Shown here: one piece after another, positions 1 through 64,000 of the stretch
Layout: the number at the start of each line of letters is the position of its first letter
Numbering within the stretch: position 1 is the first letter of the stretch
The notes under the pieces: model-generated
Told to the model about the DNA's origin: nothing
Database searches by the model: none
The model's input: only the letters and a program-made list of their open reading frames with translations
From: Geomonas agri
Lineage (GTDB): Bacteria > Desulfobacterota > Desulfuromonadia > Geobacterales > Geobacteraceae
Assembly: GCF_020179605.1 (NCBI RefSeq)
Contig: NZ_JAINZO010000001.1
Span: 186,001-250,000, forward strand
Length of the DNA stretch: 64,000 bases
Direction: 5' to 3'
Program-made: the position numbers and the translations under genes

Positions 1-70
1 GGCAGCTGCACAGCTGGCCCAGCAGGCAGACGAACTGCAGACGCTGGTCTCCCGCTTCAGGGTTGTTTAG
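1..70 (+). CDS. C-terminal end of a methyl-accepting chemotaxis protein (partial)
   Basis: Only the last 22 codons are present, entering from the left edge and ending at TAG 68-70. The residues read AAAQLAQQADELQTLVSRF followed by RVV. The 'LA.QAeeLq.lv..F.v' pattern is the usual C-terminus of a chemoreceptor signalling domain. No CheR-binding pentapeptide follows. The identification rests on this short tail, so the rest of the receptor lies outside the window. Confidence 0.6.
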   Translation, partial: AAAQLAQQADELQTLVSRFRVV

Positions 71-205
71 TGCCCCAGCTGAAGGAAAACCGGGAACCGC
101 GACATTGCCCTCAAGGGCGGCGCGGTTCCCCCCGAAATAAGAACTACGTCCCCCGGATCGGAGCGATGGCGACCGAGACAGGTTGAAACATACAGAGGTG
201 GCGTC

Positions 206-2848
206 ATGAACGCGGAACGCAGCCTGAAAATAACCATAGTAAGTACGCTGGCGCTGGTGGTCCTGCAGGGGGGACTCACCTGCCTTTTCCTGGAAAAGCT
301 GAGGGGAGGGGCTGCCGGCCTCGACCTGAGGCAATCGGCCCTGCTGCTCATCGCCGTCGCCTGCACCGTCTTCGGATGGTTCTTGGCCTGGCACTACATG
401 GTCCGGCGCGATGATCCCGGTGTCGCTGAGAGCGGGCCGCACGCCTCACTGCTGCTGCAGTCGGTCGAGGAGGGGGTGGTTTCGGTGGATGGCACCGGGT
501 ACGTCACCTTCGCCAACCAGGCCGCTCACGAACTGCTGGGGTACCGGGAGGGAGAATTGGTGGGGCGGGACCTGCGCGAGGTAATGCACCACGGCCAATC
601 TCCCCACTGCAGTCATTGCGCCAAGGAGAGCTGCCTGCTGAACTCCGCCTTCGCCGGCGGCAGCCGGCAGCGTTCACGCAACGAACTGCTCTGGCGCAAG
701 GACGGCAGCTCCTTCAGCGCCGACTTCAGTAGCAGCAAGCTGGCCGGTGGCAGGCGCCCCGGCGCAGTACTCACCTTCCGGGACGTCAGCGCACGGCGGG
801 AGTTCGAGGACCGGTTGCGGCTGCAGGGTGCGGCGCTTGAGGCGGCGATGAACGGCATCATCATCGCCAACAGGCAGGAACGGATCATCTGGGTGAACCA
901 GGCGCTATGCCGGATCCTGGGGCGCACCCCAGAGCAGTTGCTCGGCAAGGATCCGCGCTCGCTCTTCAGCACTGATGGCGACCCCGACGTCCTGGCAGGG
1001 CTTGTCGAGAGCCTGGAGGAGAGGCACCCCTGGCAGGGCGAACTGGCGGGGCGCCGCGGCGACGGGACCGTGCTGGAGCAGGAAGTAACGGTTACCCCGG
1101 TCCTGGACGAGGCCGGGGAGCCGACCGACTTCATCTGGATCATGCTGGATATCTCACAGCGCAAGGCCAGCGAGGCGGCGCTCCAGGAGAGCACCCGCAT
1201 GCAGGAAGAGGCCAACCGGCAACTGGTCAGGACGGTGCAGCGCGCCAACGAGTTGGCGGTCAAGTCCGCCCGCGCCTCCGCCGCCAAGAGCGAGTTCCTG
1301 GCCAACATGAGCCACGAGATCCGCAACCCCATGAACGCCATCGTCGGCGCGGGGCACCTGCTGCAGGGGACAGAACTCACGCCGCGGCAGAACGAATACC
1401 TGCAGACGCTGATGGTCTCGGCGGACCTCCTGTTGGGGATCATCAACGACGTGCTGGACTTTTCCAAGATCGAGGCGGGCAAACTCATGATCGATCGGAT
1501 CACTTTCTCGCTGCAGGACGTGGTGGCCGAACTGTTGGCGGTCTACGCGCCCAGGGCGCGTCAGCAGGGGGTCGACCTGCGCGTCGAACTGGACGCCCAG
1601 ATCCCGGAACTGCTGATCGGCGACCCGATGCGGCTTGCCCAGATCCTCAACAACCTCTTGAGCAACGCCCTCAAATTCACCCGCCACGGCAGCGTACAGC
1701 TCGCGGTGAAGCTGGCGCGCAAGGAGCCGGGCTCCGCCGAACTGATCTTTGCGGTACGCGACTCCGGCATAGGCATCCTGGCCGAGGACCAGGTCCAGCT
1801 GTTCCAGGCCTTCACCCAGCTGGACGGCTCGATCACCCGCAGCCACAGCGGGACCGGCCTGGGGCTCGCCATATGCAAGCGCCTAACCGCCATGATGAAG
1901 GGCGAGATCTGGTGCGAGAGCATACCGGGGCTCGGGAGCACCTTCTCGTTCTGGCTCCCCTTCTGCATCGCCTCCGCCGACAGCAAAGTGGAGCGGAAGA
2001 AGGGCACGGGCTTCACCCGGTTCCGGCAGCAGCGGGTACTGCTGGTCGAGGATAACCCGTTCAACCAGAAGGTGGCGCTTGCCCTCCTGGAGCGGGGTGG
2101 GTTGCAGGTGACGGTTGCCGGCAATGGCGACGAGGCGGTGGACTTGGTGAGGACCAAAGAGTTCGACCTGGTGCTGATGGATGTCCGGATGCCGGTAAAG
2201 GACGGACTGACTGCCGCCCGGGAGATCCGGGCGCTGGACAAGCCGGGGACGGAATCGCTACCCATCCTGGCGGTTTCCGCCAACGCCATGGACGACGACG
2301 TGGCGGCGAGCCTCGCGGCCGGCATGAACGGGCACATCGCCAAGCCGTTCACGCCAGACTCCCTCTTCGGCGCCATCGCGGTCTGGCTCAATGGCCAGGG
2401 GCGCACCTCGGCGGGCGAGGAGGAGCAGGTCGAAGAGCGGCCGACGGTGGCAAAAGTGGACTTCGAGACCGGTGTGCGGCAGACCGGCGGCGACCGCAAA
2501 CTTTACCGCGACCTCTTGAGGCAGTTCGAGCGCGAGTACCAGAACCAGGGGGCGGAAATCGAGCGCGAGATACGGGCCGGCAACAAGGAGGAGGCGGCTC
2601 GGCTCGCCCATTCGGTGAAAGGGATCGCCGGGGTCCTGGCGGCGCAGCCGTTGCACGGGGCCGCGCAGCGGCTGGAGACCGCCCTGAAAGGGGAGGGGGA
2701 TCCGACCAGGGTGCTCGCCGACTTCCGCGAAGAGTTGATAGGGACCATTGCCTGCCTGCAGGCCGAGGGGTGGCAGAACCTGACCAGCAGCACCCCACGC
2801 CGGCCGACGGAGGCGAGCGCCGATAGCCCTTCCAGGGTCAACGCCTGA
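206..2848 (+). CDS. PAS-PAS hybrid sensor histidine kinase with receiver and Hpt domains
   Basis: This 880-aa inner-membrane kinase has two N-terminal hydrophobic segments (about residues 10-30 and 44-64) with only a short loop between them, so sensing is probably intracellular. Two PAS domains follow (about 80-195 and 205-325); the first carries a Cys/His-rich stretch (HCAKESC) that could bind a metal or respond to redox, which is inference. The HisKA box is SHEIRNPMNAIVG with the phospho-accepting His at 370. A HATPase domain follows, then a receiver (LVEDNPFNQK, VLMDVRMP, Asp 659) and a C-terminal Hpt domain (AHSVKGIAG, His 802). This is a complete His-Asp-His phosphorelay, whose final output partner is not next door. 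The start ATG has GAGGTG upstream. A strong terminator follows the gene. Confidence 0.9.
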   Translation: MNAERSLKITIVSTLALVVLQGGLTCLFLEKLRGGAAGLDLRQSALLLIAVACTVFGWFLAWHYMVRRDDPGVAESGPHASLLLQSVEEGVVSVDGTGYVTFANQAAHELLGYREGELVGRDLREVMHHGQSPHCSHCAKESCLLNSAFAGGSRQRSRNELLWRKDGSSFSADFSSSKLAGGRRPGAVLTFRDVSARREFEDRLRLQGAALEAAMNGIIIANRQERIIWVNQALCRILGRTPEQLLGKDPRSLFSTDGDPDVLAGLVESLEERHPWQGELAGRRGDGTVLEQEVTVTPVLDEAGEPTDFIWIMLDISQRKASEAALQESTRMQEEANRQLVRTVQRANELAVKSARASAAKSEFLANMSHEIRNPMNAIVGAGHLLQGTELTPRQNEYLQTLMVSADLLLGIINDVLDFSKIEAGKLMIDRITFSLQDVVAELLAVYAPRARQQGVDLRVELDAQIPELLIGDPMRLAQILNNLLSNALKFTRHGSVQLAVKLARKEPGSAELIFAVRDSGIGILAEDQVQLFQAFTQLDGSITRSHSGTGLGLAICKRLTAMMKGEIWCESIPGLGSTFSFWLPFCIASADSKVERKKGTGFTRFRQQRVLLVEDNPFNQKVALALLERGGLQVTVAGNGDEAVDLVRTKEFDLVLMDVRMPVKDGLTAAREIRALDKPGTESLPILAVSANAMDDDVAASLAAGMNGHIAKPFTPDSLFGAIAVWLNGQGRTSAGEEEQVEERPTVAKVDFETGVRQTGGDRKLYRDLLRQFEREYQNQGAEIEREIRAGNKEEAARLAHSVKGIAGVLAAQPLHGAAQRLETALKGEGDPTRVLADFREELIGTIACLQAEGWQNLTSSTPRRPTEASADSPSRVNA

Positions 2849-2880
2849 AGCTCTTTTAGATCACGGGAGGGAAAACGACG

Positions 2881-2917
2881 AAAGCGCCTGTTCCAGAAGG
2901 AACAGGCGCTTTTCTTT
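2881..2917 (+). terminator. Intrinsic terminator after the hybrid kinase
   Basis: A perfect 14-bp inverted repeat (AAAGCGCCTGTTCC, loop AGAA, then its complement) is followed by TCTTTT. It sits between convergent genes and ends transcription of the kinase. It may also serve yceI from the other side, but the T-run there is weaker. Confidence 0.85.
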
Positions 2918-2942
2918 TGGGGACAACGGTCGTGCCGCGGGT

Positions 2943-3536
2943 TTACTTGGCCTTGATCATCTCGATTTCGAGGTTGATGTCGACGTCTTCGCCTACCGCG
3001 ACGCCGCCGGTTTCCAGCATAGCGTTATAGACCAGGCCGAAGTCCTTGCGGTTGATCTTGGTGCTGGCGGTAACGCCGCTTCTCAGGTTGCCCCACGGGT
3101 CCTTACTCTCTTTGGCCGGTCCTTCCACGTTGAGCACCACTTCCTTGGTGACGCCGTGCAGGGTCAGGTCGCCGGTTACTTTGAGCTTGTCCTTGCCGGC
3201 CTTGGCCACCTTCTTGGAGGTGAAGGTCATGGTCGGGTACTTGGCGACGTCGAAGAAGTCGGCACTTCTTAAGTGCTCGTCACGCTTGGCCACGTTGGTG
3301 TTGACCGAAGCGGTGTCGATGGTGACGGAGACCTTGGACTTGGTGATGTCCTTGTCGTTGATCTCGACGGTCCCCTTGTGCTTCTCGAAGTTCCCTTTCA
3401 CATTGGAAACCATGAGGTGACGTACCTTAAAGCCGACGTAGGAGTGGTCGGGGTCGATGTTCCAGGTGGAGGCGGAGGCGAGTACGGGAAGTGCCAGGGC
3501 GGCTACTGCGGCTATGGTTGCGATGGTCCTTTTCAT
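2943..3536 (-). CDS. yceI: YceI-family periplasmic protein
   Basis: The 197-aa product starts with a clear signal peptide (MKRTIATIAAVAALALP, probable cleavage after ASA), so it is periplasmic. The mature part matches the YceI lipocalin-like fold throughout. It opens with 'WNIDPDHSYVGFKVRHLM', continues with a 'VSVTIDTASVNT' strand, and has the 'F....YP.MTF.S' and 'DLTLHGVTKEV' motifs. Family members bind isoprenoid or other amphiphilic ligands; the ligand here cannot be read from sequence. The ATG is preceded by AAAGGAGAACCACC. It lies downstream of a marR gene on the same strand, with a 118-bp gap that contains its own promoter region and a motif shared with the marR promoter. MarR control is therefore likely. 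Confidence 0.9.
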   Translation of the reverse strand: MKRTIATIAAVAALALPVLASASTWNIDPDHSYVGFKVRHLMVSNVKGNFEKHKGTVEINDKDITKSKVSVTIDTASVNTNVAKRDEHLRSADFFDVAKYPTMTFTSKKVAKAGKDKLKVTGDLTLHGVTKEVVLNVEGPAKESKDPWGNLRSGVTASTKINRKDFGLVYNAMLETGGVAVGEDVDINLEIEMIKAK

Positions 3537-3601
3537 GGTGGTTCTCCTTTTTGATCCGGTTGTCGGATTCTGTTTTAGTTGTTATCTTTTTAGTTGGCGT
3601 C

Positions 3602-3619
3602 TTTTGATGTTAAACTATT
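3602..3619. promoter_or_regulatory. Candidate MarR operator upstream of yceI
   Basis: On the minus strand this reads AATAGTTTAACATCAAAA. The same core, ATAGTTTrACATywAA, occurs in the promoter of the neighbouring marR gene (4152-4170). The flanks form an imperfect dyad TTTGATG...CGTCAAA (3603-3627). Conservation of the core at both members of the pair suggests a common regulator, most simply the MarR protein. Confidence 0.45.
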
Positions 3620-3654
3620 GCGTCAAAAAAAAGCTGCCGATATCTCTGAGTCCG

Positions 3655-4092
3655 CTATCCCTCCCGTAAGCCGAGTTTCTTGCAAAGTTTGCCCAAGGTT
3701 TCCTGTTCTGCATCGGTCAGCACCCCCATCTCGGCGACGATGGCCGCTTCGACCTCGGCGAAGGTGGCTTCGATCAGGCCGCGTCCCTTCTCCGTGAGCA
3801 GCACGGTGCAGTAGCGGCGGTCTTCCAGGGAGCGCTCGCGCTGCACCAGCCCCTGCTTTTCCAGGTTGTCGATGACCATGGTGATGTTACCGGTACTTTT
3901 CAAAATCTTCGACGCCACGTCGCGCTGGCACATGGAGCCCTTGTGCAGCAGGGCCTCCAGGACGCCGAACTGGCTGATGGTGAGGCCGGCATCGGACATC
4001 TTGCGTCCCACCCGTGCGGTCACCGACTCGGTGCCGCGCATCAGCTTGGTGTAGGTGTTCAGCGCGAGTTTTGACTTGGCATCCTGTTTCAT
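3655..4092 (-). CDS. MarR-family transcriptional regulator
   Basis: This is a 145-aa winged-helix protein of normal MarR length. The helix-turn-helix region is 'LTISQFGVLEALLHKGSMCQRDVASKI' in two parts (about residues 53-80), followed by 'STGNITMVIDNLEKQGLV' as recognition helix and 'RERSLEDRRYCTVLLTEKG' as the wing, with the family's DRR signature. MarR proteins bind palindromic operators as dimers and are usually released by small ligands or oxidation. There is no conserved Cys typical of OhrR-type sensors in the N-terminal helix, so the signal is unknown. The gene precedes yceI on the same strand. The motif at its own promoter suggests autoregulation. Confidence 0.88.
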   Translation of the reverse strand: MKQDAKSKLALNTYTKLMRGTESVTARVGRKMSDAGLTISQFGVLEALLHKGSMCQRDVASKILKSTGNITMVIDNLEKQGLVQRERSLEDRRYCTVLLTEKGRGLIEATFAEVEAAIVAEMGVLTDAEQETLGKLCKKLGLREG

Positions 4093-4135
4093 GATCTACC
4101 TCTCCGTTGAGGTGTACTATTGTTTCGATGATTTA

Positions 4136-4164
4136 AAGTTAAACCCATGACGATTAAATGTCAA
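4136..4164 (-). promoter_or_regulatory. Promoter of marR
   Basis: On the minus strand TTGACA (4164-4159), a 17-nt spacer and TAACTT (4141-4136) form a good sigma-70-type promoter about 45 nt before the marR start codon. Its -35 box lies within the candidate operator, fitting autorepression. Confidence 0.5.
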
Positions 4165-4170
4165 ACTATT
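4152..4170. promoter_or_regulatory. Candidate MarR operator overlapping the marR promoter
   Basis: The minus strand reads AATAGTTTGACATTTAATC, sharing ATAGTTTrACATywAA with the site before yceI. It covers the -35 box of the marR promoter, so binding would block transcription. Confidence 0.45.
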
Positions 4171-4240
4171 TTTTTCTGTTTGCTGCCACGAGGCAACTGC
4201 GCGCCGGGAGACAAGGGGAAAGCCTCGCCGCCCGAAGGCT

Positions 4241-6343
4241 CTAGCACAGCACTTCGCGCATCTTGGCGGCGAGTTCAGGGGAGGAAAAGGGTTTCTGGAT
4301 GAAGTGCACCGAGTCCTCCAGCACACCGTGGCAAGCGATGAGATCCGCGGTGTAGCCGGAGATGAAGAGGCATTTCAGGTCGGGGATCTCGGCTGAGAGG
4401 AGCCCGGCGAGCTCGTGGCCGTTCATCTCGGGCATGATGACGTCGGTAATGAGAAGGTCTATCTTGCCGGTGTGATTCCTGGCGAGCTCCACTGCCTCTT
4501 TGGGCGAGGTGGAGGAGAGCACGTGGTACCCCTGCTTGGTGAGCATCATGGTAATTATGTTCAGGATGGCGCTTTCGTCCTCGACAAGCAGGACAGTTTC
4601 CTCCCCCTCCGGCGCGGGCGGCTCCGGGAGTGGGGCGCACTCCTTTTCCTGCGCGTCCTCGTGGCGCGGCAGATAAACGTTGACGGTGGTACCCCGTCCC
4701 ACCTCGCTCTCCACGTTCACCCACCCGCCATTTTGCGTGACGACGCCGTAAACGGTGGCAAGCCCAAGGCCGGTACCCGCTCCCGTCTCCTTGGTGGTGA
4801 AGAAGGGCTCGAAGGCGTGGGCCAGGACCTCGGGCTCCATGCCGCAGCCGGTGTCGCGGACGCTCACGCACACGAAGTCGCCGGGAGGGACCTCCGCGCT
4901 CCCGCCGTGTTCACCGTCGAGGGTGCTGTTAGCAGTCTCGATGACGATGCGCCCGATCTCCTCGATGCTGTCGCGCGCATTGACGCAGAGATTGGCAAGG
5001 ATCTGGTCCAGCTGCGACGGGTCGATCAGCACGCTCCAGAGCGAGCTTCCCGGCCTCCAGACCAGCTCGACACGTTCTCCGATAAGTCTTTGCAGCATGC
5101 TTAGCATGCGGCCGACCGTATCGTTCAGATCCAGCACCTTCGGGGAGATGGTCTGCTTTCGGGCAAAGGCCAAGAGCTGGCGCGTGAGGTTCGCCGAACG
5201 CTCCGCAGCCTTGTGGATCTCTTCGAGCCCGGCCCTCAGTGGTTCCCCGGGTGGGAGGTCCATGAGCGCCAGGTTCGCGTGCCCGAGGATCACGCTCAGC
5301 ATGTTGTTGAAGTCGTGGGCGACGCCACCCGCCAGGCGCCCGACCGATTCGAGCTTCTGCGCCTGGAGCAACTGCGCCTCGAGCCGCGCCTTCTCCTCCT
5401 CGGCCCTCCTACGCTCGGTGACGTCCGTGGCCATGATCAAAATGACCCGTTTCCCCCTGCTCACCCTGCCAAGCGGCGTGGCCTGGAAGTCCCAGGTGCG
5501 GGTCGAGCCGTCCTTTGCCCTGAAGTCCCACTCTCCGTTGTACACGCTCATCTCGGTCGTGAAGAGCCCGTCAAGGTAAAGCATCGTGGCCGGGTTACGC
5601 TCCCGGAAGGCGGCCAGCGCCCAATGCTCAAGAGTGGGGATCTCCGTCATGGCATAGCCGGAGAGCCTGGTCCAGCCGGCGCTCAACTGCAGCACCCGCC
5701 CGTCCTCGTCGCAGATCATAATGGGGTAGGGGGAGCTGTCGATGGCCACCTGAAGAAGCGCCTGGGCCTCGCTCAGTTCGGCGGTCCGCTCCTCCACCCG
5801 TCGTTCCAGGGCGAGCGCCTGCTGCTCTATTACGCGGAAGGCGATGGCGTTTTTCAGGGCGAGGGCTATCGGGGCTGAGAGCAGGGCGATGATCTGGTTC
5901 ACCTCCTCGATGCGGTGCAGCGTCTGCAGGTCGAAGAGGAGCAACAGGCCGATGGTCTCGCCCGCAGCCACGAGGCGGTAGCGCACCATGGAGCGAATCC
6001 CGGCGCGGTGCAAAGGGGCGCAAAGCGGATGGTGCTCGCTCAACCGGTCCGGGGTGAGCGGGAGTTGCTCCGGAGAGCTCTTGTAGCAGAAGAGATCCAG
6101 CTCCTCGGGGGTGAAGAGGTCCGCCCTGCGCTGCGGGCTTACGTTCAAAAGCTCGTGCCCCGGAGAGCGCGTCTCGTCGTGCAAAAGCACGATCACGGTC
6201 CTTGCCCCGGTCAGCTCGCGCAGATGCTCGGTCAACACCGCCCCCAGCTCGTGGGGGGACGACGAGACGAGCAGTTCGGCGATGACCTCGACGGCCATGA
6301 GCTGGGCTGCGGGCGAGAAGTCCCGGTGTTCTTGCTCCTTCAC
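4241..6343 (-). CDS. GAF-PAS sensor histidine kinase with C-terminal receiver domain
   Basis: This 700-aa soluble kinase has no signal peptide or membrane segment. An N-terminal GAF-like domain (about residues 15-180) leads through a coiled coil (LERRVEERTAELSEAQ) to a PAS domain (about 195-315). The kinase core has HisKA motif 'VAHDFNNMLSVILGHANLA' (His 343) and a HATPase with DTGCGM and GAGTGLGLATVYG. A C-terminal receiver carries LLITDVIMP with Asp 634. The HDFNN-type kinase plus receiver arrangement is common in Geobacter. Its ATG overlaps the stop of the DUF1638 gene by 4 nt, making it the last gene of the corrinoid/methyltransferase operon. That coupling suggests it senses or regulates the same methyl or corrinoid metabolism. 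No output regulator is adjacent. Confidence 0.88.
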   Translation of the reverse strand: MKEQEHRDFSPAAQLMAVEVIAELLVSSSPHELGAVLTEHLRELTGARTVIVLLHDETRSPGHELLNVSPQRRADLFTPEELDLFCYKSSPEQLPLTPDRLSEHHPLCAPLHRAGIRSMVRYRLVAAGETIGLLLLFDLQTLHRIEEVNQIIALLSAPIALALKNAIAFRVIEQQALALERRVEERTAELSEAQALLQVAIDSSPYPIMICDEDGRVLQLSAGWTRLSGYAMTEIPTLEHWALAAFRERNPATMLYLDGLFTTEMSVYNGEWDFRAKDGSTRTWDFQATPLGRVSRGKRVILIMATDVTERRRAEEEKARLEAQLLQAQKLESVGRLAGGVAHDFNNMLSVILGHANLALMDLPPGEPLRAGLEEIHKAAERSANLTRQLLAFARKQTISPKVLDLNDTVGRMLSMLQRLIGERVELVWRPGSSLWSVLIDPSQLDQILANLCVNARDSIEEIGRIVIETANSTLDGEHGGSAEVPPGDFVCVSVRDTGCGMEPEVLAHAFEPFFTTKETGAGTGLGLATVYGVVTQNGGWVNVESEVGRGTTVNVYLPRHEDAQEKECAPLPEPPAPEGEETVLLVEDESAILNIITMMLTKQGYHVLSSTSPKEAVELARNHTGKIDLLITDVIMPEMNGHELAGLLSAEIPDLKCLFISGYTADLIACHGVLEDSVHFIQKPFSSPELAAKMREVLC

Positions 6344-6945
6344 TGCTTTTCCCCCTCCATGATCGTCATGGCCCGGGCCTCCGCGTCCATCAGTCCGGTG
6401 AGCAGCGTGTCGAGCTCCACCCTCTCGGAGCGCCAGGGAAGACCGCTGTAGGCGGAGAAGGCCTCCATCTGCCGGACGGGAACCGGTACCATCCCCGTGT
6501 CGAGGTAAACCAGCACGGAGCGGTGCTCTTTGAGCAACTCACGCGCCGCAGCAGCGTCAGGCCCCAGTGCCTCTTCCATGACCTCTCTCCAGCGTTCCGC
6601 CCATTCCGGCAACACCAGGAAGGCCTCCTCGCGCATCAACTCGCGGTAGCGCTTCCTGCCGACCAGCAGCTGGGCGCAGTTGATCGAGTCCGTCCGGGCC
6701 GCCCGGAACTCCCGGGCAAGGTCGAGCATCCCCGCGCAGCAGTCGCCGTACACCAGCACGAGCCGGTCGCACGCCCCGCAGCGCTGCCGCAGTTGTTCGC
6801 GCAGCGTGCGTTCCAGGAGGGGAGGGGCCATGTGCAGCATGGAGTCGAGGAAGAAGAGCTCCCCCCCGATCATCTCGTCCCGGTGCAGTCGGGAAAGCTC
6901 GTCGCGCAAGACCCCGCAGGCAAGCCAGACCGTTTTCCTGATCAC
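6340..6945 (-). CDS. DUF1638 family protein
   Basis: The 201-aa protein matches the DUF1638 pattern. It starts with 'WLACGVLRDEL', has 'LDSMLHMAPPLLE', then 'LVLVYGDCCAGMLDL' and a C-terminal 'LDTGM' segment. Cysteines at CGVL, CGAC and DCCAG could bind metal, but no assignment is established. DUF1638 genes are typically found beside UroD-type corrinoid methyltransferases and corrinoid proteins, as here. The biochemical role of the family is not known; it may help methyl transfer or corrinoid reactivation. It overlaps both neighbours by 4 nt (ATGA), so its level is tied to theirs. Confidence 0.75.
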   Translation of the reverse strand: MIRKTVWLACGVLRDELSRLHRDEMIGGELFFLDSMLHMAPPLLERTLREQLRQRCGACDRLVLVYGDCCAGMLDLAREFRAARTDSINCAQLLVGRKRYRELMREEAFLVLPEWAERWREVMEEALGPDAAAARELLKEHRSVLVYLDTGMVPVPVRQMEAFSAYSGLPWRSERVELDTLLTGLMDAEARAMTIMEGEKQ

Positions 6946-7976
6946 GTATTCCCTCCGGGGCTGGCTTTGTAGCTGGCGACACTCTCTTTCAGGGCCTTCA
7001 GGTTCGCCGCGGGGGTGTTCTGGGGGAGGTCTCCCCCCGAATTTGCCAGCACGAAGTGCCCCTCCGGCGCGTGAGCGGACAGGCGGTCGAGGGCGAGGCG
7101 GCTGATTTCGCAGGCGCTTGCGGAGGCGAAGGCGAGGTTGTCGAGGTTACCGATCAGGTTGAACCCGGCAGGAGTGAGCCGGCGCGACTCGGCGGGGTCA
7201 TCCTTTGAGCCGATGATGGCGCCGACCACTCCCGGCAGCCCGGGGATGAGGTCGAGGGTGTGGTTCAGGCGCCCCCCGGTGCTGCTGACCACCTTGGGGC
7301 CGTTGATCGCGCCGAAGGTGGCGGTTAGGTGCGACAAAATGGCGTCGGCAAAGAGCCCGCGCGGCGCGATCTCGGCCGATGCCATCCCTTCGGTGAAGAC
7401 GAGGCAGTCGGCACCCGCTTCGAGAAGGGTGTTGGCGAGCCCGACGAGAAAGGGGGAGCTGTGGTCGAGGAGCCTGGCCGCCTGCTCCGGCTCGAAGAGG
7501 AGCGTCTCCAGCCACTGCTCCAGCCCGGTCAGGAGTGCCGGGAGGATGCCGGGGCCGGGAAGCACCGCGATTACCGGGACTTCCTCCTTGTAGCACCGGG
7601 CAAGCCCCCTGGTAGCCTCGATCATCACCGGCAGGCGCGCCGCGGTCGAGGGGGCGGGGAGCGGCAGGGACAGTGCTTCGTTGACCGTTCTTGCCGGGTA
7701 CCGCCTCACGTTCGGCGTCTGCAGCCCTCCCCAGACGGTTTCCCCGCCAAAGGCTTCCGAGATGGCGCTGAAGTCGAAGGGGGCCAGCACGAGGTCGAAG
7801 CCATAGCTCTCCTGGACGGCCCTTTGCCCGGCAAGGTAGGCCGCCGGGTCGCAGTACAGGGTGCGCAGATCGCAGCCGGTGAGCCCAGCACCGTAGGCCC
7901 CCAAAACGGCGAAGACCGGCGGGCGATCCACCGGGAGCCCCCCGAGGGTATTCATGACGCGCCGGTACGAGTTCAT
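6942..7976 (-). CDS. Uroporphyrinogen decarboxylase-family (MtaA/CmuA-like) methyltransferase
   Basis: The 344-aa protein has the UroD-fold family layout: 'VDRPPVFAVLGAYGA' near the N-terminus, 'ESYGFDLVLAPFDFSAISEAFGG', then 'DCLVFTEGMASAEIAPRGLF' and a C-terminal 'ILANSGGDLPQNTP'-like segment (FVLANSGGDLPQNTP). Such proteins in corrinoid operons transfer methyl groups between a corrinoid protein and a thiol or folate using zinc. The usual zinc site His-x-Cys...Cys is not obvious here (DCLVF and the final NSGGDLP region), so the methyl acceptor or even activity is uncertain. It is encoded directly after its presumed corrinoid partner with ATGA overlap, and is followed by DUF1638. A role in haem synthesis is unlikely given this context. 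Confidence 0.75.
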   Translation of the reverse strand: MNSYRRVMNTLGGLPVDRPPVFAVLGAYGAGLTGCDLRTLYCDPAAYLAGQRAVQESYGFDLVLAPFDFSAISEAFGGETVWGGLQTPNVRRYPARTVNEALSLPLPAPSTAARLPVMIEATRGLARCYKEEVPVIAVLPGPGILPALLTGLEQWLETLLFEPEQAARLLDHSSPFLVGLANTLLEAGADCLVFTEGMASAEIAPRGLFADAILSHLTATFGAINGPKVVSSTGGRLNHTLDLIPGLPGVVGAIIGSKDDPAESRRLTPAGFNLIGNLDNLAFASASACEISRLALDRLSAHAPEGHFVLANSGGDLPQNTPAANLKALKESVASYKASPGGNT

Positions 7977-8671
7977 AGGGCACGCTCCGGTATCCGGGCC
8001 TGCTCCTGCAAGCAGGTGAAGAGCTCGTCGGCTCCGACCGCGTTTCTCGTCGTCCCGTCCCCTCCCACCTCGGTCACCAGTTCCGGGCGCCAGTTGAAGA
8101 CCGCGCCGCCGACGGCAAGCTTGATCCGCTCCTGCTCCCCAGCCCCGTCGATCAGGTCGCGTAGCTTGCGGATGTTCATGGCGGTGGTCTGCATCATCGC
8201 CGAAACTCCGATGACACGGGCCCCGACCTCGCGCGCCTTTTCCAGGAACTGCTCAGCCGGCACGTCGTTGCCCAGGTCGACCACCTGCCATCCCGCGGCG
8301 TTCAGGAAGAGCCCAACCGTTCTGCGCCCAAGGCTGTGGAAGTCGTCCTCGATGTTGCCGATCACGGCAACCCCCTTGCGGTCCCGGTCCTTCTCGTGGT
8401 CGGGAAGGCAGCGCAGCAAGGCGTCCTCGGCGATCTTCGAGGCGATGAAGTTCTGGGCCAGCGACATCGACTCTCCTTCCCAGAGCGTGCCGAGCTGGAC
8501 GATGGCGGGGTCGAGTACTTCCGCGATGACCCGGGCAGGCGGGATGCCGCAGTCAAGGGCACGTTCGATGATGGCAGCCGCTTTGGTGCGGTCCGCGTTG
8601 ATCATGGCATCAAGCACCTGCCGGTAAAACTCTTCACAGTCACATGCAGCGCCACTTGCTGACTTCGCCAT
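7973..8671 (-). CDS. Corrinoid (cobalamin-binding) methyltransferase subunit
   Basis: This 232-aa protein has an N-terminal four-helix cap (about residues 10-90; 'FYRQVLDAMINADRTKAA', 'EVLDPAIVQLGTLWEGE') and a C-terminal Rossmann B12-binding domain. The domain carries the DxHxxG signature as DFHSLG, followed by 'GWQVVDLGNDVPAEQFL' and 'VIGVSAMMQTT'. The DxHxxG His supplies the lower cobalt ligand in base-off binding. Relatives such as MtbC or MtaC carry methyl groups between a substrate-specific methyltransferase and an MtaA/MtbA-type protein. It is the first gene of the four-gene operon. No dedicated substrate methyltransferase (MtaB or MttB type) is present, so the methyl donor is unknown. 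Confidence 0.85.
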   Translation of the reverse strand: MAKSASGAACDCEEFYRQVLDAMINADRTKAAAIIERALDCGIPPARVIAEVLDPAIVQLGTLWEGESMSLAQNFIASKIAEDALLRCLPDHEKDRDRKGVAVIGNIEDDFHSLGRRTVGLFLNAAGWQVVDLGNDVPAEQFLEKAREVGARVIGVSAMMQTTAMNIRKLRDLIDGAGEQERIKLAVGGAVFNWRPELVTEVGGDGTTRNAVGADELFTCLQEQARIPERAL

Positions 8672-9199
8672 ACGCCTCCCGGCCTGCTACTCTCTCAATA
8701 GGCAGCCATTGATTCGCTTGCAATACTCACTGGAGTTAAAACGGATCTGATTCCTTGTGCTTGATGAGTATATATGAGGCTTCCATGCAGTCAATAAACC
8801 ATCACTAACAGATTGAAGCTGTTTCAGGTCCAGTTCCTGCGGCTTTCCTACGCTGCTTCTCTACGCTGGGGCCAAGTTCGAAGGGGGGCGCGTTGTGTCT
8901 TCCATGGATGGGAACGGTGCGGCTGCGGCAGGCACAACTTGCGAAGGCCATCATTTTAATGGAAAATAACGCGGTGCCGTGTTAACCGAAAAACAGCTCA
9001 AGGCACATGCCTGAACGCAAAGCCGCCAAGGCACTGAGACGCAAAGAGAAACAAGGGCTTTGACAAAAAAACAGAGGGGAGAAACAGGAACCACCTTGCG
9101 AGTCTGTACATTTAGCAGTTCGGCTTTGCGGCTTTGCGTTAACGATTTAGGTTTGCTGCCTTGCGTTGTTAGCCTTTTCCTGTTACGGGAGGTGCCGAA
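8672..9199. other. 528-bp gene-free region between divergent operons
   Basis: No coding sequence with plausible start and codon use was found. It must hold the promoters for the corrinoid operon (minus) and nfeD (plus). It also contains an inverted dispersed-repeat element at about 9000-9175 (see separate entry). The minus-strand half near 8700-8780 is A+T-richer, as expected for a promoter, but no convincing -35/-10 pair was seen. Confidence 0.5.
9014..9140. repeat. Inverted AACGCAAAGCCGC repeat element
   Basis: A 13-bp sequence AACGCAAAGCCGC (9014-9026) recurs exactly in inverted orientation at 9128-9140. Further degenerate CGCAAAG copies follow the left arm (9039-9046) and CTTTGCG copies precede the right arm. 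The layout suggests a small dispersed palindromic element of the kind built from ACGCAAAG units. It does not carry the conserved core of the GEMM c-di-GMP riboswitch. Confidence 0.6.
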
Positions 9200-10501
9200 A
9201 TGAAACGGCTGTTCCTGGTGCTGCTGATACTGGTCGTGCTGCCGCTGTGCCTGGGGGCGCAGGAGCCGCAGGTGGGAGTCATTTCCCTGCGCGGCCCCAT
9301 CAACCCGGTCAGCGCGTCGTTCCTCAAGGAGAACCTGGACGCGGCGGGGAGACGGGGTGACCGGCTCGTGCTGGTGGAGCTGGATACTCCGGGCGGGCTG
9401 GACACGGCCATGCGCGAGGCGGTCCAGGCCATCTTCGCGGCGCCGGTCCCGGTGGCGGTCTACGTGGCCCCCGCCGGGGCACGCGCGGCCTCGGCCGGTG
9501 CGGTCATCGGCCTCTCGGCAGATATCCTGGCCATGGCCCCCGGCACCAACATCGGCGCGGCCCACCCGGTTGGCCTGGGCGGTAAACCCGACCCGGTCAT
9601 GGAGGCCAAGGTGGTCAACGACGCCGAGGCCTACGTGGCGGGGATCGCGGCCAAGCGCGGCCGCAACGTGGAACTGGCCCGGAGCATGGTGCGCCAGAGC
9701 ATTTCCCTCACCGCCGAGGACGCCCTCAAACAGCGGGTGATCGACCTGGTGGCCCCCTCCCGGCAGGAACTCTTGTCCAGCCTGGAAGGGCGGCGGGTGC
9801 AGCGCGGCGGCAAAGAGGTTGTGCTGCACCTGGCCGGTGTACGCGTGGTGAACCACGAGATGGGGACCCGCGACAGTATCCTGAACGCGGTCAGCAACCC
9901 GGACGTCGCCTACATGCTCATGCTCCTCGGCATCGCCGGGCTCTTCTTCGAGCTCGCCCACCCGGGGGTGATCCTGCCGGGGGTGATCGGGGGCATTTCG
10001 CTACTGCTCTCCTTTTTCGCGCTGCAGACCCTGCCGGTCAACTACGCGGGGATCGGGCTGATCCTTTTGGGCATCATCCTGTTCATCGCCGAGATCAAGG
10101 TGGTCTCCTACGGCATGCTCGCTGTCGGGGGCGTGGTGGCCATGGTGCTCGGGTCGCTGATGCTCTTCCCGTCGCCCGAGCCGTACCTGCGCCTGTCCTG
10201 GGAGGTGCTGGCGGGGACGGTTACGGTGACCGCGCTCTTCTTCGGTGTGGTGGTGGTCAAGGTGATCCAGGCGCACCGGGAGAAACCGATCACCGGCGTG
10301 GAAGGGATGATCGGGGAAGTTGGCGTCGCCGATAGCGACCTCGCGCCGGAAGGGAAGGTGCTGGTGCGCGGAGAATACTGGAACGCGACCGGCGAGGAGC
10401 CGGTGCGCCAGGGTGAAAAAGTACAGGTGGTCGCCGTGACCGGGCTCAGGCTGACCGTGCGCAAGGCAGGAACGAGAGGGGAGGGGCGAGCCGGGGTATG
10501 A
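9200..10501 (+). CDS. nfeD: NfeD-family membrane-bound serine protease
   Basis: The 433-aa protein begins with a signal peptide (residues 1-20) followed by a ClpP-like protease domain (about 24-220). By analogy with archaeal PH1510, the Ser-Lys catalytic dyad is Ser98 in GARAASAGA and Lys137 in MEAKVVND. The oxyanion region is 'LDTPGGLDTAM'. Four or five transmembrane segments follow (about 225-345), then a soluble C-terminal OB-like NfeD domain (about 355-430). Long NfeD proteins usually pair with a stomatin/slipin, whose C-terminus they cleave. No slipin gene is adjacent here, which is unusual. The stop codon overlaps the start of the next small gene (ATGA), so the two are co-translated. 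Confidence 0.88.
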   Translation: MKRLFLVLLILVVLPLCLGAQEPQVGVISLRGPINPVSASFLKENLDAAGRRGDRLVLVELDTPGGLDTAMREAVQAIFAAPVPVAVYVAPAGARAASAGAVIGLSADILAMAPGTNIGAAHPVGLGGKPDPVMEAKVVNDAEAYVAGIAAKRGRNVELARSMVRQSISLTAEDALKQRVIDLVAPSRQELLSSLEGRRVQRGGKEVVLHLAGVRVVNHEMGTRDSILNAVSNPDVAYMLMLLGIAGLFFELAHPGVILPGVIGGISLLLSFFALQTLPVNYAGIGLILLGIILFIAEIKVVSYGMLAVGGVVAMVLGSLMLFPSPEPYLRLSWEVLAGTVTVTALFFGVVVVKVIQAHREKPITGVEGMIGEVGVADSDLAPEGKVLVRGEYWNATGEEPVRQGEKVQVVAVTGLRLTVRKAGTRGEGRAGV

Positions 10502-10794
10502 CTGGATCTGGCAAAACAAAGGAATCGGGGGACCTGCGGCTGGGGGATGCGCTGTTGGGGCTGCCCTGTCTGCAGCGGCAACGTGCCAACCTGACTGCGG
10601 GGGCGCGGGAGGAACAGGCGCATACCGGGGTACAGTGTCCGGTGTGCGGCATCGAGGTCCCCGAGTTGGTGCACCGGACTCAGGGGGCGGACGATAGTGG
10701 TCTTTCGGAGCGGGTTCAGGAGAGGTTTCCGGGGTGGCGGCCCGAGGAGGGCCTGTGCCTGCCCTGCCTCGAGCGTTTCAGTCATCCCCGCTGA
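10498..10794 (+). CDS. Small protein with two Cys-x-x-Cys pairs, function unknown
   Basis: The 98-aa protein is soluble and has CPVC (about residue 47) and CLPC (about residue 89). This spacing is compatible with a single zinc-ribbon. No known family is recognised. It overlaps nfeD by 4 nt, in the position where a slipin gene is often found, so it may be functionally tied to NfeD; that is inference from layout only. It converges with the next gene, leaving a 3-bp gap. Confidence 0.6.
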   Translation: MTGSGKTKESGDLRLGDALLGLPCLQRQRANLTAGAREEQAHTGVQCPVCGIEVPELVHRTQGADDSGLSERVQERFPGWRPEEGLCLPCLERFSHPR

Positions 10795-10797
10795 GCG

Positions 10798-11292
10798 CTA
10801 GTAGTGCTTCGGGATGGGAAGGCACCCTTCCTCGTTGAGGGCGGTCAGGTAGGCGCTGCGCAGGCCGATGAAGGCCTGGGTGAGCCGGTCGATCAGGGTG
10901 TTGTGGTTGCACCCGATCAGTTCCAGGAGGCCGTTTTGCTTGTTGGCGATCAGCCGCTCGATGTGCGCCCCCCTGCGGTTGATGTCCACGTGGGTGTGCC
11001 CTTGGGCGTGGCTGACGAGGCTCAGCATGGCGTCGGTCACGAAGACGTCGATGGAGTAGACCGCTGCCACCTGGGGATGCTCTTTCAATTGGAAGACCAC
11101 GCGGATTTCCGGGTGCGGGAACTCGATGCCGGGGAGGTGCTCCGGCCCCATGTAGTAGGACGCCGCCACCGGCAGCACTTCGATGTAGCAGTTGAGTAGG
11201 GTGGACTCGATATCGATCGGGGTCTGCACCGGAAGTTTCAGGGCGGCCCGGGAGAACTGTTCGCCGTGTTCGAGATAGAGAGATAGCCGCAT
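10798..11292 (-). CDS. Conserved hypothetical protein
   Basis: This 164-aa protein is not recognised. It is soluble, with no signal peptide, and has an N-terminal half rich in beta strands and a C-terminal helical half (RRGAHIERLIANKQNGLLEL). The start is placed at the ATG encoding MRLSLYLEHG because AGGTGATGAC lies just before it. The open frame continues 28 codons upstream but without a ribosome site. The two histidines in SHAQGHTHVD might be a ligand or metal site. It is transcribed alone and convergently with the NfeD pair. Confidence 0.6.
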   Translation of the reverse strand: MRLSLYLEHGEQFSRAALKLPVQTPIDIESTLLNCYIEVLPVAASYYMGPEHLPGIEFPHPEIRVVFQLKEHPQVAAVYSIDVFVTDAMLSLVSHAQGHTHVDINRRGAHIERLIANKQNGLLELIGCNHNTLIDRLTQAFIGLRSAYLTALNEEGCLPIPKHY

Positions 11293-11514
11293 GTCATCAC
11301 CTATAGTAGATCCTGCAGTAGAGGGAATACGTCGGTTGTCACGATAAAAATAATACCGGCCCCCACCAAAAAGCAAGTGGGGGCATGCAATTATCTTGGT
11401 GACCTGCCAAGATTGCGACCTACCTGTGGCGGCTGATCGCGGTTGACATGACCCGCCGGTCTATGCCATTAATTTCCCATCGCCCTCATCCCGCTAATCC
11501 CCTGCTAAGGTGTC

Positions 11515-13338
11515 TTGCCCTTGCCCATTTTCCGCTTCATCCAGAGATTCCGTGCCGTCGGCTCCCGCTGCAAGCGGCTGTGCCTTTCCCGGGCCATCAT
11601 GCCTCTCCTGGTACTGTTGCTGGCGCTGCTCCCTTCGGGGGGGGGCGCCGACACGCTGGGGCGCGGCGGAGTCGGCAAAGCGGTGATCGTCGTCGGCGGG
11701 GACTTCAACTATCCCCCTTACGAGTTCGTCGACCACGACGGCAAGCCCGCCGGCTTCAATGTCGAGCTGACCCGCGCCATCGCCGAGGTGATGGGCTTCA
11801 AGGTGGAGATTTCGCTGGGGCCGTGGGACGGCATGCGCCGCGCGCTGGAACAGGGGGACGTGGACATCCTGCAGGGGATGGCGTTCTCGCAGGAGCGTAC
11901 CAACGAGGTCGATTTCTCCACGCCGCACGCGCTCTTGTTCCAGTCCATCTGGATCCGCCGGGACGACCGGCGCATAAAATCCATCGAAGACGTGCGCGGC
12001 AAGGAAGTCATCGTGATGAAGAACAGCATCATGCATGACTTCATGAAAGGGTACGACCCCAAGGCGCGGCTCATCCTTACCGACACGCTGGCCGAGGCGC
12101 TCAGGCTTTTGAACCAGGGGAGGGGAGACTGCGCCCTGGTGTCGCGACTGACCGGGATGTACCTGGAAAAGGAGATGGGGCTGAAGCGGATCGTGCCGGT
12201 GGCCGAACCGATCATGACCCAGGCCTACGGCTACGCGGTGAAGAAGGGGAACGCCGAGGTGCTGGCCCGCTTCAACGAGGGGCTCGCCATACTGAAGCGC
12301 TCCGGGCAGTTCCAGGAGATCCACAACAAGTGGCTCGGGGTGATGGAGCAGCAGCCGGTTTCCTGGGGGAGGGTGGTGCGCTACGTAACCTTGGTGTCCC
12401 TGCCGCTGCTACTGATCCTGGGGGGGACCGTGGTCTGGTCCCGGACCCTGCAGAAGCGGGTAGCGCAGCGCACCGAGGAACTGGCGCGCGAGGTGGCGGA
12501 GAAACAGGCCGCGCTGGAGAAACTGCGCATGCACCAGGACCAGTTGGTGCAGGCCGACAAGCTTGCCTCGCTGGGGACCCTGGTGGCCGGCGTCGCCCAC
12601 GAGATCAACAACCCTAACGGGCTGATCCTTTTGAACCTGCCCCGTTTCGAGGAGGTGCTGCGCGGCTCGCAACCGATCCTGGACGAGTACCGCGAACAGC
12701 ACGGCGACTTCAAGCTGGGGCGGCACAGCTACGACCGCCTGCGCGAGGAGCTGCCGCACATGCTCTCCGAGACGCAGGACGCGGCCAAGCGGATCAAGCG
12801 CATCGTCGCCGAGCTGAAGGACTTCGCGCGACGGGACAGCGCCGACCTCACCGACCACCTGGACCTGAACCTCTGCGCCCAGGCCGCGCTGCGCCTGGTC
12901 GAGAACACTGTTGCCAAGAGTTCGCACCAGATCGTGGCGCACCTGGCCGATGCCCTGCCGCGGGTCAAGGGGAACAGCCAGCGCATCGAGCAGGTGATCG
13001 TGAACCTCCTTTTGAACGCGGCCCAGTCTCTGGAAGGGAGCGGCAAGAGCATCCAGATCTCCACCCGGCACGACCGTTTCCGCGACCTGGTGCTGCTCAC
13101 CGTGCGCGACGAGGGGAGGGGGGTGGAGCCCGAGCACCTGGCGCGGCTCACCGATCCTTTCTTCACCACCAAGCGGGAAGAGGGCGGGTGCGGCCTGGGG
13201 CTTTCCATCTCGGCGGGAATCATGAAGCAGCACGGCGGTGCGCTGAACTTCGAGTCGCGCCCGGGCTTCGGCACCACGGTTACTATGGAGCTGCCGGCGC
13301 TGCCGGCGGGGGAAAACACGGAACACAGAGGACTCTGA
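11515..13338 (+). CDS. Sensor histidine kinase with periplasmic amino-acid-binding (SBP_bac_3) domain
   Basis: The 607-aa kinase has a signal/anchor segment (about residues 26-44), a periplasmic type-3 solute-binding domain (about 54-280) and a second membrane segment (about 290-312). The solute-binding domain shows 'GDFNYPPYEF', 'GFNVELTRAIAEVMGF' and 'GDVDILQGMAFSQERT'. A coiled coil leads to the kinase core 'AGVAHEINNPNGLILLNLP' with His 362, and a HATPase with DEGRGV and GGCGLGLSIS. The sensor domain belongs to the same family as the binding protein at 16448-17269, so it probably detects a related amino acid. The listed start is TTG with AAGGTG upstream; an ATG at 11599 just before the hydrophobic core is an alternative. 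The response regulator follows at 13601, after a repeat-filled gap of 262 bp. Confidence 0.88.
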   Translation: MPLPIFRFIQRFRAVGSRCKRLCLSRAIMPLLVLLLALLPSGGGADTLGRGGVGKAVIVVGGDFNYPPYEFVDHDGKPAGFNVELTRAIAEVMGFKVEISLGPWDGMRRALEQGDVDILQGMAFSQERTNEVDFSTPHALLFQSIWIRRDDRRIKSIEDVRGKEVIVMKNSIMHDFMKGYDPKARLILTDTLAEALRLLNQGRGDCALVSRLTGMYLEKEMGLKRIVPVAEPIMTQAYGYAVKKGNAEVLARFNEGLAILKRSGQFQEIHNKWLGVMEQQPVSWGRVVRYVTLVSLPLLLILGGTVVWSRTLQKRVAQRTEELAREVAEKQAALEKLRMHQDQLVQADKLASLGTLVAGVAHEINNPNGLILLNLPRFEEVLRGSQPILDEYREQHGDFKLGRHSYDRLREELPHMLSETQDAAKRIKRIVAELKDFARRDSADLTDHLDLNLCAQAALRLVENTVAKSSHQIVAHLADALPRVKGNSQRIEQVIVNLLLNAAQSLEGSGKSIQISTRHDRFRDLVLLTVRDEGRGVEPEHLARLTDPFFTTKREEGGCGLGLSISAGIMKQHGGALNFESRPGFGTTVTMELPALPAGENTEHRGL

Positions 13339-13362
13339 GATCCACAGCGGACACGAAGGGCT

Positions 13363-13405
13363 GCCCTCTCACCCCCCGCCCCTCTTCCCGGTGGGCGAGG
13401 GGAGC
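13363..13405 (+). repeat. Dispersed GC-rich repeat, type D, copy 1
   Basis: The sequence CCCTCTCACCCCCCGCCCCTCTTCCCGG.. (given here only in outline) ends in GGGCGAGGGGAG. It matches the copy at 15170-15211 in the same orientation. Its arms can fold as a CCCCTC...GAGGGG hairpin. It lies between the kinase and its response regulator gene. Confidence 0.6.
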
Positions 13406-13480
13406 ATGGGCTGTTCGGTGGTCCTGCGGGCGAAGCATTATGCCCCACACCTTTTTCAGGGAGCTGGCATCAGCGTTCCC

Positions 13481-13565
13481 GCCCCCGGAGGGGGAGGGAC
13501 AGGGAGGGGGATTTCCTCTCTACCGGCGTTCCCCCCTTCCAAACTCCCCCCTCCAGGGGAGGAGC
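13481..13565 (+). repeat. Dispersed double-hairpin repeat, copy A (arms X-Y)
   Basis: The element consists of arm X (CCCCCGGAGGGGGAGGG then CAGGGAGGGGG) and arm Y (CCCCCCTTCCAAACTCCC then CCCTCCAGGGGAGGAG). Each arm folds on itself. The inverted copy B is at 15039-15131, and a copy with the arms in swapped order (Y-X) lies inside the coding sequence at 53012-53100. Confidence 0.7.
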
Positions 13566-13600
13566 ATGGACGGTGATATAGAAATGAAGAGGAGTCGCAG

Positions 13601-15025
13601 ATGAGCGAAGCACTATATCCTGCCTTCGGCGTGCTGTTGGTGGACGACGAGGCGCCCTGGCTGCGCAGCCTGCGCATGACGCTGGAGGGACCGGGCGCCA
13701 TTAGCAATATCACTGCGCTCACCGACAGTCGTCTGGTGATGGGGGAGCTGGACCGGGGCGACATCGGCCTGGTGCTGCTCGACCTGACCATGCCTTACCT
13801 CTCGGGGCAGGAACTGCTGGCCCGCATCGCGGAGGAACATCCCGAGGTGACCGTGGTGGTGCTGTCGGGACTGAACCAGATCGAAACGGCGGTATCGTGC
13901 ATGCGCTTGGGCGCCTTCGACTACCTGGTCAAGACCGACGAGGAGGACCGCATCCTCGAATCGGTGCGGCGCGCAATCCGGATGCAGGAGTTGCAGCGGG
14001 AAAACAAGGAGATGCGGCGCCGATTCCTGAACGACCGCCTGGAGTGCCCGGAGGCCTTCGCCCCCATCGTCACCAACAACAAGGCGATGCGCTCTATCTT
14101 CCAGTACATCGAGGCGGTGGCCAAGAGTACCCAGCCCATCCTGGTTACCGGCGAAAGCGGCGTGGGCAAGGAACTGATCGCCCGCGCCATCCACACCCTG
14201 AGCCGCGGCGACGGCCCGCTGGTCCCGGTGAATGTGGCCGGGCTGGAGGACAACGTCTTTACCGATACGCTGTTCGGGCACAAGAAGGGGGCCTTCACCG
14301 GCGCCGACGAGAGCCGCAGCGGCATGGTGGAACAGGCCGCCGAGGGGACCCTCTTTCTCGACGAGATCGGCGACCTCTCGCTGCCCTGCCAGGTGAAACT
14401 GCTGCGCCTGCTGCAGGAAGGGGAGTACTACCCGCTGGGCAGCGACCAGCCCAAGCAGCTCCGGGCGCGCATCGTGGTGGCGACGCACCACGACCTTTCC
14501 AAGAAGAAGGACGCCGGCGGCTTCAGGAAGGACCTCTACTTCCGCCTGAGGGCGCACCACGTTCACATCCCCCCCCTGCGCGAGCGCAAGGACGACATAC
14601 CGCTGCTTTTGGACCACTTTCTCAAGGAGAGCGCCGAGGTCTTCGGCAAGAAGGTGCCCAGCTACCCCAAGGAGCTGCTGACGCTCTTGGCCAATTACAG
14701 TTTCCCAGGCAACCTGCGCGAGCTGCGGTCGATGGTCTACGACGCCATGAGCGTGCACTCCTCGCGCATGCTCTCCATGAACAGTTTTCGGCAGGCGATG
14801 GAGGTGCAGGGGGAGGTCCCCGCGGAACAGGCTGCGATGGGGGAACAGAACGTCTTTTACTCCTGCCCCGATATCCCCACCCTGAGCGCGGCGGTGGACC
14901 AGTTGGTGGCCGAGGCGATGCGGCGCTCCGACAACAACCAGAGCATGGCCTCTCGCATGTTGGGCATTTCGCAACCCGCACTCAGTAAGAGGCTCAAGCT
15001 GCAGAGAGACGGCAAGGCAGAATAG
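13601..15025 (+). CDS. Sigma-54-dependent response regulator (NtrC family)
   Basis: The 474-aa protein has a receiver domain (about residues 8-125; acidic pair DD at 15-16, phospho-acceptor Asp61 in VLLDLTMP). The AAA+ sigma-54 interaction domain spans about 155-390, with Walker A GESGVGKE near 184-191, the sigma-54-binding loop GAFTGA near 230-235 and Walker B TLFLDEIGDL near 249. A C-terminal Fis-type HTH (MASRMLGISQPALSKRLK) completes it. All features needed for activating sigma-54 promoters are intact. It is encoded just after the amino-acid-sensing kinase and just before a transporter operon with a sigma-54 promoter and upstream palindromes. That makes the transporter its most likely target. 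The ATG is preceded by AGAGGAGTCGCAG. Confidence 0.92.
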   Translation: MSEALYPAFGVLLVDDEAPWLRSLRMTLEGPGAISNITALTDSRLVMGELDRGDIGLVLLDLTMPYLSGQELLARIAEEHPEVTVVVLSGLNQIETAVSCMRLGAFDYLVKTDEEDRILESVRRAIRMQELQRENKEMRRRFLNDRLECPEAFAPIVTNNKAMRSIFQYIEAVAKSTQPILVTGESGVGKELIARAIHTLSRGDGPLVPVNVAGLEDNVFTDTLFGHKKGAFTGADESRSGMVEQAAEGTLFLDEIGDLSLPCQVKLLRLLQEGEYYPLGSDQPKQLRARIVVATHHDLSKKKDAGGFRKDLYFRLRAHHVHIPPLRERKDDIPLLLDHFLKESAEVFGKKVPSYPKELLTLLANYSFPGNLRELRSMVYDAMSVHSSRMLSMNSFRQAMEVQGEVPAEQAAMGEQNVFYSCPDIPTLSAAVDQLVAEAMRRSDNNQSMASRMLGISQPALSKRLKLQRDGKAE

Positions 15026-15038
15026 CGGGGGCAGAGAG

Positions 15039-15131
15039 CCTCCCCCTGGAGGGGGGAGGTTGGAGAGGGGCGCTGGCAATGGCAGGATTTCCCCCTTCCC
15101 CCTCCCTGACCCTCCCCCTCCGGGGGAGGGG
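15039..15131 (-). repeat. Dispersed double-hairpin repeat, copy B (inverted copy of A)
   Basis: Read on the minus strand this is arm X then arm Y, the same order as copy A. Its outer arm CCCTCCCCCTCCGGGGG matches the complement of copy A almost perfectly. Copies A and B therefore bracket the response regulator gene as inverted repeats. Confidence 0.7.
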
Positions 15132-15169
15132 AATTGGACCTGCCTATATTCGAGGCATTGTTTTAGGAC

Positions 15170-15211
15170 CGCCCTCACCCCCGGCCCCTCTCCCGATGGG
15201 CGAGGGGAGGA
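15170..15211 (+). repeat. Dispersed GC-rich repeat, type D, copy 2
   Basis: This matches the 13363-13405 element in direct orientation (CGCCCTCACCCCCGGCCCC then TCTCCCGATGGGCGAGGGG). The CCCCTC/GAGGGG arms can pair. It follows copy B, so the response regulator gene is flanked D-A on one side and B-D on the other. The remaining gene-free DNA to 15635 is described under the enhancer and promoter entries. Confidence 0.6.
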
Positions 15212-15292
15212 TGTTTTGCCGCTTTTTTCATCAAACTAACGCCTATCATAAACCGGCTTTCCTGGCGGTCCATCTTCTCGTCCACCTCAAGG

Positions 15293-15399
15293 GGTATAAC
15301 TTTCGTTAAGCTTATAATGAATGTTATACCTGCCGTAAAATCCCCTTTCTTCGTTATTTCCCACCTTCTCTCAAACAGCTTTCCATCACTGGTTATACC
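15293..15399. promoter_or_regulatory. Candidate enhancer sites for the sigma-54 activator
   Basis: GGTATAAC (15293-15300) and its exact complement GTTATACC (15323-15330) form a dyad centred about 165 bp upstream of the sigma-54 promoter. A third half-site, GGTTATACC, is at 15391-15399. A related GGATAAC lies within a small CGGAT...ATCCG dyad at about 15437-15450. Upstream palindromes 80-200 bp from a -24/-12 promoter are typical of NtrC-family binding sites. The assignment to the regulator at 13601 is inference. Confidence 0.6.
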
Positions 15400-15474
15400 C
15401 CATTGTTTCTAATGTTAGGGTCGTAAATGGCGTATTCGGATAACAATCCGAGTTGTTAGCTGTTTACGCCATGT

Positions 15475-15491
15475 TTGGCACCGGCTTTGCT
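15475..15491 (+). promoter_or_regulatory. Sigma-54 (-24/-12) promoter of the amino acid transporter operon
   Basis: The sequence TTGGCACCGGCTTTGCT matches the sigma-54 consensus TGGCAC-N5-TTGCW, with GG at 15477-15478 and GC at 15489-15490. The predicted start is near 15503, giving an untranslated leader of about 130 nt before the ATP-binding protein gene. This is the only strong -24/-12 match noticed in the window's intergenic DNA. Confidence 0.8.
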
Positions 15492-15635
15492 GTATATGAA
15501 GACACACTGCACGCTTATTCGCGTTCCATCTTTCGAAACGACGGTTGGGTGTGAACGGCCGGCAGGCAAACTGCCCATATCCTGTGCAGCAGCTTTGAGT
15601 GACTCGATTGGCAACAAATAGAAAAGGAGCAGCAG

Positions 15636-16370
15636 ATGATCAAGTTTGAAGGGGTCCACAAGTGGTTCAAAAAGCTTCACGTGCTTAACGGGATCGATCT
15701 CCACGTCAAACAGGGAGAAGTGGTCGTGGTTTGCGGTCCCTCGGGGTCGGGCAAGTCCACTCTGATCCGCACCATCAACCAGTTGGAGCCGATCGAGGAG
15801 GGGAGCCTGATCGTCGACGGCATGGACCTCAGGAGCAAGAAGACCGATCTCAACAAGCTGCGCGCCGAGGTGGGCTTCGTGTTCCAGCAGTTCAACCTGT
15901 ACCCGCACCTCTCGGTCATCGACAACATCACCCTGGCCCCGATCAAGATCCGCAAGACTCCCAAAAAGGAAGCGCAGGAGCAGGCCATGGAGCTTTTGGA
16001 GCGCGTCGGCCTCGCGGTCAAGCGTGACGCCTACCCGACCCAGCTCTCCGGCGGTCAGCAGCAGCGCGTCGCCATCGCCCGCGCCCTGGCCATGAAGCCG
16101 CGCATCATGCTCTTCGACGAGCCGACCTCCGCACTCGACCCCGAGATGATCGGCGAGGTTCTCGCGGTCATGCAGGACCTTGCCAGCACCGGCATGACCA
16201 TGGTCTGTGTCACCCACGAGATGGGCTTCGCCCGCGAGGTGTCCGACCGCGTCGTGTTCATGGACCACGGCATCATCCTCGAGGAGGCACAGCCGGAAGA
16301 GTTCTTCCGCAACCCGCAGCACGACCGCGCCAAGCAGTTCCTGAAGCAGCTGCTGTCGCCGATGCACTAG
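15636..16370 (+). CDS. glnQ: Polar amino acid ABC transporter ATP-binding protein (GlnQ/GltL-like)
   Basis: The 244-aa ATPase has Walker [11 protein letters not shown] (about residues 34-43), a Q-loop ([14 protein letters not shown]), signature [14 protein letters not shown], Walker [16 protein letters not shown] and the H-loop CVTHEMGFA. Length and motifs are typical of the PAAT family ATPases for glutamine, glutamate or aspartate. It is the first gene of an operon with its binding protein and two permeases. AAAGGAG precedes the ATG. Transcription probably depends on the sigma-54 promoter about 130 nt upstream. Confidence 0.92.
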
Positions 16371-16447
16371 AGAACTTGTTCACCTGTCGAACGCCGCATT
16401 CCTGCGACGCGGGTGCCTGTTAATACAGAAATCAAAAGGAGAGTACT

Positions 16448-17269
16448 GTGAAAAGATTGGCTGCTGTTGTTATGGGTTTGGCCCTGTTGGGTTCTTTCGG
16501 TAAGGCGATGGCCGCGGCTCCCGCCGATACCCTTGCTGAGGTTAAGAAGAAAGGCGTTCTCGTTGCGGGTGTCAAGGACTCCCTTCCTCCTTTTGGTTAC
16601 GTTGACGAGAAAAGCCGCGAGATCGTGGGCTACGACGTGGACTTCGTCAAAGCCATCGCCAAGAAGCTGGGCGTGAAGGTCGAGCTGAAGCCGGTTACCT
16701 CCGCTTCCCGCATGCCGCAGCTCACCGAAGGCAACATCGACATCATCGCCGCCACCATGACCAAGAACCCGGAGCGCGCCAAGCAGATCGGCTTCAGCCA
16801 CACCTACTTCGCCACCGGTCAGAAGTTCATCACCGTGAAGGGCAAAGTGAAGAGCCTGAAGGACCTGGCCGGCAAGAAGATCGGCACCGCCAAGGGTTCC
16901 ACCTCCGAGCAGAACGTGAAGGCCGCCCTGCCGACCTCCACCGTGCTCTCCTTCGACGACTACCCGCAGGCGTTCCTGGCCCTGCAGCAGGGTAAGGTGC
17001 AGGCCGTGACCACTGACGAGGCGATCCTCGCCGGCATCCTCGCCAAAGCTCCCAACAAATCCAAATTCGAGATCCCGAACGTCCAGATCTCCAACGAGCC
17101 GTACGGCCTCGGCATGAGGAAAGACGACGCCAAGTTCATCGCCTTCGTGAACAAGACCATCCTCGACATGGAAAAGAGCGGCGAAGCCAAAAAGATCTTC
17201 GAGAAGTGGTTCGGCAAAGGTACCGAATTCCAGCTCAAGCGTAACTTTAAGATCGTAGCGGACAAGTAA
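16448..17269 (+). CDS. Polar amino acid ABC transporter substrate-binding protein
   Basis: The 273-aa protein has a signal peptide (MKRLAAVVMGLALLGSFG, cleavage after AMA). The mature part is a type-3 solute-binding domain with 'DSLPPFGYVDEKSREIVGYD', 'DFVKAIAKKLGVKVELKPV', 'SRMPQLTEGNIDIIAATMT' and 'ERAKQIGFSHTYF'. These are closest in style to glutamate/aspartate binding proteins (GltI type), with an Arg (ER) after the 'TKNP' segment that usually contacts the amino acid carboxylate. Substrate is inferred only by family. It starts with GTG, 7 nt after AAAGGAG. It lacks a lipobox, so it is free in the periplasm. Confidence 0.9.
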   Translation: MKRLAAVVMGLALLGSFGKAMAAAPADTLAEVKKKGVLVAGVKDSLPPFGYVDEKSREIVGYDVDFVKAIAKKLGVKVELKPVTSASRMPQLTEGNIDIIAATMTKNPERAKQIGFSHTYFATGQKFITVKGKVKSLKDLAGKKIGTAKGSTSEQNVKAALPTSTVLSFDDYPQAFLALQQGKVQAVTTDEAILAGILAKAPNKSKFEIPNVQISNEPYGLGMRKDDAKFIAFVNKTILDMEKSGEAKKIFEKWFGKGTEFQLKRNFKIVADK

Positions 17270-17274
17270 CAAAC

Positions 17275-17432
17275 AGGTTGAGGTTAAGGTTGAGGTTGAG
17301 TTAATCGCTCTTCTCTCAACCTTGACCTCGGCGTGTCGTTTAAACAGTAAACCGGGTTGCAGATTGAGCTCCGGTTGAGAAAGGATATTTAGCTGGTAGT
17401 TTTTCTCTCAACCTTGACCTCAACCTCAACCT
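17275..17432. repeat. AGGTTG hexanucleotide arrays in inverted orientation
   Basis: The interval between the binding protein and the first permease holds AGGTTG/AGGTTA units in a row (17275-17300). Complementary arrays follow, CTCAACCTTGACCTC (17314-17329) and CTCAACCTTGACCTCAACCT onward (17407-17432). The first and last arrays can pair into a long hairpin within the operon mRNA. That could stabilise or partly terminate the message between the abundant binding protein and the permeases. Confidence 0.7.
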
Positions 17433-17450
17433 GCCTCTAAGGGGTTTCAC

Positions 17451-18155
17451 GTGCTAAAGTACACATTTGACTGGTCCATCGTCACCTCCGGCAAGTATTT
17501 CGAATGGCTGGTTTCCGGGCTCAAGGTAACACTGGAGCTCTCCGCCGTCGGCATCGTCTGCGCCTTTATCCTGGGGCTCCTGATCGCCGTGCTCAAGATG
17601 AGCCACTACCGCCCGGTGCGCTGGATCGCCACCGCCTACCTGGAGTTTTTCCGGAACACGCCGCTGCTGGTCCAGATCTTCTTCTGGTACTTCGGCTCGT
17701 ACAAGGTGCTCCCGGCGGCGGTCAACGAGTGGCTTAACAGCACGAACTTCGAGTTCGCCGCGGCCGCCATCGCCCTAACCATCTATACCTCGGCCTTCAT
17801 CGCCGAGGACATCAGGTCGGGCATCCTTTCCATTCCCAAGGAGCAGATGGAGGCGGCCAGGAGCGCCGGCTTCTCCTATCTTCGTTCCATGCAGTACATC
17901 ATCCTGCCGCAGGCGGTGCGCATCACCATCCCGCCCCTGGTGAACCAGTTCCTGAACTTGGCCAAGAACTCTTCGCTCGCGATGAGCATCGGGGTCATGG
18001 AACTCACCTACCAGGCGCGCCAGGTCGAGAGCTACACCTTCAAGGGGTTCGAGGCGTTCACCGCCGCCACCGTGGTTTACCTCGGGCTCTCCGTGGTCAT
18101 CACGGCGCTCATGGACGTGTACAACAAGAAGGTGCTCAACCCGCACCGTGCCTAG
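17451..18155 (+). CDS. Polar amino acid ABC transporter permease 1
   Basis: The 234-aa membrane protein belongs to the His/Glu/Gln/Arg permease family. It has an N-terminal segment 'YFEWLVSGLKVTLELSAVGIV', then 'YLEFFRNTPLLVQIFFWYFG' (the conserved FRxTPLLVQ motif), and an EAA loop 'EQMEAARSAGFSYLRSMQYIILPQA'. About five transmembrane segments are visible. It is GltJ-like in sequence style. It starts with GTG after AAGGGGTTTCAC. It follows the repeat-bearing gap after the binding protein and pairs with the next permease. Confidence 0.9.
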   Translation: MLKYTFDWSIVTSGKYFEWLVSGLKVTLELSAVGIVCAFILGLLIAVLKMSHYRPVRWIATAYLEFFRNTPLLVQIFFWYFGSYKVLPAAVNEWLNSTNFEFAAAAIALTIYTSAFIAEDIRSGILSIPKEQMEAARSAGFSYLRSMQYIILPQAVRITIPPLVNQFLNLAKNSSLAMSIGVMELTYQARQVESYTFKGFEAFTAATVVYLGLSVVITALMDVYNKKVLNPHRA

Positions 18156-18214
18156 GGACGGCGACAGGATAGCAACGAGATCGGCGGATTTTCCCGCGGG
18201 AAACGGAGAACACA

Positions 18215-18916
18215 ATGGAAGAAGGACTCAACTTTCAAGTAATCATAGATAACTTCACCTACTTCATGATCGGGCGCTACCCGAACGGACCGCTGGGCGG
18301 GCTCGGGCTCACCATGTACCTCGCGGTGGTCTCCTGCATCCTCTCCTTTTTCGGGGGGCTGATCCTGGGGCTTTTGAGCATGTCGCGCTACGCGGTGATC
18401 CGTTACCCGGTGAACCTGTTCATCAACGCGGTACGTGGCATCCCGCTCTTGATGGTGATCTTCTGGATGTACTTCCTGCTGCCGGCCCTGATGGGCAAGA
18501 CGGTGCCGGAAGCGACCACAGTCATCATGGGGCTCACCATCTTCACCTCGGCCTACATGTCGCAGATCGTACGTGCCGGTATCCAGGGGATCCCCAAGGG
18601 GCAGACCGAGGCGGCCGTCTCGACGGGCTTGAAGCACTGGCAGGCGATGCTCTACATCGTGCTGCCGCAGGGCTTGAGGAACATGATCCCGTCGTTTGTG
18701 AACCAGTTCGTGTCGCTGATCAAGGACACCTCGCTCGCCTTCATCGTCGGGGTTTCCGAACTGACCCACGTCGGCACCCAGATCAACAACCGGACCATGG
18801 CCTTCCCGACCGAGATCTTCATCTTCATCGCGGCGGTCTACTTCGTGCTCTGCTTCGCTTTCACCAGCTTCTCGCGCTGGCTGGAGGGACGGCTGGCATG
18901 GAGGAAGTCCATCTAG
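18215..18916 (+). CDS. Polar amino acid ABC transporter permease 2
   Basis: The 233-aa permease shows 'GGLGLTMYLAVVSCILSFFGG', 'NAVRGIPLLMVIFWMYFLLP' and an EAA loop 'GQTEAAVSTGLKHWQAMLYIVLPQGLRNMIP'-type segment (here split: AAVSTGLKHWQAMLYIVLPQ). About five transmembrane helices are present. It is the GltK-like partner of the preceding permease, so the channel is a heterodimer. It is the last gene of the operon and is followed by a strong terminator. Confidence 0.9.
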   Translation: MEEGLNFQVIIDNFTYFMIGRYPNGPLGGLGLTMYLAVVSCILSFFGGLILGLLSMSRYAVIRYPVNLFINAVRGIPLLMVIFWMYFLLPALMGKTVPEATTVIMGLTIFTSAYMSQIVRAGIQGIPKGQTEAAVSTGLKHWQAMLYIVLPQGLRNMIPSFVNQFVSLIKDTSLAFIVGVSELTHVGTQINNRTMAFPTEIFIFIAAVYFVLCFAFTSFSRWLEGRLAWRKSI

Positions 18917-18941
18917 CCGCAACCTGACACAGAATTTGCTG

Positions 18942-18977
18942 ACGCCCCCCTTGGCTTTGCCTTGGGGGGCGTTTTTG
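18942..18977 (+). terminator. Intrinsic terminator of the amino acid transporter operon
   Basis: ACGCCCCCC (18942-18950) pairs with GGGGGGCGT (18964-18972), with an inner GGC/GCC pair and a TTT loop. TTTTTGTT follows. Confidence 0.9.
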
Positions 18978-19028
18978 TTATGCTAGTGCTCTGGCCGGAT
19001 GACCGGCTATTGCAGACAGGGGGGCATC

Positions 19029-19304
19029 ATGGAGGTTCAGGTCGTATCGGTTCGTTACCGCATCCCGCTCACGGAAAACCAGACACAGAAACTGCGCCGC
19101 ACCTGGCCTAACGGCGACCCGTTCTACCCCTACGAAAAGATGGAACGCTACCTGGAACCGCTCCTGGTCGAGGACCTCAACTGGCACCACTACTCGGGAA
19201 ACTACCTCTACTTCACGGTCTACGGCGACGAGATCGAGGCGACCCTGGCGGACGCGCTCAAGGTGTTCGAGACGAGACTGGCTCTCCTGGAGGGGAAAAA
19301 ATGA
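19029..19304 (+). CDS. Small protein of unknown function, coupled to a CAP-domain protein
   Basis: This 91-aa soluble protein is not recognised. It begins MEVQVVSVRYRIPLTENQTQ; an open frame extends 10 codons upstream, but the GGGGGG run just before this ATG supports the internal start. It has a Trp/Tyr-rich centre (WHHYSGNYLYF) and a C-terminal amphipathic helix. The stop overlaps the start of the CAP-domain gene by 4 nt, so the two are co-expressed. A cytoplasmic location is inferred from the lack of signal peptide. Confidence 0.65.
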   Translation: MEVQVVSVRYRIPLTENQTQKLRRTWPNGDPFYPYEKMERYLEPLLVEDLNWHHYSGNYLYFTVYGDEIEATLADALKVFETRLALLEGKK

Positions 19305-19921
19305 CCCGCACAACGTTGACGCTATCCTGCCTGCTGATCCTGCTCCTTTACTGCACGGCACACGCCGAACCGGCCGACCTCGCCCAGCAGATTCTCGCCG
19401 AGACCAACGCGGCACGCCAGCACCCACAGCGCTACGCACAATACATCCGCGACTTCAAAAAGTACTTCATCGGCAAGGCGTATCGCCTGCCGGGATCGCT
19501 GAACATGGTGATGACGTCGGAAGGGAAGGGGGCACTGAACGAGGCGGCACAGTTCCTGTCACGCCAGCGCCCGCTGCCGGCACTGTCCTGGTCGCCGGGA
19601 CTGGCGAAGGCGGCGGCGGACCTGGTGCGGGAACAGACTGTTTCGGGGGAGACGGGCCACGACGAGCGCGGCGACATGAAGAAGAGGATCGCGAGGTACG
19701 GCTCCTGGCGCTCCTCGTTCGGGGAGAACATCAGCTACGGACCGGACACGGCCAGGCAAGTGGTGATGGGTTTGATCATCGACGACGGGGTCCCCGACCG
19801 GGGCCACCGGAAGAATATCTTCGACCGCTCCTTTGGGACCATGGGCGCTGCCTGCGGTCCGCATCCCCGCTACCGCACCATCTGCGTCATGGACCTGGCC
19901 AGCGATTTCCAGAGCCGGTAG
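19301..19921 (+). CDS. Exported CAP/SCP-domain protein
   Basis: The 206-aa protein has a signal peptide (TLSCLLILLLYCTAHA, cleavage after AHA). The CAP (CRISP/PR-1/SCP) domain has 'ILAETNAARQHPQRYAQYI', 'LPALSWSPGLAKAAADLV', 'GHDERGDMKKRI', 'SSFGENISYG' and 'RGHRKNIFDRSFGTMGAAC'. The CAP cavity His residues (TGH and RGHRKN) and Glu (GEN) are present. Bacterial CAP proteins are extracytoplasmic and of largely unknown activity. It is coupled to the upstream 91-aa gene and converges with the LuxR-type gene of the lapBC operon. Confidence 0.85.
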   Translation: MTRTTLTLSCLLILLLYCTAHAEPADLAQQILAETNAARQHPQRYAQYIRDFKKYFIGKAYRLPGSLNMVMTSEGKGALNEAAQFLSRQRPLPALSWSPGLAKAAADLVREQTVSGETGHDERGDMKKRIARYGSWRSSFGENISYGPDTARQVVMGLIIDDGVPDRGHRKNIFDRSFGTMGAACGPHPRYRTICVMDLASDFQSR

Positions 19922-19933
19922 CGCCGGCGCAAC

Positions 19934-20557
19934 CTACCCCTGGTTGACCAGGAGCGCGAGGCTCAGCCGGTTGCCGGCGGGGAGCTTGCCGTAGATCGAG
20001 GTGAGGTGGGCCTTCACGGTGCGCTCCACGATGCCCATGTCAGCTGCGATTTCCAGGTTGGTTCTTCCCGCCGCCACCATCTCGGCCACCTTGCGCTCGG
20101 TCGGGGTCAGGGGGGCCAGGACCTGGTCGGCATTTCTCGCTTTTCCCGTCGCCGCGCCGTTCTGCGCAGCTTCCAGGATCAACTGCTGGATCACCTGCTG
20201 TCCCATCCACACCCCACCGCTTGCTACCGCGCGCAGCGCTTCAAGAAGGTTGTCACGGGCGATGTAGCTGTTGGCGTATCCCACGATGCCAACCTTCAGG
20301 AAGGCGAGCCCCTCCTCGGGGTCGGGACGGTCCGAGAGGAGAAAGATCCGGGCCTTGGGTGCCGCAGTGCGCAGTTCTGCGCAGGCGGCAACGTCCACCA
20401 GCTCGCGATGCAACAGCACCAGATCGAACTCTCCCGTTGCAGCCAGCTGCTTCAACTCGCCGAAGGTGCGGCATTCCCTGACCTGGTTACCTTCCGCGAC
20501 CAGACCCTGCCACCTGTTGGACAGGGATCCGTTGGCACTTGCCAGCAGGATCAGCAT
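19934..20557 (-). CDS. LuxR-type regulator with an atypical (pseudo) receiver domain
   Basis: The 207-aa protein has a receiver-like N-terminal half and a C-terminal LuxR HTH ('LTPTERKVAEMVAAGRTN' and 'DMGIVERTVKAHLTSIYGKL'). The receiver lacks the phosphorylation machinery. The expected Asp after 'FDLVLL' is His50, and the N-terminal acidic pair is replaced by ASAN. It therefore probably does not take a phosphoryl group and acts constitutively or through another signal. It is the last gene of the lapB-lapC operon, 4 bp after lapC, so its role is likely control of the adhesin or its exporter. This inference rests on position. Confidence 0.8.
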   Translation of the reverse strand: MLILLASANGSLSNRWQGLVAEGNQVRECRTFGELKQLAATGEFDLVLLHRELVDVAACAELRTAAPKARIFLLSDRPDPEEGLAFLKVGIVGYANSYIARDNLLEALRAVASGGVWMGQQVIQQLILEAAQNGAATGKARNADQVLAPLTPTERKVAEMVAAGRTNLEIAADMGIVERTVKAHLTSIYGKLPAGNRLSLALLVNQG

Positions 20558-20561
20558 GTAA

Positions 20562-21920
20562 TCACCTCTCGCGCAACGCCGAGTACTTCGCCTTGAGAAT
20601 CGGTTTCAGGAGATAGGAGAGGATGGTTCGCTTGCCGGCCAGGATGTCCACCGTGGCCACCATGCCCGGGATGATGGGGAGCGGCTTGTCCTTGGTGCCC
20701 AGGTAGTTGCGGTCGGTCCTGAGGGTCACCGTGTAGTAGCTCTCCCTGGTTTTCTCGTCGATGATGCTGTCGGCGCCGATCTGCTCCAGGCGCGCCTCCA
20801 GGCCGCCGTAGATGGTGTAGTCGTAGGCGGTGAACTTGACCATGGCCTTCTGGTTCGGCTTCAAGAAGGCGATGTCGGCCGGCTTGATCTTGGCCTCGAT
20901 GAGCAGGGTCCCCTCGGTGGGGACGATCTCCACGATGTTCATGCCCGGCTGGATCACGCCACCGATGGTGTTGACCAGGATCCGGTTCACGGTGCCGTTC
21001 ACCGGGGAGCGCACCAGGGTACGGTCCAGCCGGTCCTTGAGCGCCAGCGACGAGGCGGCTTCCTCGCCGACCTTGGCCACGGTGTCGTTGTACTCGACCT
21101 TGGCCTTGTTGGCGAAGTTAAGACGCAGCTCCTTCATGGCGGCGTAGCTCTCGTCGATCTTGGCCTGGGTGCGCGGGATGGACTGCTTGATGGTCTCGAT
21201 CTCGCCCTTCATCTCGCTCGCCTTGCGCTCGAGCTGCAGCAGCTCCATGTCGGAAACCGCCCCCTTGGCGACCAGGGGCTTGGTGATGTTGATCTCTTTC
21301 ACGTACAGTGCGTAGGTCTGGTTCAGCTCTCGCAGTCGGGTGTTCAACTCCCTCAGCTCGCTCTGGCGCTGGTCAATCTGCGACTGCTTCACCTCGAGCG
21401 CGTGCTTAAGCTCGGAGCGGCGCGATTCGAAGAGGGCCCGCTCGCTGGCGGCGATGCTGGCCGGGACGTCGCTGGGCATCGAGAAGCTGCCGCTGCCAGC
21501 CGCTTCAGCGCGCAGGCGGGCCGCCTTGGCCTTGTCGGCGCCGGATTTGGCCTGGCTCTGCTCCAGCGAGGAAATGAAGCGGGTCTCGTCGATTTTCAAA
21601 AGGAGCTGTCCCTTCTTGACCGTGTCCCCCACCTTCACGTGCAGCTCGGAGAGGATCCCCCCTTCGAGGTTCTGGATCACCTGGACCTGGCTGGCTGGGA
21701 TCACCTTCCCTTCGCCCCTGGTGGTCTGCTCCACCTCGGAAACCGCCGCCCACCCGATGAAGATGACGAAGAGCGCCAGCGTGGCCCAGAGTATGGCCCG
21801 GCCGCCGCGCGGGGTCTGCACCAGGATCGAAGTCCTGATGTCGGTGACGTAATCGACGTCGTCTTCGGGCATCCTGCGGAATACCCCGTTACCCTTGTTG
21901 TTGGCTGCTTTTATCTCCAC
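20562..21920 (-). CDS. lapC: Type I secretion membrane-fusion (HlyD/LapC) protein
   Basis: The 452-aa adaptor has one N-terminal membrane anchor (about residues 40-62, AILWATLALFVIFIGWAAV). The first half of the lipoyl domain follows (GKVIPASQVQVIQNLEGGIL). A long coiled-coil hairpin spans about 120-310. The second lipoyl half and beta-barrel come next (VRSPVNGTVNRILVNTIGG) and end in 'PIIPGMVATVDILAGKRTIL', the HlyD-family C-terminal signature. It links the inner-membrane ATPase LapB to the TolC-like LapE. It starts with GTG after GGAG, 13 bp downstream of lapB. The assignment to the adhesin at 36474 is by context. Confidence 0.9.
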   Translation of the reverse strand: MEIKAANNKGNGVFRRMPEDDVDYVTDIRTSILVQTPRGGRAILWATLALFVIFIGWAAVSEVEQTTRGEGKVIPASQVQVIQNLEGGILSELHVKVGDTVKKGQLLLKIDETRFISSLEQSQAKSGADKAKAARLRAEAAGSGSFSMPSDVPASIAASERALFESRRSELKHALEVKQSQIDQRQSELRELNTRLRELNQTYALYVKEINITKPLVAKGAVSDMELLQLERKASEMKGEIETIKQSIPRTQAKIDESYAAMKELRLNFANKAKVEYNDTVAKVGEEAASSLALKDRLDRTLVRSPVNGTVNRILVNTIGGVIQPGMNIVEIVPTEGTLLIEAKIKPADIAFLKPNQKAMVKFTAYDYTIYGGLEARLEQIGADSIIDEKTRESYYTVTLRTDRNYLGTKDKPLPIIPGMVATVDILAGKRTILSYLLKPILKAKYSALRER

Positions 21921-21933
21921 GTCGTATTCTCCG

Positions 21934-24108
21934 CTAGATGTTCAGGTGCCCGCGCTGCAGCGCTTCGAGGACGGTTGCCTTGGGGCCGTCGGCGATGACG
22001 GTGCCGTTGTCGATGACTATGATCCGGTCCACCAGCTCCAGGAGCGAGGCGCGGTGCGTGATGAGGACCATGGTCTTCTCGCGAGCGTTCTCGGCCAGGT
22101 GGTTCTTGAGCCTCACTTCGGCGCGGCTGTCCATGTTGCTGGTCGGCTCGTCGAAGACCAGAACCGGCGGGTCCAAAAGGAGCGCCCGCGCGATGGCCAC
22201 GCACTGGCGCTGTCCGCCAGAAAGGCCGCGGCCGAACTCGCCTACCTCCATGTCGAAGCCCATCGGGTGTTTCTTGACGAAGTCGCCGACCCCGGCCAAC
22301 TCCGCCGCGCGCATGATGGCGTGGTCGTCGATATCGGCCGCACCAAGGGTCAGGTTCTCGCGCACGGTCCCCTTGAAGAGCGAGATGTCCTGCGGGACGT
22401 AACCCACGTAGTGCCTCAGTTCCGCCGGGTCGATCTGCCTCAGATCAGTGTCGTCCATGGTGACCATGCCGCTGGCCGGCTCGAAGAGCCCCAAGAGGAG
22501 CTTACCCAGCGTGGTCTTGCCTGAGCCGATGGGGCCGATGACGCCGACCTTCTCGCCGGGGGCGATCTGCAGGGAGATGTTGTTGAGCGCGTTCACCGTC
22601 TGGCCGGGGTAGGCGAAGGTGAGCCCCTTCACCCCGATCCCCCCCTTGAAGCGTGGACGGTGCAGGAATGTCTTGCCGGCCGGGCGCTCCACCGGGAGTT
22701 TCATGATGTCGTCGAGAGCGTGGTAGGCCTCCTTGGCGCGGTGGTAGCGGGTGGCGAGGTTAGCCACCTGGGCCACCGGCGCCACTACCTGCCGGGACAG
22801 GATCACCAGCGCCACCAGACCGCCCTGGGTCAGTTCGCGCATGGCGATGGCGTACACCCCGGCCACCACCAGGGCAACCACGGCCAGGTTCTGCACCAAG
22901 TAGGAGACGTGGTTCACCGAGGAGGAGAGGAAGCGGGAACGGGCGCTCCAGGTGGAGATGTAGCTGACGGCGTCCTCCCAGCTTCTCTGCACGTGGGACT
23001 CGGCTCCCAGCATCTTCACCGTCTCCAGTCCGGCGAGCCCCTCGACAAGGATGGCGTTTTTCTGGCTCGACGCGGCGAAGGTGTTCTCGACGGCGCGGCG
23101 CAGCGGCGCCTGGATGCAGGCGGAGTAGATGAGCATGAGTGCGATGCTGACCAGGAAGATGGTGAGGATGGCGCCCCCGCCGATGTACCAGATCACGATG
23201 AGCCCCAGGATGACGAAGGGGAGGTCGATGACGGCGGTGATGGAGAAGGAGGTGATGAAGTCGAGGATGGTCTCGAACTCACGGAGGTTGTTGGAGAAGG
23301 AGCCGATCGACTGGGGGCGCGCCTCCAGGCGCAGGTTCAAGACCCGCTGCAAGAGCAGCGAGGAGATCTTCAGGTTGGCCTTCTTGCCCGCCTCGTCGAC
23401 GAAGTAGCCGCGCAGCCCCTGCATCAGCACCGAGAAGAGGTAGACCACGCTGACGCCGATGGAGAGGACCCATAGGGTCTCGTAGGCGCTGTTGGGAATG
23501 ACCCGGTCGTACACGTTGAGGATGTAGAAGGTGCTGACCAGGGCGAAGACGTTGATCAGGAAGGAGGCGATGAGGACGTCTCGGTAGATGCGCCAGGAGG
23601 AGGTGATGGCACTCCAGAACCAGTTCCCTTTCCCTTCGTCGCGGGTCACGCTGGTCGACTTGCCGATGCGGTAACGGGGACGGACGAAGATGGCGAAGCC
23701 GGTGTAGAGCTTCTCCAGTTCGGCCCGGGTCACCGTTCTCTCGCCGGTCCCTGCCTCGGGAATGAGGATCCTGAAGCTGTCCTTCTCCGGGAGCCGATCC
23801 ACCACAGCGCAGGCCTGCCGGTTGTGCAACAGCAGGATGGCGGGGAGCTGCAGCTGTGAGATGCGCTCCAGGGGGCGCTTCACCAGCCGCGAGGAGAGCC
23901 CGGCGCGCTCGGCGCAGCGGGGGAAAAGCTCGACGGTGGTGCGGTTTTGCACCAGGGGGAGGCCGGCGGTCAGCCCCGTGCGCGACGCCGGCAACCCGTG
24001 CAGCTTGGCCACCAACAGCAGCGAGTCGAGAAGGGGGTCATCGTGGCGATCGCTGTCTTCGCCCACGTTCCACTGTGCTTCTAGTTTACGGTTTTCAGTC
24101 TCTGGCAC
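21934..24108 (-). CDS. lapB: Type I secretion permease/ATPase (LapB) with C39-like domain
   Basis: The 724-aa exporter has an N-terminal C39-like domain (about residues 25-150) that lacks the catalytic Cys ('DPLLDSLLLVAKLHG' in its place), so it binds rather than cleaves the substrate. The ABC transmembrane domain covers about 170-450. The nucleotide-binding domain covers about 480-720, with Walker A GPIGSGKTTLGK, signature LSGGQRQCVAIARA and Walker B VLVFDEPTSNMD. Substrates of this class are large RTX adhesins without processing by the C39 domain. It starts with GTG, and AGGAG lies 6 nt upstream. It is the first gene of lapB-lapC-luxR. Confidence 0.92.
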   Translation of the reverse strand: MPETENRKLEAQWNVGEDSDRHDDPLLDSLLLVAKLHGLPASRTGLTAGLPLVQNRTTVELFPRCAERAGLSSRLVKRPLERISQLQLPAILLLHNRQACAVVDRLPEKDSFRILIPEAGTGERTVTRAELEKLYTGFAIFVRPRYRIGKSTSVTRDEGKGNWFWSAITSSWRIYRDVLIASFLINVFALVSTFYILNVYDRVIPNSAYETLWVLSIGVSVVYLFSVLMQGLRGYFVDEAGKKANLKISSLLLQRVLNLRLEARPQSIGSFSNNLREFETILDFITSFSITAVIDLPFVILGLIVIWYIGGGAILTIFLVSIALMLIYSACIQAPLRRAVENTFAASSQKNAILVEGLAGLETVKMLGAESHVQRSWEDAVSYISTWSARSRFLSSSVNHVSYLVQNLAVVALVVAGVYAIAMRELTQGGLVALVILSRQVVAPVAQVANLATRYHRAKEAYHALDDIMKLPVERPAGKTFLHRPRFKGGIGVKGLTFAYPGQTVNALNNISLQIAPGEKVGVIGPIGSGKTTLGKLLLGLFEPASGMVTMDDTDLRQIDPAELRHYVGYVPQDISLFKGTVRENLTLGAADIDDHAIMRAAELAGVGDFVKKHPMGFDMEVGEFGRGLSGGQRQCVAIARALLLDPPVLVFDEPTSNMDSRAEVRLKNHLAENAREKTMVLITHRASLLELVDRIIVIDNGTVIADGPKATVLEALQRGHLNI

Positions 24109-24196
24109 GTCTGCTCCTCAAAGCTTTATAAGGGGGCCGCTGAAATGAGTGGGAAATATTCTAGCATAATACCTTTCACATTGGTAAACGTTTTGC

Positions 24197-24227
24197 GTTA
24201 TACTTGCGGCTGTCATCCCAGTGTCAA
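24197..24227 (-). promoter_or_regulatory. Possible promoter of lapB-lapC
   Basis: On the minus strand TTGACA (24227-24222), a 19-nt spacer and TATAAC (24202-24197) lie about 90 nt before the lapB start. The spacer is longer than ideal, so this is tentative. The 168-bp interval also holds the promoter of the divergent small gene at 24277. Confidence 0.35.
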
Positions 24228-24276
24228 TAACTAACAGCTACACTGTCATTCAGCCGGGTCAAAGAAAGGATACTCC

Positions 24277-24597
24277 ATGTTTTACGTAGAAAGAGACGGC
24301 GAGGGCAAGATCGTCGCCTTGCACAAAAGCCCCGCCGCGTCGGCCACCGAACAGAAACCCCCGATGGACGAGGAGGTGCTCGCCTTCTTGAACGAGGCCG
24401 GGGCCTGGGGGGAGGCGCTTGCCTTTTCCGACGCGGCCACGGTGCGCGTCATCGAGGACCTTGTCGACCTCCTGGTCAAGAAGAACCTGATCAACTTCAC
24501 CGAACTCCCCGAACAGGCTCAGCAGAGGATCAAGGCGCGCCAGAGTCTGCGCGAGAAGATCTCCTCCACCGACCTGTTGGTGCACGACATCATCTGA
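24277..24597 (+). CDS. Small conserved protein often labelled 'tryptophan synthase beta-like'
   Basis: The 106-aa protein begins MFYVERDGEGKIVALHKSP and has a helical C-terminal half (VIEDLVDLLVKKNLINFTEL). Proteins of this kind occur in gamma- and deltaproteobacteria and are sometimes named tryptophan synthase subunit beta-like, but it has no PLP-binding site or catalytic domain. The name is misleading. It is soluble. The gene lies inside the lap locus, divergent from lapB, and its last 8 bp overlap the 3' end of lapD on the other strand. Function unknown. Confidence 0.7.
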   Translation: MFYVERDGEGKIVALHKSPAASATEQKPPMDEEVLAFLNEAGAWGEALAFSDAATVRVIEDLVDLLVKKNLINFTELPEQAQQRIKARQSLREKISSTDLLVHDII

Positions 24598-26566
24598 CGG
24601 TGGGGTAGGAGGCCAGGGGCTGCGGCCTGCCGAAGAAGTACCCCTGCATGCCGTCCAGGTTGAGCTCTTTGAGGATGGCTGCCTGCGCCTCGCTTTCCAC
24701 CCCTTCGGCCACCACCTTGATGTCGATGCTGTGTGCCACGCTGCACAGCGACGCGACGTAGAACCTGCTGTCGTTCTCCCCGCCGGAGAGTTCCCCGGTG
24801 TAGGCCCGATCGATCTTCACGTATTCCGGGTGCAGGGACTGCAGGTAGCCCAGCTTGGAGAAGCTGCGGCCGTAGTGGTCGAGGCCGATGCCGTGGCCGC
24901 AGGCACGGACCGCGGCGCCGAACTCCCTGATGTTCTGCAGGTGCTGCACCGCAGCGAATTCGGAGAACTCGAAGCTGACGCGGGGGGTGCCGGTCGGCAG
25001 CGCCTTTAAATAGGCGTAGAGCCAGTTGCGGAAGGCCTCATCCTCCAGCGAGGTGGGGGAGAGGTTGATGGCGAGCCGTTCCACTCCCAGGCGGCGGTAG
25101 TCGACCTTCAGGGCCTCCTCGATAACCATGCGGTCGATGGCGGACACGAGCTTCAGCCGCTCGGCGACCGGCATGAACAAGGCGGCGTCCAGCGCCTTGC
25201 CGTCCTCCTGCAACACGCGGGCGAAGAGTTCCAGTTGCAGGAGCTTGCGCCCCGGCCCGTTCTCGATCACCCCCTGCGCGTCGAGCCTGATGCGCCTCTC
25301 CTCGAGCGCCCGTACCAGGGCGTCCTTCCAGTGCTGCTGCCCCTGCGGCAGCGTCTCGGTTTCCCCGGTAACCGCCCTTACTTCCCAGCTGTTGGGCCCC
25401 TTTTGCAGCGCCGCGGAGAGCGCCAGGTCCGCCTCGGCCAGAAGCCTGGTCAGCGTGGTGCCCCCCTGGTAGGTAGCAACACCCAGGTGGCCGATGTCGT
25501 CGGTGAGCGCGATCTTCTCCATGGCGACGCGGCCCAACTGCGTAGTGATCTCGGTGGCGATGATGGCCCCTTCGGCAGGGGAGACGTTGGGCAGGAAGAT
25601 GCCGAAGTCGCCGCCGGTGAGGCGGGAGAGCGCGGTGTCGGCGTAGGCGTTGACGGCGCTCTTCAACAGTGCGGCGACCCGCTTGACCAGCTCGTCGCCC
25701 GCCTGCAGCCCCTTCTTCTGGTTCAGTGCCTCCAGGCCGTGGATGCGCAGCAAAAGAAGCAGCCCGCAGCCGTTTTGCTCCTGGCGGCCGAGGTCGGCGT
25801 TGACCTGGCTCTCAAACAGGCGCCGGTTGCCCAACAGGGTGACCGGGTCCTGGTAGGCGCGTTCCTGGAGCCCCTCGGCCGTGGCCGCCTGCTCCTCGAA
25901 CATCTCCTTTACCTTCACCGTCATCCGGTTCATCGCCTCGACCACGCTTTTGAACTCGCGGGTGCGCGGCAGGGTCTCCTGGAGCTGGTACTCCTTGCGG
26001 CACAGGGCGTCGGCCTGGCGCTCCACCGCGGCCAGGGGCTTCAGGAGGATCCTGAGCCCTACCGCCGCCGCCAGCAGCAGGAAGGCCGCGCAGGCGGCGA
26101 ACCAGATGGTCATGCTGATCACCTCGCTCCACAGGGTCGCGTAGGCGTAGCCGGGATGACTCTTCACCAGGATGGTCCCCCCCTGGTTCCACCCTGCCAT
26201 CACGTCCGAGGCGGCCTCCGGGGTCTTCAGCGGCACCAGCGCCACGAACCACTGCGGCACGTCCTCGACCCGGACCGGGAGGGTCCGCTCGATGAGCACC
26301 TTGCCGCGCGGATCGGAGTAGGTGATCTTCTGGTAGTAGCCCCGGTCGAACAGGGCGCTGATCATACCCTCCACCACGGTGAGGTCTTTCTGAGCCACGT
26401 GGGGTGAGATGGAGAGCGCCAGCGAGGTGGCGGTGTCCTGCACGTGGGATTCCAGCTGGTTGGTCAGGAAGGTGCGGGTGTTGGCCAGCTTGGCGTACCA
26501 GGTGCCGGTGAACAGCAGCAAAAAGAGCACGACCGTGAAGATGATGAGCTGTCGATACAGTGTCAT
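24590..26566 (-). CDS. lapD: LapD-like inner-membrane c-di-GMP receptor (degenerate GGDEF-EAL)
   Basis: The 658-aa protein follows the LapD plan. There is a first TM (about 8-24), then a periplasmic LapD/MoxY domain (about 25-148) with the LapG-contacting loop AGWNQGG (Trp126, equivalent to Trp125 of Pseudomonas LapD). A second TM (about 150-172), a HAMP domain, a GGDEF-like domain (about 245-400) and an EAL-like domain (about 410-655) follow. Both enzymatic motifs are degraded: the GGDEF site reads TGGDF, EAL reads ELF, and the DDFGTG loop reads LDHYGRS. It should therefore bind c-di-GMP without turning it over. When bound it holds LapG and protects the adhesin. It lies 18 bp after lapG. Confidence 0.9.
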   Translation of the reverse strand: MTLYRQLIIFTVVLFLLLFTGTWYAKLANTRTFLTNQLESHVQDTATSLALSISPHVAQKDLTVVEGMISALFDRGYYQKITYSDPRGKVLIERTLPVRVEDVPQWFVALVPLKTPEAASDVMAGWNQGGTILVKSHPGYAYATLWSEVISMTIWFAACAAFLLLAAAVGLRILLKPLAAVERQADALCRKEYQLQETLPRTREFKSVVEAMNRMTVKVKEMFEEQAATAEGLQERAYQDPVTLLGNRRLFESQVNADLGRQEQNGCGLLLLLRIHGLEALNQKKGLQAGDELVKRVAALLKSAVNAYADTALSRLTGGDFGIFLPNVSPAEGAIIATEITTQLGRVAMEKIALTDDIGHLGVATYQGGTTLTRLLAEADLALSAALQKGPNSWEVRAVTGETETLPQGQQHWKDALVRALEERRIRLDAQGVIENGPGRKLLQLELFARVLQEDGKALDAALFMPVAERLKLVSAIDRMVIEEALKVDYRRLGVERLAINLSPTSLEDEAFRNWLYAYLKALPTGTPRVSFEFSEFAAVQHLQNIREFGAAVRACGHGIGLDHYGRSFSKLGYLQSLHPEYVKIDRAYTGELSGGENDSRFYVASLCSVAHSIDIKVVAEGVESEAQAAILKELNLDGMQGYFFGRPQPLASYPTVR

Positions 26567-26584
26567 AGGGTTACCCTTGGTCCG

Positions 26585-27259
26585 TTACAGTTTGTTCTCG
26601 GACATCTTTTGCAGAAGGTCCTGCCACAGCCTGAGCCGGCTGGATTTGCCGGCGGCCTTGCCCATCCCCCTTTGCTTGGCGAGCCACAGCCCGGAGCCGT
26701 TGAAGCTCAAAATCGGCATCAGGTCGTTGCGCTTGGAGGCGTGATCTATGGAGTCGACCAGGTTGTCGAGCACGAGCGGCTCGGCCTCGGGGGTGCTGTA
26801 GTAGGTGAGTACCATGTGGTGGACGTTGAGGCGCAGCGCTCTGACGTAGGTGATGCGGAGCTTGTCGTCCTCCACCCCCATCGCTTTCAGGGTGAAGTAC
26901 TTGGCGATGGCGAAGTCCTCGCAGTCCCCCGCCCCCTTGGCCAGAAACTCGATCGGCGTGGCCCAGTAGTCCTCGACCCCCCAGACTTCCCAGTCGCTGG
27001 CGAAGCGGATCCTCTCGTTGAAGAAGCGGTTCACCTTGTCGAGCTTGTCCCGGTCGGTGTGGCTCTTGTCCCGCGCGATGAGCTCCTCCCACGCGGTCAG
27101 GCGGCGCAAGGCTTCCCTGCCGTACTTCCTCTCGGCCGTTTGCAGCACCGAGCGGTCGACGCTGAAGTTGCCGGCGGGGAGCACGGTGCCGGTAACAACA
27201 AGCGCTGCCAGCACGGCGGCCAGGGAAAGCGATGTCAGTCGTTTCAGGTAGATGCCCAC
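26585..27259 (-). CDS. lapG: LapG-like periplasmic cysteine protease
   Basis: The 224-aa transglutaminase-like protease (BTLCP family) has an N-terminal signal segment (LTSLSLAAVLAALVVTGTVL). The catalytic triad is visible as Cys113 in KGAGDCEDFA, His148 in NVHHMVLTY and Asp165 in PLVLDNL. The acidic residues next to the Cys (DCED) are the calcium-binding positions of LapG. In Pseudomonas fluorescens, LapG cuts the adhesin N-terminus at a TAAG-type site unless sequestered by LapD with c-di-GMP. A PAAG site is present in the adhesin of this window. The gene lies between lapE and lapD. Confidence 0.92.
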   Translation of the reverse strand: MGIYLKRLTSLSLAAVLAALVVTGTVLPAGNFSVDRSVLQTAERKYGREALRRLTAWEELIARDKSHTDRDKLDKVNRFFNERIRFASDWEVWGVEDYWATPIEFLAKGAGDCEDFAIAKYFTLKAMGVEDDKLRITYVRALRLNVHHMVLTYYSTPEAEPLVLDNLVDSIDHASKRNDLMPILSFNGSGLWLAKQRGMGKAAGKSSRLRLWQDLLQKMSENKL

Positions 27260-27287
27260 GTTGATCCCGGCGCAGATGCCCTTTCTT

Positions 27288-27334
27288 TAAAAAAAAGCCC
27301 GGACCGTCCCTAAAGGTAGCGGCGATCCGGGGCT
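27288..27334 (-). terminator. Possible terminator or attenuator between lapE and lapG
   Basis: On the minus strand AGCCCCGGATC pairs imperfectly with GGTCCGGGCT, and TTTTTTTTAAAG follows. It may reduce readthrough from lapE into lapG-lapD. Confidence 0.55.
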
Positions 27335-27362
27335 CTATCATACAGTGCGCTCTCGGGATAGT

Positions 27363-28685
27363 CTACGGCGTTCCGGCGGCCGTGGTCACCTTACCGTTGT
27401 AGTCGGGAGCCTGCAGCCCCAGGGTGGGGAGCAGGCGGGACATGCCGTTCAGCACCCGGAACTCGGCGTAGCGCTGGTCGTACTGTGCGTTGACCAAGCT
27501 CGCCTTGGCGTTGATCAGCTCGGCCTGGGTGTCCAGAAGGTCAAACATGGTCCTTCTGCCGATGGACCACTGGGCGGCGAAGGCGTCGGCGGTCTGGCCG
27601 GCGGCCTTGACGTAGTCCTCGAGGTACTTGATGCGCTCCTGGGCGGAGCGGTTGGCCTCCCAGGAGAGACGGATCGACTGCACCGTCTGGCGCTTGGTGT
27701 TCTCGAGGATTTCCTCCGCCTCGTACACCTCGCTCTGGGTCTGGCCGATGCGCGCCTTGTTCCAGCCGCCGTTGAGGATGTTGAAGGTGAGGGTGGCGGT
27801 GCCGAGGAACTCCTCGCGCTGGCCGGGGAGGTCGTTGTAGTCCTTGAGCCAGCGGTAGTCCAGGGCCACGTCGAGGCTCGGGTAGAGCAGGCTCTTGGCC
27901 GCCTCGTGCTGCGCGGTCCTCTCCTGCACCCCTTCGCGGGCGGACTTGAGCGCCTGGTTACCGCCGACGGCCAGTTCCTCCGCCTCGTCCTTGTTCTTCG
28001 GGAGCAGCGCCACGACCGACTGCGGTTCGGTCAGTTCGCCGGGGACGTAGCCGATCACCGCCTGGTAGTCGGCGAGGCTGTCGGAGAGGTTGGCCTGGGC
28101 CGCGGCGAGGTTGCTCTCGGCGAGCGCCACGCGTCCCTTGACCTGTTCGAAGTCGGCGCGGCGGTCGACGCCGGACTCGCTTCTCAGCTTCACCTGGTCA
28201 TGGATGCGCAGGTGGTTGGTCAGGTTCTCTTGGGCCAGCGCCAGCAGTTTCTCGCTTCTCAATACGTTGATGTACACCTTGGAGGCCAACAGGGCGTTGT
28301 TCTCGGCGGAACTCCCCAGTTGGTACTGCTGGGCACGGGCCCGGGCCTCCTGGCGCTCCACTTCGCTTTGGGTGCCGAAGAAGCGGAAGACGTTCTGACG
28401 CACGCTCACGATGGCCGTGTTGGGGTAGACGGTACCGAAGGTCGGCTCGTGCTGGCGGGTCACCCCGGCTGCCAGCGAGACGTCCATGGTGGGGAGATAG
28501 CCGGCCTTGGCCTGGCGCACTTCCTTCTCCCGCGCCACCTTGTTGTAGTAGTTCGCCCTCACTTCCGGGTTGGAGCGCAGCATGTACTGCACCGCGTCCT
28601 GGAGCGTCTCCGCCTGGGCGGCTGCGACTCCGGACACCAACATCCCCAATGCCAATACTGTCACTAATTTCTTGTTTTGTGGCAT
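27363..28685 (-). CDS. lapE: TolC-family outer-membrane efflux protein (LapE)
   Basis: The 440-aa protein has a signal peptide (VLALGMLVSGVAAAQA) and two OEP repeats. The first starts 'LQDAVQYMLRSNPEVRAN' and the second contains 'ALKSAREGVQERTAQHEAAK'. The intervening sequence 'SLAAGVTRQHEPTFG' fits the beta strand of the barrel, and the long coiled helices fit the periplasmic tunnel. It would form the trimeric outer-membrane channel of the LapBCE type I system. In LapA-type export the adhesin is retained in this pore by its N-terminal plug. A good promoter lies upstream (28756-28784), so it heads the lapE-lapG-lapD group. Confidence 0.9.
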   Translation of the reverse strand: MPQNKKLVTVLALGMLVSGVAAAQAETLQDAVQYMLRSNPEVRANYYNKVAREKEVRQAKAGYLPTMDVSLAAGVTRQHEPTFGTVYPNTAIVSVRQNVFRFFGTQSEVERQEARARAQQYQLGSSAENNALLASKVYINVLRSEKLLALAQENLTNHLRIHDQVKLRSESGVDRRADFEQVKGRVALAESNLAAAQANLSDSLADYQAVIGYVPGELTEPQSVVALLPKNKDEAEELAVGGNQALKSAREGVQERTAQHEAAKSLLYPSLDVALDYRWLKDYNDLPGQREEFLGTATLTFNILNGGWNKARIGQTQSEVYEAEEILENTKRQTVQSIRLSWEANRSAQERIKYLEDYVKAAGQTADAFAAQWSIGRRTMFDLLDTQAELINAKASLVNAQYDQRYAEFRVLNGMSRLLPTLGLQAPDYNGKVTTAAGTP

Positions 28686-28755
28686 AGCACCCCTTCCTGT
28701 GGTCTCATATTAATTGAAACAAATTAAAATAACTCAATGTATATGCGGTTGATCC

Positions 28756-28784
28756 ATTATATACCGAGTAGTTGCTAATGTCGA
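28756..28784 (-). promoter_or_regulatory. Promoter of lapE-lapG-lapD
   Basis: On the minus strand TCGACA (28784-28779), a 17-nt spacer and a perfect TATAAT (28761-28756) stand about 70 nt before the lapE ATG. The surrounding 302-bp intergenic region is strongly A+T-rich compared with its neighbours. Confidence 0.65.
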
Positions 28785-28811
28785 TACACATATTATGTTC
28801 GAATAATAAAT

Positions 28812-28840
28812 TTGCAAATACTATTTTTTATGTCTAATAT
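28812..28840 (+). promoter_or_regulatory. Promoter of the ompA-exbBD-like operon
   Basis: TTGCAA (28812-28817), a 17-nt spacer and TAATAT (28835-28840) form a good sigma-70-type promoter. It is divergent from, and about 30 bp away from, the lapE promoter, so one regulator could control both. The leader to the TTG start would be about 140 nt. Confidence 0.6.
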
Positions 28841-28987
28841 ATGTCCCGCCGCGAGCCAAACATAAAGAATCAGATGGCATTTGACACGGCGGAATTTAAT
28901 AGTAGCTTAATAGTACCTTTTGGCAAGCCCGTGAGAGTAAAGCAGTAATTTAATGCAATCTAATAAAACCCAAACGGAGAAGAAGAT

Positions 28988-31330
28988 TTGAAACGACATG
29001 CATTGGTGATGATGGCAATGGCGTTGCTTCTCGCCTCCCGTCCCGGTCCGTCGGCGGCAGCCGACGCACCGCCAGGAGGGAGCCCGGCAAGCAACAGGGT
29101 GGGGACATTCTCGATATCCCCTATGGTCGGTGGGGTTTCCTTTGACGGGGAACAACACCTTGAAACCGCGCCGGTATTTGGCCTGCGCGCCGGCTACAAC
29201 TTCACCCGCAACCTGGAGGCGGAGGCGCTCTTCGACTACGCCAAGACCCGCTCCACGCTCACCGACAGGACCACGGACTTCCTGCGCTACGGGGCGGACC
29301 TGCTGTGGAACTTCCAGCCCGACGAGAAGTTCGTACCCAACATCGCCGTTGGGTACGCCGGCAACCAGCTGAAGTCGGACACCAAGGGTGCCTTCGACTT
29401 GGGCGCCGGCTTCAAGTACTTCGTGACCGAGGACATGGCCTGGCGCGGCGACGTGCGGGGCATCTTCATCGACAACAAGATCGATCGCTACGCCATCGAG
29501 TACACCACCGGGATCTACATCCCCTTCGGTGTGACCCCGCCGGTGGCGAAGCTCCCGGCACCGCCGCCGCCACCTGAACCGGTAGCGCGCCCGGTCCCCG
29601 CGGCGCAGCCGACCCTTAACCTGACGGTGCCGCCGCCGGCACCGGTACCGGTGGCCGCTCCCGAGGTTTCGCTCACTGCCGCTCCCGACAGCATCAAGAA
29701 AGGCGAGAAGTCGGTGCTGACCTGGCAGAGCAAGCGGGCCGACAATTGCGAGATGCGCCCCGAGGTCGGCAAGGTGGCCGCCAGCGGTTCCACCACCGTC
29801 AGCCCGGCGGCCGACACCATCTATACCATCACCTGCCAGGGCAAAGGGGGCACCGCTTCCGCAAACGCCTCGGTCATGGTGGCACAGCCGGCGGCAGCGG
29901 AGAAACGCTTCTGCAACCAGCCCGCGGTGCTGATGATCAACTTCGACACCGACAAGTGGAACGTGAAGCCGCAGTACCACGCCGAGCTGAAGACGGTGGG
30001 CGACTTCCTGAACGAGTTCCCCGAGGCCCACGGCGAGATCTCCGGCCACACCGACGGAACCGCCAGCGTCGCCTACAACCAGAGGCTCTCCGAGCGGCGC
30101 GCCCAGTCGGTGCGCGACTACATCGTCAAGAACTTCAACATCGATCCCAAGCGGCTCACCTCCAAGGGGTACGGCAAGTCCCGCCCGGTAGCCACCAACA
30201 AGACCGCCGTGGGGCGCGCTAAGAACCGTCGCATCGAGGCCAACCTCGTGTGCGAGAAAAACGGTGCCCCGAAGGGAGCGGCAGCCCAGCCGGCAGCAGC
30301 CTCCAAAGCTGCGGCGAAGCCCGCAGCAAAGAAAGGTGCTACTGGAAAAAAGCCGTTAGCCCTGGTGCCAGCGCAAGGTAACGTCGCCAACAGCGACGTT
30401 GCCCCTGCACAACGCCAGGGCGAACCCGAAGCACGTTTTTTCCCGCAGGCCGCCGATCCGGGTGTGACCGCATCCGGATCGGCCCTCCTGCCCGCAGCAC
30501 AAAGAAAGGGGGAAGAGGAACCACGCTACTTCCCCCAGGCAGCAGCAGCCGAAGTGAAGGAGGGGGCTGTGTCCCCTCCGCTTCCCCCGGCCAAGCGCCA
30601 GGCACCCGACATGGCTGCCTACCCGGACCAGCCGCCTCAGCAGTCGGTGCCGGCGGTACCGGTGCCGGGTAGCGTCCCGGCGGCGCAGATGGTGCCGTCC
30701 CCCGGTCCCCTGGTCGATGGAGCCGCGCCGGCGGCCATGATCGCCAAGGCGCCGACACCGCCGGAGCTGCCGGCGGCACAAAGAATGAAGCAGGCAGCCC
30801 TGCCTACCCCCGATACCCCCGCCACCGCAGCGCCGAACGCGCTCCCCGCCCCCTCCGTCGCGCCGGCCGCACCCGAACAGGCTGCCGCTACCGAAGCAGC
30901 ATCCGTCGCTTCCGCACTCAGAAAGCAGGAGCCCGAAGCACCGGCTCCCGATGAAGCGCCCTTCGTGCTCAAGGCCACCACCCCCACCCCCGTGCCCGAT
31001 GGCCGGATCGCCCTGACCGGCATCACCATCGACAAGGACGGCCTCAGCCTGTACACGAGCGGCAAGGTGAGCGAATTCAGCCTGATCACCATGGTTGAGC
31101 CCTTCAGCCTGGTCATCGACCTCTACGGCGCGGTAAACGGCATCGGCCTTCCCAAGGCGCCGGTGGAGAAATTCGACCTCACCAACGTTCGTTTCAGAGA
31201 GTTCCCCGACCACCTCCAGATCACCCTCGACGCCGGCCGGGAGGAAATAATCCCCTACCGCAGCTTCAAAACCGACACCGGGTTGAGGATCAATATCAAG
31301 CCGAGAAGCAGTCACCACATAGGCCCCTGA
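28988..31330 (+). CDS. Outer-membrane OmpA-family protein with C-terminal AMIN-like domain
   Basis: The 780-aa protein has a signal peptide and an OmpA-like barrel (about residues 38-182). A short Pro-rich linker and an Ig-like domain follow (about 215-300, 'IKKGEKSVLTWQSKRADNC'). The OmpA peptidoglycan-binding domain (about 310-425) has 'INFDTDKWNVKPQYHAEL', 'ISGHTDGTASVAYNQRLSER' and 'GYGKSRPVATN'. A Pro/Ala-rich region (about 430-670) carries repeats of 'AQRxGExExRxFPQAA' form. The C-terminal segment (about 675-778, 'IALTGITIDKDGLSLYTSG') resembles an AMIN domain, which also binds the cell wall. Two wall-binding modules in one outer-membrane protein is unusual. The TTG start follows GGAGAAGAAGAT and gives the expected MKR signal start. 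It heads a six-gene operon with ExbB/ExbD/TonB-like genes. Confidence 0.85.
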   Translation: MKRHALVMMAMALLLASRPGPSAAADAPPGGSPASNRVGTFSISPMVGGVSFDGEQHLETAPVFGLRAGYNFTRNLEAEALFDYAKTRSTLTDRTTDFLRYGADLLWNFQPDEKFVPNIAVGYAGNQLKSDTKGAFDLGAGFKYFVTEDMAWRGDVRGIFIDNKIDRYAIEYTTGIYIPFGVTPPVAKLPAPPPPPEPVARPVPAAQPTLNLTVPPPAPVPVAAPEVSLTAAPDSIKKGEKSVLTWQSKRADNCEMRPEVGKVAASGSTTVSPAADTIYTITCQGKGGTASANASVMVAQPAAAEKRFCNQPAVLMINFDTDKWNVKPQYHAELKTVGDFLNEFPEAHGEISGHTDGTASVAYNQRLSERRAQSVRDYIVKNFNIDPKRLTSKGYGKSRPVATNKTAVGRAKNRRIEANLVCEKNGAPKGAAAQPAAASKAAAKPAAKKGATGKKPLALVPAQGNVANSDVAPAQRQGEPEARFFPQAADPGVTASGSALLPAAQRKGEEEPRYFPQAAAAEVKEGAVSPPLPPAKRQAPDMAAYPDQPPQQSVPAVPVPGSVPAAQMVPSPGPLVDGAAPAAMIAKAPTPPELPAAQRMKQAALPTPDTPATAAPNALPAPSVAPAAPEQAAATEAASVASALRKQEPEAPAPDEAPFVLKATTPTPVPDGRIALTGITIDKDGLSLYTSGKVSEFSLITMVEPFSLVIDLYGAVNGIGLPKAPVEKFDLTNVRFREFPDHLQITLDAGREEIIPYRSFKTDTGLRINIKPRSSHHIGP

Positions 31331-31407
31331 CGCGGCGCGCAGGCGCGCACCCGGCAGCGGCTCACGATACATGCTCTAAGTAGCTCATCCGTAAGGAGGA
31401 GTCTGAC

Positions 31408-31950
31408 ATGGACCACGGTATTGCATTGCGATGGAAACAGGCTGTCGTAGTGACGGGATTGGTGTCTCTTCTGGCCGCGCCGGCGCTTTTTGCCGCCGAG
31501 GCGCAGCCCCCCGCCCCCCCGCAGGAAGCACCCACCGAGCAGGCGAGCGACCTGGGCCTCGAGCTCAGGTTACAGACGGTGAAGAAGGACCTCCTGGTCA
31601 TGCTCAACTTCGCCGAGCACTTCATCGCCAGCGGCGAGACCAAGACCGCCGCACAGCTGCAGGCACCCCTCGACGACTACCTAAGGCGCCACGCCGACTA
31701 CCTGGTGACCCAGGCGGTGGACGGCTCCAACATCGAGATGACCCAGCTTTCTGCCGAGATCGCCCTGGTGAAGACGCGCCTTCTGATCGTGCTCAACTAC
31801 CGTGACGATGCCGGCAGCGTGCTCACCGAGATGAAGTCGCTCTACGCTCCCTACCAGAAGATGTCGGTGCAGATCCAGGGCAAGACCACCACGCTGGACG
31901 AAGCCATCCGCCAGTTGGACACCGACCTGGCACGCATCGCCAAGAAATAA
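31408..31950 (+). CDS. Exported protein of unknown function
   Basis: The 180-aa protein has a signal sequence (WKQAVVVTGLVSLLAAPALF, cleavage after FAA), a short Pro-rich linker and an all-helical body, including 'LGLELRLQTVKKDLLVMLNF' and 'DEAIRQLDTDLARIAKK'. No family is recognised. It is placed between the OmpA-AMIN gene and the ExbB-like gene, 19 bp before the latter. GTAAGGAGGAGTCTGAC precedes the ATG. It may be a periplasmic component of the same complex, inferred from operon position only. Confidence 0.7.
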   Translation: MDHGIALRWKQAVVVTGLVSLLAAPALFAAEAQPPAPPQEAPTEQASDLGLELRLQTVKKDLLVMLNFAEHFIASGETKTAAQLQAPLDDYLRRHADYLVTQAVDGSNIEMTQLSAEIALVKTRLLIVLNYRDDAGSVLTEMKSLYAPYQKMSVQIQGKTTTLDEAIRQLDTDLARIAKK

Positions 31951-31969
31951 CCGCCAAGGAGCCGCCACC

Positions 31970-32545
31970 ATGGACATTCTGGGCCTGATCACCATCAACC
32001 CCAACAGCTTCAACATCTGGTCGCTGAGAGTCTCGCTTACCCTGACCACCAGCATCTTCATCATCGCCATGATCCTCGCGGTGCGGGCTTTCCAGCACGC
32101 CAAGGCGCTGGACCACAAGCACCTGGACAGCGTCAAGGACCAGCACGCAACCCCTGGGGACACCCTTTCCGAGAGCGTTGCCAAGATGCTTTGGGCCACC
32201 AGCCAAAGCGACAACACCACCGGTGCGGCGGCCCCCAAGGAGTTCCTCTACGACGCGACCCGCGAGGTGGCACAGAATAACTTCAACGGCACCTTCGTAA
32301 ACCGCATCTACATGTGCGCCAACCTGCTGCCTCCTATAGGGCTGTGGGGGACCGTTGCGGGGATGATCGTCATCTTCCTCTACACCGGCGACCCGGGGAG
32401 CGCCATCAACAACGGCGCCATCGGGGCGAAGCTGTGGTCCACCTACTTCGCGCTCATGTACTACGTGCTGTTGCAGGCCATCTGCGTCGGCCTCGACGTG
32501 ATCGCCAAGCGCTCCATCAACCGCGGCCTGCAGGTGAAGATCTAG
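31970..32545 (+). CDS. MotA/TolQ/ExbB-like proton channel protein
   Basis: The 191-aa protein has three membrane segments (about residues 19-44, 106-131 and 147-172), with a cytoplasmic loop between the first two. This is the TolQ/ExbB topology. The second helix contains 'PPIGLWGTVAGMIVIF', a close match to the family's GLLGTVxGM motif including the channel Thr. The third contains 'KLWSTYFALMYYVLLQ'. Such proteins form a pentameric channel around an ExbD/TolR dimer and convert proton flow to mechanical work. The next gene encodes an ExbD-like partner. The sequence is too divergent to be a housekeeping TolQ or ExbB, so a dedicated function is likely. Confidence 0.82.
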   Translation: MDILGLITINPNSFNIWSLRVSLTLTTSIFIIAMILAVRAFQHAKALDHKHLDSVKDQHATPGDTLSESVAKMLWATSQSDNTTGAAAPKEFLYDATREVAQNNFNGTFVNRIYMCANLLPPIGLWGTVAGMIVIFLYTGDPGSAINNGAIGAKLWSTYFALMYYVLLQAICVGLDVIAKRSINRGLQVKI

Positions 32546-32554
32546 GAGGGGACC

Positions 32555-33025
32555 ATGCGCTCGGTGGGAACTTCGAGGAACCAGTGGCTCATCTCGTTCA
32601 CCGACGTCGCCTTTTTGCTGCTGCTGGTGTTCACGCAGATGGCGCGTATGGACACCTCCAGTAGCCAAGTGGCGGAGATGCAGCTCCCCGCACCGGTGGT
32701 GGCCAAGAGCCCCGAGCTGGTGGCGATGCAGTCCAACCCCGACTACCACCAGCTCCTGGTGGAGAAGCACGGGGCGAAACCGTACCGGCTGGCGCACATC
32801 GTGCGCGGCAAGGAGGCGGCGCGCACCGACCCGCTTTGCTATGACGAGCTTTGCTCGGCGCTCAAGCACCTGCAGGGAAACCGGGAGCAGCCGCGCCCGG
32901 TCGTGGTGCCGCTGCCCGAGTCTTACAGCAGCGACCTTCTCTCCGCGGCGGCGGTGGTGAGCAAGTACTGGAGCTCCAACGGCCTTGCGGTGGTGCACAC
33001 GTCACGTACCGGGGACAAGCCATGA
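32555..33025 (+). CDS. ExbD/TolR-like protein
   Basis: The 156-aa protein has a single N-terminal membrane helix with the diagnostic membrane Asp (Asp17) in 'WLISFTDVAFLLLLVFTQMA', matching the ExbD/TolR 'xDVxxxLLxxF' motif. The remainder is periplasmic and contains two Cys (LCYDELC) that could form a disulfide. The Asp residue is the proton carrier in this family. Length and plan agree with ExbD, but the N-terminal cytoplasmic tail is short. It lies 9 bp after the channel gene and overlaps the next gene by 4 nt. Confidence 0.82.
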   Translation: MRSVGTSRNQWLISFTDVAFLLLLVFTQMARMDTSSSQVAEMQLPAPVVAKSPELVAMQSNPDYHQLLVEKHGAKPYRLAHIVRGKEAARTDPLCYDELCSALKHLQGNREQPRPVVVPLPESYSSDLLSAAAVVSKYWSSNGLAVVHTSRTGDKP

Positions 33026-34134
33026 CCCTGCGCATCCAGAACGCCTGCGGCCACGGCGGCACGCGGCTTCGGCACATCCTGGTCTGCGCCGAGCACGAAC
33101 TGCGCCCTCCGGTGCCATTGTGGCTGCGCCTGGTGGTGGTGACTGCGCTGGGGCTGGTGGCATTGTGTGTGAGCCGCTTCCAGATGCCGGGGGCGCCGGT
33201 CTCCAAGCGCACCATCATGGACGTGAGCCGGCTGGAGCTGCAGGCTCCCCCGGCGCACCCGAAGCAGGTGCCCCCCATGGAGAAGCCGGTGGTGGCGCAG
33301 CAAAAGCCGCGCACCGTGTATGCGCTGGACGTGAAGCCGCCGCAGTACCGCCCGCCGGTATCGGTGGACCGGGAGCATCCAGGGGAGCCCGGGCGGACGA
33401 AGAGCGCGCCGCTTCGGCACGAACTGGACTACTCCGCGGAGCAGCCCCGCCCCGCCATCGCCCGTTCCTACGGCTACCAGAGCGGATCGGAGGTGTACAT
33501 GTACCCGACGGTATCCCGGGAGCGCAAGGGGACGGAACCGTTCGACCTCGCCGCGGGCGATGCCGCCGCGCGGGTCCCGGCCACGAGGTTCAGGAAGGAA
33601 GCGAGTGCCGAGGTGGGGGCGCGGCCGACACCCAAGAGCACCTACATCTACCGGGTGCGGGGTGGGCCAGTGAGTGCCGTTGCCGTCGACGACCCGGTCG
33701 CCCGGCCGCAGCGCCCGATTCGCGCCGTCGAGGTGGGGGGGAGCGCAGCGGCACCTCGAGTGGCGGCGGTCAGGAGTGCACCGGAAGTGACCATCGAGGA
33801 GCCCAAGGGGGCGCAGCCCCTGACGGCACGGCAACGCAGCAAGAGCCCCGCCGGAAGCGGAGCGGGCGGGTCTGAAGTGGCACTGGCGCGCGGAGTCTCG
33901 CTGATGAGCCTCAAGATCTGCGACAGCGCGCTGCAGCAGGAGGAAGCGATCAAGGCGGTTTTGAGCGTGGTAGGAGCGCGCGCAAGCTGCACCAGTGACA
34001 AAGGTGAGTTCCAGTTCAAGGGGACCAAACGCGTATCGTCCTTCAACCTCATGATCTACCCGTCCAGGGGACGAGAGCCATCCCAGCGATGCGAGGAGTT
34101 GGATTATGCCTACGACTGCCTTAAGAAGAACTGA
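33022..34134 (+). CDS. TonB-like single-pass envelope protein
   Basis: The 370-aa protein has one membrane helix near the N-terminus (about residues 34-52, LWLRLVVVTALGLVALCVS). A long Pro/Arg-rich periplasmic region follows, and then a small C-terminal domain with three Cys (KICDSAL, RASCTSD, SQRCEEL). The plan is that of TonB or TolA: inner-membrane anchor, extended linker, compact tip. The canonical TonB C-terminal motif is absent, so the target is unlikely to be a standard TonB-dependent receptor. The start is the ATG overlapping the exbD-like stop (ATGA). An open frame extends further upstream but lacks a ribosome site. The 3' end overlaps the next gene by 29 bp. Confidence 0.75.
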   Translation: MTLRIQNACGHGGTRLRHILVCAEHELRPPVPLWLRLVVVTALGLVALCVSRFQMPGAPVSKRTIMDVSRLELQAPPAHPKQVPPMEKPVVAQQKPRTVYALDVKPPQYRPPVSVDREHPGEPGRTKSAPLRHELDYSAEQPRPAIARSYGYQSGSEVYMYPTVSRERKGTEPFDLAAGDAAARVPATRFRKEASAEVGARPTPKSTYIYRVRGGPVSAVAVDDPVARPQRPIRAVEVGGSAAAPRVAAVRSAPEVTIEEPKGAQPLTARQRSKSPAGSGAGGSEVALARGVSLMSLKICDSALQQEEAIKAVLSVVGARASCTSDKGEFQFKGTKRVSSFNLMIYPSRGREPSQRCEELDYAYDCLKKN

Positions 34135-36079
34135 CGCCAGACGGATCATCGCATTCATCTTCTGCTGCCTGCTGTGCCTGCTGATGGCGGCCGCCCCCTC
34201 CTGGGGCGCCCAAAAGAAGAAGCACGCCGCACCGGCCAAGAAGCAGTATAAAACGGCCGCCGTAGCCGCCCCGGCCGCCGCTCCCCAGGTCAAGGAGTGG
34301 GGGCCCTACCTCGACGTCGCCTACGAGCTCACCTACTGGGACAAGAACGAGATCAAGGAGTGGCGTGAAAAGCGCGACCAGGAGATCGGCGAAACGCTTG
34401 CCTCCTACATCGCCACTTGGAACGGCAAGCTGATGGCGGTGCAGAAAGGGGAACAGCCGCAGTTGTTCCGCGACCGGGACTACCTGCGCCTCGCCATTGC
34501 CCAGACCATCGATTACCTGCAAACCGACGCCCCGGAGAGCCTGGCAGCCGCGGCCAAGACCATGGAGAGTCTGAAGGGTAAGGCATCCATGCCCGAGGTT
34601 GCCTACTGGTCCGGCATGGTGAAGGCGCTGCAGGCACTGGAGCGTGATGACGCCGACGACTTCGTCACCCAGGTCTACGGCATCTGGAACGGATCGATCC
34701 TCTACATAGAGAAGAACGAAATTGCCACCGGCGCGACCAGCGGCAGCGTCCCTACCAACACCCCCTTCTACTACCGCAACCTGATCAGCCTGGTAGTGAA
34801 CCGGGCCATCATCGCACGGAAGCTGGACGGTCTTAACGCGCTGGGGCCCCTGTTCGTGATGATGAACGAGCGCAACCTCGGCGAGAAGGACAGCGAAGGG
34901 AAGTACACCAAGACCCTGGTGCAGCGTATCGTGGACGGGCTGAACGCGCCCGACTCGGACCGCTTCCGGCTGAACTTCACCGTCGCCGCCATCGAGTCCA
35001 AACGCCTGCAGCAGGTGGCAAGCGCCAAGCTCGATGCCGAGGGGATGACCGAGGCGGTTCAAAAGACCTACGAGCGGGCCAGGACCTACAACGACCTCTG
35101 CTTCAAGTGGGCGGCGGGCCCGAGGTCGAGCGGCGTGGTCATGGCGGCGGTGGACTACCTGGACATGACCAGTTTCGCCATCCCGCGCCTGGCCGACAAC
35201 GAGAACGCGGCCGCCTACAAGTTCTTCGCGACGCTGCCGGACCAGGAGGGGAGGAGTGCCCTCCTGAAGTCGATGGCGATCTTCAACGACATCGCGCCGT
35301 ATTCGGCGGGGGGGTGGGAGCGCGCCGGCTACCAAAGCCGCGAGCTGTATCTCAAGTCGGCGCACCGGCTCTGGCGGGCCATCATGGAGCTTGCCCTGTG
35401 GACCGGCGACTTCTACCTGGTCAAGCTGAACACCACCCAGGACTCGCAGAATATCCAGAGTTACGCGACCTCGATGCAGATGGCGCTCAATTCCTACCTG
35501 AACTTCCTCACCGCGCAGCAGGGTAGGGGATACAACGACGTGATCCCGGATTCCGCCTACTTCGGTGCCTTCGAGGCGAGCGACAAGGTTTCCTACGCCT
35601 ACCGCAAGGTGAGTGAGTTCAGCACCGACAACGGCGCCTACAACCTGTGGTTCACGCACCGGCTCCTTTCCGCCGAACTGTTCCCGCTTTCGTTGCGTGA
35701 GGTGCGCCAGACCTCCGCCACACTCAAGAAGGACGGGCGCTACAACCTGTACCTCGACTACTACCTGCCGCTGGCCAGTCGCATCAAGCAGTCACCGGCG
35801 ATCAAGAAGTGGGTGAGCGCGCAGCGCCCCGAGACGGCGACGGCGAGTCTTGCTTACATCACCGCTATCGACAAGCTTTTTGCCGGCACCGCGGCCGCCG
35901 ACGCGCCCTCGGACACCCAGCTGATCGCATCGTTCCAGAGCATGCGCGAAGAGATGCAGAGGAATCCGGACCACCCGACCCACAACCTGTTGAAGCTCTT
36001 CTACCTGGAGGAGATCCAGAAGAACTCCAACTTCACCAAGCTGGTCAAGGAGCCCAACCGTCTGGACCGGCCATTCTAA
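34106..36079 (+). CDS. Large exported helical protein of unknown function
   Basis: The 657-aa protein has a signal peptide with a long hydrophobic core (IIAFIFCCLLCLLMAAAPSW), then a Lys/Ala-rich linker (about residues 36-60) and a mostly alpha-helical body of about 590 residues. No catalytic motif or known domain was recognised. It begins inside the end of the TonB-like gene (29-bp overlap), so translation is coupled. It ends the operon and is followed by a hairpin repeat and a terminator, and then the adhesin gene. It may be the periplasmic or outer-membrane partner of the ExbBD-TonB-like unit. That is inference from position and export signal. Confidence 0.75.
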   Translation: MPTTALRRTDARRIIAFIFCCLLCLLMAAAPSWGAQKKKHAAPAKKQYKTAAVAAPAAAPQVKEWGPYLDVAYELTYWDKNEIKEWREKRDQEIGETLASYIATWNGKLMAVQKGEQPQLFRDRDYLRLAIAQTIDYLQTDAPESLAAAAKTMESLKGKASMPEVAYWSGMVKALQALERDDADDFVTQVYGIWNGSILYIEKNEIATGATSGSVPTNTPFYYRNLISLVVNRAIIARKLDGLNALGPLFVMMNERNLGEKDSEGKYTKTLVQRIVDGLNAPDSDRFRLNFTVAAIESKRLQQVASAKLDAEGMTEAVQKTYERARTYNDLCFKWAAGPRSSGVVMAAVDYLDMTSFAIPRLADNENAAAYKFFATLPDQEGRSALLKSMAIFNDIAPYSAGGWERAGYQSRELYLKSAHRLWRAIMELALWTGDFYLVKLNTTQDSQNIQSYATSMQMALNSYLNFLTAQQGRGYNDVIPDSAYFGAFEASDKVSYAYRKVSEFSTDNGAYNLWFTHRLLSAELFPLSLREVRQTSATLKKDGRYNLYLDYYLPLASRIKQSPAIKKWVSAQRPETATASLAYITAIDKLFAGTAAADAPSDTQLIASFQSMREEMQRNPDHPTHNLLKLFYLEEIQKNSNFTKLVKEPNRLDRPF

Positions 36080-36148
36080 TGCAGTCTTAAAAGTGCCGTA
36101 CGTGCCCAGCGTCCCTCGCTGCCCACCAAGCGACGTCCGCGAACAAGC

Positions 36149-36209
36149 GTCCCCCCCTTTTGCGAAGGGGGGACAGGGGGGATTTAGCTCTGGATTTGCC
36201 TCCCCCCTA
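36149..36209. repeat. Dispersed C-rich hairpin repeat, type E
   Basis: GTCCCCCC (36149-36156) pairs with GGGGGGAC (36167-36174), with an inner CTT/AAG pair around TTGCG, and is followed by AGGGGGGATTTAG and a distant TCCCCCCTAA. It resembles the widespread CCCCCCTTTTGCGAAGGGGGG-type intergenic repeats. It lies between the exb-like operon and its terminator. Confidence 0.6.
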
Positions 36210-36216
36210 AAATGAT

Positions 36217-36250
36217 AAAAAGCCCTCCATGTCACGGAGGGCTTTTTTTT
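36217..36250 (+). terminator. Terminator of the ompA-exbBD-like operon
   Basis: AAAAAGCCCTCC (36217-36228) and GGAGGGCTTTTT (36236-36247) form a 12-bp stem with a 7-nt loop, and more T residues follow. It separates this operon from the adhesin gene. Confidence 0.9.
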
Positions 36251-36259
36251 ATCCCATGC

Positions 36260-36287
36260 TTGGCATTCGCCTAGACACAGGTAATAT
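36260..36287 (+). promoter_or_regulatory. Candidate promoter of the giant adhesin gene
   Basis: TTGGCA (36260-36265), a 16-nt spacer and TAATAT (36282-36287) form a plausible sigma-70 promoter. It would give an untranslated leader of about 180 nt. The leader contains small dyads: AGATT...AATCT, CACT...AGTG and GTACCAAGGTAC (36366-36377). Confidence 0.5.
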
Positions 36288-36473
36288 ATCCACTCTCATT
36301 GTGCTTTCAGGCGTCATGTTAAAACAAAGTGAGATTTATGTAATCTTGATCACTATGTCAGTGTAGTACCAAGGTACAATAGACATGCTTTACCCTCAGA
36401 GATATCTTTACCATAACCAAATTTAGCAGCTCCCTCTCACGCCTCACTATCATAGATACAATGGAGAATGGTC

Positions 36474-39400
36474 ATGGCACAGAACAATCAGGCAGCAGGG
36501 CACCAGGTGGTCGGTAAGGTTGTCATTCTGTACGGCACGGTGAAAGCTATATCCCCCGATGGCGCGGTTCGTCTGCTCATGCCGAACAGCCCGATCTTTG
36601 CCGATGACCGCATCGTCACCGAGAGCGACGGCAGCGCGTCCATCGTGTTCGACGGCGCGCAGGGGAACCAGCTTGACCTGGGCCGGATGATGAACGTCAC
36701 CATCGACCACGACGTTTACGGCACCGTCATGTCGGGTGATACCACGGATACCACCGCCGAGGTGGCCCAGATCCAGCAGGCATTGCTTACCGGCGATCAG
36801 CCCATCGAACTGGAAGCCCCGGCAGCCGGCGGCCCCGCCGATGCCGGCGGTACCCACCCGGTCTTCATCGTTACCCCCACCGGCGAGGAGGTTCTCCCCA
36901 CCGGCGGCGTCACCACCACCGGTGTCACCTTCGGGACGACTGGGACCCTCGATTCAGTCATTACCACGGTTCCAACGCCGCCGCTCACGGCAACCATAAC
37001 CGTCAATCCCATTACCAGTGACAACATCGTCAACAACGTCGAAGCTACCGGCCAGATCCCTGTCTCCGGTACCGTCGGAGGCGATGCCCACCCGGGTGAC
37101 ACGGTCACCATCGTGATCAACGGCAACACCCATACCGGCACCGTTGCCGGCGACAACTCCTACATCATCAACGTACCGGGATCCGAACTGGTCAACAACC
37201 CGAACCAGGTCATCACTGTCAGCGTCACCACCACCGGGCCCAACGGCAATACCGCCACCGCGGTCGTCACGCCTACCTACACGGTGGACACGACCACGGC
37301 TGACATCCACATCACGAGCATCGCCGGTGACAACATCGTCAACAACGTTGAAGCGGGCAATGCCAACGTCCCGGTGACCGGTACCTTTGGCGGCGGTGTT
37401 CATGCCGGTGATGTCATCACTCTCACCGTCGGCGGCCAGACCTACAGCCACACCGTGACCGATGCCGATGTCAGCAGCCACAGCTTCATCGTCAATGTTT
37501 CCGGTGCGGACCTGACCAACAACGCAGGCCACGCCATCACCGCTTCGGTATCGACCACCGATGTGGCTGGCAGCACCGCGAGCGCCAGCGACACCGCGGG
37601 TTACACTGTCGACAATACCACCGCGGAGATCAGCATAACGAGCATCGCCGGTGACAACATCGTCAACAACGCCGAGGCGGGGAGCACGACTGTCCCGGTA
37701 ACCGGCACCATCGGTGGCGGAGTCCATGCCGGCGACGTGATCATCCTGACCATCGGGGAGCATACCTACACCCACACCGTCACGGACGCCGATGCCGGCA
37801 GCCACAGCTTCACCGTGAACGTTCCCGGCAGTGACCTGACCGGCAACGCGGGGCACCAGGTCACTGCCTCGGTGACGACGACCGACGCGGCAGGGAGCAC
37901 GGCGAGCGCCTCGGCCGTTGGTGAATATACCGTCGATTCGACGGTTGAGACTCACGTCGATACCGCTCACTCTGTCGGCAGCGTCGACGAGGGCGCCTTG
38001 GCCGGGGGGAGCCATCCCGGTACCGGCTACATCGCCGAGGGGAGCCTTGTTTCCAGCGGCGGTACCGGTTCTTACACCTACGCCCTGGTGTCCGACTCGG
38101 TCGCGCACGAGGGTACCCTGGTCATCGACCCGGCCACTGGTCATTACACCTACACCTTGAATGGTCCGACGCTCACCAACAGCCCGGATACCTTCACCTA
38201 CCAAGTGACCGACGCCCACGGCAACACGGCGACCAACACGGTTACCATTACCATCGCCGATGACGCTCCGATCGCTAACGCCGACAGCGGCAGCGTGGTC
38301 GAAGGCGCAATCCTGTCCGGCAGCGTGGTCGGCAACGACATACCGGGCGCCGACGGCTCCGTCGTCGTGGTCGGTGTGGCGGCAGGCGTCAGTGCGACGG
38401 CGGTGAGCGGCCAGGTGGACAGCGTCATCACCGGAGCCCACGGCACCTTGACCCTGCATGCGGACGGCAGCTACGACTACCACGCCAACCCGAACAGCGA
38501 GAACACCAGCGATACCTTCACCTACACCATTCAGGATGCCGATGGCAGCAAGTCCACCAGCACCCTGACCGTCAACCTGACCGATAGCGGCCTCCATACC
38601 CAGCTCGATACGCTCACTTCCGTCACCGGTGTCGACGAGGGCGCCCTTCCGGTGGGGAGCCACCCGGGCAGCGGCTACATCGCCGAAGGGAACCTGATCT
38701 CCACCGGCGGCGCCGGCCCCTACAGCTACGCGCTGGTCTCCGACTCGGTAGCCCACGAAGGGACCTTGGTCATCGATCCGGCTACCGGGCATTACACCTA
38801 CACCCTGAGCGGCCCGACCGGCACCAACACCCCGGATAGCTTCACCTACCAGGTGACCGACGCGTACGGAAACACGGCGACCAACACGGTGACCATCACT
38901 GTCGCCGATGACGCGCCGGTGGCCAACGTCGACAGCGGCAGCGTCATGGAAGGGGCGACCGTGGCTGGCAGCGTGGTCACTAACGACGTCCCGGGTGCCG
39001 ACGGTGTGGCCCCCGGCTCCATCGTCGTGGTAGGTGTGGCGGCAGGCGTCAGCGCGACGGCGGTGAGCGGCCAGGTGGACAGCGTCATCACCGGTGCCCA
39101 CGGCACCTTGACCCTGCACGCGGACGGCAGCTACGACTACCACGCCAACCCGAACAGCGCCAACACCAGCGACACCTTCACCTACACCATCCAGGATGCC
39201 GACGGCAGCAAGTCCACCAGCACGCTGACCGTCAACCTGACCGACAGCGGCCTGCATACCCAGCTCGATACGCTCACTTCCGTCACCGGTGTCGACGAGG
39301 GCGCCCTGCCGGTGGGGAGCCATCCGGGCAACGGCTACATCGCGGAAGGGAACCTGGTCTCCACCGGTGGCGCCGGCTCGTACACCTACGCCCTGGTCTC

Positions 39401-42400
39401 CGACTCGGCCGCCCACGAAGGGACGCTGGCCATCGACCCGGCTACCGGGCATTACACTTACACCCTGAGCGGCCCGACCGGCACCAACGCCCCGGACACC
39501 TTCACCTACCAAGTGACCGACTCCAACGGCAACACCTCGACGAACACGGTGACCATCACCATTGCCGATGACGCGCCGGTGGCCAACGTCGACAGCGGCA
39601 GCGTGGTGGAAGGCGCGTCCGTGTCCGGTAGCGTGGTCGCTAACGACGTACCGGGTGCCGACGGTGTGGCCCCCGGCTCCATCGTGGTGGTCGGCGTGGC
39701 GGCAGGCACCAGCGCCACGGCGGTCAGCGGCCAGGTGGACAGCGTCATCACTGGCGCCCACGGCACCCTGACCCTGCACGCGGACGGCAGCTACGACTAC
39801 CACGCCAACGCGAACAGCGCCAACACCAGCGACACCTTCACCTACACCATCCAGGACGCCGACGGCAGCAAGTCCACCAGCACGCTGACCGTCAACCTGA
39901 CCGACAGCGGCCTGCACACCCACGTCGACACGCTCACTTCAGTCACCAGCGTCGACGAGGGCGCCCTGCCGGTGGGCAGCCACCCGGGCAGCGGCTACAT
40001 CGCGGAAGGGAATCTGGTCTCCACCGGCGGCGCTGGGTCTTACACCTATGCCCTGGTCTCCGACTCGGCCACCCACGAGGGGACGCTGGTGATTGATCCG
40101 GCCGGGCACTACACCTACACCCTGAACGGCCCGACGCTCACCAACAGCCCGGACACCTTCACCTACCAGGTGACCGATGGGGAGGGGAATACCTCGACCA
40201 ACACGGTGACCATCACCATCACCGATGACGCGCCGGTGGCACAGATCGACAGCGGCAGCGTGGTTGAAGGCGCGACCCTTTCCGGCAGCGTCGTCACCAA
40301 CGACATCCCGGGAGCGGACGGCTCGATCGTCGTGGTAGGCGCTGCGGCCGGTGTCAGTGCAACGGCGGTCGCCGGGCAGGTGAATAGCGTCATTACCGGC
40401 GCCCATGGCACCCTGACCCTGCACGCTGACGGCAGCTACGACTACCACGCCAACCCGAACAGCGACAACACCAGCGACACCTTCACCTACACCATCCAGG
40501 ATGCTGACGGCAGCAAGTCCACCAGCACGCTGACCATCAACCTGACCGACAGCGGGCTGCACACCCAGGTCGATACCGTTCATTCCGACACCAGCGTCGA
40601 CGAGGGCGCCCTCTCCGTTGGCAGCCACCCTGGCAGCGGCTACATCGCCGAAGGGAACCTGATCTCCAGCGGCGGCGCCGGCTCCTACAGCTACGCCCTG
40701 GTTTCCGACTCCGCGACTCACGAAGGGACCCTGGTCATCGACGCCAACGGGCATTACACCTACACCCTGAACGGCCCGACGCTCACCAACAGCCCGGACA
40801 CCTTCACCTACCAGGTCACCGACGCCCATGGCAACACCGCCACCAACACGGTGACCATCACCATCGCCGATGACGCGCCGGTGGCGCATACCGACAGCGG
40901 CAGCGTCATGGAAGGCGCGACCCTCTCCGGCAACGTGGTCGCTAACGACGTACCGGGCGCCGACGGCGTGGCCCCCGGCTCCATCGTGGTGGTCGGTGTG
41001 GCGGCAGGCGTCAGCGCGACGGCGGTGAGCGGGCAGGTTGACAGCGTCATTACCGGCGCCCACGGCACCCTGACCCTGCACGCGGACGGCAGCTACGACT
41101 ACCACGCCAACCCGAACAGCGACAACACCAGCGACACCTTCACCTACACCATCCAGGATGCCGACGGCAGCAAGTCCACCAGCACCCTGACCGTCAACCT
41201 GACCGACAGCGGGCTGCACACCCAGGTGGACACCGTTCATTCCGACACCAGCGTCGACGAGGGCGCCCTGCCGGTGGGCAGCCATCCGGGTACCGGCTAC
41301 ATCGCCGAAGGGACCCTGGTCTCGACCGGCGGCGCCGGCTCCTACAGCTACGCACTGGTCTCCGACTCGGCGACTCACGAAGGGACCCTGGTCATCGACG
41401 CCAACGGGCATTACACCTACACCCTGAACGGCCCGACGCTCACCAACAGCCCGGACACCTTCACCTACCAGGTCACCGATGCCTACGGCAACACGGCAAC
41501 CAACACGGTGACCATCGCTATCGCCGATGACGCGCCGGTTGCCAACACCGACACCGGCAGCGTGGTGGAAGGCGCGACCCTCTCCGGCAGCGTGGTCACT
41601 AACGACATCCCGGGCGCCGACGGCTCCATCGTCGTGGTGGGAGCTGCCGCCGGTACCAGCGCGACGGCGGTAAGCGGGCAGGTCGATTCCGTGATCACCG
41701 GTGCTCACGGCACCCTGACGCTGCACGCCAACGGAAGCTACGAGTACCACGCCAACCCAAACAGCGAGAACACCAGCGACACCTTCACCTATACCATCCA
41801 GGATGCCGACGGCAGCAAGTCCACCAGCACCCTGACCGTCAACCTGACCGACAGCGGGCTGCACACCCAGGTCGACACCCTCACCTCCGTCACCAGCGTC
41901 GACGAGGGCGCCCTGCCGGTGGGTAGCCATCCGGGCAGCGGCTACATAGCAGAAGGGAACCTGGTCTCGACTGGCGGCGCCGGGTCTTACTCCTACGCCC
42001 TGGTCTCCGACTCGGCCACCCACGAGGGGACCCTGGTCATCGATGCGGACGGGCATTACACCTACACCCTGAACGGCCCGACGCTCACCAACAGCCCGGA
42101 CACCTTCACCTACCAGGTCACCGACGCCAACGGCAACATCGCCACCAACACGGTCACCATCACCATCGCCGATGATGCCCCGGTGGCCAACGTTGACAGC
42201 GGCAGCGTGGTGGAAGGCGCGGCCCTCTCCGGCAGCGTGGTCACTAACGACATCCCGGGCGCCGACGGTTCCATCGTCGTGGTCGGCGCAGCCGCAGGCG
42301 CCAGCGCGACCGCAGTGAGCGGCCAGGTGGACAGCGTCATTACCGGCGCCCACGGCACCCTGACCTTGCACGCCAACGGCAGCTATGAATATCACGCCAA

Positions 42401-44063
42401 CCCCAACAGCGCGAACACCAGCGACACCTTCACGTACACCATTCAGGACGCTGACGGCAGCAAGTCCACCAGCACGCTGACCATCAACCTGACCAACAGC
42501 GGGCTGCACACCCAGGTCGATACGGTCCACTCCGACACCACCGTTGACGAGGGCGCCCTGTCTGTCGGCACCCACCCAGGTACCGGCTACATCGCAGAAG
42601 GGACCCTGATCTCCAGCGGCGGCGACGGCTCCTACACCTACGCCCTGGTGCCCGACTCGGCCACCCACGAAGGGACCCTGGTCATCGACCCATCCACCGG
42701 CCATTACACCTACACCCTCAGCGGTCCGTCGAGCAGCGACAGCCCGGATACCTTCACCTTCCAGGTAACAGACGGCCACGGCAATACCGCAACCAACACC
42801 CTCACCGTAACCATCACTGATGACGCGCCGGTGTTGAATGTCACCAACGGTATCTTCCAAAACACCGGTGACACCGACACGACTGCTCATACCGGCGGCA
42901 CCATTGTCGAAGGCACCCTCGCCACTATCGGTGCCGATCTCAACAATGCGCATGTAACGCTGACGGGGACTCCGCCCAGTGGCCTTACCTCCTATGGCCA
43001 AGCTGTTACCTACAGCGTCTCGACGGACGGTTCTACCATCCATGCCACGGCCGACGGCCATGAGGTCTTCACATTGACCGCCCACTCGGATGGTACGTAC
43101 ACCTTCGACCAGCACCAAATGCTCGACCTCGCGGTACTGAACAGCAACCTGCAGGGGAGCATCGGGGCCGGCGGACCGCAGACCGCCTTCTACGTCTACA
43201 CCGACGGCTCTTCCGGGTTCGATGCCACCGCCAAGCCGTGGTCCCTCCAGATCACCGCCGACGGCCACAGCGTCAACCCGAGTACCCAGGGGATGGGGGT
43301 CGACAACAACTGGTTGAACCTCACCAGCAACGCCGGCACCACCGAAACCCTTCACTTCAACTTCGACAATGAAGGGGCCAGCGGTGCGGCTAACTTCGCC
43401 TACCAGGCCAAGATCGGGATTAACGATCTCGGCGCCGGCGAGAAGATCGTTTGGGATGCGACCTACACCGATGGGGCAGGACACACTTACACCGACCATG
43501 GCGAAGCGACCACCAGCAGCCTCGACTCCACGGGTCACCTGGTGTTCACTGCTCCGCAGAACAACATGTACATTGACCACATCGACTTCACCGGCGGTGC
43601 CGGCGCTGTGAGGGTCACTTCCTTCACCGCGTACACCATCGACACCAACGTGACCCAGACTCTGAACTTTGGCTTCACCGCGACCGACGGCGACGGCGAT
43701 CATGTCTCTGGCAACTTCAGTCTCCTGGCCCAGAACGGTTCCACCCTCACCGGCGACAGCAGCAACAATGCACTTGGCGGTGGCCATGGCGATAACGTCA
43801 TGTCTGGTGGGGCTGGGGCTGATATCTTTACGGTGAACGGCGGTAATGACACCATAAAAGACTTCACCGCCCATGTGGACAAGATCGTTATCGAGCAAAC
43901 CCACACCGATGGCCTGTTCCAACACACTGATGGATCCAACACGGCCACTCTGACGATCACCAATAACGGAACCCAGGTGGGGACTGTTACCTTTGAAAAC
44001 GTCACCGACGCAGGTGCTCTTTTGGATTCGTTGATTCACAACGATCCCAAAATCCATAGCTAG
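36474..44063 (+). CDS. lapA: Giant LapA-type RTX adhesin with VCBS-type tandem repeats
   Basis: The ~2529-aa surface adhesin starts at the ATG 36474 (GGAG lies 7 nt before it; an ATG two codons earlier is too close). Residues 1-110 form a LapA-type retention module ('QVVGKVVILYGTVKAISPDG', 'SPIFADDRIVTESDGSASIV'). A PAAG motif at 116-119 is a likely LapG cleavage site. Three Ig-like repeats of about 105 aa follow (about 175-490, each with DNIVNNVEAG-like starts). Then come seven and a half near-identical units of 215-220 aa (VDEGAL...DSGLHT). A unique C-terminal region ends in an RTX-like calcium-binding and secretion signal ('NNALGGGHGDNVMSGGAGAD', 'GGNDTIKDF'). There is no Sec signal; export is by LapBCE. 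It is transcribed alone between two terminators. Confidence 0.92.
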   Translation: MAQNNQAAGHQVVGKVVILYGTVKAISPDGAVRLLMPNSPIFADDRIVTESDGSASIVFDGAQGNQLDLGRMMNVTIDHDVYGTVMSGDTTDTTAEVAQIQQALLTGDQPIELEAPAAGGPADAGGTHPVFIVTPTGEEVLPTGGVTTTGVTFGTTGTLDSVITTVPTPPLTATITVNPITSDNIVNNVEATGQIPVSGTVGGDAHPGDTVTIVINGNTHTGTVAGDNSYIINVPGSELVNNPNQVITVSVTTTGPNGNTATAVVTPTYTVDTTTADIHITSIAGDNIVNNVEAGNANVPVTGTFGGGVHAGDVITLTVGGQTYSHTVTDADVSSHSFIVNVSGADLTNNAGHAITASVSTTDVAGSTASASDTAGYTVDNTTAEISITSIAGDNIVNNAEAGSTTVPVTGTIGGGVHAGDVIILTIGEHTYTHTVTDADAGSHSFTVNVPGSDLTGNAGHQVTASVTTTDAAGSTASASAVGEYTVDSTVETHVDTAHSVGSVDEGALAGGSHPGTGYIAEGSLVSSGGTGSYTYALVSDSVAHEGTLVIDPATGHYTYTLNGPTLTNSPDTFTYQVTDAHGNTATNTVTITIADDAPIANADSGSVVEGAILSGSVVGNDIPGADGSVVVVGVAAGVSATAVSGQVDSVITGAHGTLTLHADGSYDYHANPNSENTSDTFTYTIQDADGSKSTSTLTVNLTDSGLHTQLDTLTSVTGVDEGALPVGSHPGSGYIAEGNLISTGGAGPYSYALVSDSVAHEGTLVIDPATGHYTYTLSGPTGTNTPDSFTYQVTDAYGNTATNTVTITVADDAPVANVDSGSVMEGATVAGSVVTNDVPGADGVAPGSIVVVGVAAGVSATAVSGQVDSVITGAHGTLTLHADGSYDYHANPNSANTSDTFTYTIQDADGSKSTSTLTVNLTDSGLHTQLDTLTSVTGVDEGALPVGSHPGNGYIAEGNLVSTGGAGSYTYALVSDSAAHEGTLAIDPATGHYTYTLSGPTGTNAPDTFTYQVTDSNGNTSTNTVTITIADDAPVANVDSGSVVEGASVSGSVVANDVPGADGVAPGSIVVVGVAAGTSATAVSGQVDSVITGAHGTLTLHADGSYDYHANANSANTSDTFTYTIQDADGSKSTSTLTVNLTDSGLHTHVDTLTSVTSVDEGALPVGSHPGSGYIAEGNLVSTGGAGSYTYALVSDSATHEGTLVIDPAGHYTYTLNGPTLTNSPDTFTYQVTDGEGNTSTNTVTITITDDAPVAQIDSGSVVEGATLSGSVVTNDIPGADGSIVVVGAAAGVSATAVAGQVNSVITGAHGTLTLHADGSYDYHANPNSDNTSDTFTYTIQDADGSKSTSTLTINLTDSGLHTQVDTVHSDTSVDEGALSVGSHPGSGYIAEGNLISSGGAGSYSYALVSDSATHEGTLVIDANGHYTYTLNGPTLTNSPDTFTYQVTDAHGNTATNTVTITIADDAPVAHTDSGSVMEGATLSGNVVANDVPGADGVAPGSIVVVGVAAGVSATAVSGQVDSVITGAHGTLTLHADGSYDYHANPNSDNTSDTFTYTIQDADGSKSTSTLTVNLTDSGLHTQVDTVHSDTSVDEGALPVGSHPGTGYIAEGTLVSTGGAGSYSYALVSDSATHEGTLVIDANGHYTYTLNGPTLTNSPDTFTYQVTDAYGNTATNTVTIAIADDAPVANTDTGSVVEGATLSGSVVTNDIPGADGSIVVVGAAAGTSATAVSGQVDSVITGAHGTLTLHANGSYEYHANPNSENTSDTFTYTIQDADGSKSTSTLTVNLTDSGLHTQVDTLTSVTSVDEGALPVGSHPGSGYIAEGNLVSTGGAGSYSYALVSDSATHEGTLVIDADGHYTYTLNGPTLTNSPDTFTYQVTDANGNIATNTVTITIADDAPVANVDSGSVVEGAALSGSVVTNDIPGADGSIVVVGAAAGASATAVSGQVDSVITGAHGTLTLHANGSYEYHANPNSANTSDTFTYTIQDADGSKSTSTLTINLTNSGLHTQVDTVHSDTTVDEGALSVGTHPGTGYIAEGTLISSGGDGSYTYALVPDSATHEGTLVIDPSTGHYTYTLSGPSSSDSPDTFTFQVTDGHGNTATNTLTVTITDDAPVLNVTNGIFQNTGDTDTTAHTGGTIVEGTLATIGADLNNAHVTLTGTPPSGLTSYGQAVTYSVSTDGSTIHATADGHEVFTLTAHSDGTYTFDQHQMLDLAVLNSNLQGSIGAGGPQTAFYVYTDGSSGFDATAKPWSLQITADGHSVNPSTQGMGVDNNWLNLTSNAGTTETLHFNFDNEGASGAANFAYQAKIGINDLGAGEKIVWDATYTDGAGHTYTDHGEATTSSLDSTGHLVFTAPQNNMYIDHIDFTGGAGAVRVTSFTAYTIDTNVTQTLNFGFTATDGDGDHVSGNFSLLAQNGSTLTGDSSNNALGGGHGDNVMSGGAGADIFTVNGGNDTIKDFTAHVDKIVIEQTHTDGLFQHTDGSNTATLTITNNGTQVGTVTFENVTDAGALLDSLIHNDPKIHS
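36816..36830 (+). other. Predicted LapG cleavage site in the adhesin
   Basis: The codons for A-P-A-A-G (residues 115-119) lie just after the retention module, in a flexible Gly/Ala/Pro stretch. LapG proteases cut between the two alanines and the glycine of (T/P/A)AAG-type sites. Position, composition and the presence of lapG in the locus support the assignment. Confidence 0.6.
37983..42840 (+). repeat. Tandem repeat array within the adhesin gene (7.5 units of ~650 bp)
   Basis: The VDEG codons begin at 37983, 38631, 39291, 39951, 40596, 41253, 41898 and 42543, giving periods of 648, 660, 660, 645, 657, 645 and 645 bp, all multiples of three. Each unit has two parts: one ending in ITIADDAPVA and a second from DSGSVVEG to NLTDSGLHT. 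Length differences come from presence or absence of VAPG after GADG and of PATG versus AN or AD before GHYTYTL. The last unit is only the first part. Units are very similar at the DNA level, so recombination could change copy number. Confidence 0.9.
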
Positions 44064-44084
44064 GATTCGGTGACTGGTTGAACC

Positions 44085-44124
44085 AAGCTGCCGCGGAAAA
44101 TGTTTCCGCGGCAGCTTTTTTTGT
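44085..44124 (+). terminator. Terminator of the adhesin gene
   Basis: A perfect 15-bp stem (AAGCTGCCGCGGAAA, 44085-44099, and its complement 44103-44117) with a 3-nt loop is followed by TTTTTTTG. Confidence 0.93.
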
Positions 44125-44252
44125 ACCCGTCGACCTTGGTGGAGGTTTACTCCTTCACAGGATTCGCTTGACACTCCCGCCGCAAAAAACTATAGCTATA
44201 ACCTCCACTTCACCCAACCTTCTCCCGCCCGGAACGGGCACATCGGGGAAAC

Positions 44253-45905
44253 ATGTACTGGGAATCTTTTGGCTTCAAAGAAGCACCTTTCGCACTAACT
44301 CCTAACCCGTCTTTCCTGTTCCTGAGCGCTCCGCACCAGGAGGCTTTCGCGCACCTGCTCTTCGCCATTGAAAACCGCGCCGGGTTCATTGAACTCTCCG
44401 GCGAGGTGGGCACCGGCAAGACCACCATCGTGCGCACTCTTTTGAACCAGCTCGACTCGGAAACGCACCGCACAGCGCTGATTTTTAACCCGATCCTCTC
44501 TCCCCTTGGTTTCATGAAAGAGGTAAACGCAGAGTTCGGCCTCCCCACTGAAGGCAACGAAATCCGCGACCTGCACGCGGCCCTCAACGCTTACCTCCTC
44601 GAGGAGAACCGCGCCGGTCACACGGTGGTCTTGGTGATCGACGAGGCCCAGAACCTCTCGGTGGAGGTACTGGAGCACGTGCGACTTATCTCCAACCTGG
44701 AGACCGAGAGCGACAAGCTGATCCAGATCGTGCTGGTCGGGCAGCCGGAATTGAATGCGCTCTTGGCCCGGGACGAGTTGCGCCAACTCGACCAGCGCAT
44801 CACGGTGCGCTACCACCTGAAGCCGATGTGCTTCGAGGACACCTGCGCCTACATCCGGCACCGGATCAGGTTCGCCGCTGACGGCAGGGAACCGCTGACG
44901 TTCTCCCCTGGCGCCTTCAAGCGTATCTTCAAGTTCTCCGGAGGGCTGCCGCGCCTGATCAACGGGGTCTGCGACCGCGCTTTGCTGCTCGCCTACACCC
45001 GCGAGTGCAAGGAGGTCACCCCGGCTATGGCGTCGCTCGCCATTGCCGACTTGCGCAAGGAAGCGCCGCGCCGCAGGCGGGCATTGCAGGTTCGGGCTCT
45101 CTCGGCGGCCCTGGTGCTGTGCGTCGTCATCATCGTTGGGTTCTCGGTAGTGTCGTTCCATCTCCTCCCTGGTGAGAAGAAGGGGGGCAACGAGGTAAAG
45201 GAAGCGGTGCAGGAGGGAGCACAGCTGGCTCCCTGGTCGGCGGAGGCCGCGCGCCAGGCGATCGCGGCTCAACCGGAGCAGGTCAATCTCTATGCGGCGG
45301 TGAACGCGGTACTGGATGCGTGGCGGGTGCCGCGAGTGGAGCCGGTGCCGGGAAAACCTGCCAACCTGCGCTCGTTGGCCAAGCAGCGCACCCTGGTTCC
45401 CTCCAAGTTTTCCGCCAATCTGGAAATCCTGGGGCGGTTGGACGCCCCCGCACTGCTCCACATCGTGCTGCCGGGGGGCGCGGAGCGGCTGGTGGCCCTG
45501 GTGGGTGTGGACAAGAACGAGGTCGAGGTCGTCCCGCCGGTCGCCGGTCACACCAAACTCACCCGCGCCGAATTGGTGCAGCTCTGGAGCGGCGGGACCA
45601 CCGTCCTTTGGAAGGACTTCCACGGCATCGCCTCCCGTCCCAAGGGTGCGGAGAAGGCCGCCGCCACCAAGTCGCTGCAGGGGCTTCTCAAGCAGGTGGG
45701 ATGCTACGACGGCCCCGTGGACGGCAAGCCGAGCGAGACCACCAAGACAGCGCTGGCTGAATTCCAGCGCCGGGAGCAGTTGACGGCGGACGGGAAGGTG
45801 GGGGCACAGACCCTCATGCTCCTGTATCGTCGGGCCGGTGGCTACTTCCCGCCGGGGCTGGCGCGGGTGCAGGGCGCGGACAGCAAACAGACGGGACGGA
45901 TGTGA
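44253..45905 (+). CDS. gspA: ExeA/GspA-like AAA ATPase with peptidoglycan-binding domain
   Basis: The 550-aa protein starts MYWESFGFKEAPFALTPNP, the standard opening of the ExeA/GspA family. It has Walker A GEVGTGKTT (about residue 50), Walker B VVLVIDEAQNL (about 125) and a GGLPRLINGVCDRALLLA sensor region. A membrane helix at about 286-306 leads to a periplasmic part with a C-terminal peptidoglycan-binding domain ('LLKQVGCYDGPVDGKPSETT', 'LTADGKVGAQTLMLL'). GspA with GspB uses ATP and wall binding to help assemble secretin pores of type II secretion. No secretin genes lie nearby. The coding region begins about 130 bp after the adhesin terminator and is coupled to gspB. Confidence 0.88.
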   Translation: MYWESFGFKEAPFALTPNPSFLFLSAPHQEAFAHLLFAIENRAGFIELSGEVGTGKTTIVRTLLNQLDSETHRTALIFNPILSPLGFMKEVNAEFGLPTEGNEIRDLHAALNAYLLEENRAGHTVVLVIDEAQNLSVEVLEHVRLISNLETESDKLIQIVLVGQPELNALLARDELRQLDQRITVRYHLKPMCFEDTCAYIRHRIRFAADGREPLTFSPGAFKRIFKFSGGLPRLINGVCDRALLLAYTRECKEVTPAMASLAIADLRKEAPRRRRALQVRALSAALVLCVVIIVGFSVVSFHLLPGEKKGGNEVKEAVQEGAQLAPWSAEAARQAIAAQPEQVNLYAAVNAVLDAWRVPRVEPVPGKPANLRSLAKQRTLVPSKFSANLEILGRLDAPALLHIVLPGGAERLVALVGVDKNEVEVVPPVAGHTKLTRAELVQLWSGGTTVLWKDFHGIASRPKGAEKAAATKSLQGLLKQVGCYDGPVDGKPSETTKTALAEFQRREQLTADGKVGAQTLMLLYRRAGGYFPPGLARVQGADSKQTGRM

Positions 45906-45906
45906 C

Positions 45907-46617
45907 ATGAGCCTGATACTTGATGCCTTGAGAAAGATGGAACAGGAGCGCAGGAGCAGGCGCGGCACCGGCCAGGACCTGCGCCCCGAGGTGCTGCGCT
46001 ATCGCCTGGCGGCCCAGCCCAAGGAGCCGCGCCGCTATCCCGTGGCGGTTATCGCGGGTGTCGTGCTGCTTTTGGCCGGTGTCGGAGCCGGGTTCCTGTT
46101 GAAGGGGCAGGCACCGCAACCGGTGGCGCAAGCCCCTGCCTCCCTGGCCCCGGTCGCCGCGGTACCGGTGGCCCCGCCCGCACCCCCGACCCCCGTGGCG
46201 CCCCCGGTTGCCGCCGTCCTGGCCACGCCTACGGTTTCGGCACCCGTTCCGGCTGCTCCGCCCGCGGTCGCGCCGGTCGTTGCGGCTCAAGCTCCGGCCG
46301 CAGTTGCGCCGGTTGTGCAGCCCTCTCGCAAAGCCTCCCGCGCTGCCGTGCCCCAGTCCGTACCGTCCGACGCACCGCATGTGGCAGCCCAGGAACCTGC
46401 CGCCGTTGCAGGCAGCGCCCAGGACATCACCATCTCCGGTATCGCCTACCAGGATGAACGACGCATGAGGCGGGCGGTCCTCAACGGGATCCTTGTCGGC
46501 GAGGGTGCCGAAGTTGGCGGTGCGCGCGTGCTCGAGATCAAGGAAACCAAGGTCAAGCTGTCCCGCGGCGGCCGCGTCTTCGAGGTTCCCTTCTCCTCCG
46601 GCCTGCAGTCCCGGTAA
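45907..46617 (+). CDS. gspB: GspB-like general secretion assembly protein
   Basis: The 236-aa protein opens MSLILDALRKMEQERRSRR, the typical GspB/ExeB cytoplasmic start, followed by one membrane helix (about residues 45-62). An Ala/Pro/Val-rich periplasmic linker spans about 70-165. The C-terminal GspB domain has 'DITISGIAYQDERRMRRAVL' and 'KVKLSRGGRVFEVPF'. It forms the partner of GspA. The start is 1 bp after the gspA stop; the frame runs upstream but the MSLILDAL start is diagnostic. Confidence 0.88.
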   Translation: MSLILDALRKMEQERRSRRGTGQDLRPEVLRYRLAAQPKEPRRYPVAVIAGVVLLLAGVGAGFLLKGQAPQPVAQAPASLAPVAAVPVAPPAPPTPVAPPVAAVLATPTVSAPVPAAPPAVAPVVAAQAPAAVAPVVQPSRKASRAAVPQSVPSDAPHVAAQEPAAVAGSAQDITISGIAYQDERRMRRAVLNGILVGEGAEVGGARVLEIKETKVKLSRGGRVFEVPFSSGLQSR

Positions 46618-46701
46618 TCCTGACATGCACCGGCCTGAGCCCTGGTAGCGTTCGGCCCGCCATCCCTGTTCCCAATTTTCCTTAGCACCACCGGGAGCCT
46701 G

Positions 46702-48891
46702 ATGAAAGATAGATCACCTGCTGAGCACCCGGTCGAAAGGATCGCCGGCTCGTTGGAGAGGGTTACCTTCCACAGCGAGGAGACGGGCTTTTGCGTGCTG
46801 CGGGTGAAGGTCGCCGGGCACCGCGACCTAGTGACGGTGACCGGGAGCGCCGCCACGGTGACGCCTGGCGAGTTCCTCGAATGCACCGGCTCCTGGCACA
46901 ACGACCGCACCCACGGTATGCAGTTCAAGGCGGAGCACCTGAAGGTGGTGCCCCCGACCACGCTGGAGGGGATCGAAAAATATCTCGGGTCCGGCATGGT
47001 GCACGGCATCGGCCACCACTTTGCCAAGGTGCTGGTGCAGGCCTTCCGCGAGGAGGTCTTCGATGTCATCGAGAACCGCCCGGAGCGGCTTCTGGAACTC
47101 CCCGGCATCGGCCGCAAGCGCATGGAATCCGTCGCGAGCGCGTGGGTGGAGCAGAAGGCGATCCGCGAGATCATGGTCTTTTTGCAGAGTAACGGCCTGG
47201 GCACCGCGCGGGCGGTGCGCATCTACAAGTGCTACGGCAACGAGGCGATCTTCAAGGTCACCGAAAACCCGTACCGGCTCGCCCTCGACATCCAGGGGAT
47301 CGGCTTCAAGACCGCCGATGCGCTGGCGGCCAACCTGGGCATCGCCCGCGACTCGCTGATCCGGGCCCAGGCCGGCGTCAGACACGTGCTGCAGGAGCTC
47401 TCCGGCAGCGGCCACTGCGCGGCCGCCCGGGCCGACCTGGTGCAGAGCGCCGCCTCCCTGTTGGACATCCCCTCAACCGTTATTGAAACCGCCATCGACG
47501 CCGAGATCGCGGAGCAGAACCTGGTTGCCGAACCCATCGGTGGTCGCCCATGCCTGTTCCTCACGCCGCTGCATCGCGCCGAGGTGGGCGTCGCCGCCAG
47601 CATTGCACGACTCGCCAACGGAGCCCCGCCCTGGGGCGGCGTCGTCGCCGAAGAAGCCATCCCCTGGGCCGAGAGCCACAACGGCATCACGCTTTCAGAA
47701 TCCCAGCGCGATGCGATCCGGCTCGCCCTGAAGAACAAGGTTGTTGTGGTCACCGGCGGTCCCGGTGTCGGCAAAACCACTTTGGTGAACAGCATCCTCG
47801 CCATAATTCGCGCCCAGCACCTGAAGGTCACCCTGTGCGCCCCTACCGGCCGGGCCGCCAAGCGGTTAACCGAGTCGACCGGGATTGAGGCCAAGACCAT
47901 TCACCGCCTGCTGGAGTTCGACCCGCAGAGCTTCGGCTTCAAGCGCGACCGGGACAACCCGCTCGCCACCGACCTCCTGGTCATGGACGAGGCCTCCATG
48001 GTGGACGTGGTGCTGATGCACAAGCTCCTCCCCGCCGTCCCGGACCACGCCGGACTGATTATCGTGGGGGATGTGGACCAGCTTCCCTCGGTCGGCCCCG
48101 GCTGCGTCCTCGCCGACATCATCGACTCCGGTGCCGTCGCCACCGTGCGCCTTACCGAGATCTTCCGCCAGGCCGCTGGCTCGAAGATCATCGTCAACGC
48201 GCACCGCATCAACCGCGGTGAGCTCCCGCTGCAGGACGAGGGGAAGGAACTGGCCGACTTCTACTTCATCCCCGCCGCCACCGCCGAGGATATCCACGGC
48301 AAGCTGCTCCAGGTGATCACGGAGCGCATCCCCAAGCGTTTCGGTTTCGACCCTGTGCGCGATATCCAGGTGCTCACCCCCATGAACCGGGGCGGGCTCG
48401 GCACCGCCTCGCTCAACGCCGAACTCCAGGGAGTGCTGAATGGCAAGGCGGAACCGCGGGTGACCCGCTTCGGCACCGGCTTCGCGCCGGGTGACAAGGT
48501 GATCCAGACGGTGAACAACTACGAGAAGGAAGTCTTCAATGGAGACATCGGCCGGATTGTGGAGGTGCGCCAGGAAGAGGGGACGGTCAGCGTTGATTTC
48601 GACGAGCGGCTGGTAGAATATCAGTTCGGCGAACTGGACGAGGTGAGCCTCGCCTACGCCACCAGCATCCACAAGAGCCAGGGCTCCGAGTACACCGCGG
48701 TCGTGATTCCGCTCTCCATGCAGCACTACACCATGCTGGAGCGCAACCTGATTTACACTGCGGTGACCCGTGGCAAGAAGCTGGTCGTAGTGATAGGCGA
48801 GGCCAAGGCGCTGGCCATGGCGGTGCGCACCAACAAATCCCAGCGCAGGATGACCGACCTCGCGCGCAGGATCAGCAGCGCGCCGGCGTGA
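46702..48891 (+). CDS. recD2: RecD-like 5'-3' DNA helicase (RecD2)
   Basis: The 729-aa helicase has the RecD2 plan. An N-terminal OB-type domain (about residues 10-95) is followed by helix-hairpin-helix motifs ('[15 protein letters not shown]', '[16 protein letters not shown]') and the superfamily 1B helicase core. Motif I is [12 protein letters not shown] (about 350-361), motif [14 protein letters not shown], motif [14 protein letters not shown], and motif VI appears as [17 protein letters not shown]. RecD2 acts without RecBC in DNA repair or replication-fork rescue. There is an 84-bp gap after gspB, so it may be transcribed separately. Confidence 0.93.
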
Positions 48892-48925
48892 CGGACATGA
48901 ACTTCGCAATCGAGGGGAGGACGTG

Positions 48926-49627
48926 ATGAAGACCATCGGCATGATCGGGGGACTGGGACCTGAGTCCACCGTCGATTACTACCAGCGCATCATCGAGGCG
49001 TTCCGCGTGCCGGGGAGTCTCGCCGCCCCGGAGATGGTGATCTACAGCGTGAGCCTGCAGGAGGTTATGGATCTCGCCGCCAAGCGCGAGTGGAACCATC
49101 TCGTGTACCTTCTGGTGCAGAAGGTGCGGGCGCTGCACAAGGCGGGCGCCGACTTCGCCATCATCACCGCCAATACGCCGCACGTCGTCTTCGACGAGGT
49201 CCAGGCCAAGTCGCCCATCCCGCTGATCAGCATTGTCGCCGCCACCTGCGACAAGGCGAGGGAGTTGGGGGTAAAGAAGGTCGGCCTTCTGGGGACCAAG
49301 TTCACCATGGAAGAGAACTTCTTTGCGCCTCCTTTCGCGGCGGCCGGAATCTCAGTGGCGGTGCCTTCTGCCAGTGACCAGAACTACATCCACGAGAAGC
49401 TTATGACCGAGATCGAACTCGGCATCATCAAGGACGACACGAGAAAAGGGTTGATCGACATCATCGCGCGCCTGGTGGGTAACGAACAGGTGGAGGCCGT
49501 CATCCTCGGCTGCACCGAACTGCCACTGATACTCAAAGACGGCGACTTCGACATCACCTTTCTCAATACCACCGCGATCCATGTCGAAAGTGTGGTGAGC
49601 TATTGCAGGGCAGGGAGGACGTGGTAA
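48926..49627 (+). CDS. Aspartate/glutamate racemase-family protein
   Basis: The 233-aa protein matches the Asp/Glu racemase fold: MIGGLGPESTVDYY at the N-terminus, 'ITANTPHVVFDEV' and 'VILGCTELPL' near the C-terminus. Racemases use two thiols, one in each half. Here the second is Cys196, but the first position (C/T-N-T) is Ala82. E. coli YgeA has Thr at this site and still works on L-Asp/Glu, so activity here is uncertain. It may racemise an unusual substrate or do a different reaction. The ATG at 48926 follows GGGGAGG; a GTG one codon upstream is less likely. Confidence 0.8.
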   Translation: MKTIGMIGGLGPESTVDYYQRIIEAFRVPGSLAAPEMVIYSVSLQEVMDLAAKREWNHLVYLLVQKVRALHKAGADFAIITANTPHVVFDEVQAKSPIPLISIVAATCDKARELGVKKVGLLGTKFTMEENFFAPPFAAAGISVAVPSASDQNYIHEKLMTEIELGIIKDDTRKGLIDIIARLVGNEQVEAVILGCTELPLILKDGDFDITFLNTTAIHVESVVSYCRAGRTW

Positions 49628-49661
49628 AAGGAGCATGGCTGAATTGAGCATAGGGGGGAGT

Positions 49662-50204
49662 ATGAAGAGACTGATGATCCTGGCGCTGGTGCTCGTTGCC
49701 TCGACCTCGTTCGCCGGAGAGAAGAAAACGACGGCCAAGGATGCGCCGAGTTCGCAAACATTGCAGGAAAAGTGGGATGCCGATTCGTCTCTGTTGAAGC
49801 TGGACTGCAGCGACAGCATGTGCGTCTACGGCGTCAAGGGCTCCGCCCAGATCGTTGACGCCGACAACAACATCCGTTCGGCGTGGGTGGCCTTTCTCTA
49901 CACAGACGCAGGGCGCATGGCGCTCACCGGGGCACTCAAGGGAAGCTACTACAGCAAGGAAAAGTGGAATATCAACTGCAACGAGGCGACCATGAATGTT
50001 TCGTCGGTGCACTACTACGACGCCAAGGGAAGCCCGGTGAGTTCCTACGGCAACGACGAGCAGTGGAGCGACGTCGTCCCCGGCAGTTTCGGCGAAACGG
50101 TCGCCGCCGTCGTCTGCACCCTCGAGGATGACGGGTCCGAGGAGGAGGCTCCCAGCCGGGATGTGCCAGGAGAGTCGCCTCCCCAGGAAGGCACCCCTCT
50201 GTAA
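49662..50204 (+). CDS. Exported protein, possibly surface-adhesin protein E-like
   Basis: The 180-aa protein has a signal peptide (MKRLMILALVLVASTSFAG). The mature part contains four Cys (LDCSDSMC, INCNEAT, VVCTLED), probably as disulfides. The pattern 'NINCNEATMNVSSVHYYDAK ... DEQWSDVVPGS ... VVC' resembles the small surface-adhesin E-type domain, but this is tentative. It ends with a Glu/Pro-rich tail. The start is the second ATG of the frame because it has GGGGGGAGT before it and opens a proper signal peptide. It is 3 bp from the MFS gene. Confidence 0.65.
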   Translation: MKRLMILALVLVASTSFAGEKKTTAKDAPSSQTLQEKWDADSSLLKLDCSDSMCVYGVKGSAQIVDADNNIRSAWVAFLYTDAGRMALTGALKGSYYSKEKWNINCNEATMNVSSVHYYDAKGSPVSSYGNDEQWSDVVPGSFGETVAAVVCTLEDDGSEEEAPSRDVPGESPPQEGTPL

Positions 50205-50207
50205 GCC

Positions 50208-51542
50208 ATGAGCCCTCTCGCCGGCATATCCCGCGCCAAGGTGCTGCTCCGGGCGCTGCGCTCCCGGAACTACCGCCTCTTCGTGGCGGGGCAGAGCGTT
50301 TCGCTGGTGGGCACCTGGATGCAGCAGGTCGCCATGAGCTGGCTCGTGTACCGGCTTACCAATTCAGCGGTGCTCCTGGGCGTGGTCGGCTTCACCAGCC
50401 AGGTGCCCACCTTCATCTTCGCGCCGGTGGCTGGCGTCTTGGCCGACCGCTGGAACCGGCGCCGCCTGCTCATGCTGACCCAGGCGCTAGCCATGGTCCA
50501 GGCGGCGCTTTTGGCCGCGGCGGTGATGCTCGGAATGGTCCAGGTCTGGCATATCGTGGTGCTTAGCCTGGTTTTGGGCGTGGTGAACGCCTTCGATATC
50601 CCGGTGCGGCAGTCGTTCGTGGTCGAGATGGTGACCGAGCGCGAGGACCTGGGCAACGCCATCGCGCTCAACTCCTCCATGGTCAATGCCGCCCGCCTGG
50701 TCGGCCCGACCGTCGCCGGACTGCTGGTCGCCACGGTGGGAGAAGGGATCTGCTTCCTCTTGAACAGCGCCAGCTATCTCGCCGTGCTCGTGGCACTGGC
50801 GGCCATGCGCATGGAGCCGCGCGCGGAAAAGGAGGCACCCCGCCGCCATATCTACCACGAGCTCAAGGAGGGTTTTTCCTACGCTTTCGGCTTTGGCCCC
50901 ATCCGTAGCATCCTGCTGCTGGTCGCCCTCATGAGCCTCACCGGCATGCCGTACACCGTGCTGGTCCCGGTATTCGCCAAGGATATCCTGCACGGCGGCG
51001 CCCACACCTTCGGTTTCCTGATGACCGCCGCCGGCTGCGGCGCCCTGGTCGGCACCATCTACCTTGCCTCCCGTGGCACCGTCCTGGGCCTGGGCAAGGT
51101 CATTGTCTTCTCCACCTGCCTGTTCTCCGTCGGAGTCGCCGTCTTCGCCATTTCCAGCAGCATGGCGCTCTCCCTCGCTGCGCTGGTCGTGGCCGGCTTT
51201 GGCGCCATGACCCTGGTTGCCTCGTGTAACACGATCCTGCAGACCATCCTGGAGGAGGACAAGCGGGGTAGGGTGATGAGCTTCTTCACCATGGCCTTCA
51301 TGGGGATGGCCCCCTTTGGCAGCCTGGGCGCCGGTGCCATGACCAAGGTGGTCGGCCCGCGGGTGACGTTGGTGATCGGCGCCTGCTGCTGCCTCGCCGG
51401 GGCGTTCGTCTTCGCCAGGAACCTCCCCCGCATCAGGCAGATGGTCCGGCCCATCTACGCCCGTATGGGCATCATCAGGGAAGTAGCCCAAGGCATGGAA
51501 ACTGCGGCTGAGCAGCCGCAGCTGCCTAAAGAGAAAGAATGA
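50208..51542 (+). CDS. MFS transporter (EntS/MFS_3-like)
   Basis: The 444-aa protein has 12 predicted membrane helices. It starts 'RALRSRNYRLFVAGQSVSLVGTWMQQVAMSWLVYRLT', abbreviated here as NYRLFVAGQSVSLVGTWMQQ, the typical opening of the EntS-like MFS_3 branch. A conserved 'GVLADRWNRRRLLM' loop 2-3 motif and 'DIPVRQSFVVEMV' follow. Members export siderophores, macrolides or other small molecules; the substrate is unknown. It is close behind the exported protein gene and 17 bp before a LysE-type exporter, so the three may form an operon. Confidence 0.88.
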   Translation: MSPLAGISRAKVLLRALRSRNYRLFVAGQSVSLVGTWMQQVAMSWLVYRLTNSAVLLGVVGFTSQVPTFIFAPVAGVLADRWNRRRLLMLTQALAMVQAALLAAAVMLGMVQVWHIVVLSLVLGVVNAFDIPVRQSFVVEMVTEREDLGNAIALNSSMVNAARLVGPTVAGLLVATVGEGICFLLNSASYLAVLVALAAMRMEPRAEKEAPRRHIYHELKEGFSYAFGFGPIRSILLLVALMSLTGMPYTVLVPVFAKDILHGGAHTFGFLMTAAGCGALVGTIYLASRGTVLGLGKVIVFSTCLFSVGVAVFAISSSMALSLAALVVAGFGAMTLVASCNTILQTILEEDKRGRVMSFFTMAFMGMAPFGSLGAGAMTKVVGPRVTLVIGACCCLAGAFVFARNLPRIRQMVRPIYARMGIIREVAQGMETAAEQPQLPKEKE

Positions 51543-51559
51543 GGGGAAGTGAACTATAG

Positions 51560-52177
51560 ATGATCGATTTTCTTACTGCAGGACTTGTTCTTGGTTGCTC
51601 GGCGGGGTTCTCGCCGGGGCCGCTTCTGATGCTGGTCATCTCCGAGACGCTCACCCACGGCACCAGGTCCGGTGTGCGGGTGGCGCTCTCCCCCATCATC
51701 ACCGATTTCCCCATCATCGCCGCGGCGCTCTTGCTGTTGATGAACCTCTCCGGTTATCACGGCATCCTCGGCGTCCTGTCACTCGCCGGCGGCCTCTTCG
51801 TCCTTTACACCGGCTACCACTCTCTGCGCGCCAAGCCGGTCGCTCTCGACCTCCCCAAGGAGCCTCCCAAGTCACTCAGGAAGGGCGTGCTGACTAACTT
51901 CCTCAGCCCGCACCCCTACCTGTTCTGGATCACCGTGGGCGCGCCGCTGTTGACCCGCTCGCTCAAAGTCGGTCCCGCCGCCTTTATCGCCTTCATCGGG
52001 AGCTTTTACCTCTGCCTCATCGGCGCAAAAATCGTCCTCGCCCTGGCGGTCGGGAGATCGCGGGCCTTTATGGGGAGCGGGGTCTACCTCTGGATCATGC
52101 GCCTGCTCGGCGCGCTGCTGACTTTCTTCGCACTGCTCTTGTTCCGTGAGGGAGTGAAACTGCTGGGGATTTGGTAG
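51560..52177 (+). CDS. LysE/RhtB-family exporter
   Basis: The 205-aa membrane protein has six hydrophobic segments and the family signature 'GLVLGCSAGFSPGPLLMLVI' at the N-terminus, with 'KGVLTNFLSPHPYLFWIT' in the middle. LysE-type proteins export amino acids or related metabolites; the substrate is not defined by sequence. It follows the MFS gene by 17 bp and ends 16 bp before a convergent gene. Confidence 0.88.
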   Translation: MIDFLTAGLVLGCSAGFSPGPLLMLVISETLTHGTRSGVRVALSPIITDFPIIAAALLLLMNLSGYHGILGVLSLAGGLFVLYTGYHSLRAKPVALDLPKEPPKSLRKGVLTNFLSPHPYLFWITVGAPLLTRSLKVGPAAFIAFIGSFYLCLIGAKIVLALAVGRSRAFMGSGVYLWIMRLLGALLTFFALLLFREGVKLLGIW

Positions 52178-52193
52178 ATCGGGGCGTTCCCGC

Positions 52194-52622
52194 TCAGGTG
52201 TTCTCTATCGCTACCACGTCGACCTGCAGCACGATCTCTTCGCCGGCCAGATGCGGGTTGCGGTCCAAGTTGACTACTCGATCCGTGGTGACGATGCTGA
52301 ATTCGTCCGTGGTCCCCTGGTTCACCACCTCGTGCTGCATTTCCGTCGCGCTGCCGCCAATGGGGGCGGCCGAGTCGCGCGAGAACCGGGAGACAGCCGA
52401 TGGGTCGCGGCGCCCGTACGCCTTGTCCGGCGGCACGGTGACCCGCTTGGATTCTCCGGCCGACATCCCCTCCAGTGCCTCTTCCAGACCCCGCATCACC
52501 TTGCCCGCACCCACCGTCACCCGCATCGGGTCTCCACCCGCCGTCGATTCGACGACTTCCCCGTTGTTGCGTAGCGCCGTGTAATGTACCTGCACGGTAC
52601 TGCCGTATTTTACCGTTGGCAT
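52194..52622 (-). CDS. SlyD-like FKBP-type peptidyl-prolyl isomerase
   Basis: The 142-aa protein has an FKBP domain (VQVHYTALRNNGEVVEST, VTVGAGKVMRGLEEALEGMS, 'GESKRVTVPPDKAYG') interrupted by an insert-in-flap chaperone domain (about residues 78-118). It closes with 'VDLDRNPHLAGEEI'-like sequence (VNLDRNPHLAGEEIVLQVDV). There is no His-rich metal-binding tail. It acts on cytoplasmic folding. It is transcribed alone or with the upstream 4Fe-4S gene (46-bp gap). Confidence 0.85.
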   Translation of the reverse strand: MPTVKYGSTVQVHYTALRNNGEVVESTAGGDPMRVTVGAGKVMRGLEEALEGMSAGESKRVTVPPDKAYGRRDPSAVSRFSRDSAAPIGGSATEMQHEVVNQGTTDEFSIVTTDRVVNLDRNPHLAGEEIVLQVDVVAIENT

Positions 52623-52668
52623 CTGTCACCTCCGTTGGTTCGATGTCGTTTCCTGCCGCCGGGACTCC

Positions 52669-54045
52669 TTACTCGTACCCCGAGAAACGATCCACCTCGA
52701 CGTGTTCCAGCAGCCGTGCCAGGTACCGGGACTTCAGCTGCTCGCGGGCCATGATCCTCTTGACCGGCGGCAGTTTGAGGATGGCCCCGAGGATGGCCGC
52801 CATCGCGCGGTGGCTCAGGTAGGCCTGGTTATCAAAGATGAGGTTTTGCAGCTTGCCGCGCTCGATCGCCATCAGCACCAGGCGGTGAGCGGTGTTGACC
52901 GGCGTCAGGACCCGTCTGGCCCGGCTGGTGAGCCGGATGGCGCCGGCGGGGCAGGTGCGTACGCATATTCCGCACCCCAGGCAGAAGTCAGTGGCGGCCC
53001 GCGCCTTAAGCGCTCCCCCCTTGCAACCTCCCCCCTCCGGGTGGAGGAGCTGTACGCCGGATATCCCCTCCCCCGGAGGGGGAGGGCCAGGGAGGGGGGG
53101 CTGTCTTTCTTCGGCGTCCATGGTGATCGCGTCCACCGGGCAGACGGCGGCGCATCTGCCGCAGCCGGTGCAGCGGTGGGGTGCCGTCACCTGCACGAAA
53201 TTGGTGCTGTACATGGCGTTGGGGATGGCCAGTCTGCGCGTCGCAATCAGCCCCTCGCAGCAGCAGCGGCAGCAGTTGCAGATGAAGTTGACCTGCTGCT
53301 GCACGTTATCGGCGCACTGCACCAGGTTAAGGTCGCGCGCCTGTTGCAAGAGGTCGAGCCCCTCGGCGCTCTCCACCCGACGCGCCACGCCGCGCCGCAA
53401 CAGTGACTGCGCCGCCAGGTTCAAGGTCAGGCAGATGTCCAGGGGCGCATCGCAGCCGCGCCCGACGTGCACCATCTTCTGCCGGCAGTAGCAGAGCCCG
53501 ACGGCGATGTGGCTCGCGCTCTTGATCACCTCGCTGGCCCGTTCGTAGTCGAGTACCTGGCACGCCTTCTCATCGGGGATGGCCTCCTCGTTCACCAGTA
53601 CCCGCCCCAGCGAGGTCTCGCCGCCGGCGAAGAGGTCGCGGATGAAGGCTTCCTCGACGTTGATGTAGTGGAAAAATAGGCGTGATAACTCTTTCTGGTC
53701 CAGGTCCGGGCGCAGCCGCATCAGCGAGAACTCGAAGAACCCCGCCATCGGGGGGGGGAGGATGTAGACCATCCTGCCGCCACGCTCGATGTCGAGCAGC
53801 AGCGAGCGCGAGGCGAGCCTCTCCAGTAGGGCGTGCGTCTCCTGGAGAGGGAGGTTCCAGACCCTGGCCGCCTTGGTCGCCGAAAACGGGCGCAAAGGCA
53901 ACTGGCTCATCAGGGCCGCCTCCTGCTCGCTGCACAAAAGCGAGAAGATCCTGAGCAGGAGATCGGAATCGGGAGCTCCCTGCGGGAACAGGTTCACCCG
54001 CCGCATCAGGCGGTGGTAGCCGTTGTTTGCTCTCTGTTCGGGCAC
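52669..54045 (-). CDS. 4Fe-4S dicluster protein with an in-frame repeat insertion
   Basis: The 458-aa protein starts at GTG 54045, which has AAGGAG upstream; the open frame runs 30 codons further but lacks a start site. The N-terminal half is helical, with no recognised domain. A Cys-rich region follows (GLCYCRQKMVHVGRGCD and CNCCRCCCEG). Two ferredoxin motifs come next, CTGCGRCAAVCPVDAI and CLGCGICVRTCPAGAI. Between them is a ~30-residue low-complexity stretch (PPLPGPPPPGEG ... LLHPEGGGCKGG) encoded by a dispersed GC-rich repeat. Such proteins are thought to be soluble iron-sulfur redox proteins, but the partner is unknown. It is divergent from the large hybrid kinase. Confidence 0.75.
   Translation of the reverse strand: MPEQRANNGYHRLMRRVNLFPQGAPDSDLLLRIFSLLCSEQEAALMSQLPLRPFSATKAARVWNLPLQETHALLERLASRSLLLDIERGGRMVYILPPPMAGFFEFSLMRLRPDLDQKELSRLFFHYINVEEAFIRDLFAGGETSLGRVLVNEEAIPDEKACQVLDYERASEVIKSASHIAVGLCYCRQKMVHVGRGCDAPLDICLTLNLAAQSLLRRGVARRVESAEGLDLLQQARDLNLVQCADNVQQQVNFICNCCRCCCEGLIATRRLAIPNAMYSTNFVQVTAPHRCTGCGRCAAVCPVDAITMDAEERQPPLPGPPPPGEGISGVQLLHPEGGGCKGGALKARAATDFCLGCGICVRTCPAGAIRLTSRARRVLTPVNTAHRLVLMAIERGKLQNLIFDNQAYLSHRAMAAILGAILKLPPVKRIMAREQLKSRYLARLLEHVEVDRFSGYE
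53012..53100. repeat. Dispersed double-hairpin repeat, copy C, inside a coding sequence (arms Y-X)
   Basis: Arm Y (CCCCCCTTGCAACCTCCCC then CCTCCGGGTGGAGGAG) and arm X (CCCCCGGAGGGGGAGGG then CCAGGGAGGGGG) match those of the intergenic copies at 13481-13565 and 15039-15131, with the arm order swapped. It is read through in frame as Pro/Gly-rich residues between the two ferredoxin motifs. Confidence 0.75.
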
Positions 54046-54082
54046 GGCGGGTCTCCTTTTTATTAAAAAAAGACAACGTGTC

Positions 54083-54110
54083 AGTATAGCAGGGCGTGAA
54101 CGGCAGGCAA
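54083..54110 (-). promoter_or_regulatory. Possible promoter of the 4Fe-4S protein gene
   Basis: On the minus strand TTGCCT (54110-54105), a 16-nt spacer and TATACT (54088-54083) lie about 40 nt before the GTG start. Confidence 0.4.
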
Positions 54111-54293
54111 CCTCCCAAAAGGGGCCGGGATCCACGAGGCTTTACGCCATGTTACCTTCGTTATTCCTGACTCGACTAATTAAAGATCTCCCCCTTGGGA
54201 CCGAAAAGGAAAAAAGTGACCGAGGCGGTGCACGGCCCGAAGGCCCCAGCCGTTGTTATTGGTCCGCGTGCCGGCGAGGAGCGCTCTGTAACC

Positions 54294-57200
54294 ATGAAGA
54301 ACCTGAGCCTGACAACCAAGATGAGCCTCATGGTGTCCCTACTGGTGGCGCTGGTGCTCTCCGTCATGACGCTATGCGCGGCGTGGTTTTTAGAGAAGCA
54401 GTACCAGGAGACCGTGTCGGAGCAGCAGTTCTCCATGGTCAGCTCCATGGCCGGAGAGATCGACAGCAAGATGCGCATGACCCAACTCCAGCTTGAGGCC
54501 CTCGCCAAGGCTATTCCCCCCGGCCTCTTCACCAGCCAGACCCTGGCGCAGCGTTTCCTGGAGCAGCGCCCCGAGGCCTTGGCCCTCTTCGACAGCGACA
54601 TCTTCATCTTTGACGCCAAAGGGAAGCTCCTGGCAGTGAATCCGCTGGAAAAGCGGCTCATCGGCCGCGACTATTCCTTCCGTGATTATTACCGGGAGGC
54701 TGCCCGCAGTAAAAAAACGGTTATTTCGGAACCATTCATTACTACCCAGCAGCACGGCCACCCCACCGTTGCCTTCATCGTCCCGGTGCTGGACGTCAAG
54801 GGCGAGATACTGGGGATGATCGGCGGCATGATCGACCTGTACAAGGACAACCTCCTCGGCAAGCTCGCTCACGCCCGGGTGGGCAAAAACGGCTACCTCT
54901 ACGTTTTCAACAGGGCGCGCGTCATCATCACCCATCCGGACCAGGAGCGCATCCTGAAGCGCATCCCCACGACGGCGGGCAACCGCATTCTGGATGAGGC
55001 TGTGGCCGGGTACGAGGGAGCCGGGGAGATGATTACCTTGCGCGGCCTCCGCGCGGTGGGCGCCTTCAAGCGGCTGAAAAGCACGGGGTGGATCCTCGCC
55101 TCCACCTTCCCCCTCACCGAGGCCTATGCGCCGGTGCGGGAGGCTAAGGTGCTCCTGGGATGCGGTTTGGTCGCGGCACTGGTCGGGAGCGTCCTGGTCT
55201 GCCTGTTGTTCATGAGACGGCTGACCGCACCGCTTTTGACCTTCATCCACCACGTTGAGGGGATCACGGACCAGGATCAGGAACTGGAGCCGGTGGTGAT
55301 CCGGACTGGCGATGAAATCGGCACCCTGGCGGACGCTTTCAACCGCATGATCGCTGAGTTACGTCGGCAGAAGGAATCGGCGCGCGAACTGCGCCTGGCG
55401 ATCGATCAGGCTCCGGTGACGGTGATGGTCACCGACCGAGACGGCCGCATTGAGTACGTCAACCCCCATTTCACCAGGGTGACCGGTTACAGCGCCGAGG
55501 AGGTGCTGGGGCAGAACCCGAGGATCGTGAAATCGGGATATCACCCCAGGGAGTTCTACACCGAGATGTGGCAGACCGTCCTCTCTGGCTGCAAGTGGCG
55601 CGGCGAGATGCGCAACCGGCGCAAAAACGGCGACCTCTACTGGGAGAGCGCCTTGATCTCCTCGGTCACCGACGATAGCGGCGAGATCAGGAACTTCGTC
55701 GCGGTGAAGGAGGACATCACCGAGAGGAAGCGCGCCGAGGAGGCCCTGATAAGAAGCGACGAGCGGATCAGGCTCCTGCTGGAATCGACGGCCGAGGCGA
55801 TCTTCGGCATGGACCTCCTCGGCAACTGCACCTTCGCCAATCGCGCCTGCGCCACCCTGCTTGGCTACTCCGGCACCGAAGAGCTGCTGGGCAAGAACAT
55901 GCACCTGCTCATCCACCATACCTCACCCGACGGCACACCCAACCCGGTGCAGGAGTGTCCACTCTACCGCGTGCTGCGCGGGGAGCAGGGGCTGCACAAC
56001 AATGATCAGGTGTTCTGGCGTGCAGACGGCACCAGCTTCGCTGTCGAATACTGGTCGTATCCCCAACTACAGGGGGGGGAGCTGGTGGGAGGGGTGGTGA
56101 CCTTCTTCGACATCACGGAAAGAAGGCGGGCGGAAAAGGAACTGCGTCGCGCCACCGAGGCGGCCGAGGCGGCCACCCGTGCCAAGAGCGAGTTCCTGGC
56201 CAATATGAGCCACGAGATCCGCACCCCTATGAACGCGGCGCTGGGCATGCTGTACCTTTTGCGGCAAACCGAACTCTCCGAACAGCAGAAGGATTACCTG
56301 GACAAGGCGCAGAGCGCTTCCGGGGTGCTGCTGCGGGTCATCAACGACATCCTCGACTTCTCCAAGATCGAGGCGGGCAAGATGGAGTTGGAGCGCATCC
56401 CGTTCCGGCTGGAGCAGGTACTCTCCGATCTGCGGAACGTGGTGGGGGCGATCATCAGGGACAAGGAGATCGAGTTCACCGTGACCGCCGGCGCCGACAT
56501 CCCGGAACTGCTGGTGGGGGACCCGCTCCGGCTCGGGCAGGTGCTGTTGAACCTCACCGGCAATGCCATTAAGTTCACCGATAAAGGGAAGGTCGAGGTG
56601 GCGGTGGCGCTCGTGGCAGTGGAAGAGTCAGGCGCCACGCTGCGCTTCTCGATCGCGGACACGGGTATCGGCATGGATGCGAAGCAGCGGGAGGGACTGT
56701 TCACTCCCTTCACCCAGGCCGACAACTCCACCACGCGCCGCTATGGCGGCACCGGGCTGGGGCTCGCCATCTGCCGGGAACTGGTGCAGCTCATGGAAGG
56801 GCAGGTGTGGGTGGAGAGCGAGCCGGGGTGCGGCAGCACCTTCAGCTTCATGGCCCGGTTCGGGCTGGGCGAGGGGGGGCAGGCCCCGCTTGCCGAGACG
56901 TCAGCCGGTGGAGATGGCTCCCTGGGCGCTCCCGGCATCCGGGTCCTTTTGGTGGAGGACAACCCGATCAACCAGGAGGTAGCCCGGTTCATCCTGGAGC
57001 GGGGCGGCGTTACGGTGGCTGTGGCCCGTAACGGCGCCGAGGCGCTTTCCATGGTGCACGCCCCGGGGGCGCAGTACCATGCCGTGCTCATGGACGTGCA
57101 CATGCCGGTCATGGACGGCCTGGAGGCGACCCGGCGCATGCGGCTCGACCCTGCGCTGGAGCGGCTTCCCATCATTGCCATGACCGCCAGCGCGCTGCCG

Positions 57201-57959
57201 GGGGAACGCCTGCTCTGCCGCGAGGCGGGCATGAACGACCAAGTAGACAAACCGATCAACGTGCCGGGGCTGTTCGCCACCCTGAGGCGCTGGGTGGGGA
57301 CGTTGCCAGGGGAAGCGGAGTCCCCGGAACCGGAGCCGCTGCCGGCCGGCGAGGAACTGCCCGATCACGTACCCGGACTGGAGCTGCTGCGGGCTAAGGC
57401 GCGCATCAAGGACGGCAGGCTCCTCAAGAAGCTGCTGGTGACCTTCCATCGCGATAACCTGGAGCTGGTGCCGCGCATCGCCGCGGCCGCCGGCGTGGGT
57501 GACCTGAAAGAGGCCCGGCGACTGATTCACACGGTGAAGGGGAGCGCGGGGAACCTGGGTGCCATCTGGCTCAGCAGCGCTGCGGCCTCGCTGGAGCTTG
57601 CCCTGCTGGGAGACGACGCGAGCCAGGTTCACGAGACCCTGGAGCGGTTCGCCGAAAAGCTGGAGGAGGTGATGACCTCGATCGAGCAACTGACCGGGGG
57701 GGACACGGCAGGGACGGCGGGAACAACGTCGGTGCGCATGGAGTGCGAGGATCCTGAGCAGGTGGCAGCCCTGGCGCGCACCCTGGCCCGCCTGCTGGCG
57801 AGCCAGAACATGGCGGCCTTGTCGGTGTGGGAAGAGATGCGCCCCCTGCTGGCGGGGGAACTGCCGGAGCGGCTGGACGCCACGCTGCAGGCGCTTGATT
57901 TCGGGGACGCCGGCGCCATCTTGCGGGAAATCATGGAAAACCTGGAGCTAAGGACATGA
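54294..57959 (+). CDS. Cache-HAMP-PAS hybrid sensor histidine kinase with receiver and Hpt domains
   Basis: The 1221-aa kinase starts at [20 protein letters not shown]; upstream in-frame GTG (54216) and TTG (54195) are alternatives, the former with AAGGA before it. Two membrane helices (about residues 10-30 and 285-305) enclose a periplasmic dCache domain (about 35-280). HAMP, two PAS domains (about 365-480 and 490-620) and a kinase core with [13 protein letters not shown] (His 640) follow. The HATPase ([12 protein letters not shown]), a receiver (VLMDVHMP, Asp 934) and an Hpt domain ([12 protein letters not shown], His 1079) complete it. The Cache domain senses an external small molecule. 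Its stop overlaps the start of a GGDEF response regulator (ATGA), so the phosphorelay probably ends in c-di-GMP synthesis. Confidence 0.9.
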
Positions 57960-58921
57960 ACGTCGAGGGAGCGGGAGAAGCGGGAAGAGGCAAGATCCTG
58001 ATTGTTGACGACACCACGGCCAACATCGAGATCCTGTACCAGATCCTCAAGGGAGAGTTCGATGTCCTCTTCGCTAAGAGCGGTGCCGATGGCATCCGCA
58101 TGGTGCGGGAGCATGCGCCGGACTTGGTGCTTTTGGACATCATGATGCCGGACATGGACGGCTACGAGGTCTGCCGCGCCCTGAAGCAGGACCCGGTGAC
58201 GTCACACATCCCGGTGGTGTTCGTGACCGCGATGGGCAACGACGAGGACGAGACCAAGGGGCTGGAAGAGGGGGCCATCGACTATCTCACCAAGCCGATC
58301 CGCCCTGCTATCGTGGTGGCGCGGGTGCGCAACCACCTGGAGCTCAAGCGCAGGGGAGACCTGCTGGAAAAGCTCAGCACGGAGCTGGCCTGGAAGAATC
58401 GGGAACTGGAGGAACTGGCGCGCCAGGACGGCCTGACCGGTGTGGCCAACCGGCGCCACTTCGACGAGTCCCTGCGCTCGGAGATCCAGCGCGCCGCGCG
58501 CAACGGGCGCAACCTGTCGCTCATCATGTGCGATATCGACCACTTCAAGAAGTTCAACGACCTCTACGGCCACTTCGCCGGTGACAAGTGCCTGCAACTG
58601 GTGGGGAAACTGCTCAGGAAGAGTTTCAAGCGGGCGGGGGAGGTGGTGGCGCGCTACGGCGGCGAGGAGTTCGCCGTCATCCTGCCGGACACCAGCGGGG
58701 AGTTGGCCGGGCACCTGGCCGAGCGGTTACGGCTGGAACTATTGGCCCAGGCACTGCCGCACGCCCACTCCGAGTTCAACATGGTTACCATGAGCCTGGG
58801 CGTGGCCGGAGCGCTGGTAACCCGGGAGCAAGACCAGGAGTGGTTCATCACGGCCGCTGACGAGGCCCTGTACCGTTCCAAGACGGCGGGACGGAACCGG
58901 GTGACCGTCTTCGATCAATAG
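57956..58921 (+). CDS. Response regulator diguanylate cyclase (REC-GGDEF)
   Basis: The 321-aa protein has a receiver domain (about residues 15-135; Asp61 in VLLDIMMP) and a GGDEF domain (about 155-320) with an intact active site GGEEF near 234. The inhibitory I-site position five residues before the active site reads RAGE rather than RxxD, so product inhibition may be weakened. It is of the PleD/WspR type: phosphorylation would promote dimerisation and c-di-GMP synthesis. Translational coupling to the hybrid kinase makes that kinase its likely activator. c-di-GMP is also the signal that would hold the adhesin on the cell through LapD. Its last 7 bp overlap the convergent cobO gene. Confidence 0.92.
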   Translation: MNVEGAGEAGRGKILIVDDTTANIEILYQILKGEFDVLFAKSGADGIRMVREHAPDLVLLDIMMPDMDGYEVCRALKQDPVTSHIPVVFVTAMGNDEDETKGLEEGAIDYLTKPIRPAIVVARVRNHLELKRRGDLLEKLSTELAWKNRELEELARQDGLTGVANRRHFDESLRSEIQRAARNGRNLSLIMCDIDHFKKFNDLYGHFAGDKCLQLVGKLLRKSFKRAGEVVARYGGEEFAVILPDTSGELAGHLAERLRLELLAQALPHAHSEFNMVTMSLGVAGALVTREQDQEWFITAADEALYRSKTAGRNRVTVFDQ

Positions 58922-59496
58922 TCCACTCCTGGCTGCGGCTCGATTTCCTTGCGGTACGCGTGCTTCACTTCCACAACCTCGCTCACGGTGTCGGCGAGTT
59001 CCACCACCATGGGATGGGCGTCGCGCCCGGTGAGCACGAGATGCATGAGCGGCGGCTTGTGGGACAGGATCTCCAGTACCTGTTCCAGGTCGACCAGCTG
59101 CAGTTGCAGGGCGTTGTTGATCTCGTCCAGGATCACCATGTCAAAGGCGCCGCCATCGATCTTTTCCAGGGCAAGCCGCACCGCGTCCTGCGCGTTGGCC
59201 CGGTGTTCGCTCCTGGGATACGGGTTGCCCAGGATGCCGCAGAACCCCTTGCCGGTGGTGTGCAGTTCCACCTGGCCCCCCAAAAGCTTCACCCCGTCCC
59301 ATTCCCCCGCGTACAGGTCTCCCTTCATGAACTGGATGATGCAGACCTTCATGCCGTGCCCGCAGGCGCGTAGCGCCATGCCCAGCGCGGAGGTGGTCTT
59401 CCCCTTGCCGTGACCGGTGATGACGACGGTCAGTCCCTGTTTCACCTTCGGTTCCAGCTTATGTATCCGCAGCGGCGGGCTTCCCTGGTTTTTCAT
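58915..59496 (-). CDS. cobO: Cob(I)alamin adenosyltransferase (CobO/BtuR type)
   Basis: The 193-aa enzyme has the CobA/CobO P-loop GHGKGKTTSALGMALRACGH, then 'VCIIQFMKGDLYAGEW', 'DMVILDEINNALQLQLVD' and 'LVLTGRDAHPMVVELADTVS'. It transfers the adenosyl group of ATP to Co(I) corrinoids in the cobalamin pathway or during scavenging. Length is normal. It follows the SafE-like gene by 52 bp on the same strand, so it may be the last gene of the cco cluster or have its own promoter. Confidence 0.92.
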   Translation of the reverse strand: MKNQGSPPLRIHKLEPKVKQGLTVVITGHGKGKTTSALGMALRACGHGMKVCIIQFMKGDLYAGEWDGVKLLGGQVELHTTGKGFCGILGNPYPRSEHRANAQDAVRLALEKIDGGAFDMVILDEINNALQLQLVDLEQVLEILSHKPPLMHLVLTGRDAHPMVVELADTVSEVVEVKHAYRKEIEPQPGVDY

Positions 59497-59548
59497 GATA
59501 TGGACTCCCCTGGTTCGTTTAATTATAACTCCGGGAGCGGGGGGAAGA

Positions 59549-60223
59549 TCAATGGTGCGCCGCCATCTTGCCGATGACGCGCCACAGACCGGCCACCCCC
59601 ATGAGGGCGATGGAGACGCCGGCGGCGCGCAGCATCGCGTTTCTCAGTGCGCCGGAGACGGCGCTCGACGCGGTGCCGAAGCCGAGCATCACCGGCACGG
59701 TACCCAGCCCCATGGCGGCCATGGTGGCGGCGCCGGTCACCGGGCTCCCGGTCCCGGCGGCGACCAGCAAGGGCGCGTAGACCAGGCCGCAGGGGAGCAG
59801 CCCGAGCATCAGCCCCAGCGGCAGGGACGCCAGCGGCGAGGGAGTGGCGAGGGCGCGGCGCATGGGCGCGGTGAGAAAGCGCGCGCCGCTCCCTTCGAGG
59901 GTGGAGAGGTTGAAGACGCTCAGCCCCAGGGCCGAGGAGAGCCCCACCATGATCACCATGACGTTTGCCCCCACCATGAACCAGCGGAACACCATCTTCA
60001 TGGCCATCAGATTGAGCGACGAGCCGATCAGCCCGGCCAGCGCCCCCAGCAGCGTGTAGGTGACGATGCGGCCGGTGTTGTAGAAGAGCTGGGACTGGAG
60101 CCTCCCCCGGAGGGGGCCTTCCTTGTCCTTGAGGGAGATGGCGGCCACGATGCCGCCGCACATCCCGATGCAGTGGAAGCTGCCGGCCAAGCCGGCCACG
60201 AACGCCAACCAGATCTGTAGCAT
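59549..60223 (-). CDS. SafE/TauE-family membrane protein of the cbb3 assembly cluster
   Basis: The 224-aa protein has about six membrane helices. It starts 'FVAGLAGSFHCIGMCGGIVAAI', with the GxxHCxGMCGG motif of the copper-chaperone-like DsbD/SafE group, and repeats 'LMLGLLPCGLVYAPLLVAAG'. In ccoGHIS clusters these proteins are thought to act in copper delivery or cytochrome maturation, even though they are often labelled sulfite exporters. The Cys pairs HC..MCGG and LPCG are intact. It lies 20 bp after ccoS. Confidence 0.85.
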   Translation of the reverse strand: MLQIWLAFVAGLAGSFHCIGMCGGIVAAISLKDKEGPLRGRLQSQLFYNTGRIVTYTLLGALAGLIGSSLNLMAMKMVFRWFMVGANVMVIMVGLSSALGLSVFNLSTLEGSGARFLTAPMRRALATPSPLASLPLGLMLGLLPCGLVYAPLLVAAGTGSPVTGAATMAAMGLGTVPVMLGFGTASSAVSGALRNAMLRAAGVSIALMGVAGLWRVIGKMAAHH

Positions 60224-60243
60224 AGCGGTCTCCTGTACAGGTG

Positions 60244-60513
60244 TTATCGGTGCGGCACCGCCTTCACCGCCTGCGGGGTCTCCGGATGGTGGTGCTGCAG
60301 GGGGAGGTCGTGTCCCTCGGGAGCGGGGACGGGCGGGTCGGGGCTAGCCTCGACACGGGGGGCAATGGAGCTCTCGTCGTCGTCCAGCATCCTGTGCTTG
60401 GGGCGCTCCAGGTCGCTGAATTCACCCTTTTGCACCCCCCACAGGAAGAAGAGCCAGCAGCCGCAGCCCAGGAAGAACGAGAGACCGATCAGTGCGAAAA
60501 GGGAATTATTCAT
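60244..60513 (-). CDS. ccoS: cbb3-type cytochrome oxidase assembly protein CcoS
   Basis: The 89-aa protein has one N-terminal membrane helix (SLFALIGLSFFLGCGCWLFF) and the CcoS signature 'FLWGVQKGEFSDLERPKHRM' followed by an acidic DDDES. It is somewhat longer than usual (about 50-70 aa) because of a Pro/His-rich tail. CcoS is needed for cofactor insertion into cbb3 oxidase. It overlaps ccoI by 8 bp. Confidence 0.9.
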   Translation of the reverse strand: MNNSLFALIGLSFFLGCGCWLFFLWGVQKGEFSDLERPKHRMLDDDESSIAPRVEASPDPPVPAPEGHDLPLQHHHPETPQAVKAVPHR

Positions 60514-62926
60514 CCGGTGTCCTCATGAGCCTAAGCGAGTTGCCGACCACGCACACGGAACTAAGCGCCATGGCGGCGGCTGCGTAGATCGGGGTCAGGC
60601 GCCCGGTCATGGCGAGCGGGATCCCGATCAGGTTGTAGAGAAAGGCCCAGACCAGGTTCTGCCGGACCACGGCCATGGTGCGCAGCGCCATCCGGTGCGC
60701 CAGCGAGAGGCGTCCCAGGTCGGGCTTGGCGAGGACCAGGTCCGAGGTCTCCAGGGCGATGTCAGTCCCGCCGGCCACGGCACAACCGACGTCGGCGGCG
60801 GAAAGGGCCGGGGCGTCGTTGATGCCGTCACCCACCATCAGTACTGTTGCCCCCTGCGCCTGAAGACTCGCGATCTCCCTGGTCTTGTCCGCCGGCGAGA
60901 GCGAGCCGATGCCGCGGGCCACCCCAGCGCTCTTGGCGACCTTGTCGGTGCACTCCTGGCGGTCGCCGCTCAAGAGCAAGGTGTCGATGTTCTTGCGCCG
61001 GAAGTAAGAGACCATGCCCGGGGCGTCGTCCCTCATCCGGTCCTTGAAGGTGAGGGTGCCGCAGTACCGCCCCTTGTGCGCCACGCCGACCAGCATCCCT
61101 CCCTCCGGCGATTCCAGCTCGGCGGGGATGCCCGTGACCCCCAGGCGCTCCAGGAACGATACGCTCCCCAGTGCCACCGTTTCGCTCGCCACCCGGCCCG
61201 TGACCCCCGCGCCGGCCAGCGTCACCAGCTCGGTGCCGGTGGGATACTCGATATCGTGCCGGGCGGCGTAGTCGCGCACCGCTTTGGCGATGGGGTGCAG
61301 CGAACCGCATTCCACCGCGGCAGCCAGGAAGAGCACCTGGCGTGGCGTCATCCCTGCATTGGCCTGGATGTCGACCAGCATGGGGGCGCCACGGGTGAGG
61401 GTGCCGGTCTTGTCGAAGACCGCGATGCTAACGCGGCTCAAGCGTTCCAGCACGTCGCCCCCCTTGAAGATCACGCCCAGCGCCGCGGCGGCTCCGGTGC
61501 CGGCCAAAATTGCGGTGGGGGTAGCCAGGCCCAGCGCGCAGGGGCAGGCAATCACCAGCACCGCCAGCGCCACCATGAGGCTCGCGCCTATCGATCTCCC
61601 TTGGCTGTAGTGCCAGCAGAAGGTGGCCACGGCGAGGGTGAGCACGGCGGGAACAAAGTAGGCGCTGACCCGGTCCGCGATGGCCTGGATCGGGGCGCGC
61701 CGGCTCTGCGCTTCTTCCACCAGCTGCGCCACCCGGGCGATGAAGCTGTCCCCGGTCTTCCTGAGGCAGTGCACCCGTAGCGCGCCGGAGAGGTTGCAGC
61801 TCCCGGCGATGACCTGGTCTCCCACCTTTTTCACCTGCGGCAGCGGTTCACCCGTGGCCGCCGATTCGTCCACGTCGCTGCTCCCCTCCAGCACCGTTCC
61901 GTCCACGGGAAAACGCTCCCCCGGTGCCACCAGGATCAGGTCTCCCGGGTTCAGCTCCGTGGGCTCTACCGTCTCCAGTTGCTCCCCGACGAAGCGCTGT
62001 GCCTGTCCCGAGCAGAGTTCCAAAAGCCTCCCGATGCCGCTGGAGGCGCGCCTCTTGGCACCGTTTTCCAAGAGCCTGCCGGCGAGGATCAGCGTGACGA
62101 TCATGGCGGCGGTTTCGTAGTAGACCTCGCCGCCGGTAAAAGTCGCGTAGACGCTGTAGCCGTACGAGGAGAGGGTGCCGATGGCGATCAAGAGCTCCAT
62201 GTTGGGGGCGCCGTTGCAGACGCCGCGCCAGGCCCCGGTGAGGAAGGGCCAACCGCAGTAGAAGACCACTGGCGTGGTGACCAGCAGCGAGAAGAGCTGC
62301 AGGTACGCCTTCATCTGCGGCTCGATGCCCTGGAAGTATCCCGCGTAGAGGGCGAATGCGTAGGCCATGAGCTGCATGGTGAGGAAGAAGGCGGTGCCGA
62401 ACCGGACCAGGAGGTCCTTCTGTACCCGCTGTCCCGCCTGGCGCGCGGCGTCCTCGGTGTAGGGGCGCGGCACGTAGCCGATCTGGTCGATGCGGTTGAA
62501 GATGGCGGCAGGGGTGATCCGCTCCGGATCGAAGCGGACCCGGGCCCGGCCGGTGGCGTAGTTGACCCGTGCGTCGAGCACGCCGGGAATGGCGCCGATG
62601 ATCTTTTCGTTGAGCCAGACGCAGGAGGCGCAGCGAATACCGTCGATGATGATGTCGACGACACTCCCCTCGGCCGCCGTATGGACGAAGCGGGACAGGT
62701 AACTATCCCGGTACTCACCCTTGAAGGCCTGCGGGATGAGCCCCGTTTCCTGCCAGTCGCGCCGGCGGTAATAATCGTACAGTCCCGATCCGCTGATGAG
62801 GAGGTAGGCACCGTGACAGCCGTGGCAGCAAAAGGAGAGCACCGCATCGGGCGTGCGCTCCTCGACCAGCATGCCCGGCGGGATGTCGCCGCCGCAGTGG
62901 AAGCAGGGGGCCAGGGGGACTCTCAA
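60506..62926 (-). CDS. ccoI: Copper-translocating P-type ATPase CcoI (FixI)
   Basis: The 806-aa P1B ATPase has a Cys-rich N-terminus (PCFHCGGD, SFCCHGCHGAY) and one heavy-metal domain (GIRCASCVWLNEKIIGAIPG). About eight helices follow, with the CPC ion-binding motif (VIACPCALGLATP), the phosphorylation site VFDKTGTLTRG and a hinge MVGDGINDAPALSAADVG. CcoI supplies copper for the cbb3 oxidase rather than for general resistance. The cluster position between ccoH and ccoS supports this. Overlaps of 4 and 8 bp tie it to both neighbours. Confidence 0.93.
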   Translation of the reverse strand: MRVPLAPCFHCGGDIPPGMLVEERTPDAVLSFCCHGCHGAYLLISGSGLYDYYRRRDWQETGLIPQAFKGEYRDSYLSRFVHTAAEGSVVDIIIDGIRCASCVWLNEKIIGAIPGVLDARVNYATGRARVRFDPERITPAAIFNRIDQIGYVPRPYTEDAARQAGQRVQKDLLVRFGTAFFLTMQLMAYAFALYAGYFQGIEPQMKAYLQLFSLLVTTPVVFYCGWPFLTGAWRGVCNGAPNMELLIAIGTLSSYGYSVYATFTGGEVYYETAAMIVTLILAGRLLENGAKRRASSGIGRLLELCSGQAQRFVGEQLETVEPTELNPGDLILVAPGERFPVDGTVLEGSSDVDESAATGEPLPQVKKVGDQVIAGSCNLSGALRVHCLRKTGDSFIARVAQLVEEAQSRRAPIQAIADRVSAYFVPAVLTLAVATFCWHYSQGRSIGASLMVALAVLVIACPCALGLATPTAILAGTGAAAALGVIFKGGDVLERLSRVSIAVFDKTGTLTRGAPMLVDIQANAGMTPRQVLFLAAAVECGSLHPIAKAVRDYAARHDIEYPTGTELVTLAGAGVTGRVASETVALGSVSFLERLGVTGIPAELESPEGGMLVGVAHKGRYCGTLTFKDRMRDDAPGMVSYFRRKNIDTLLLSGDRQECTDKVAKSAGVARGIGSLSPADKTREIASLQAQGATVLMVGDGINDAPALSAADVGCAVAGGTDIALETSDLVLAKPDLGRLSLAHRMALRTMAVVRQNLVWAFLYNLIGIPLAMTGRLTPIYAAAAMALSSVCVVGNSLRLMRTPDE

Positions 62927-63378
62927 TTGAAGAACACCACTTTCTGGGAGGCCACCGACTCTCCCCTGGTGAACAGGAGTTCGCCGCGCAACTCGCCCCG
63001 CCCGGAGGCCGGCCAGGGGGCGACGAAGACGCCGGGGGACGTTTCCGCCAGGGTCAGCACCTCTTTCTCGTTGCCGTGCCTGGTCTGGAACAGGAGCCTG
63101 CCGCCGGTGACCGGCGCGCCCTTCTCGTCATGCACCCGGACCTGCAGGTCGCTGCCGGCGAGTGAGGCGGACATGCCCCAGTCCAGCCCCTCGTTGTAGG
63201 CGCCGTTCTTGCCCTTGGCGTAGTTGAGCCCGTGCTGGTAGTAGTCCGGGTCAGTGACGCCGCTGCCACGCTCGATGGAGATGAACATGGTGGTCCCCAT
63301 GCCGAGCAGGAAGGTGGCCACCATGAGCACGATGGCGAGTTGCCAGCGGGAGGGGGATTTTGTTGACGGTTTTTGCAT
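62923..63378 (-). CDS. ccoH: FixH/CcoH family protein
   Basis: The 151-aa protein has one N-terminal membrane helix (about residues 12-32, WQLAIVLMVATFLLGMGTTM) followed by a periplasmic FixH domain ('DPDYYQHGLNYAKGKNGAY', 'VRVHDEKGAPVTGGRLLF'). CcoH acts with CcoI in cbb3 oxidase assembly. The start is MQKPSTKS because AAGGAAA lies before it; a longer open frame runs back through ccoG in another frame. It overlaps ccoI by 4 bp and lies 20 bp after ccoG. Confidence 0.88.
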   Translation of the reverse strand: MQKPSTKSPSRWQLAIVLMVATFLLGMGTTMFISIERGSGVTDPDYYQHGLNYAKGKNGAYNEGLDWGMSASLAGSDLQVRVHDEKGAPVTGGRLLFQTRHGNEKEVLTLAETSPGVFVAPWPASGRGELRGELLFTRGESVASQKVVFFN

Positions 63379-63398
63379 GGATCTTTCCTTGACCATTC

Positions 63399-64000
63399 TC
63401 ATTGCAGCGCTACCGGCAGTGGGCTCGCCGCCACCGCCTTCCCCCCTGTTACCAGCCTTAACTCCACCTGTGTCCCCGGCGGCGGTGCCGAGCTGAGCTT
63501 CAGGGCGAAGCCGATCTTCCTGTTGGCATTCGCCGCCAGCGTTATCTCCCGCACCGGGCCGATCAGCTCCAAGCGGTATCCCGCCAGCGGCGCGGTCTCC
63601 AGGGAAAAGACCCGGGCCGCACCACCGCGGTTCTCCAGGTAGGCGGAGTAAAAGTTGACCAGCGACCCGTCCGGGAGCCGCTTCACCTCGCCGCTTTCGG
63701 CGCGCTGCACCTTGAGGGTCGCCTCCCGGCGCGTGGTCACCCCGACGATCAGCAGCCCCACCAGCAGCAGGAGCACGCCCCCTAAAAGGAGCGCTTTTTT
63801 GTTCACCGGCCGCGAGCCGTCGGCGCCAACCGGCCCGAAGGTGTAGTGGATCAGCCCGCCGGTGCCGCGCTTGGCGAACACGTCTCGGCAGGCGTCCAGG
63901 CAGCGGCCGCAGTTGATGCACTCGATCTGCAGCCCCTCCCGGATGTCGATCCCCGTGGGACAGGCCCTGACGCAGGCACCGCAGCGCAGGCAGACCCCTT
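63399..64000 (-). CDS. ccoG: CcoG (FixG) cytochrome oxidase accessory protein, C-terminal part
   Basis: The last 200 residues are present; the gene runs off the right edge. The visible part starts with two ferredoxin motifs (CLRCGACVRACPTGIDI and CINCGRCLDACRDVF). A membrane helix (ALLLGGVLLLLVGLLIVGV) and the C-terminal Ig-like FixG domain ('LVNFYSAYLENRGGAARVFS', 'VREITLAANANRKIGFAL') follow. CcoG is a cupric reductase that prepares copper for cbb3 oxidase. It is the first visible gene of ccoG-ccoH-ccoI-ccoS; the oxidase genes ccoNOP are not in the window. Confidence 0.92.
   Translation of the reverse strand, partial: GVCLRCGACVRACPTGIDIREGLQIECINCGRCLDACRDVFAKRGTGGLIHYTFGPVGADGSRPVNKKALLLGGVLLLLVGLLIVGVTTRREATLKVQRAESGEVKRLPDGSLVNFYSAYLENRGGAARVFSLETAPLAGYRLELIGPVREITLAANANRKIGFALKLSSAPPPGTQVELRLVTGGKAVAASPLPVALQ

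Follow-up and report, generated by a model that had tools for sequence, protein, structure and literature searches.

Few systems are known that carry energy from the inner membrane to the outer membrane (OM). In the Tol-Pal system, a motor pair is combined with a single-TM transducer that spans the periplasm, a periplasmic partner and a wall-binding OM protein, the lipoprotein Pal. The Ton system shares the motor family and the transducer topology. The Agl-Glt machinery of Myxococcus xanthus is described, in the available text of PMC3169522, as composed of a TolQR-type motor and of exported TPR-type, TonB-like and OM-type proteins, and its core complex is reported there in Geobacter as well. 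A further kind of transducer, with a two-Rossmann vWA fold, has been found near tolQR-like genes, i.e., as a new transducer on a tolQR-like motor accompanied by a periplasmic partner gene (available part of PMC12204202). Finally, the LapA-type adhesin cluster bpf of Shewanella contains an OmpA-family gene, SO4321, and the portion of its description available mentions no motor genes (PMC4523816). The locus analyzed here is located in a stretch of 64,000 nucleotides of Geomonas agri (assembly GCF_020179605.1, contig NZ_JAINZO010000001.1, positions 186,001 to 250,000), referred to below as the window. We read it as a self-standing, Tol-Pal-like and proton-powered trans-envelope force system that would act on a wall-anchored OM barrel, and we give this reading a probability of about 0.5.

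The module comprises six co-oriented genes on the + strand (28988 to 36079), coding for an OM protein (OMP), p180, an ExbB-like, an ExbD-like and a TonB-like protein, and p657. Upstream and divergent from it are found lapE, lapG and further T1SS/Lap genes (among them, judged by position, the presumed lapB, lapC and lapD), while a giant adhesin is located downstream. The features are as follows:

26585..27259, - strand: neighbor, lapG cysteine protease (NF045674, 3e-79, under the curated cut-off)
27363..28685, - strand: divergent neighbor outside the module, lapE, TolC-type (Pfam/NCBIfam search)
28988..31330, + strand: OMP, with a barrel (aa 34-161), an OmpA domain (319-414), a Pro/Ala-rich linker and an AMIN-like C-terminus (about 665-770)
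31408..31950, + strand: p180, a small exported protein with a hydrophobic N-terminal segment, not assigned to any known family and with clear relatives in Geobacterales
31970..32545, + strand: ExbB/TolQ-like motor subunit, 3 TM, GLWGTVAGM at aa 124-132
32555..33025, + strand: ExbD/TolR-like subunit, whose single TM contains D17 (Pfam ExbD match of 0.0019, under the cut-off)
33022..34134, + strand: TonB/TolA-plan transducer, one TM (33-51), Pro-rich span, four-Cys C-terminal domain
34088..34134, + strand: coupling site, where the RCEEL codons at the end of the overlap partner, the TonB-like gene, contain the ribosome-binding site of p657
34106..36079, + strand: p657, a large protein, exported and not assigned to any known family
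36217..36250, + strand: intrinsic-type terminator after p657 (GCCCTCC-loop-GGAGGGC-T run), in 8/8 Geomonas rows aligned
36349..36386, + strand: conserved block upstream of the adhesin, near-invariant in 8/8 Geomonas rows
36468..44063, + strand: neighbor, adhesin, a giant repeat protein of 2531 aa that has an upstream region of its own

The six genes are a real unit, since their sequence and their order are kept in many genomes, which is more than chance would produce. An earlier sequence-only reading had proposed one operon with these six genes, and all six ORFs are indeed present and co-oriented, the ExbD-like and TonB-like genes overlapping by 4 nt. The two proteins that it considered exported and of no known family, p180 and p657, matched none of the Pfam and NCBIfam families at E<=1. 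Its general idea of a coherent proton-motor envelope system with an undescribed gene set also stands, in that the unit is conserved and no prior description of the gene set was recognized among the papers that searches of the open-licence PMC literature listed. The extent of the TonB-like gene had to be corrected to 33022-34134, so that it runs into p657. The divergent promoter that it had assigned to the operon was not recovered, and a consensus scan of 28686-28987 gave only minus-strand sites, on the lapE side.

The p657 of named Geomonas is 97% identical to that of the window, and p657 was found in 20/141 Geobacterales genomes (18/117 in a first, smaller set, in which the ExbB-like gene was present in the same 18). 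The order p180-ExbB-ExbD-TonB-p657 was maintained throughout the 19 loci read of these 20 carriers, i.e., 10 Lap-linked and nine others (G407 is cut inside ExbD, and the Lap-linked G030 was left out). Carriers were rare across the phylum (6/297 and 7/395 sampled genomes; G157, one of the seven, was set aside as a carrier). In three genomes, which come from two further classes, p657 is preceded by a motor and a TonB-plan gene. One of these genomes, G118, is the sole sampled one of its class and keeps the order ExbB-ExbD-TonB-p657 at 28-36% identity; the ORF preceding ExbB is truncated where the contig stops and is at most a putative p180. The other two, G158 and G193, are the only sampled genomes of the third class. 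Their p657 relatives, matched by profile at E values of 9.8e-69 and 5.1e-66, respectively, are placed after TolQ, a TolQ::TolR fusion and TolR (called by Pfam in G158) and after a TM protein. The C-terminus of this TM protein aligns with all four Cys of the transducer at 15-18% identity, and in the place of p180 there is a small exported protein that aligns at only 18-19% identity. Both proteins are too unlike to be found by tblastn, so that p657 and gene order are the main grounds for counting G158 and G193 as members. TolQ::TolR fusions were located at L105 1607-2911 and L106 4784-6103, in both cases next to unfused TolQ and TolR genes.

The ExbB-like protein of the window has three hydrophobic segments, as in the three-helix channel with GLWGTVAGM first proposed, and a Pfam MotA_ExbB match of 0.00094, below the cut-off. 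The family profile, which includes canonical TolQ-type rows from G158 and G193, reached the solved E. coli ExbB at 1.3e-9 over positions 18-180, with the TM2-TM3 core covered. T128 and T158 were invariant in 121/121 rows, made up of the window and of the 120 relatives that were listed among 126 found. In the ExbD-like protein, for which a membrane Asp had been claimed as well, this residue (D17 in the window) was retained in 13/13 loci read. We take T128, T158 and the TM Asp to be equivalent to the pore and proton residues of the E. coli motor. By sequence, both proteins can be assigned to the ExbB/TolQ/MotA-ExbD/TolR motor family, and a 5:2 assembly and proton flow are predicted for them.

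The transducer follows the TonB/TolA plan without the TonB end motif, as had been noticed before: a GHGGTRL segment ahead of the one TM, a Pro-rich middle, and no Pfam family at E<=1, so that neither a TonB C-terminal domain nor an FHA domain was matched. Its C-terminal domain (aa about 291-370) contains Cys 300, 323, 357 and 366, invariant in 17 aligned rows, which might form disulfides. AF2 gave a pLDDT of 90 or more from aa 291 and modeled an alpha-beta-beta-beta-alpha domain of ~80 residues, unlike the vWA fold of the transducers described in the available part of PMC12204202. The probability in hhalign against E. coli TolA was 0.2%, and TolA was absent among the structure matches listed, an absence that does not exclude kinship with TolA. 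An SHLS-type His (motif as given in the available part of PMC12204202) is absent from the TM of the window protein. The ExbB/ExbD/TonB plan would also suit a Ton-type transport system, in which an OM channel would be energized for uptake or export. However, besides the missing TonB domain match, no TonB-dependent receptor was found by Pfam among the window operon proteins and the partner in the OM is a small AMIN-bearing barrel, and we consider such a system very improbable.

The transducer gene is coupled to p657 by an overlap of 29 nt, which was found in 16/16 loci measured, G118 included (G006 and G073 fell outside this measurement); the two genes do not overlap in G158 and overlap by 4 nt in G193. 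p657 itself gave a weak match to a TPR protein and, in one search, weak PPR matches that a larger alignment did not reproduce; it possibly consists of helical repeats. In G073, and also in the database protein P0170, p657 is fused to an AMIN domain, which can be taken as the best direct hint that p657 may work together with AMIN. A paralogue of p657 (about 27-29% identity) is located directly downstream in five non-Lap genomes (L068, L070, L072, L073, L075), with a length of 850-888 aa in the four genes read.

The OMP is an exported protein of 780 aa with a TTG start at 28988, and had been proposed to be a wall-binding OmpA-AMIN protein. Pfam supports the OmpA part (5e-21) and adds a beta-barrel that had gone unnamed (OMP_b-brl, 3.9e-15). 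AMIN had no Pfam match in the window protein and is seen there by alignment of its C-terminus with relatives in which Pfam detects AMIN (down to 1.3e-12). AMIN domains are able to bind other partners too. A barrel+AMIN gene adjoins the module, on either strand, in G083, G423 and G006 (called by Pfam) and in G002, G036, G095 and G407 (called by alignment to the window OMP). The OmpA domain was present in 10/10 Lap-linked genomes examined (the window and nine others; the eleventh, G030, is outside this count), and had no phmmer match in the available stretches of the eight non-Lap genomes with a readable AMIN partner (G037 is cut). In one Geomonas (Red69), the OMP gene is split over two frames in the assembly (L006 4829-7224).

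Like Tol-Pal, the module has a motor pair, a single-TM transducer spanning the periplasm, a periplasmic partner and an OM protein presumed to bind the wall. It differs from Tol-Pal in the four-Cys domain of the transducer, which has no sequence match to E. coli TolA, in having p657 and p180 in an operon that, in the window, contains no TolB match (Pfam/NCBIfam), and in an anchor that is a beta-barrel with AMIN (plus OmpA in the window) and not a Pal lipoprotein. The same genome contains relatives of TolQ, TolR, TolB, Pal and CpoB elsewhere, which excludes that the module is a diverged sole Tol-Pal, and we do not claim that it belongs to Tol-Pal or Ton proper. We propose that the ExbB-like protein, expected as a pentamer, and the ExbD-like protein, expected as a dimer, would convert proton flow into motion; that the TM of the TonB-like protein would bind this motor, the rest spanning the periplasm, with its four-Cys domain acting on the translationally coupled p657; and that p657, together with p180, would handle the OM beta-barrel whose AMIN domain would grip the cell wall. 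As a result, the OM anchor might be seated, shifted or released while under load. In one clade of Geomonas, the operon has come to stand between the adhesin and lapE, and the OmpA domain is an addition to its anchor; in this clade the module may make the envelope stiffer at the site holding the adhesin. We see even odds that this is a further energized OM force class beside Ton, Tol and Agl-Glt, characterized by a four-Cys transducer, a p657 adaptor and a barrel/AMIN wall anchor as effector, which occurs in three classes within a single phylum and was recruited to an adhesin site on one occasion, in Geomonas and with OmpA. If so, the envelope tasks driven by the motor family would not be limited to nutrient uptake, division and gliding, and the module would offer a compact genetic unit for testing how force passes to a wall-binding OM protein.

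The sequence-only reading had suggested that the system could seat, retain, unfold or release the giant adhesin at LapE, or brace the OM against adhesive force. The lapE/operon/adhesin layout is identical in the Lap-linked Geomonas loci read, all LapG-bearing Geomonas contain the module (11/11) and all module-free ones are without a LapG match (7/7). The restriction of the OmpA domain to Lap-linked genomes, among those examined, points in the same direction, and the OmpA-like gene of the Shewanella bpf cluster affects biofilm (available part of PMC4523816). Accordingly, the co-occurrence with LapG systems that had been suggested as a check is seen within Geomonas, where 11/12 carriers have a LapG match (G073 has the module without it). 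However, it breaks down outside the Lap-linked Geomonas, where LapG was not found in 12/12 carriers, four of them under 90% complete (G037, G407, G193 and G118, 66-85%). Conversely, G017, G028, G043 and G115 have a LapG match with neither the ExbB-like protein nor p657; no LapG match anywhere, Geomonas included, reached the curated cut-off. In a tree of 22 rows, the 11 Lap-linked p657 proteins formed a single clade (support 100/100), and the Lap association is therefore one event. The claim that the operon ends right before the adhesin was correct in that the adhesin is the downstream neighbor, but a terminator and a conserved block lie in between. The scan lists the terminator hairpin on the minus strand only, the plus-strand stem having a T run behind it, and the conserved block is probably the adhesin's own promoter or regulatory region. 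Judged by the distribution of LapG matches, by the single clade and by the terminator ahead of the adhesin in 8/8 rows, a general adhesin role is not sustained and a dedicated helper of the adhesin appears unlikely. A secondary role in bracing the OM beside the adhesin is possible in the Lap-linked clade, because only the Lap-linked copies have the added OmpA domain.

Some other features were observed around the adhesin. A G/C-rich palindromic repeat (CCCCCC...GGGGGG type) is found at about 36100-36140 of the window, and in some Geomonas rows only. After the adhesin (44253-46617), the window codes for an XrtA/GspA-like ATPase (TIGR03015, 1.6e-81, under the cut-off) that has a peptidoglycan-binding domain, and this gene and the next one are found behind the adhesin in several Geomonas. 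In G. oryzae S43 (G069), the Lap+module block occurs twice (L123, L124); the two copies look almost identical, and both lie at the end of a contig.

The surroundings of the non-Lap copies bear on another explanation, an Agl-Glt/Nfs-like surface transporter in which the motor would drag OM proteins over the cell surface, together with the polymer or adhesin attached to these proteins. Polysaccharide genes are located near two copies (glycan genes in G083 and a Polysacc_synt_2 gene in G006), Agl-Nfs moves the spore coat polymer (available part of PMC3858216), and the types of protein that compose Agl-Glt are also those of the module. However, the Geobacterales loci read have one ExbD-type gene versus two TolR-type subunits (AglQ, AglS), the TonB-like protein lacks the FHA domain match expected from GltG, and GltC and GltD are proteins of 673 and 1191 aa, a comparison made with the description in the available text of PMC3169522 only. 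We regard such a transporter as a tentative and rather unlikely option, and keep the Tol-Pal-like force system as the preferred reading. Other neighbors were identified by eye: queD/queE-like genes in G002 and G006, a uvrD-like gene and, farther off, mreC/mreD-like genes in G423, and a mutS-like gene in G073. Since the non-Lap surroundings differ, they indicate no output. The queD/queE-like genes lie near the module in one genus (L068, L070), and que genes near tol-pal operons have been noted in the available part of PMC12204202.
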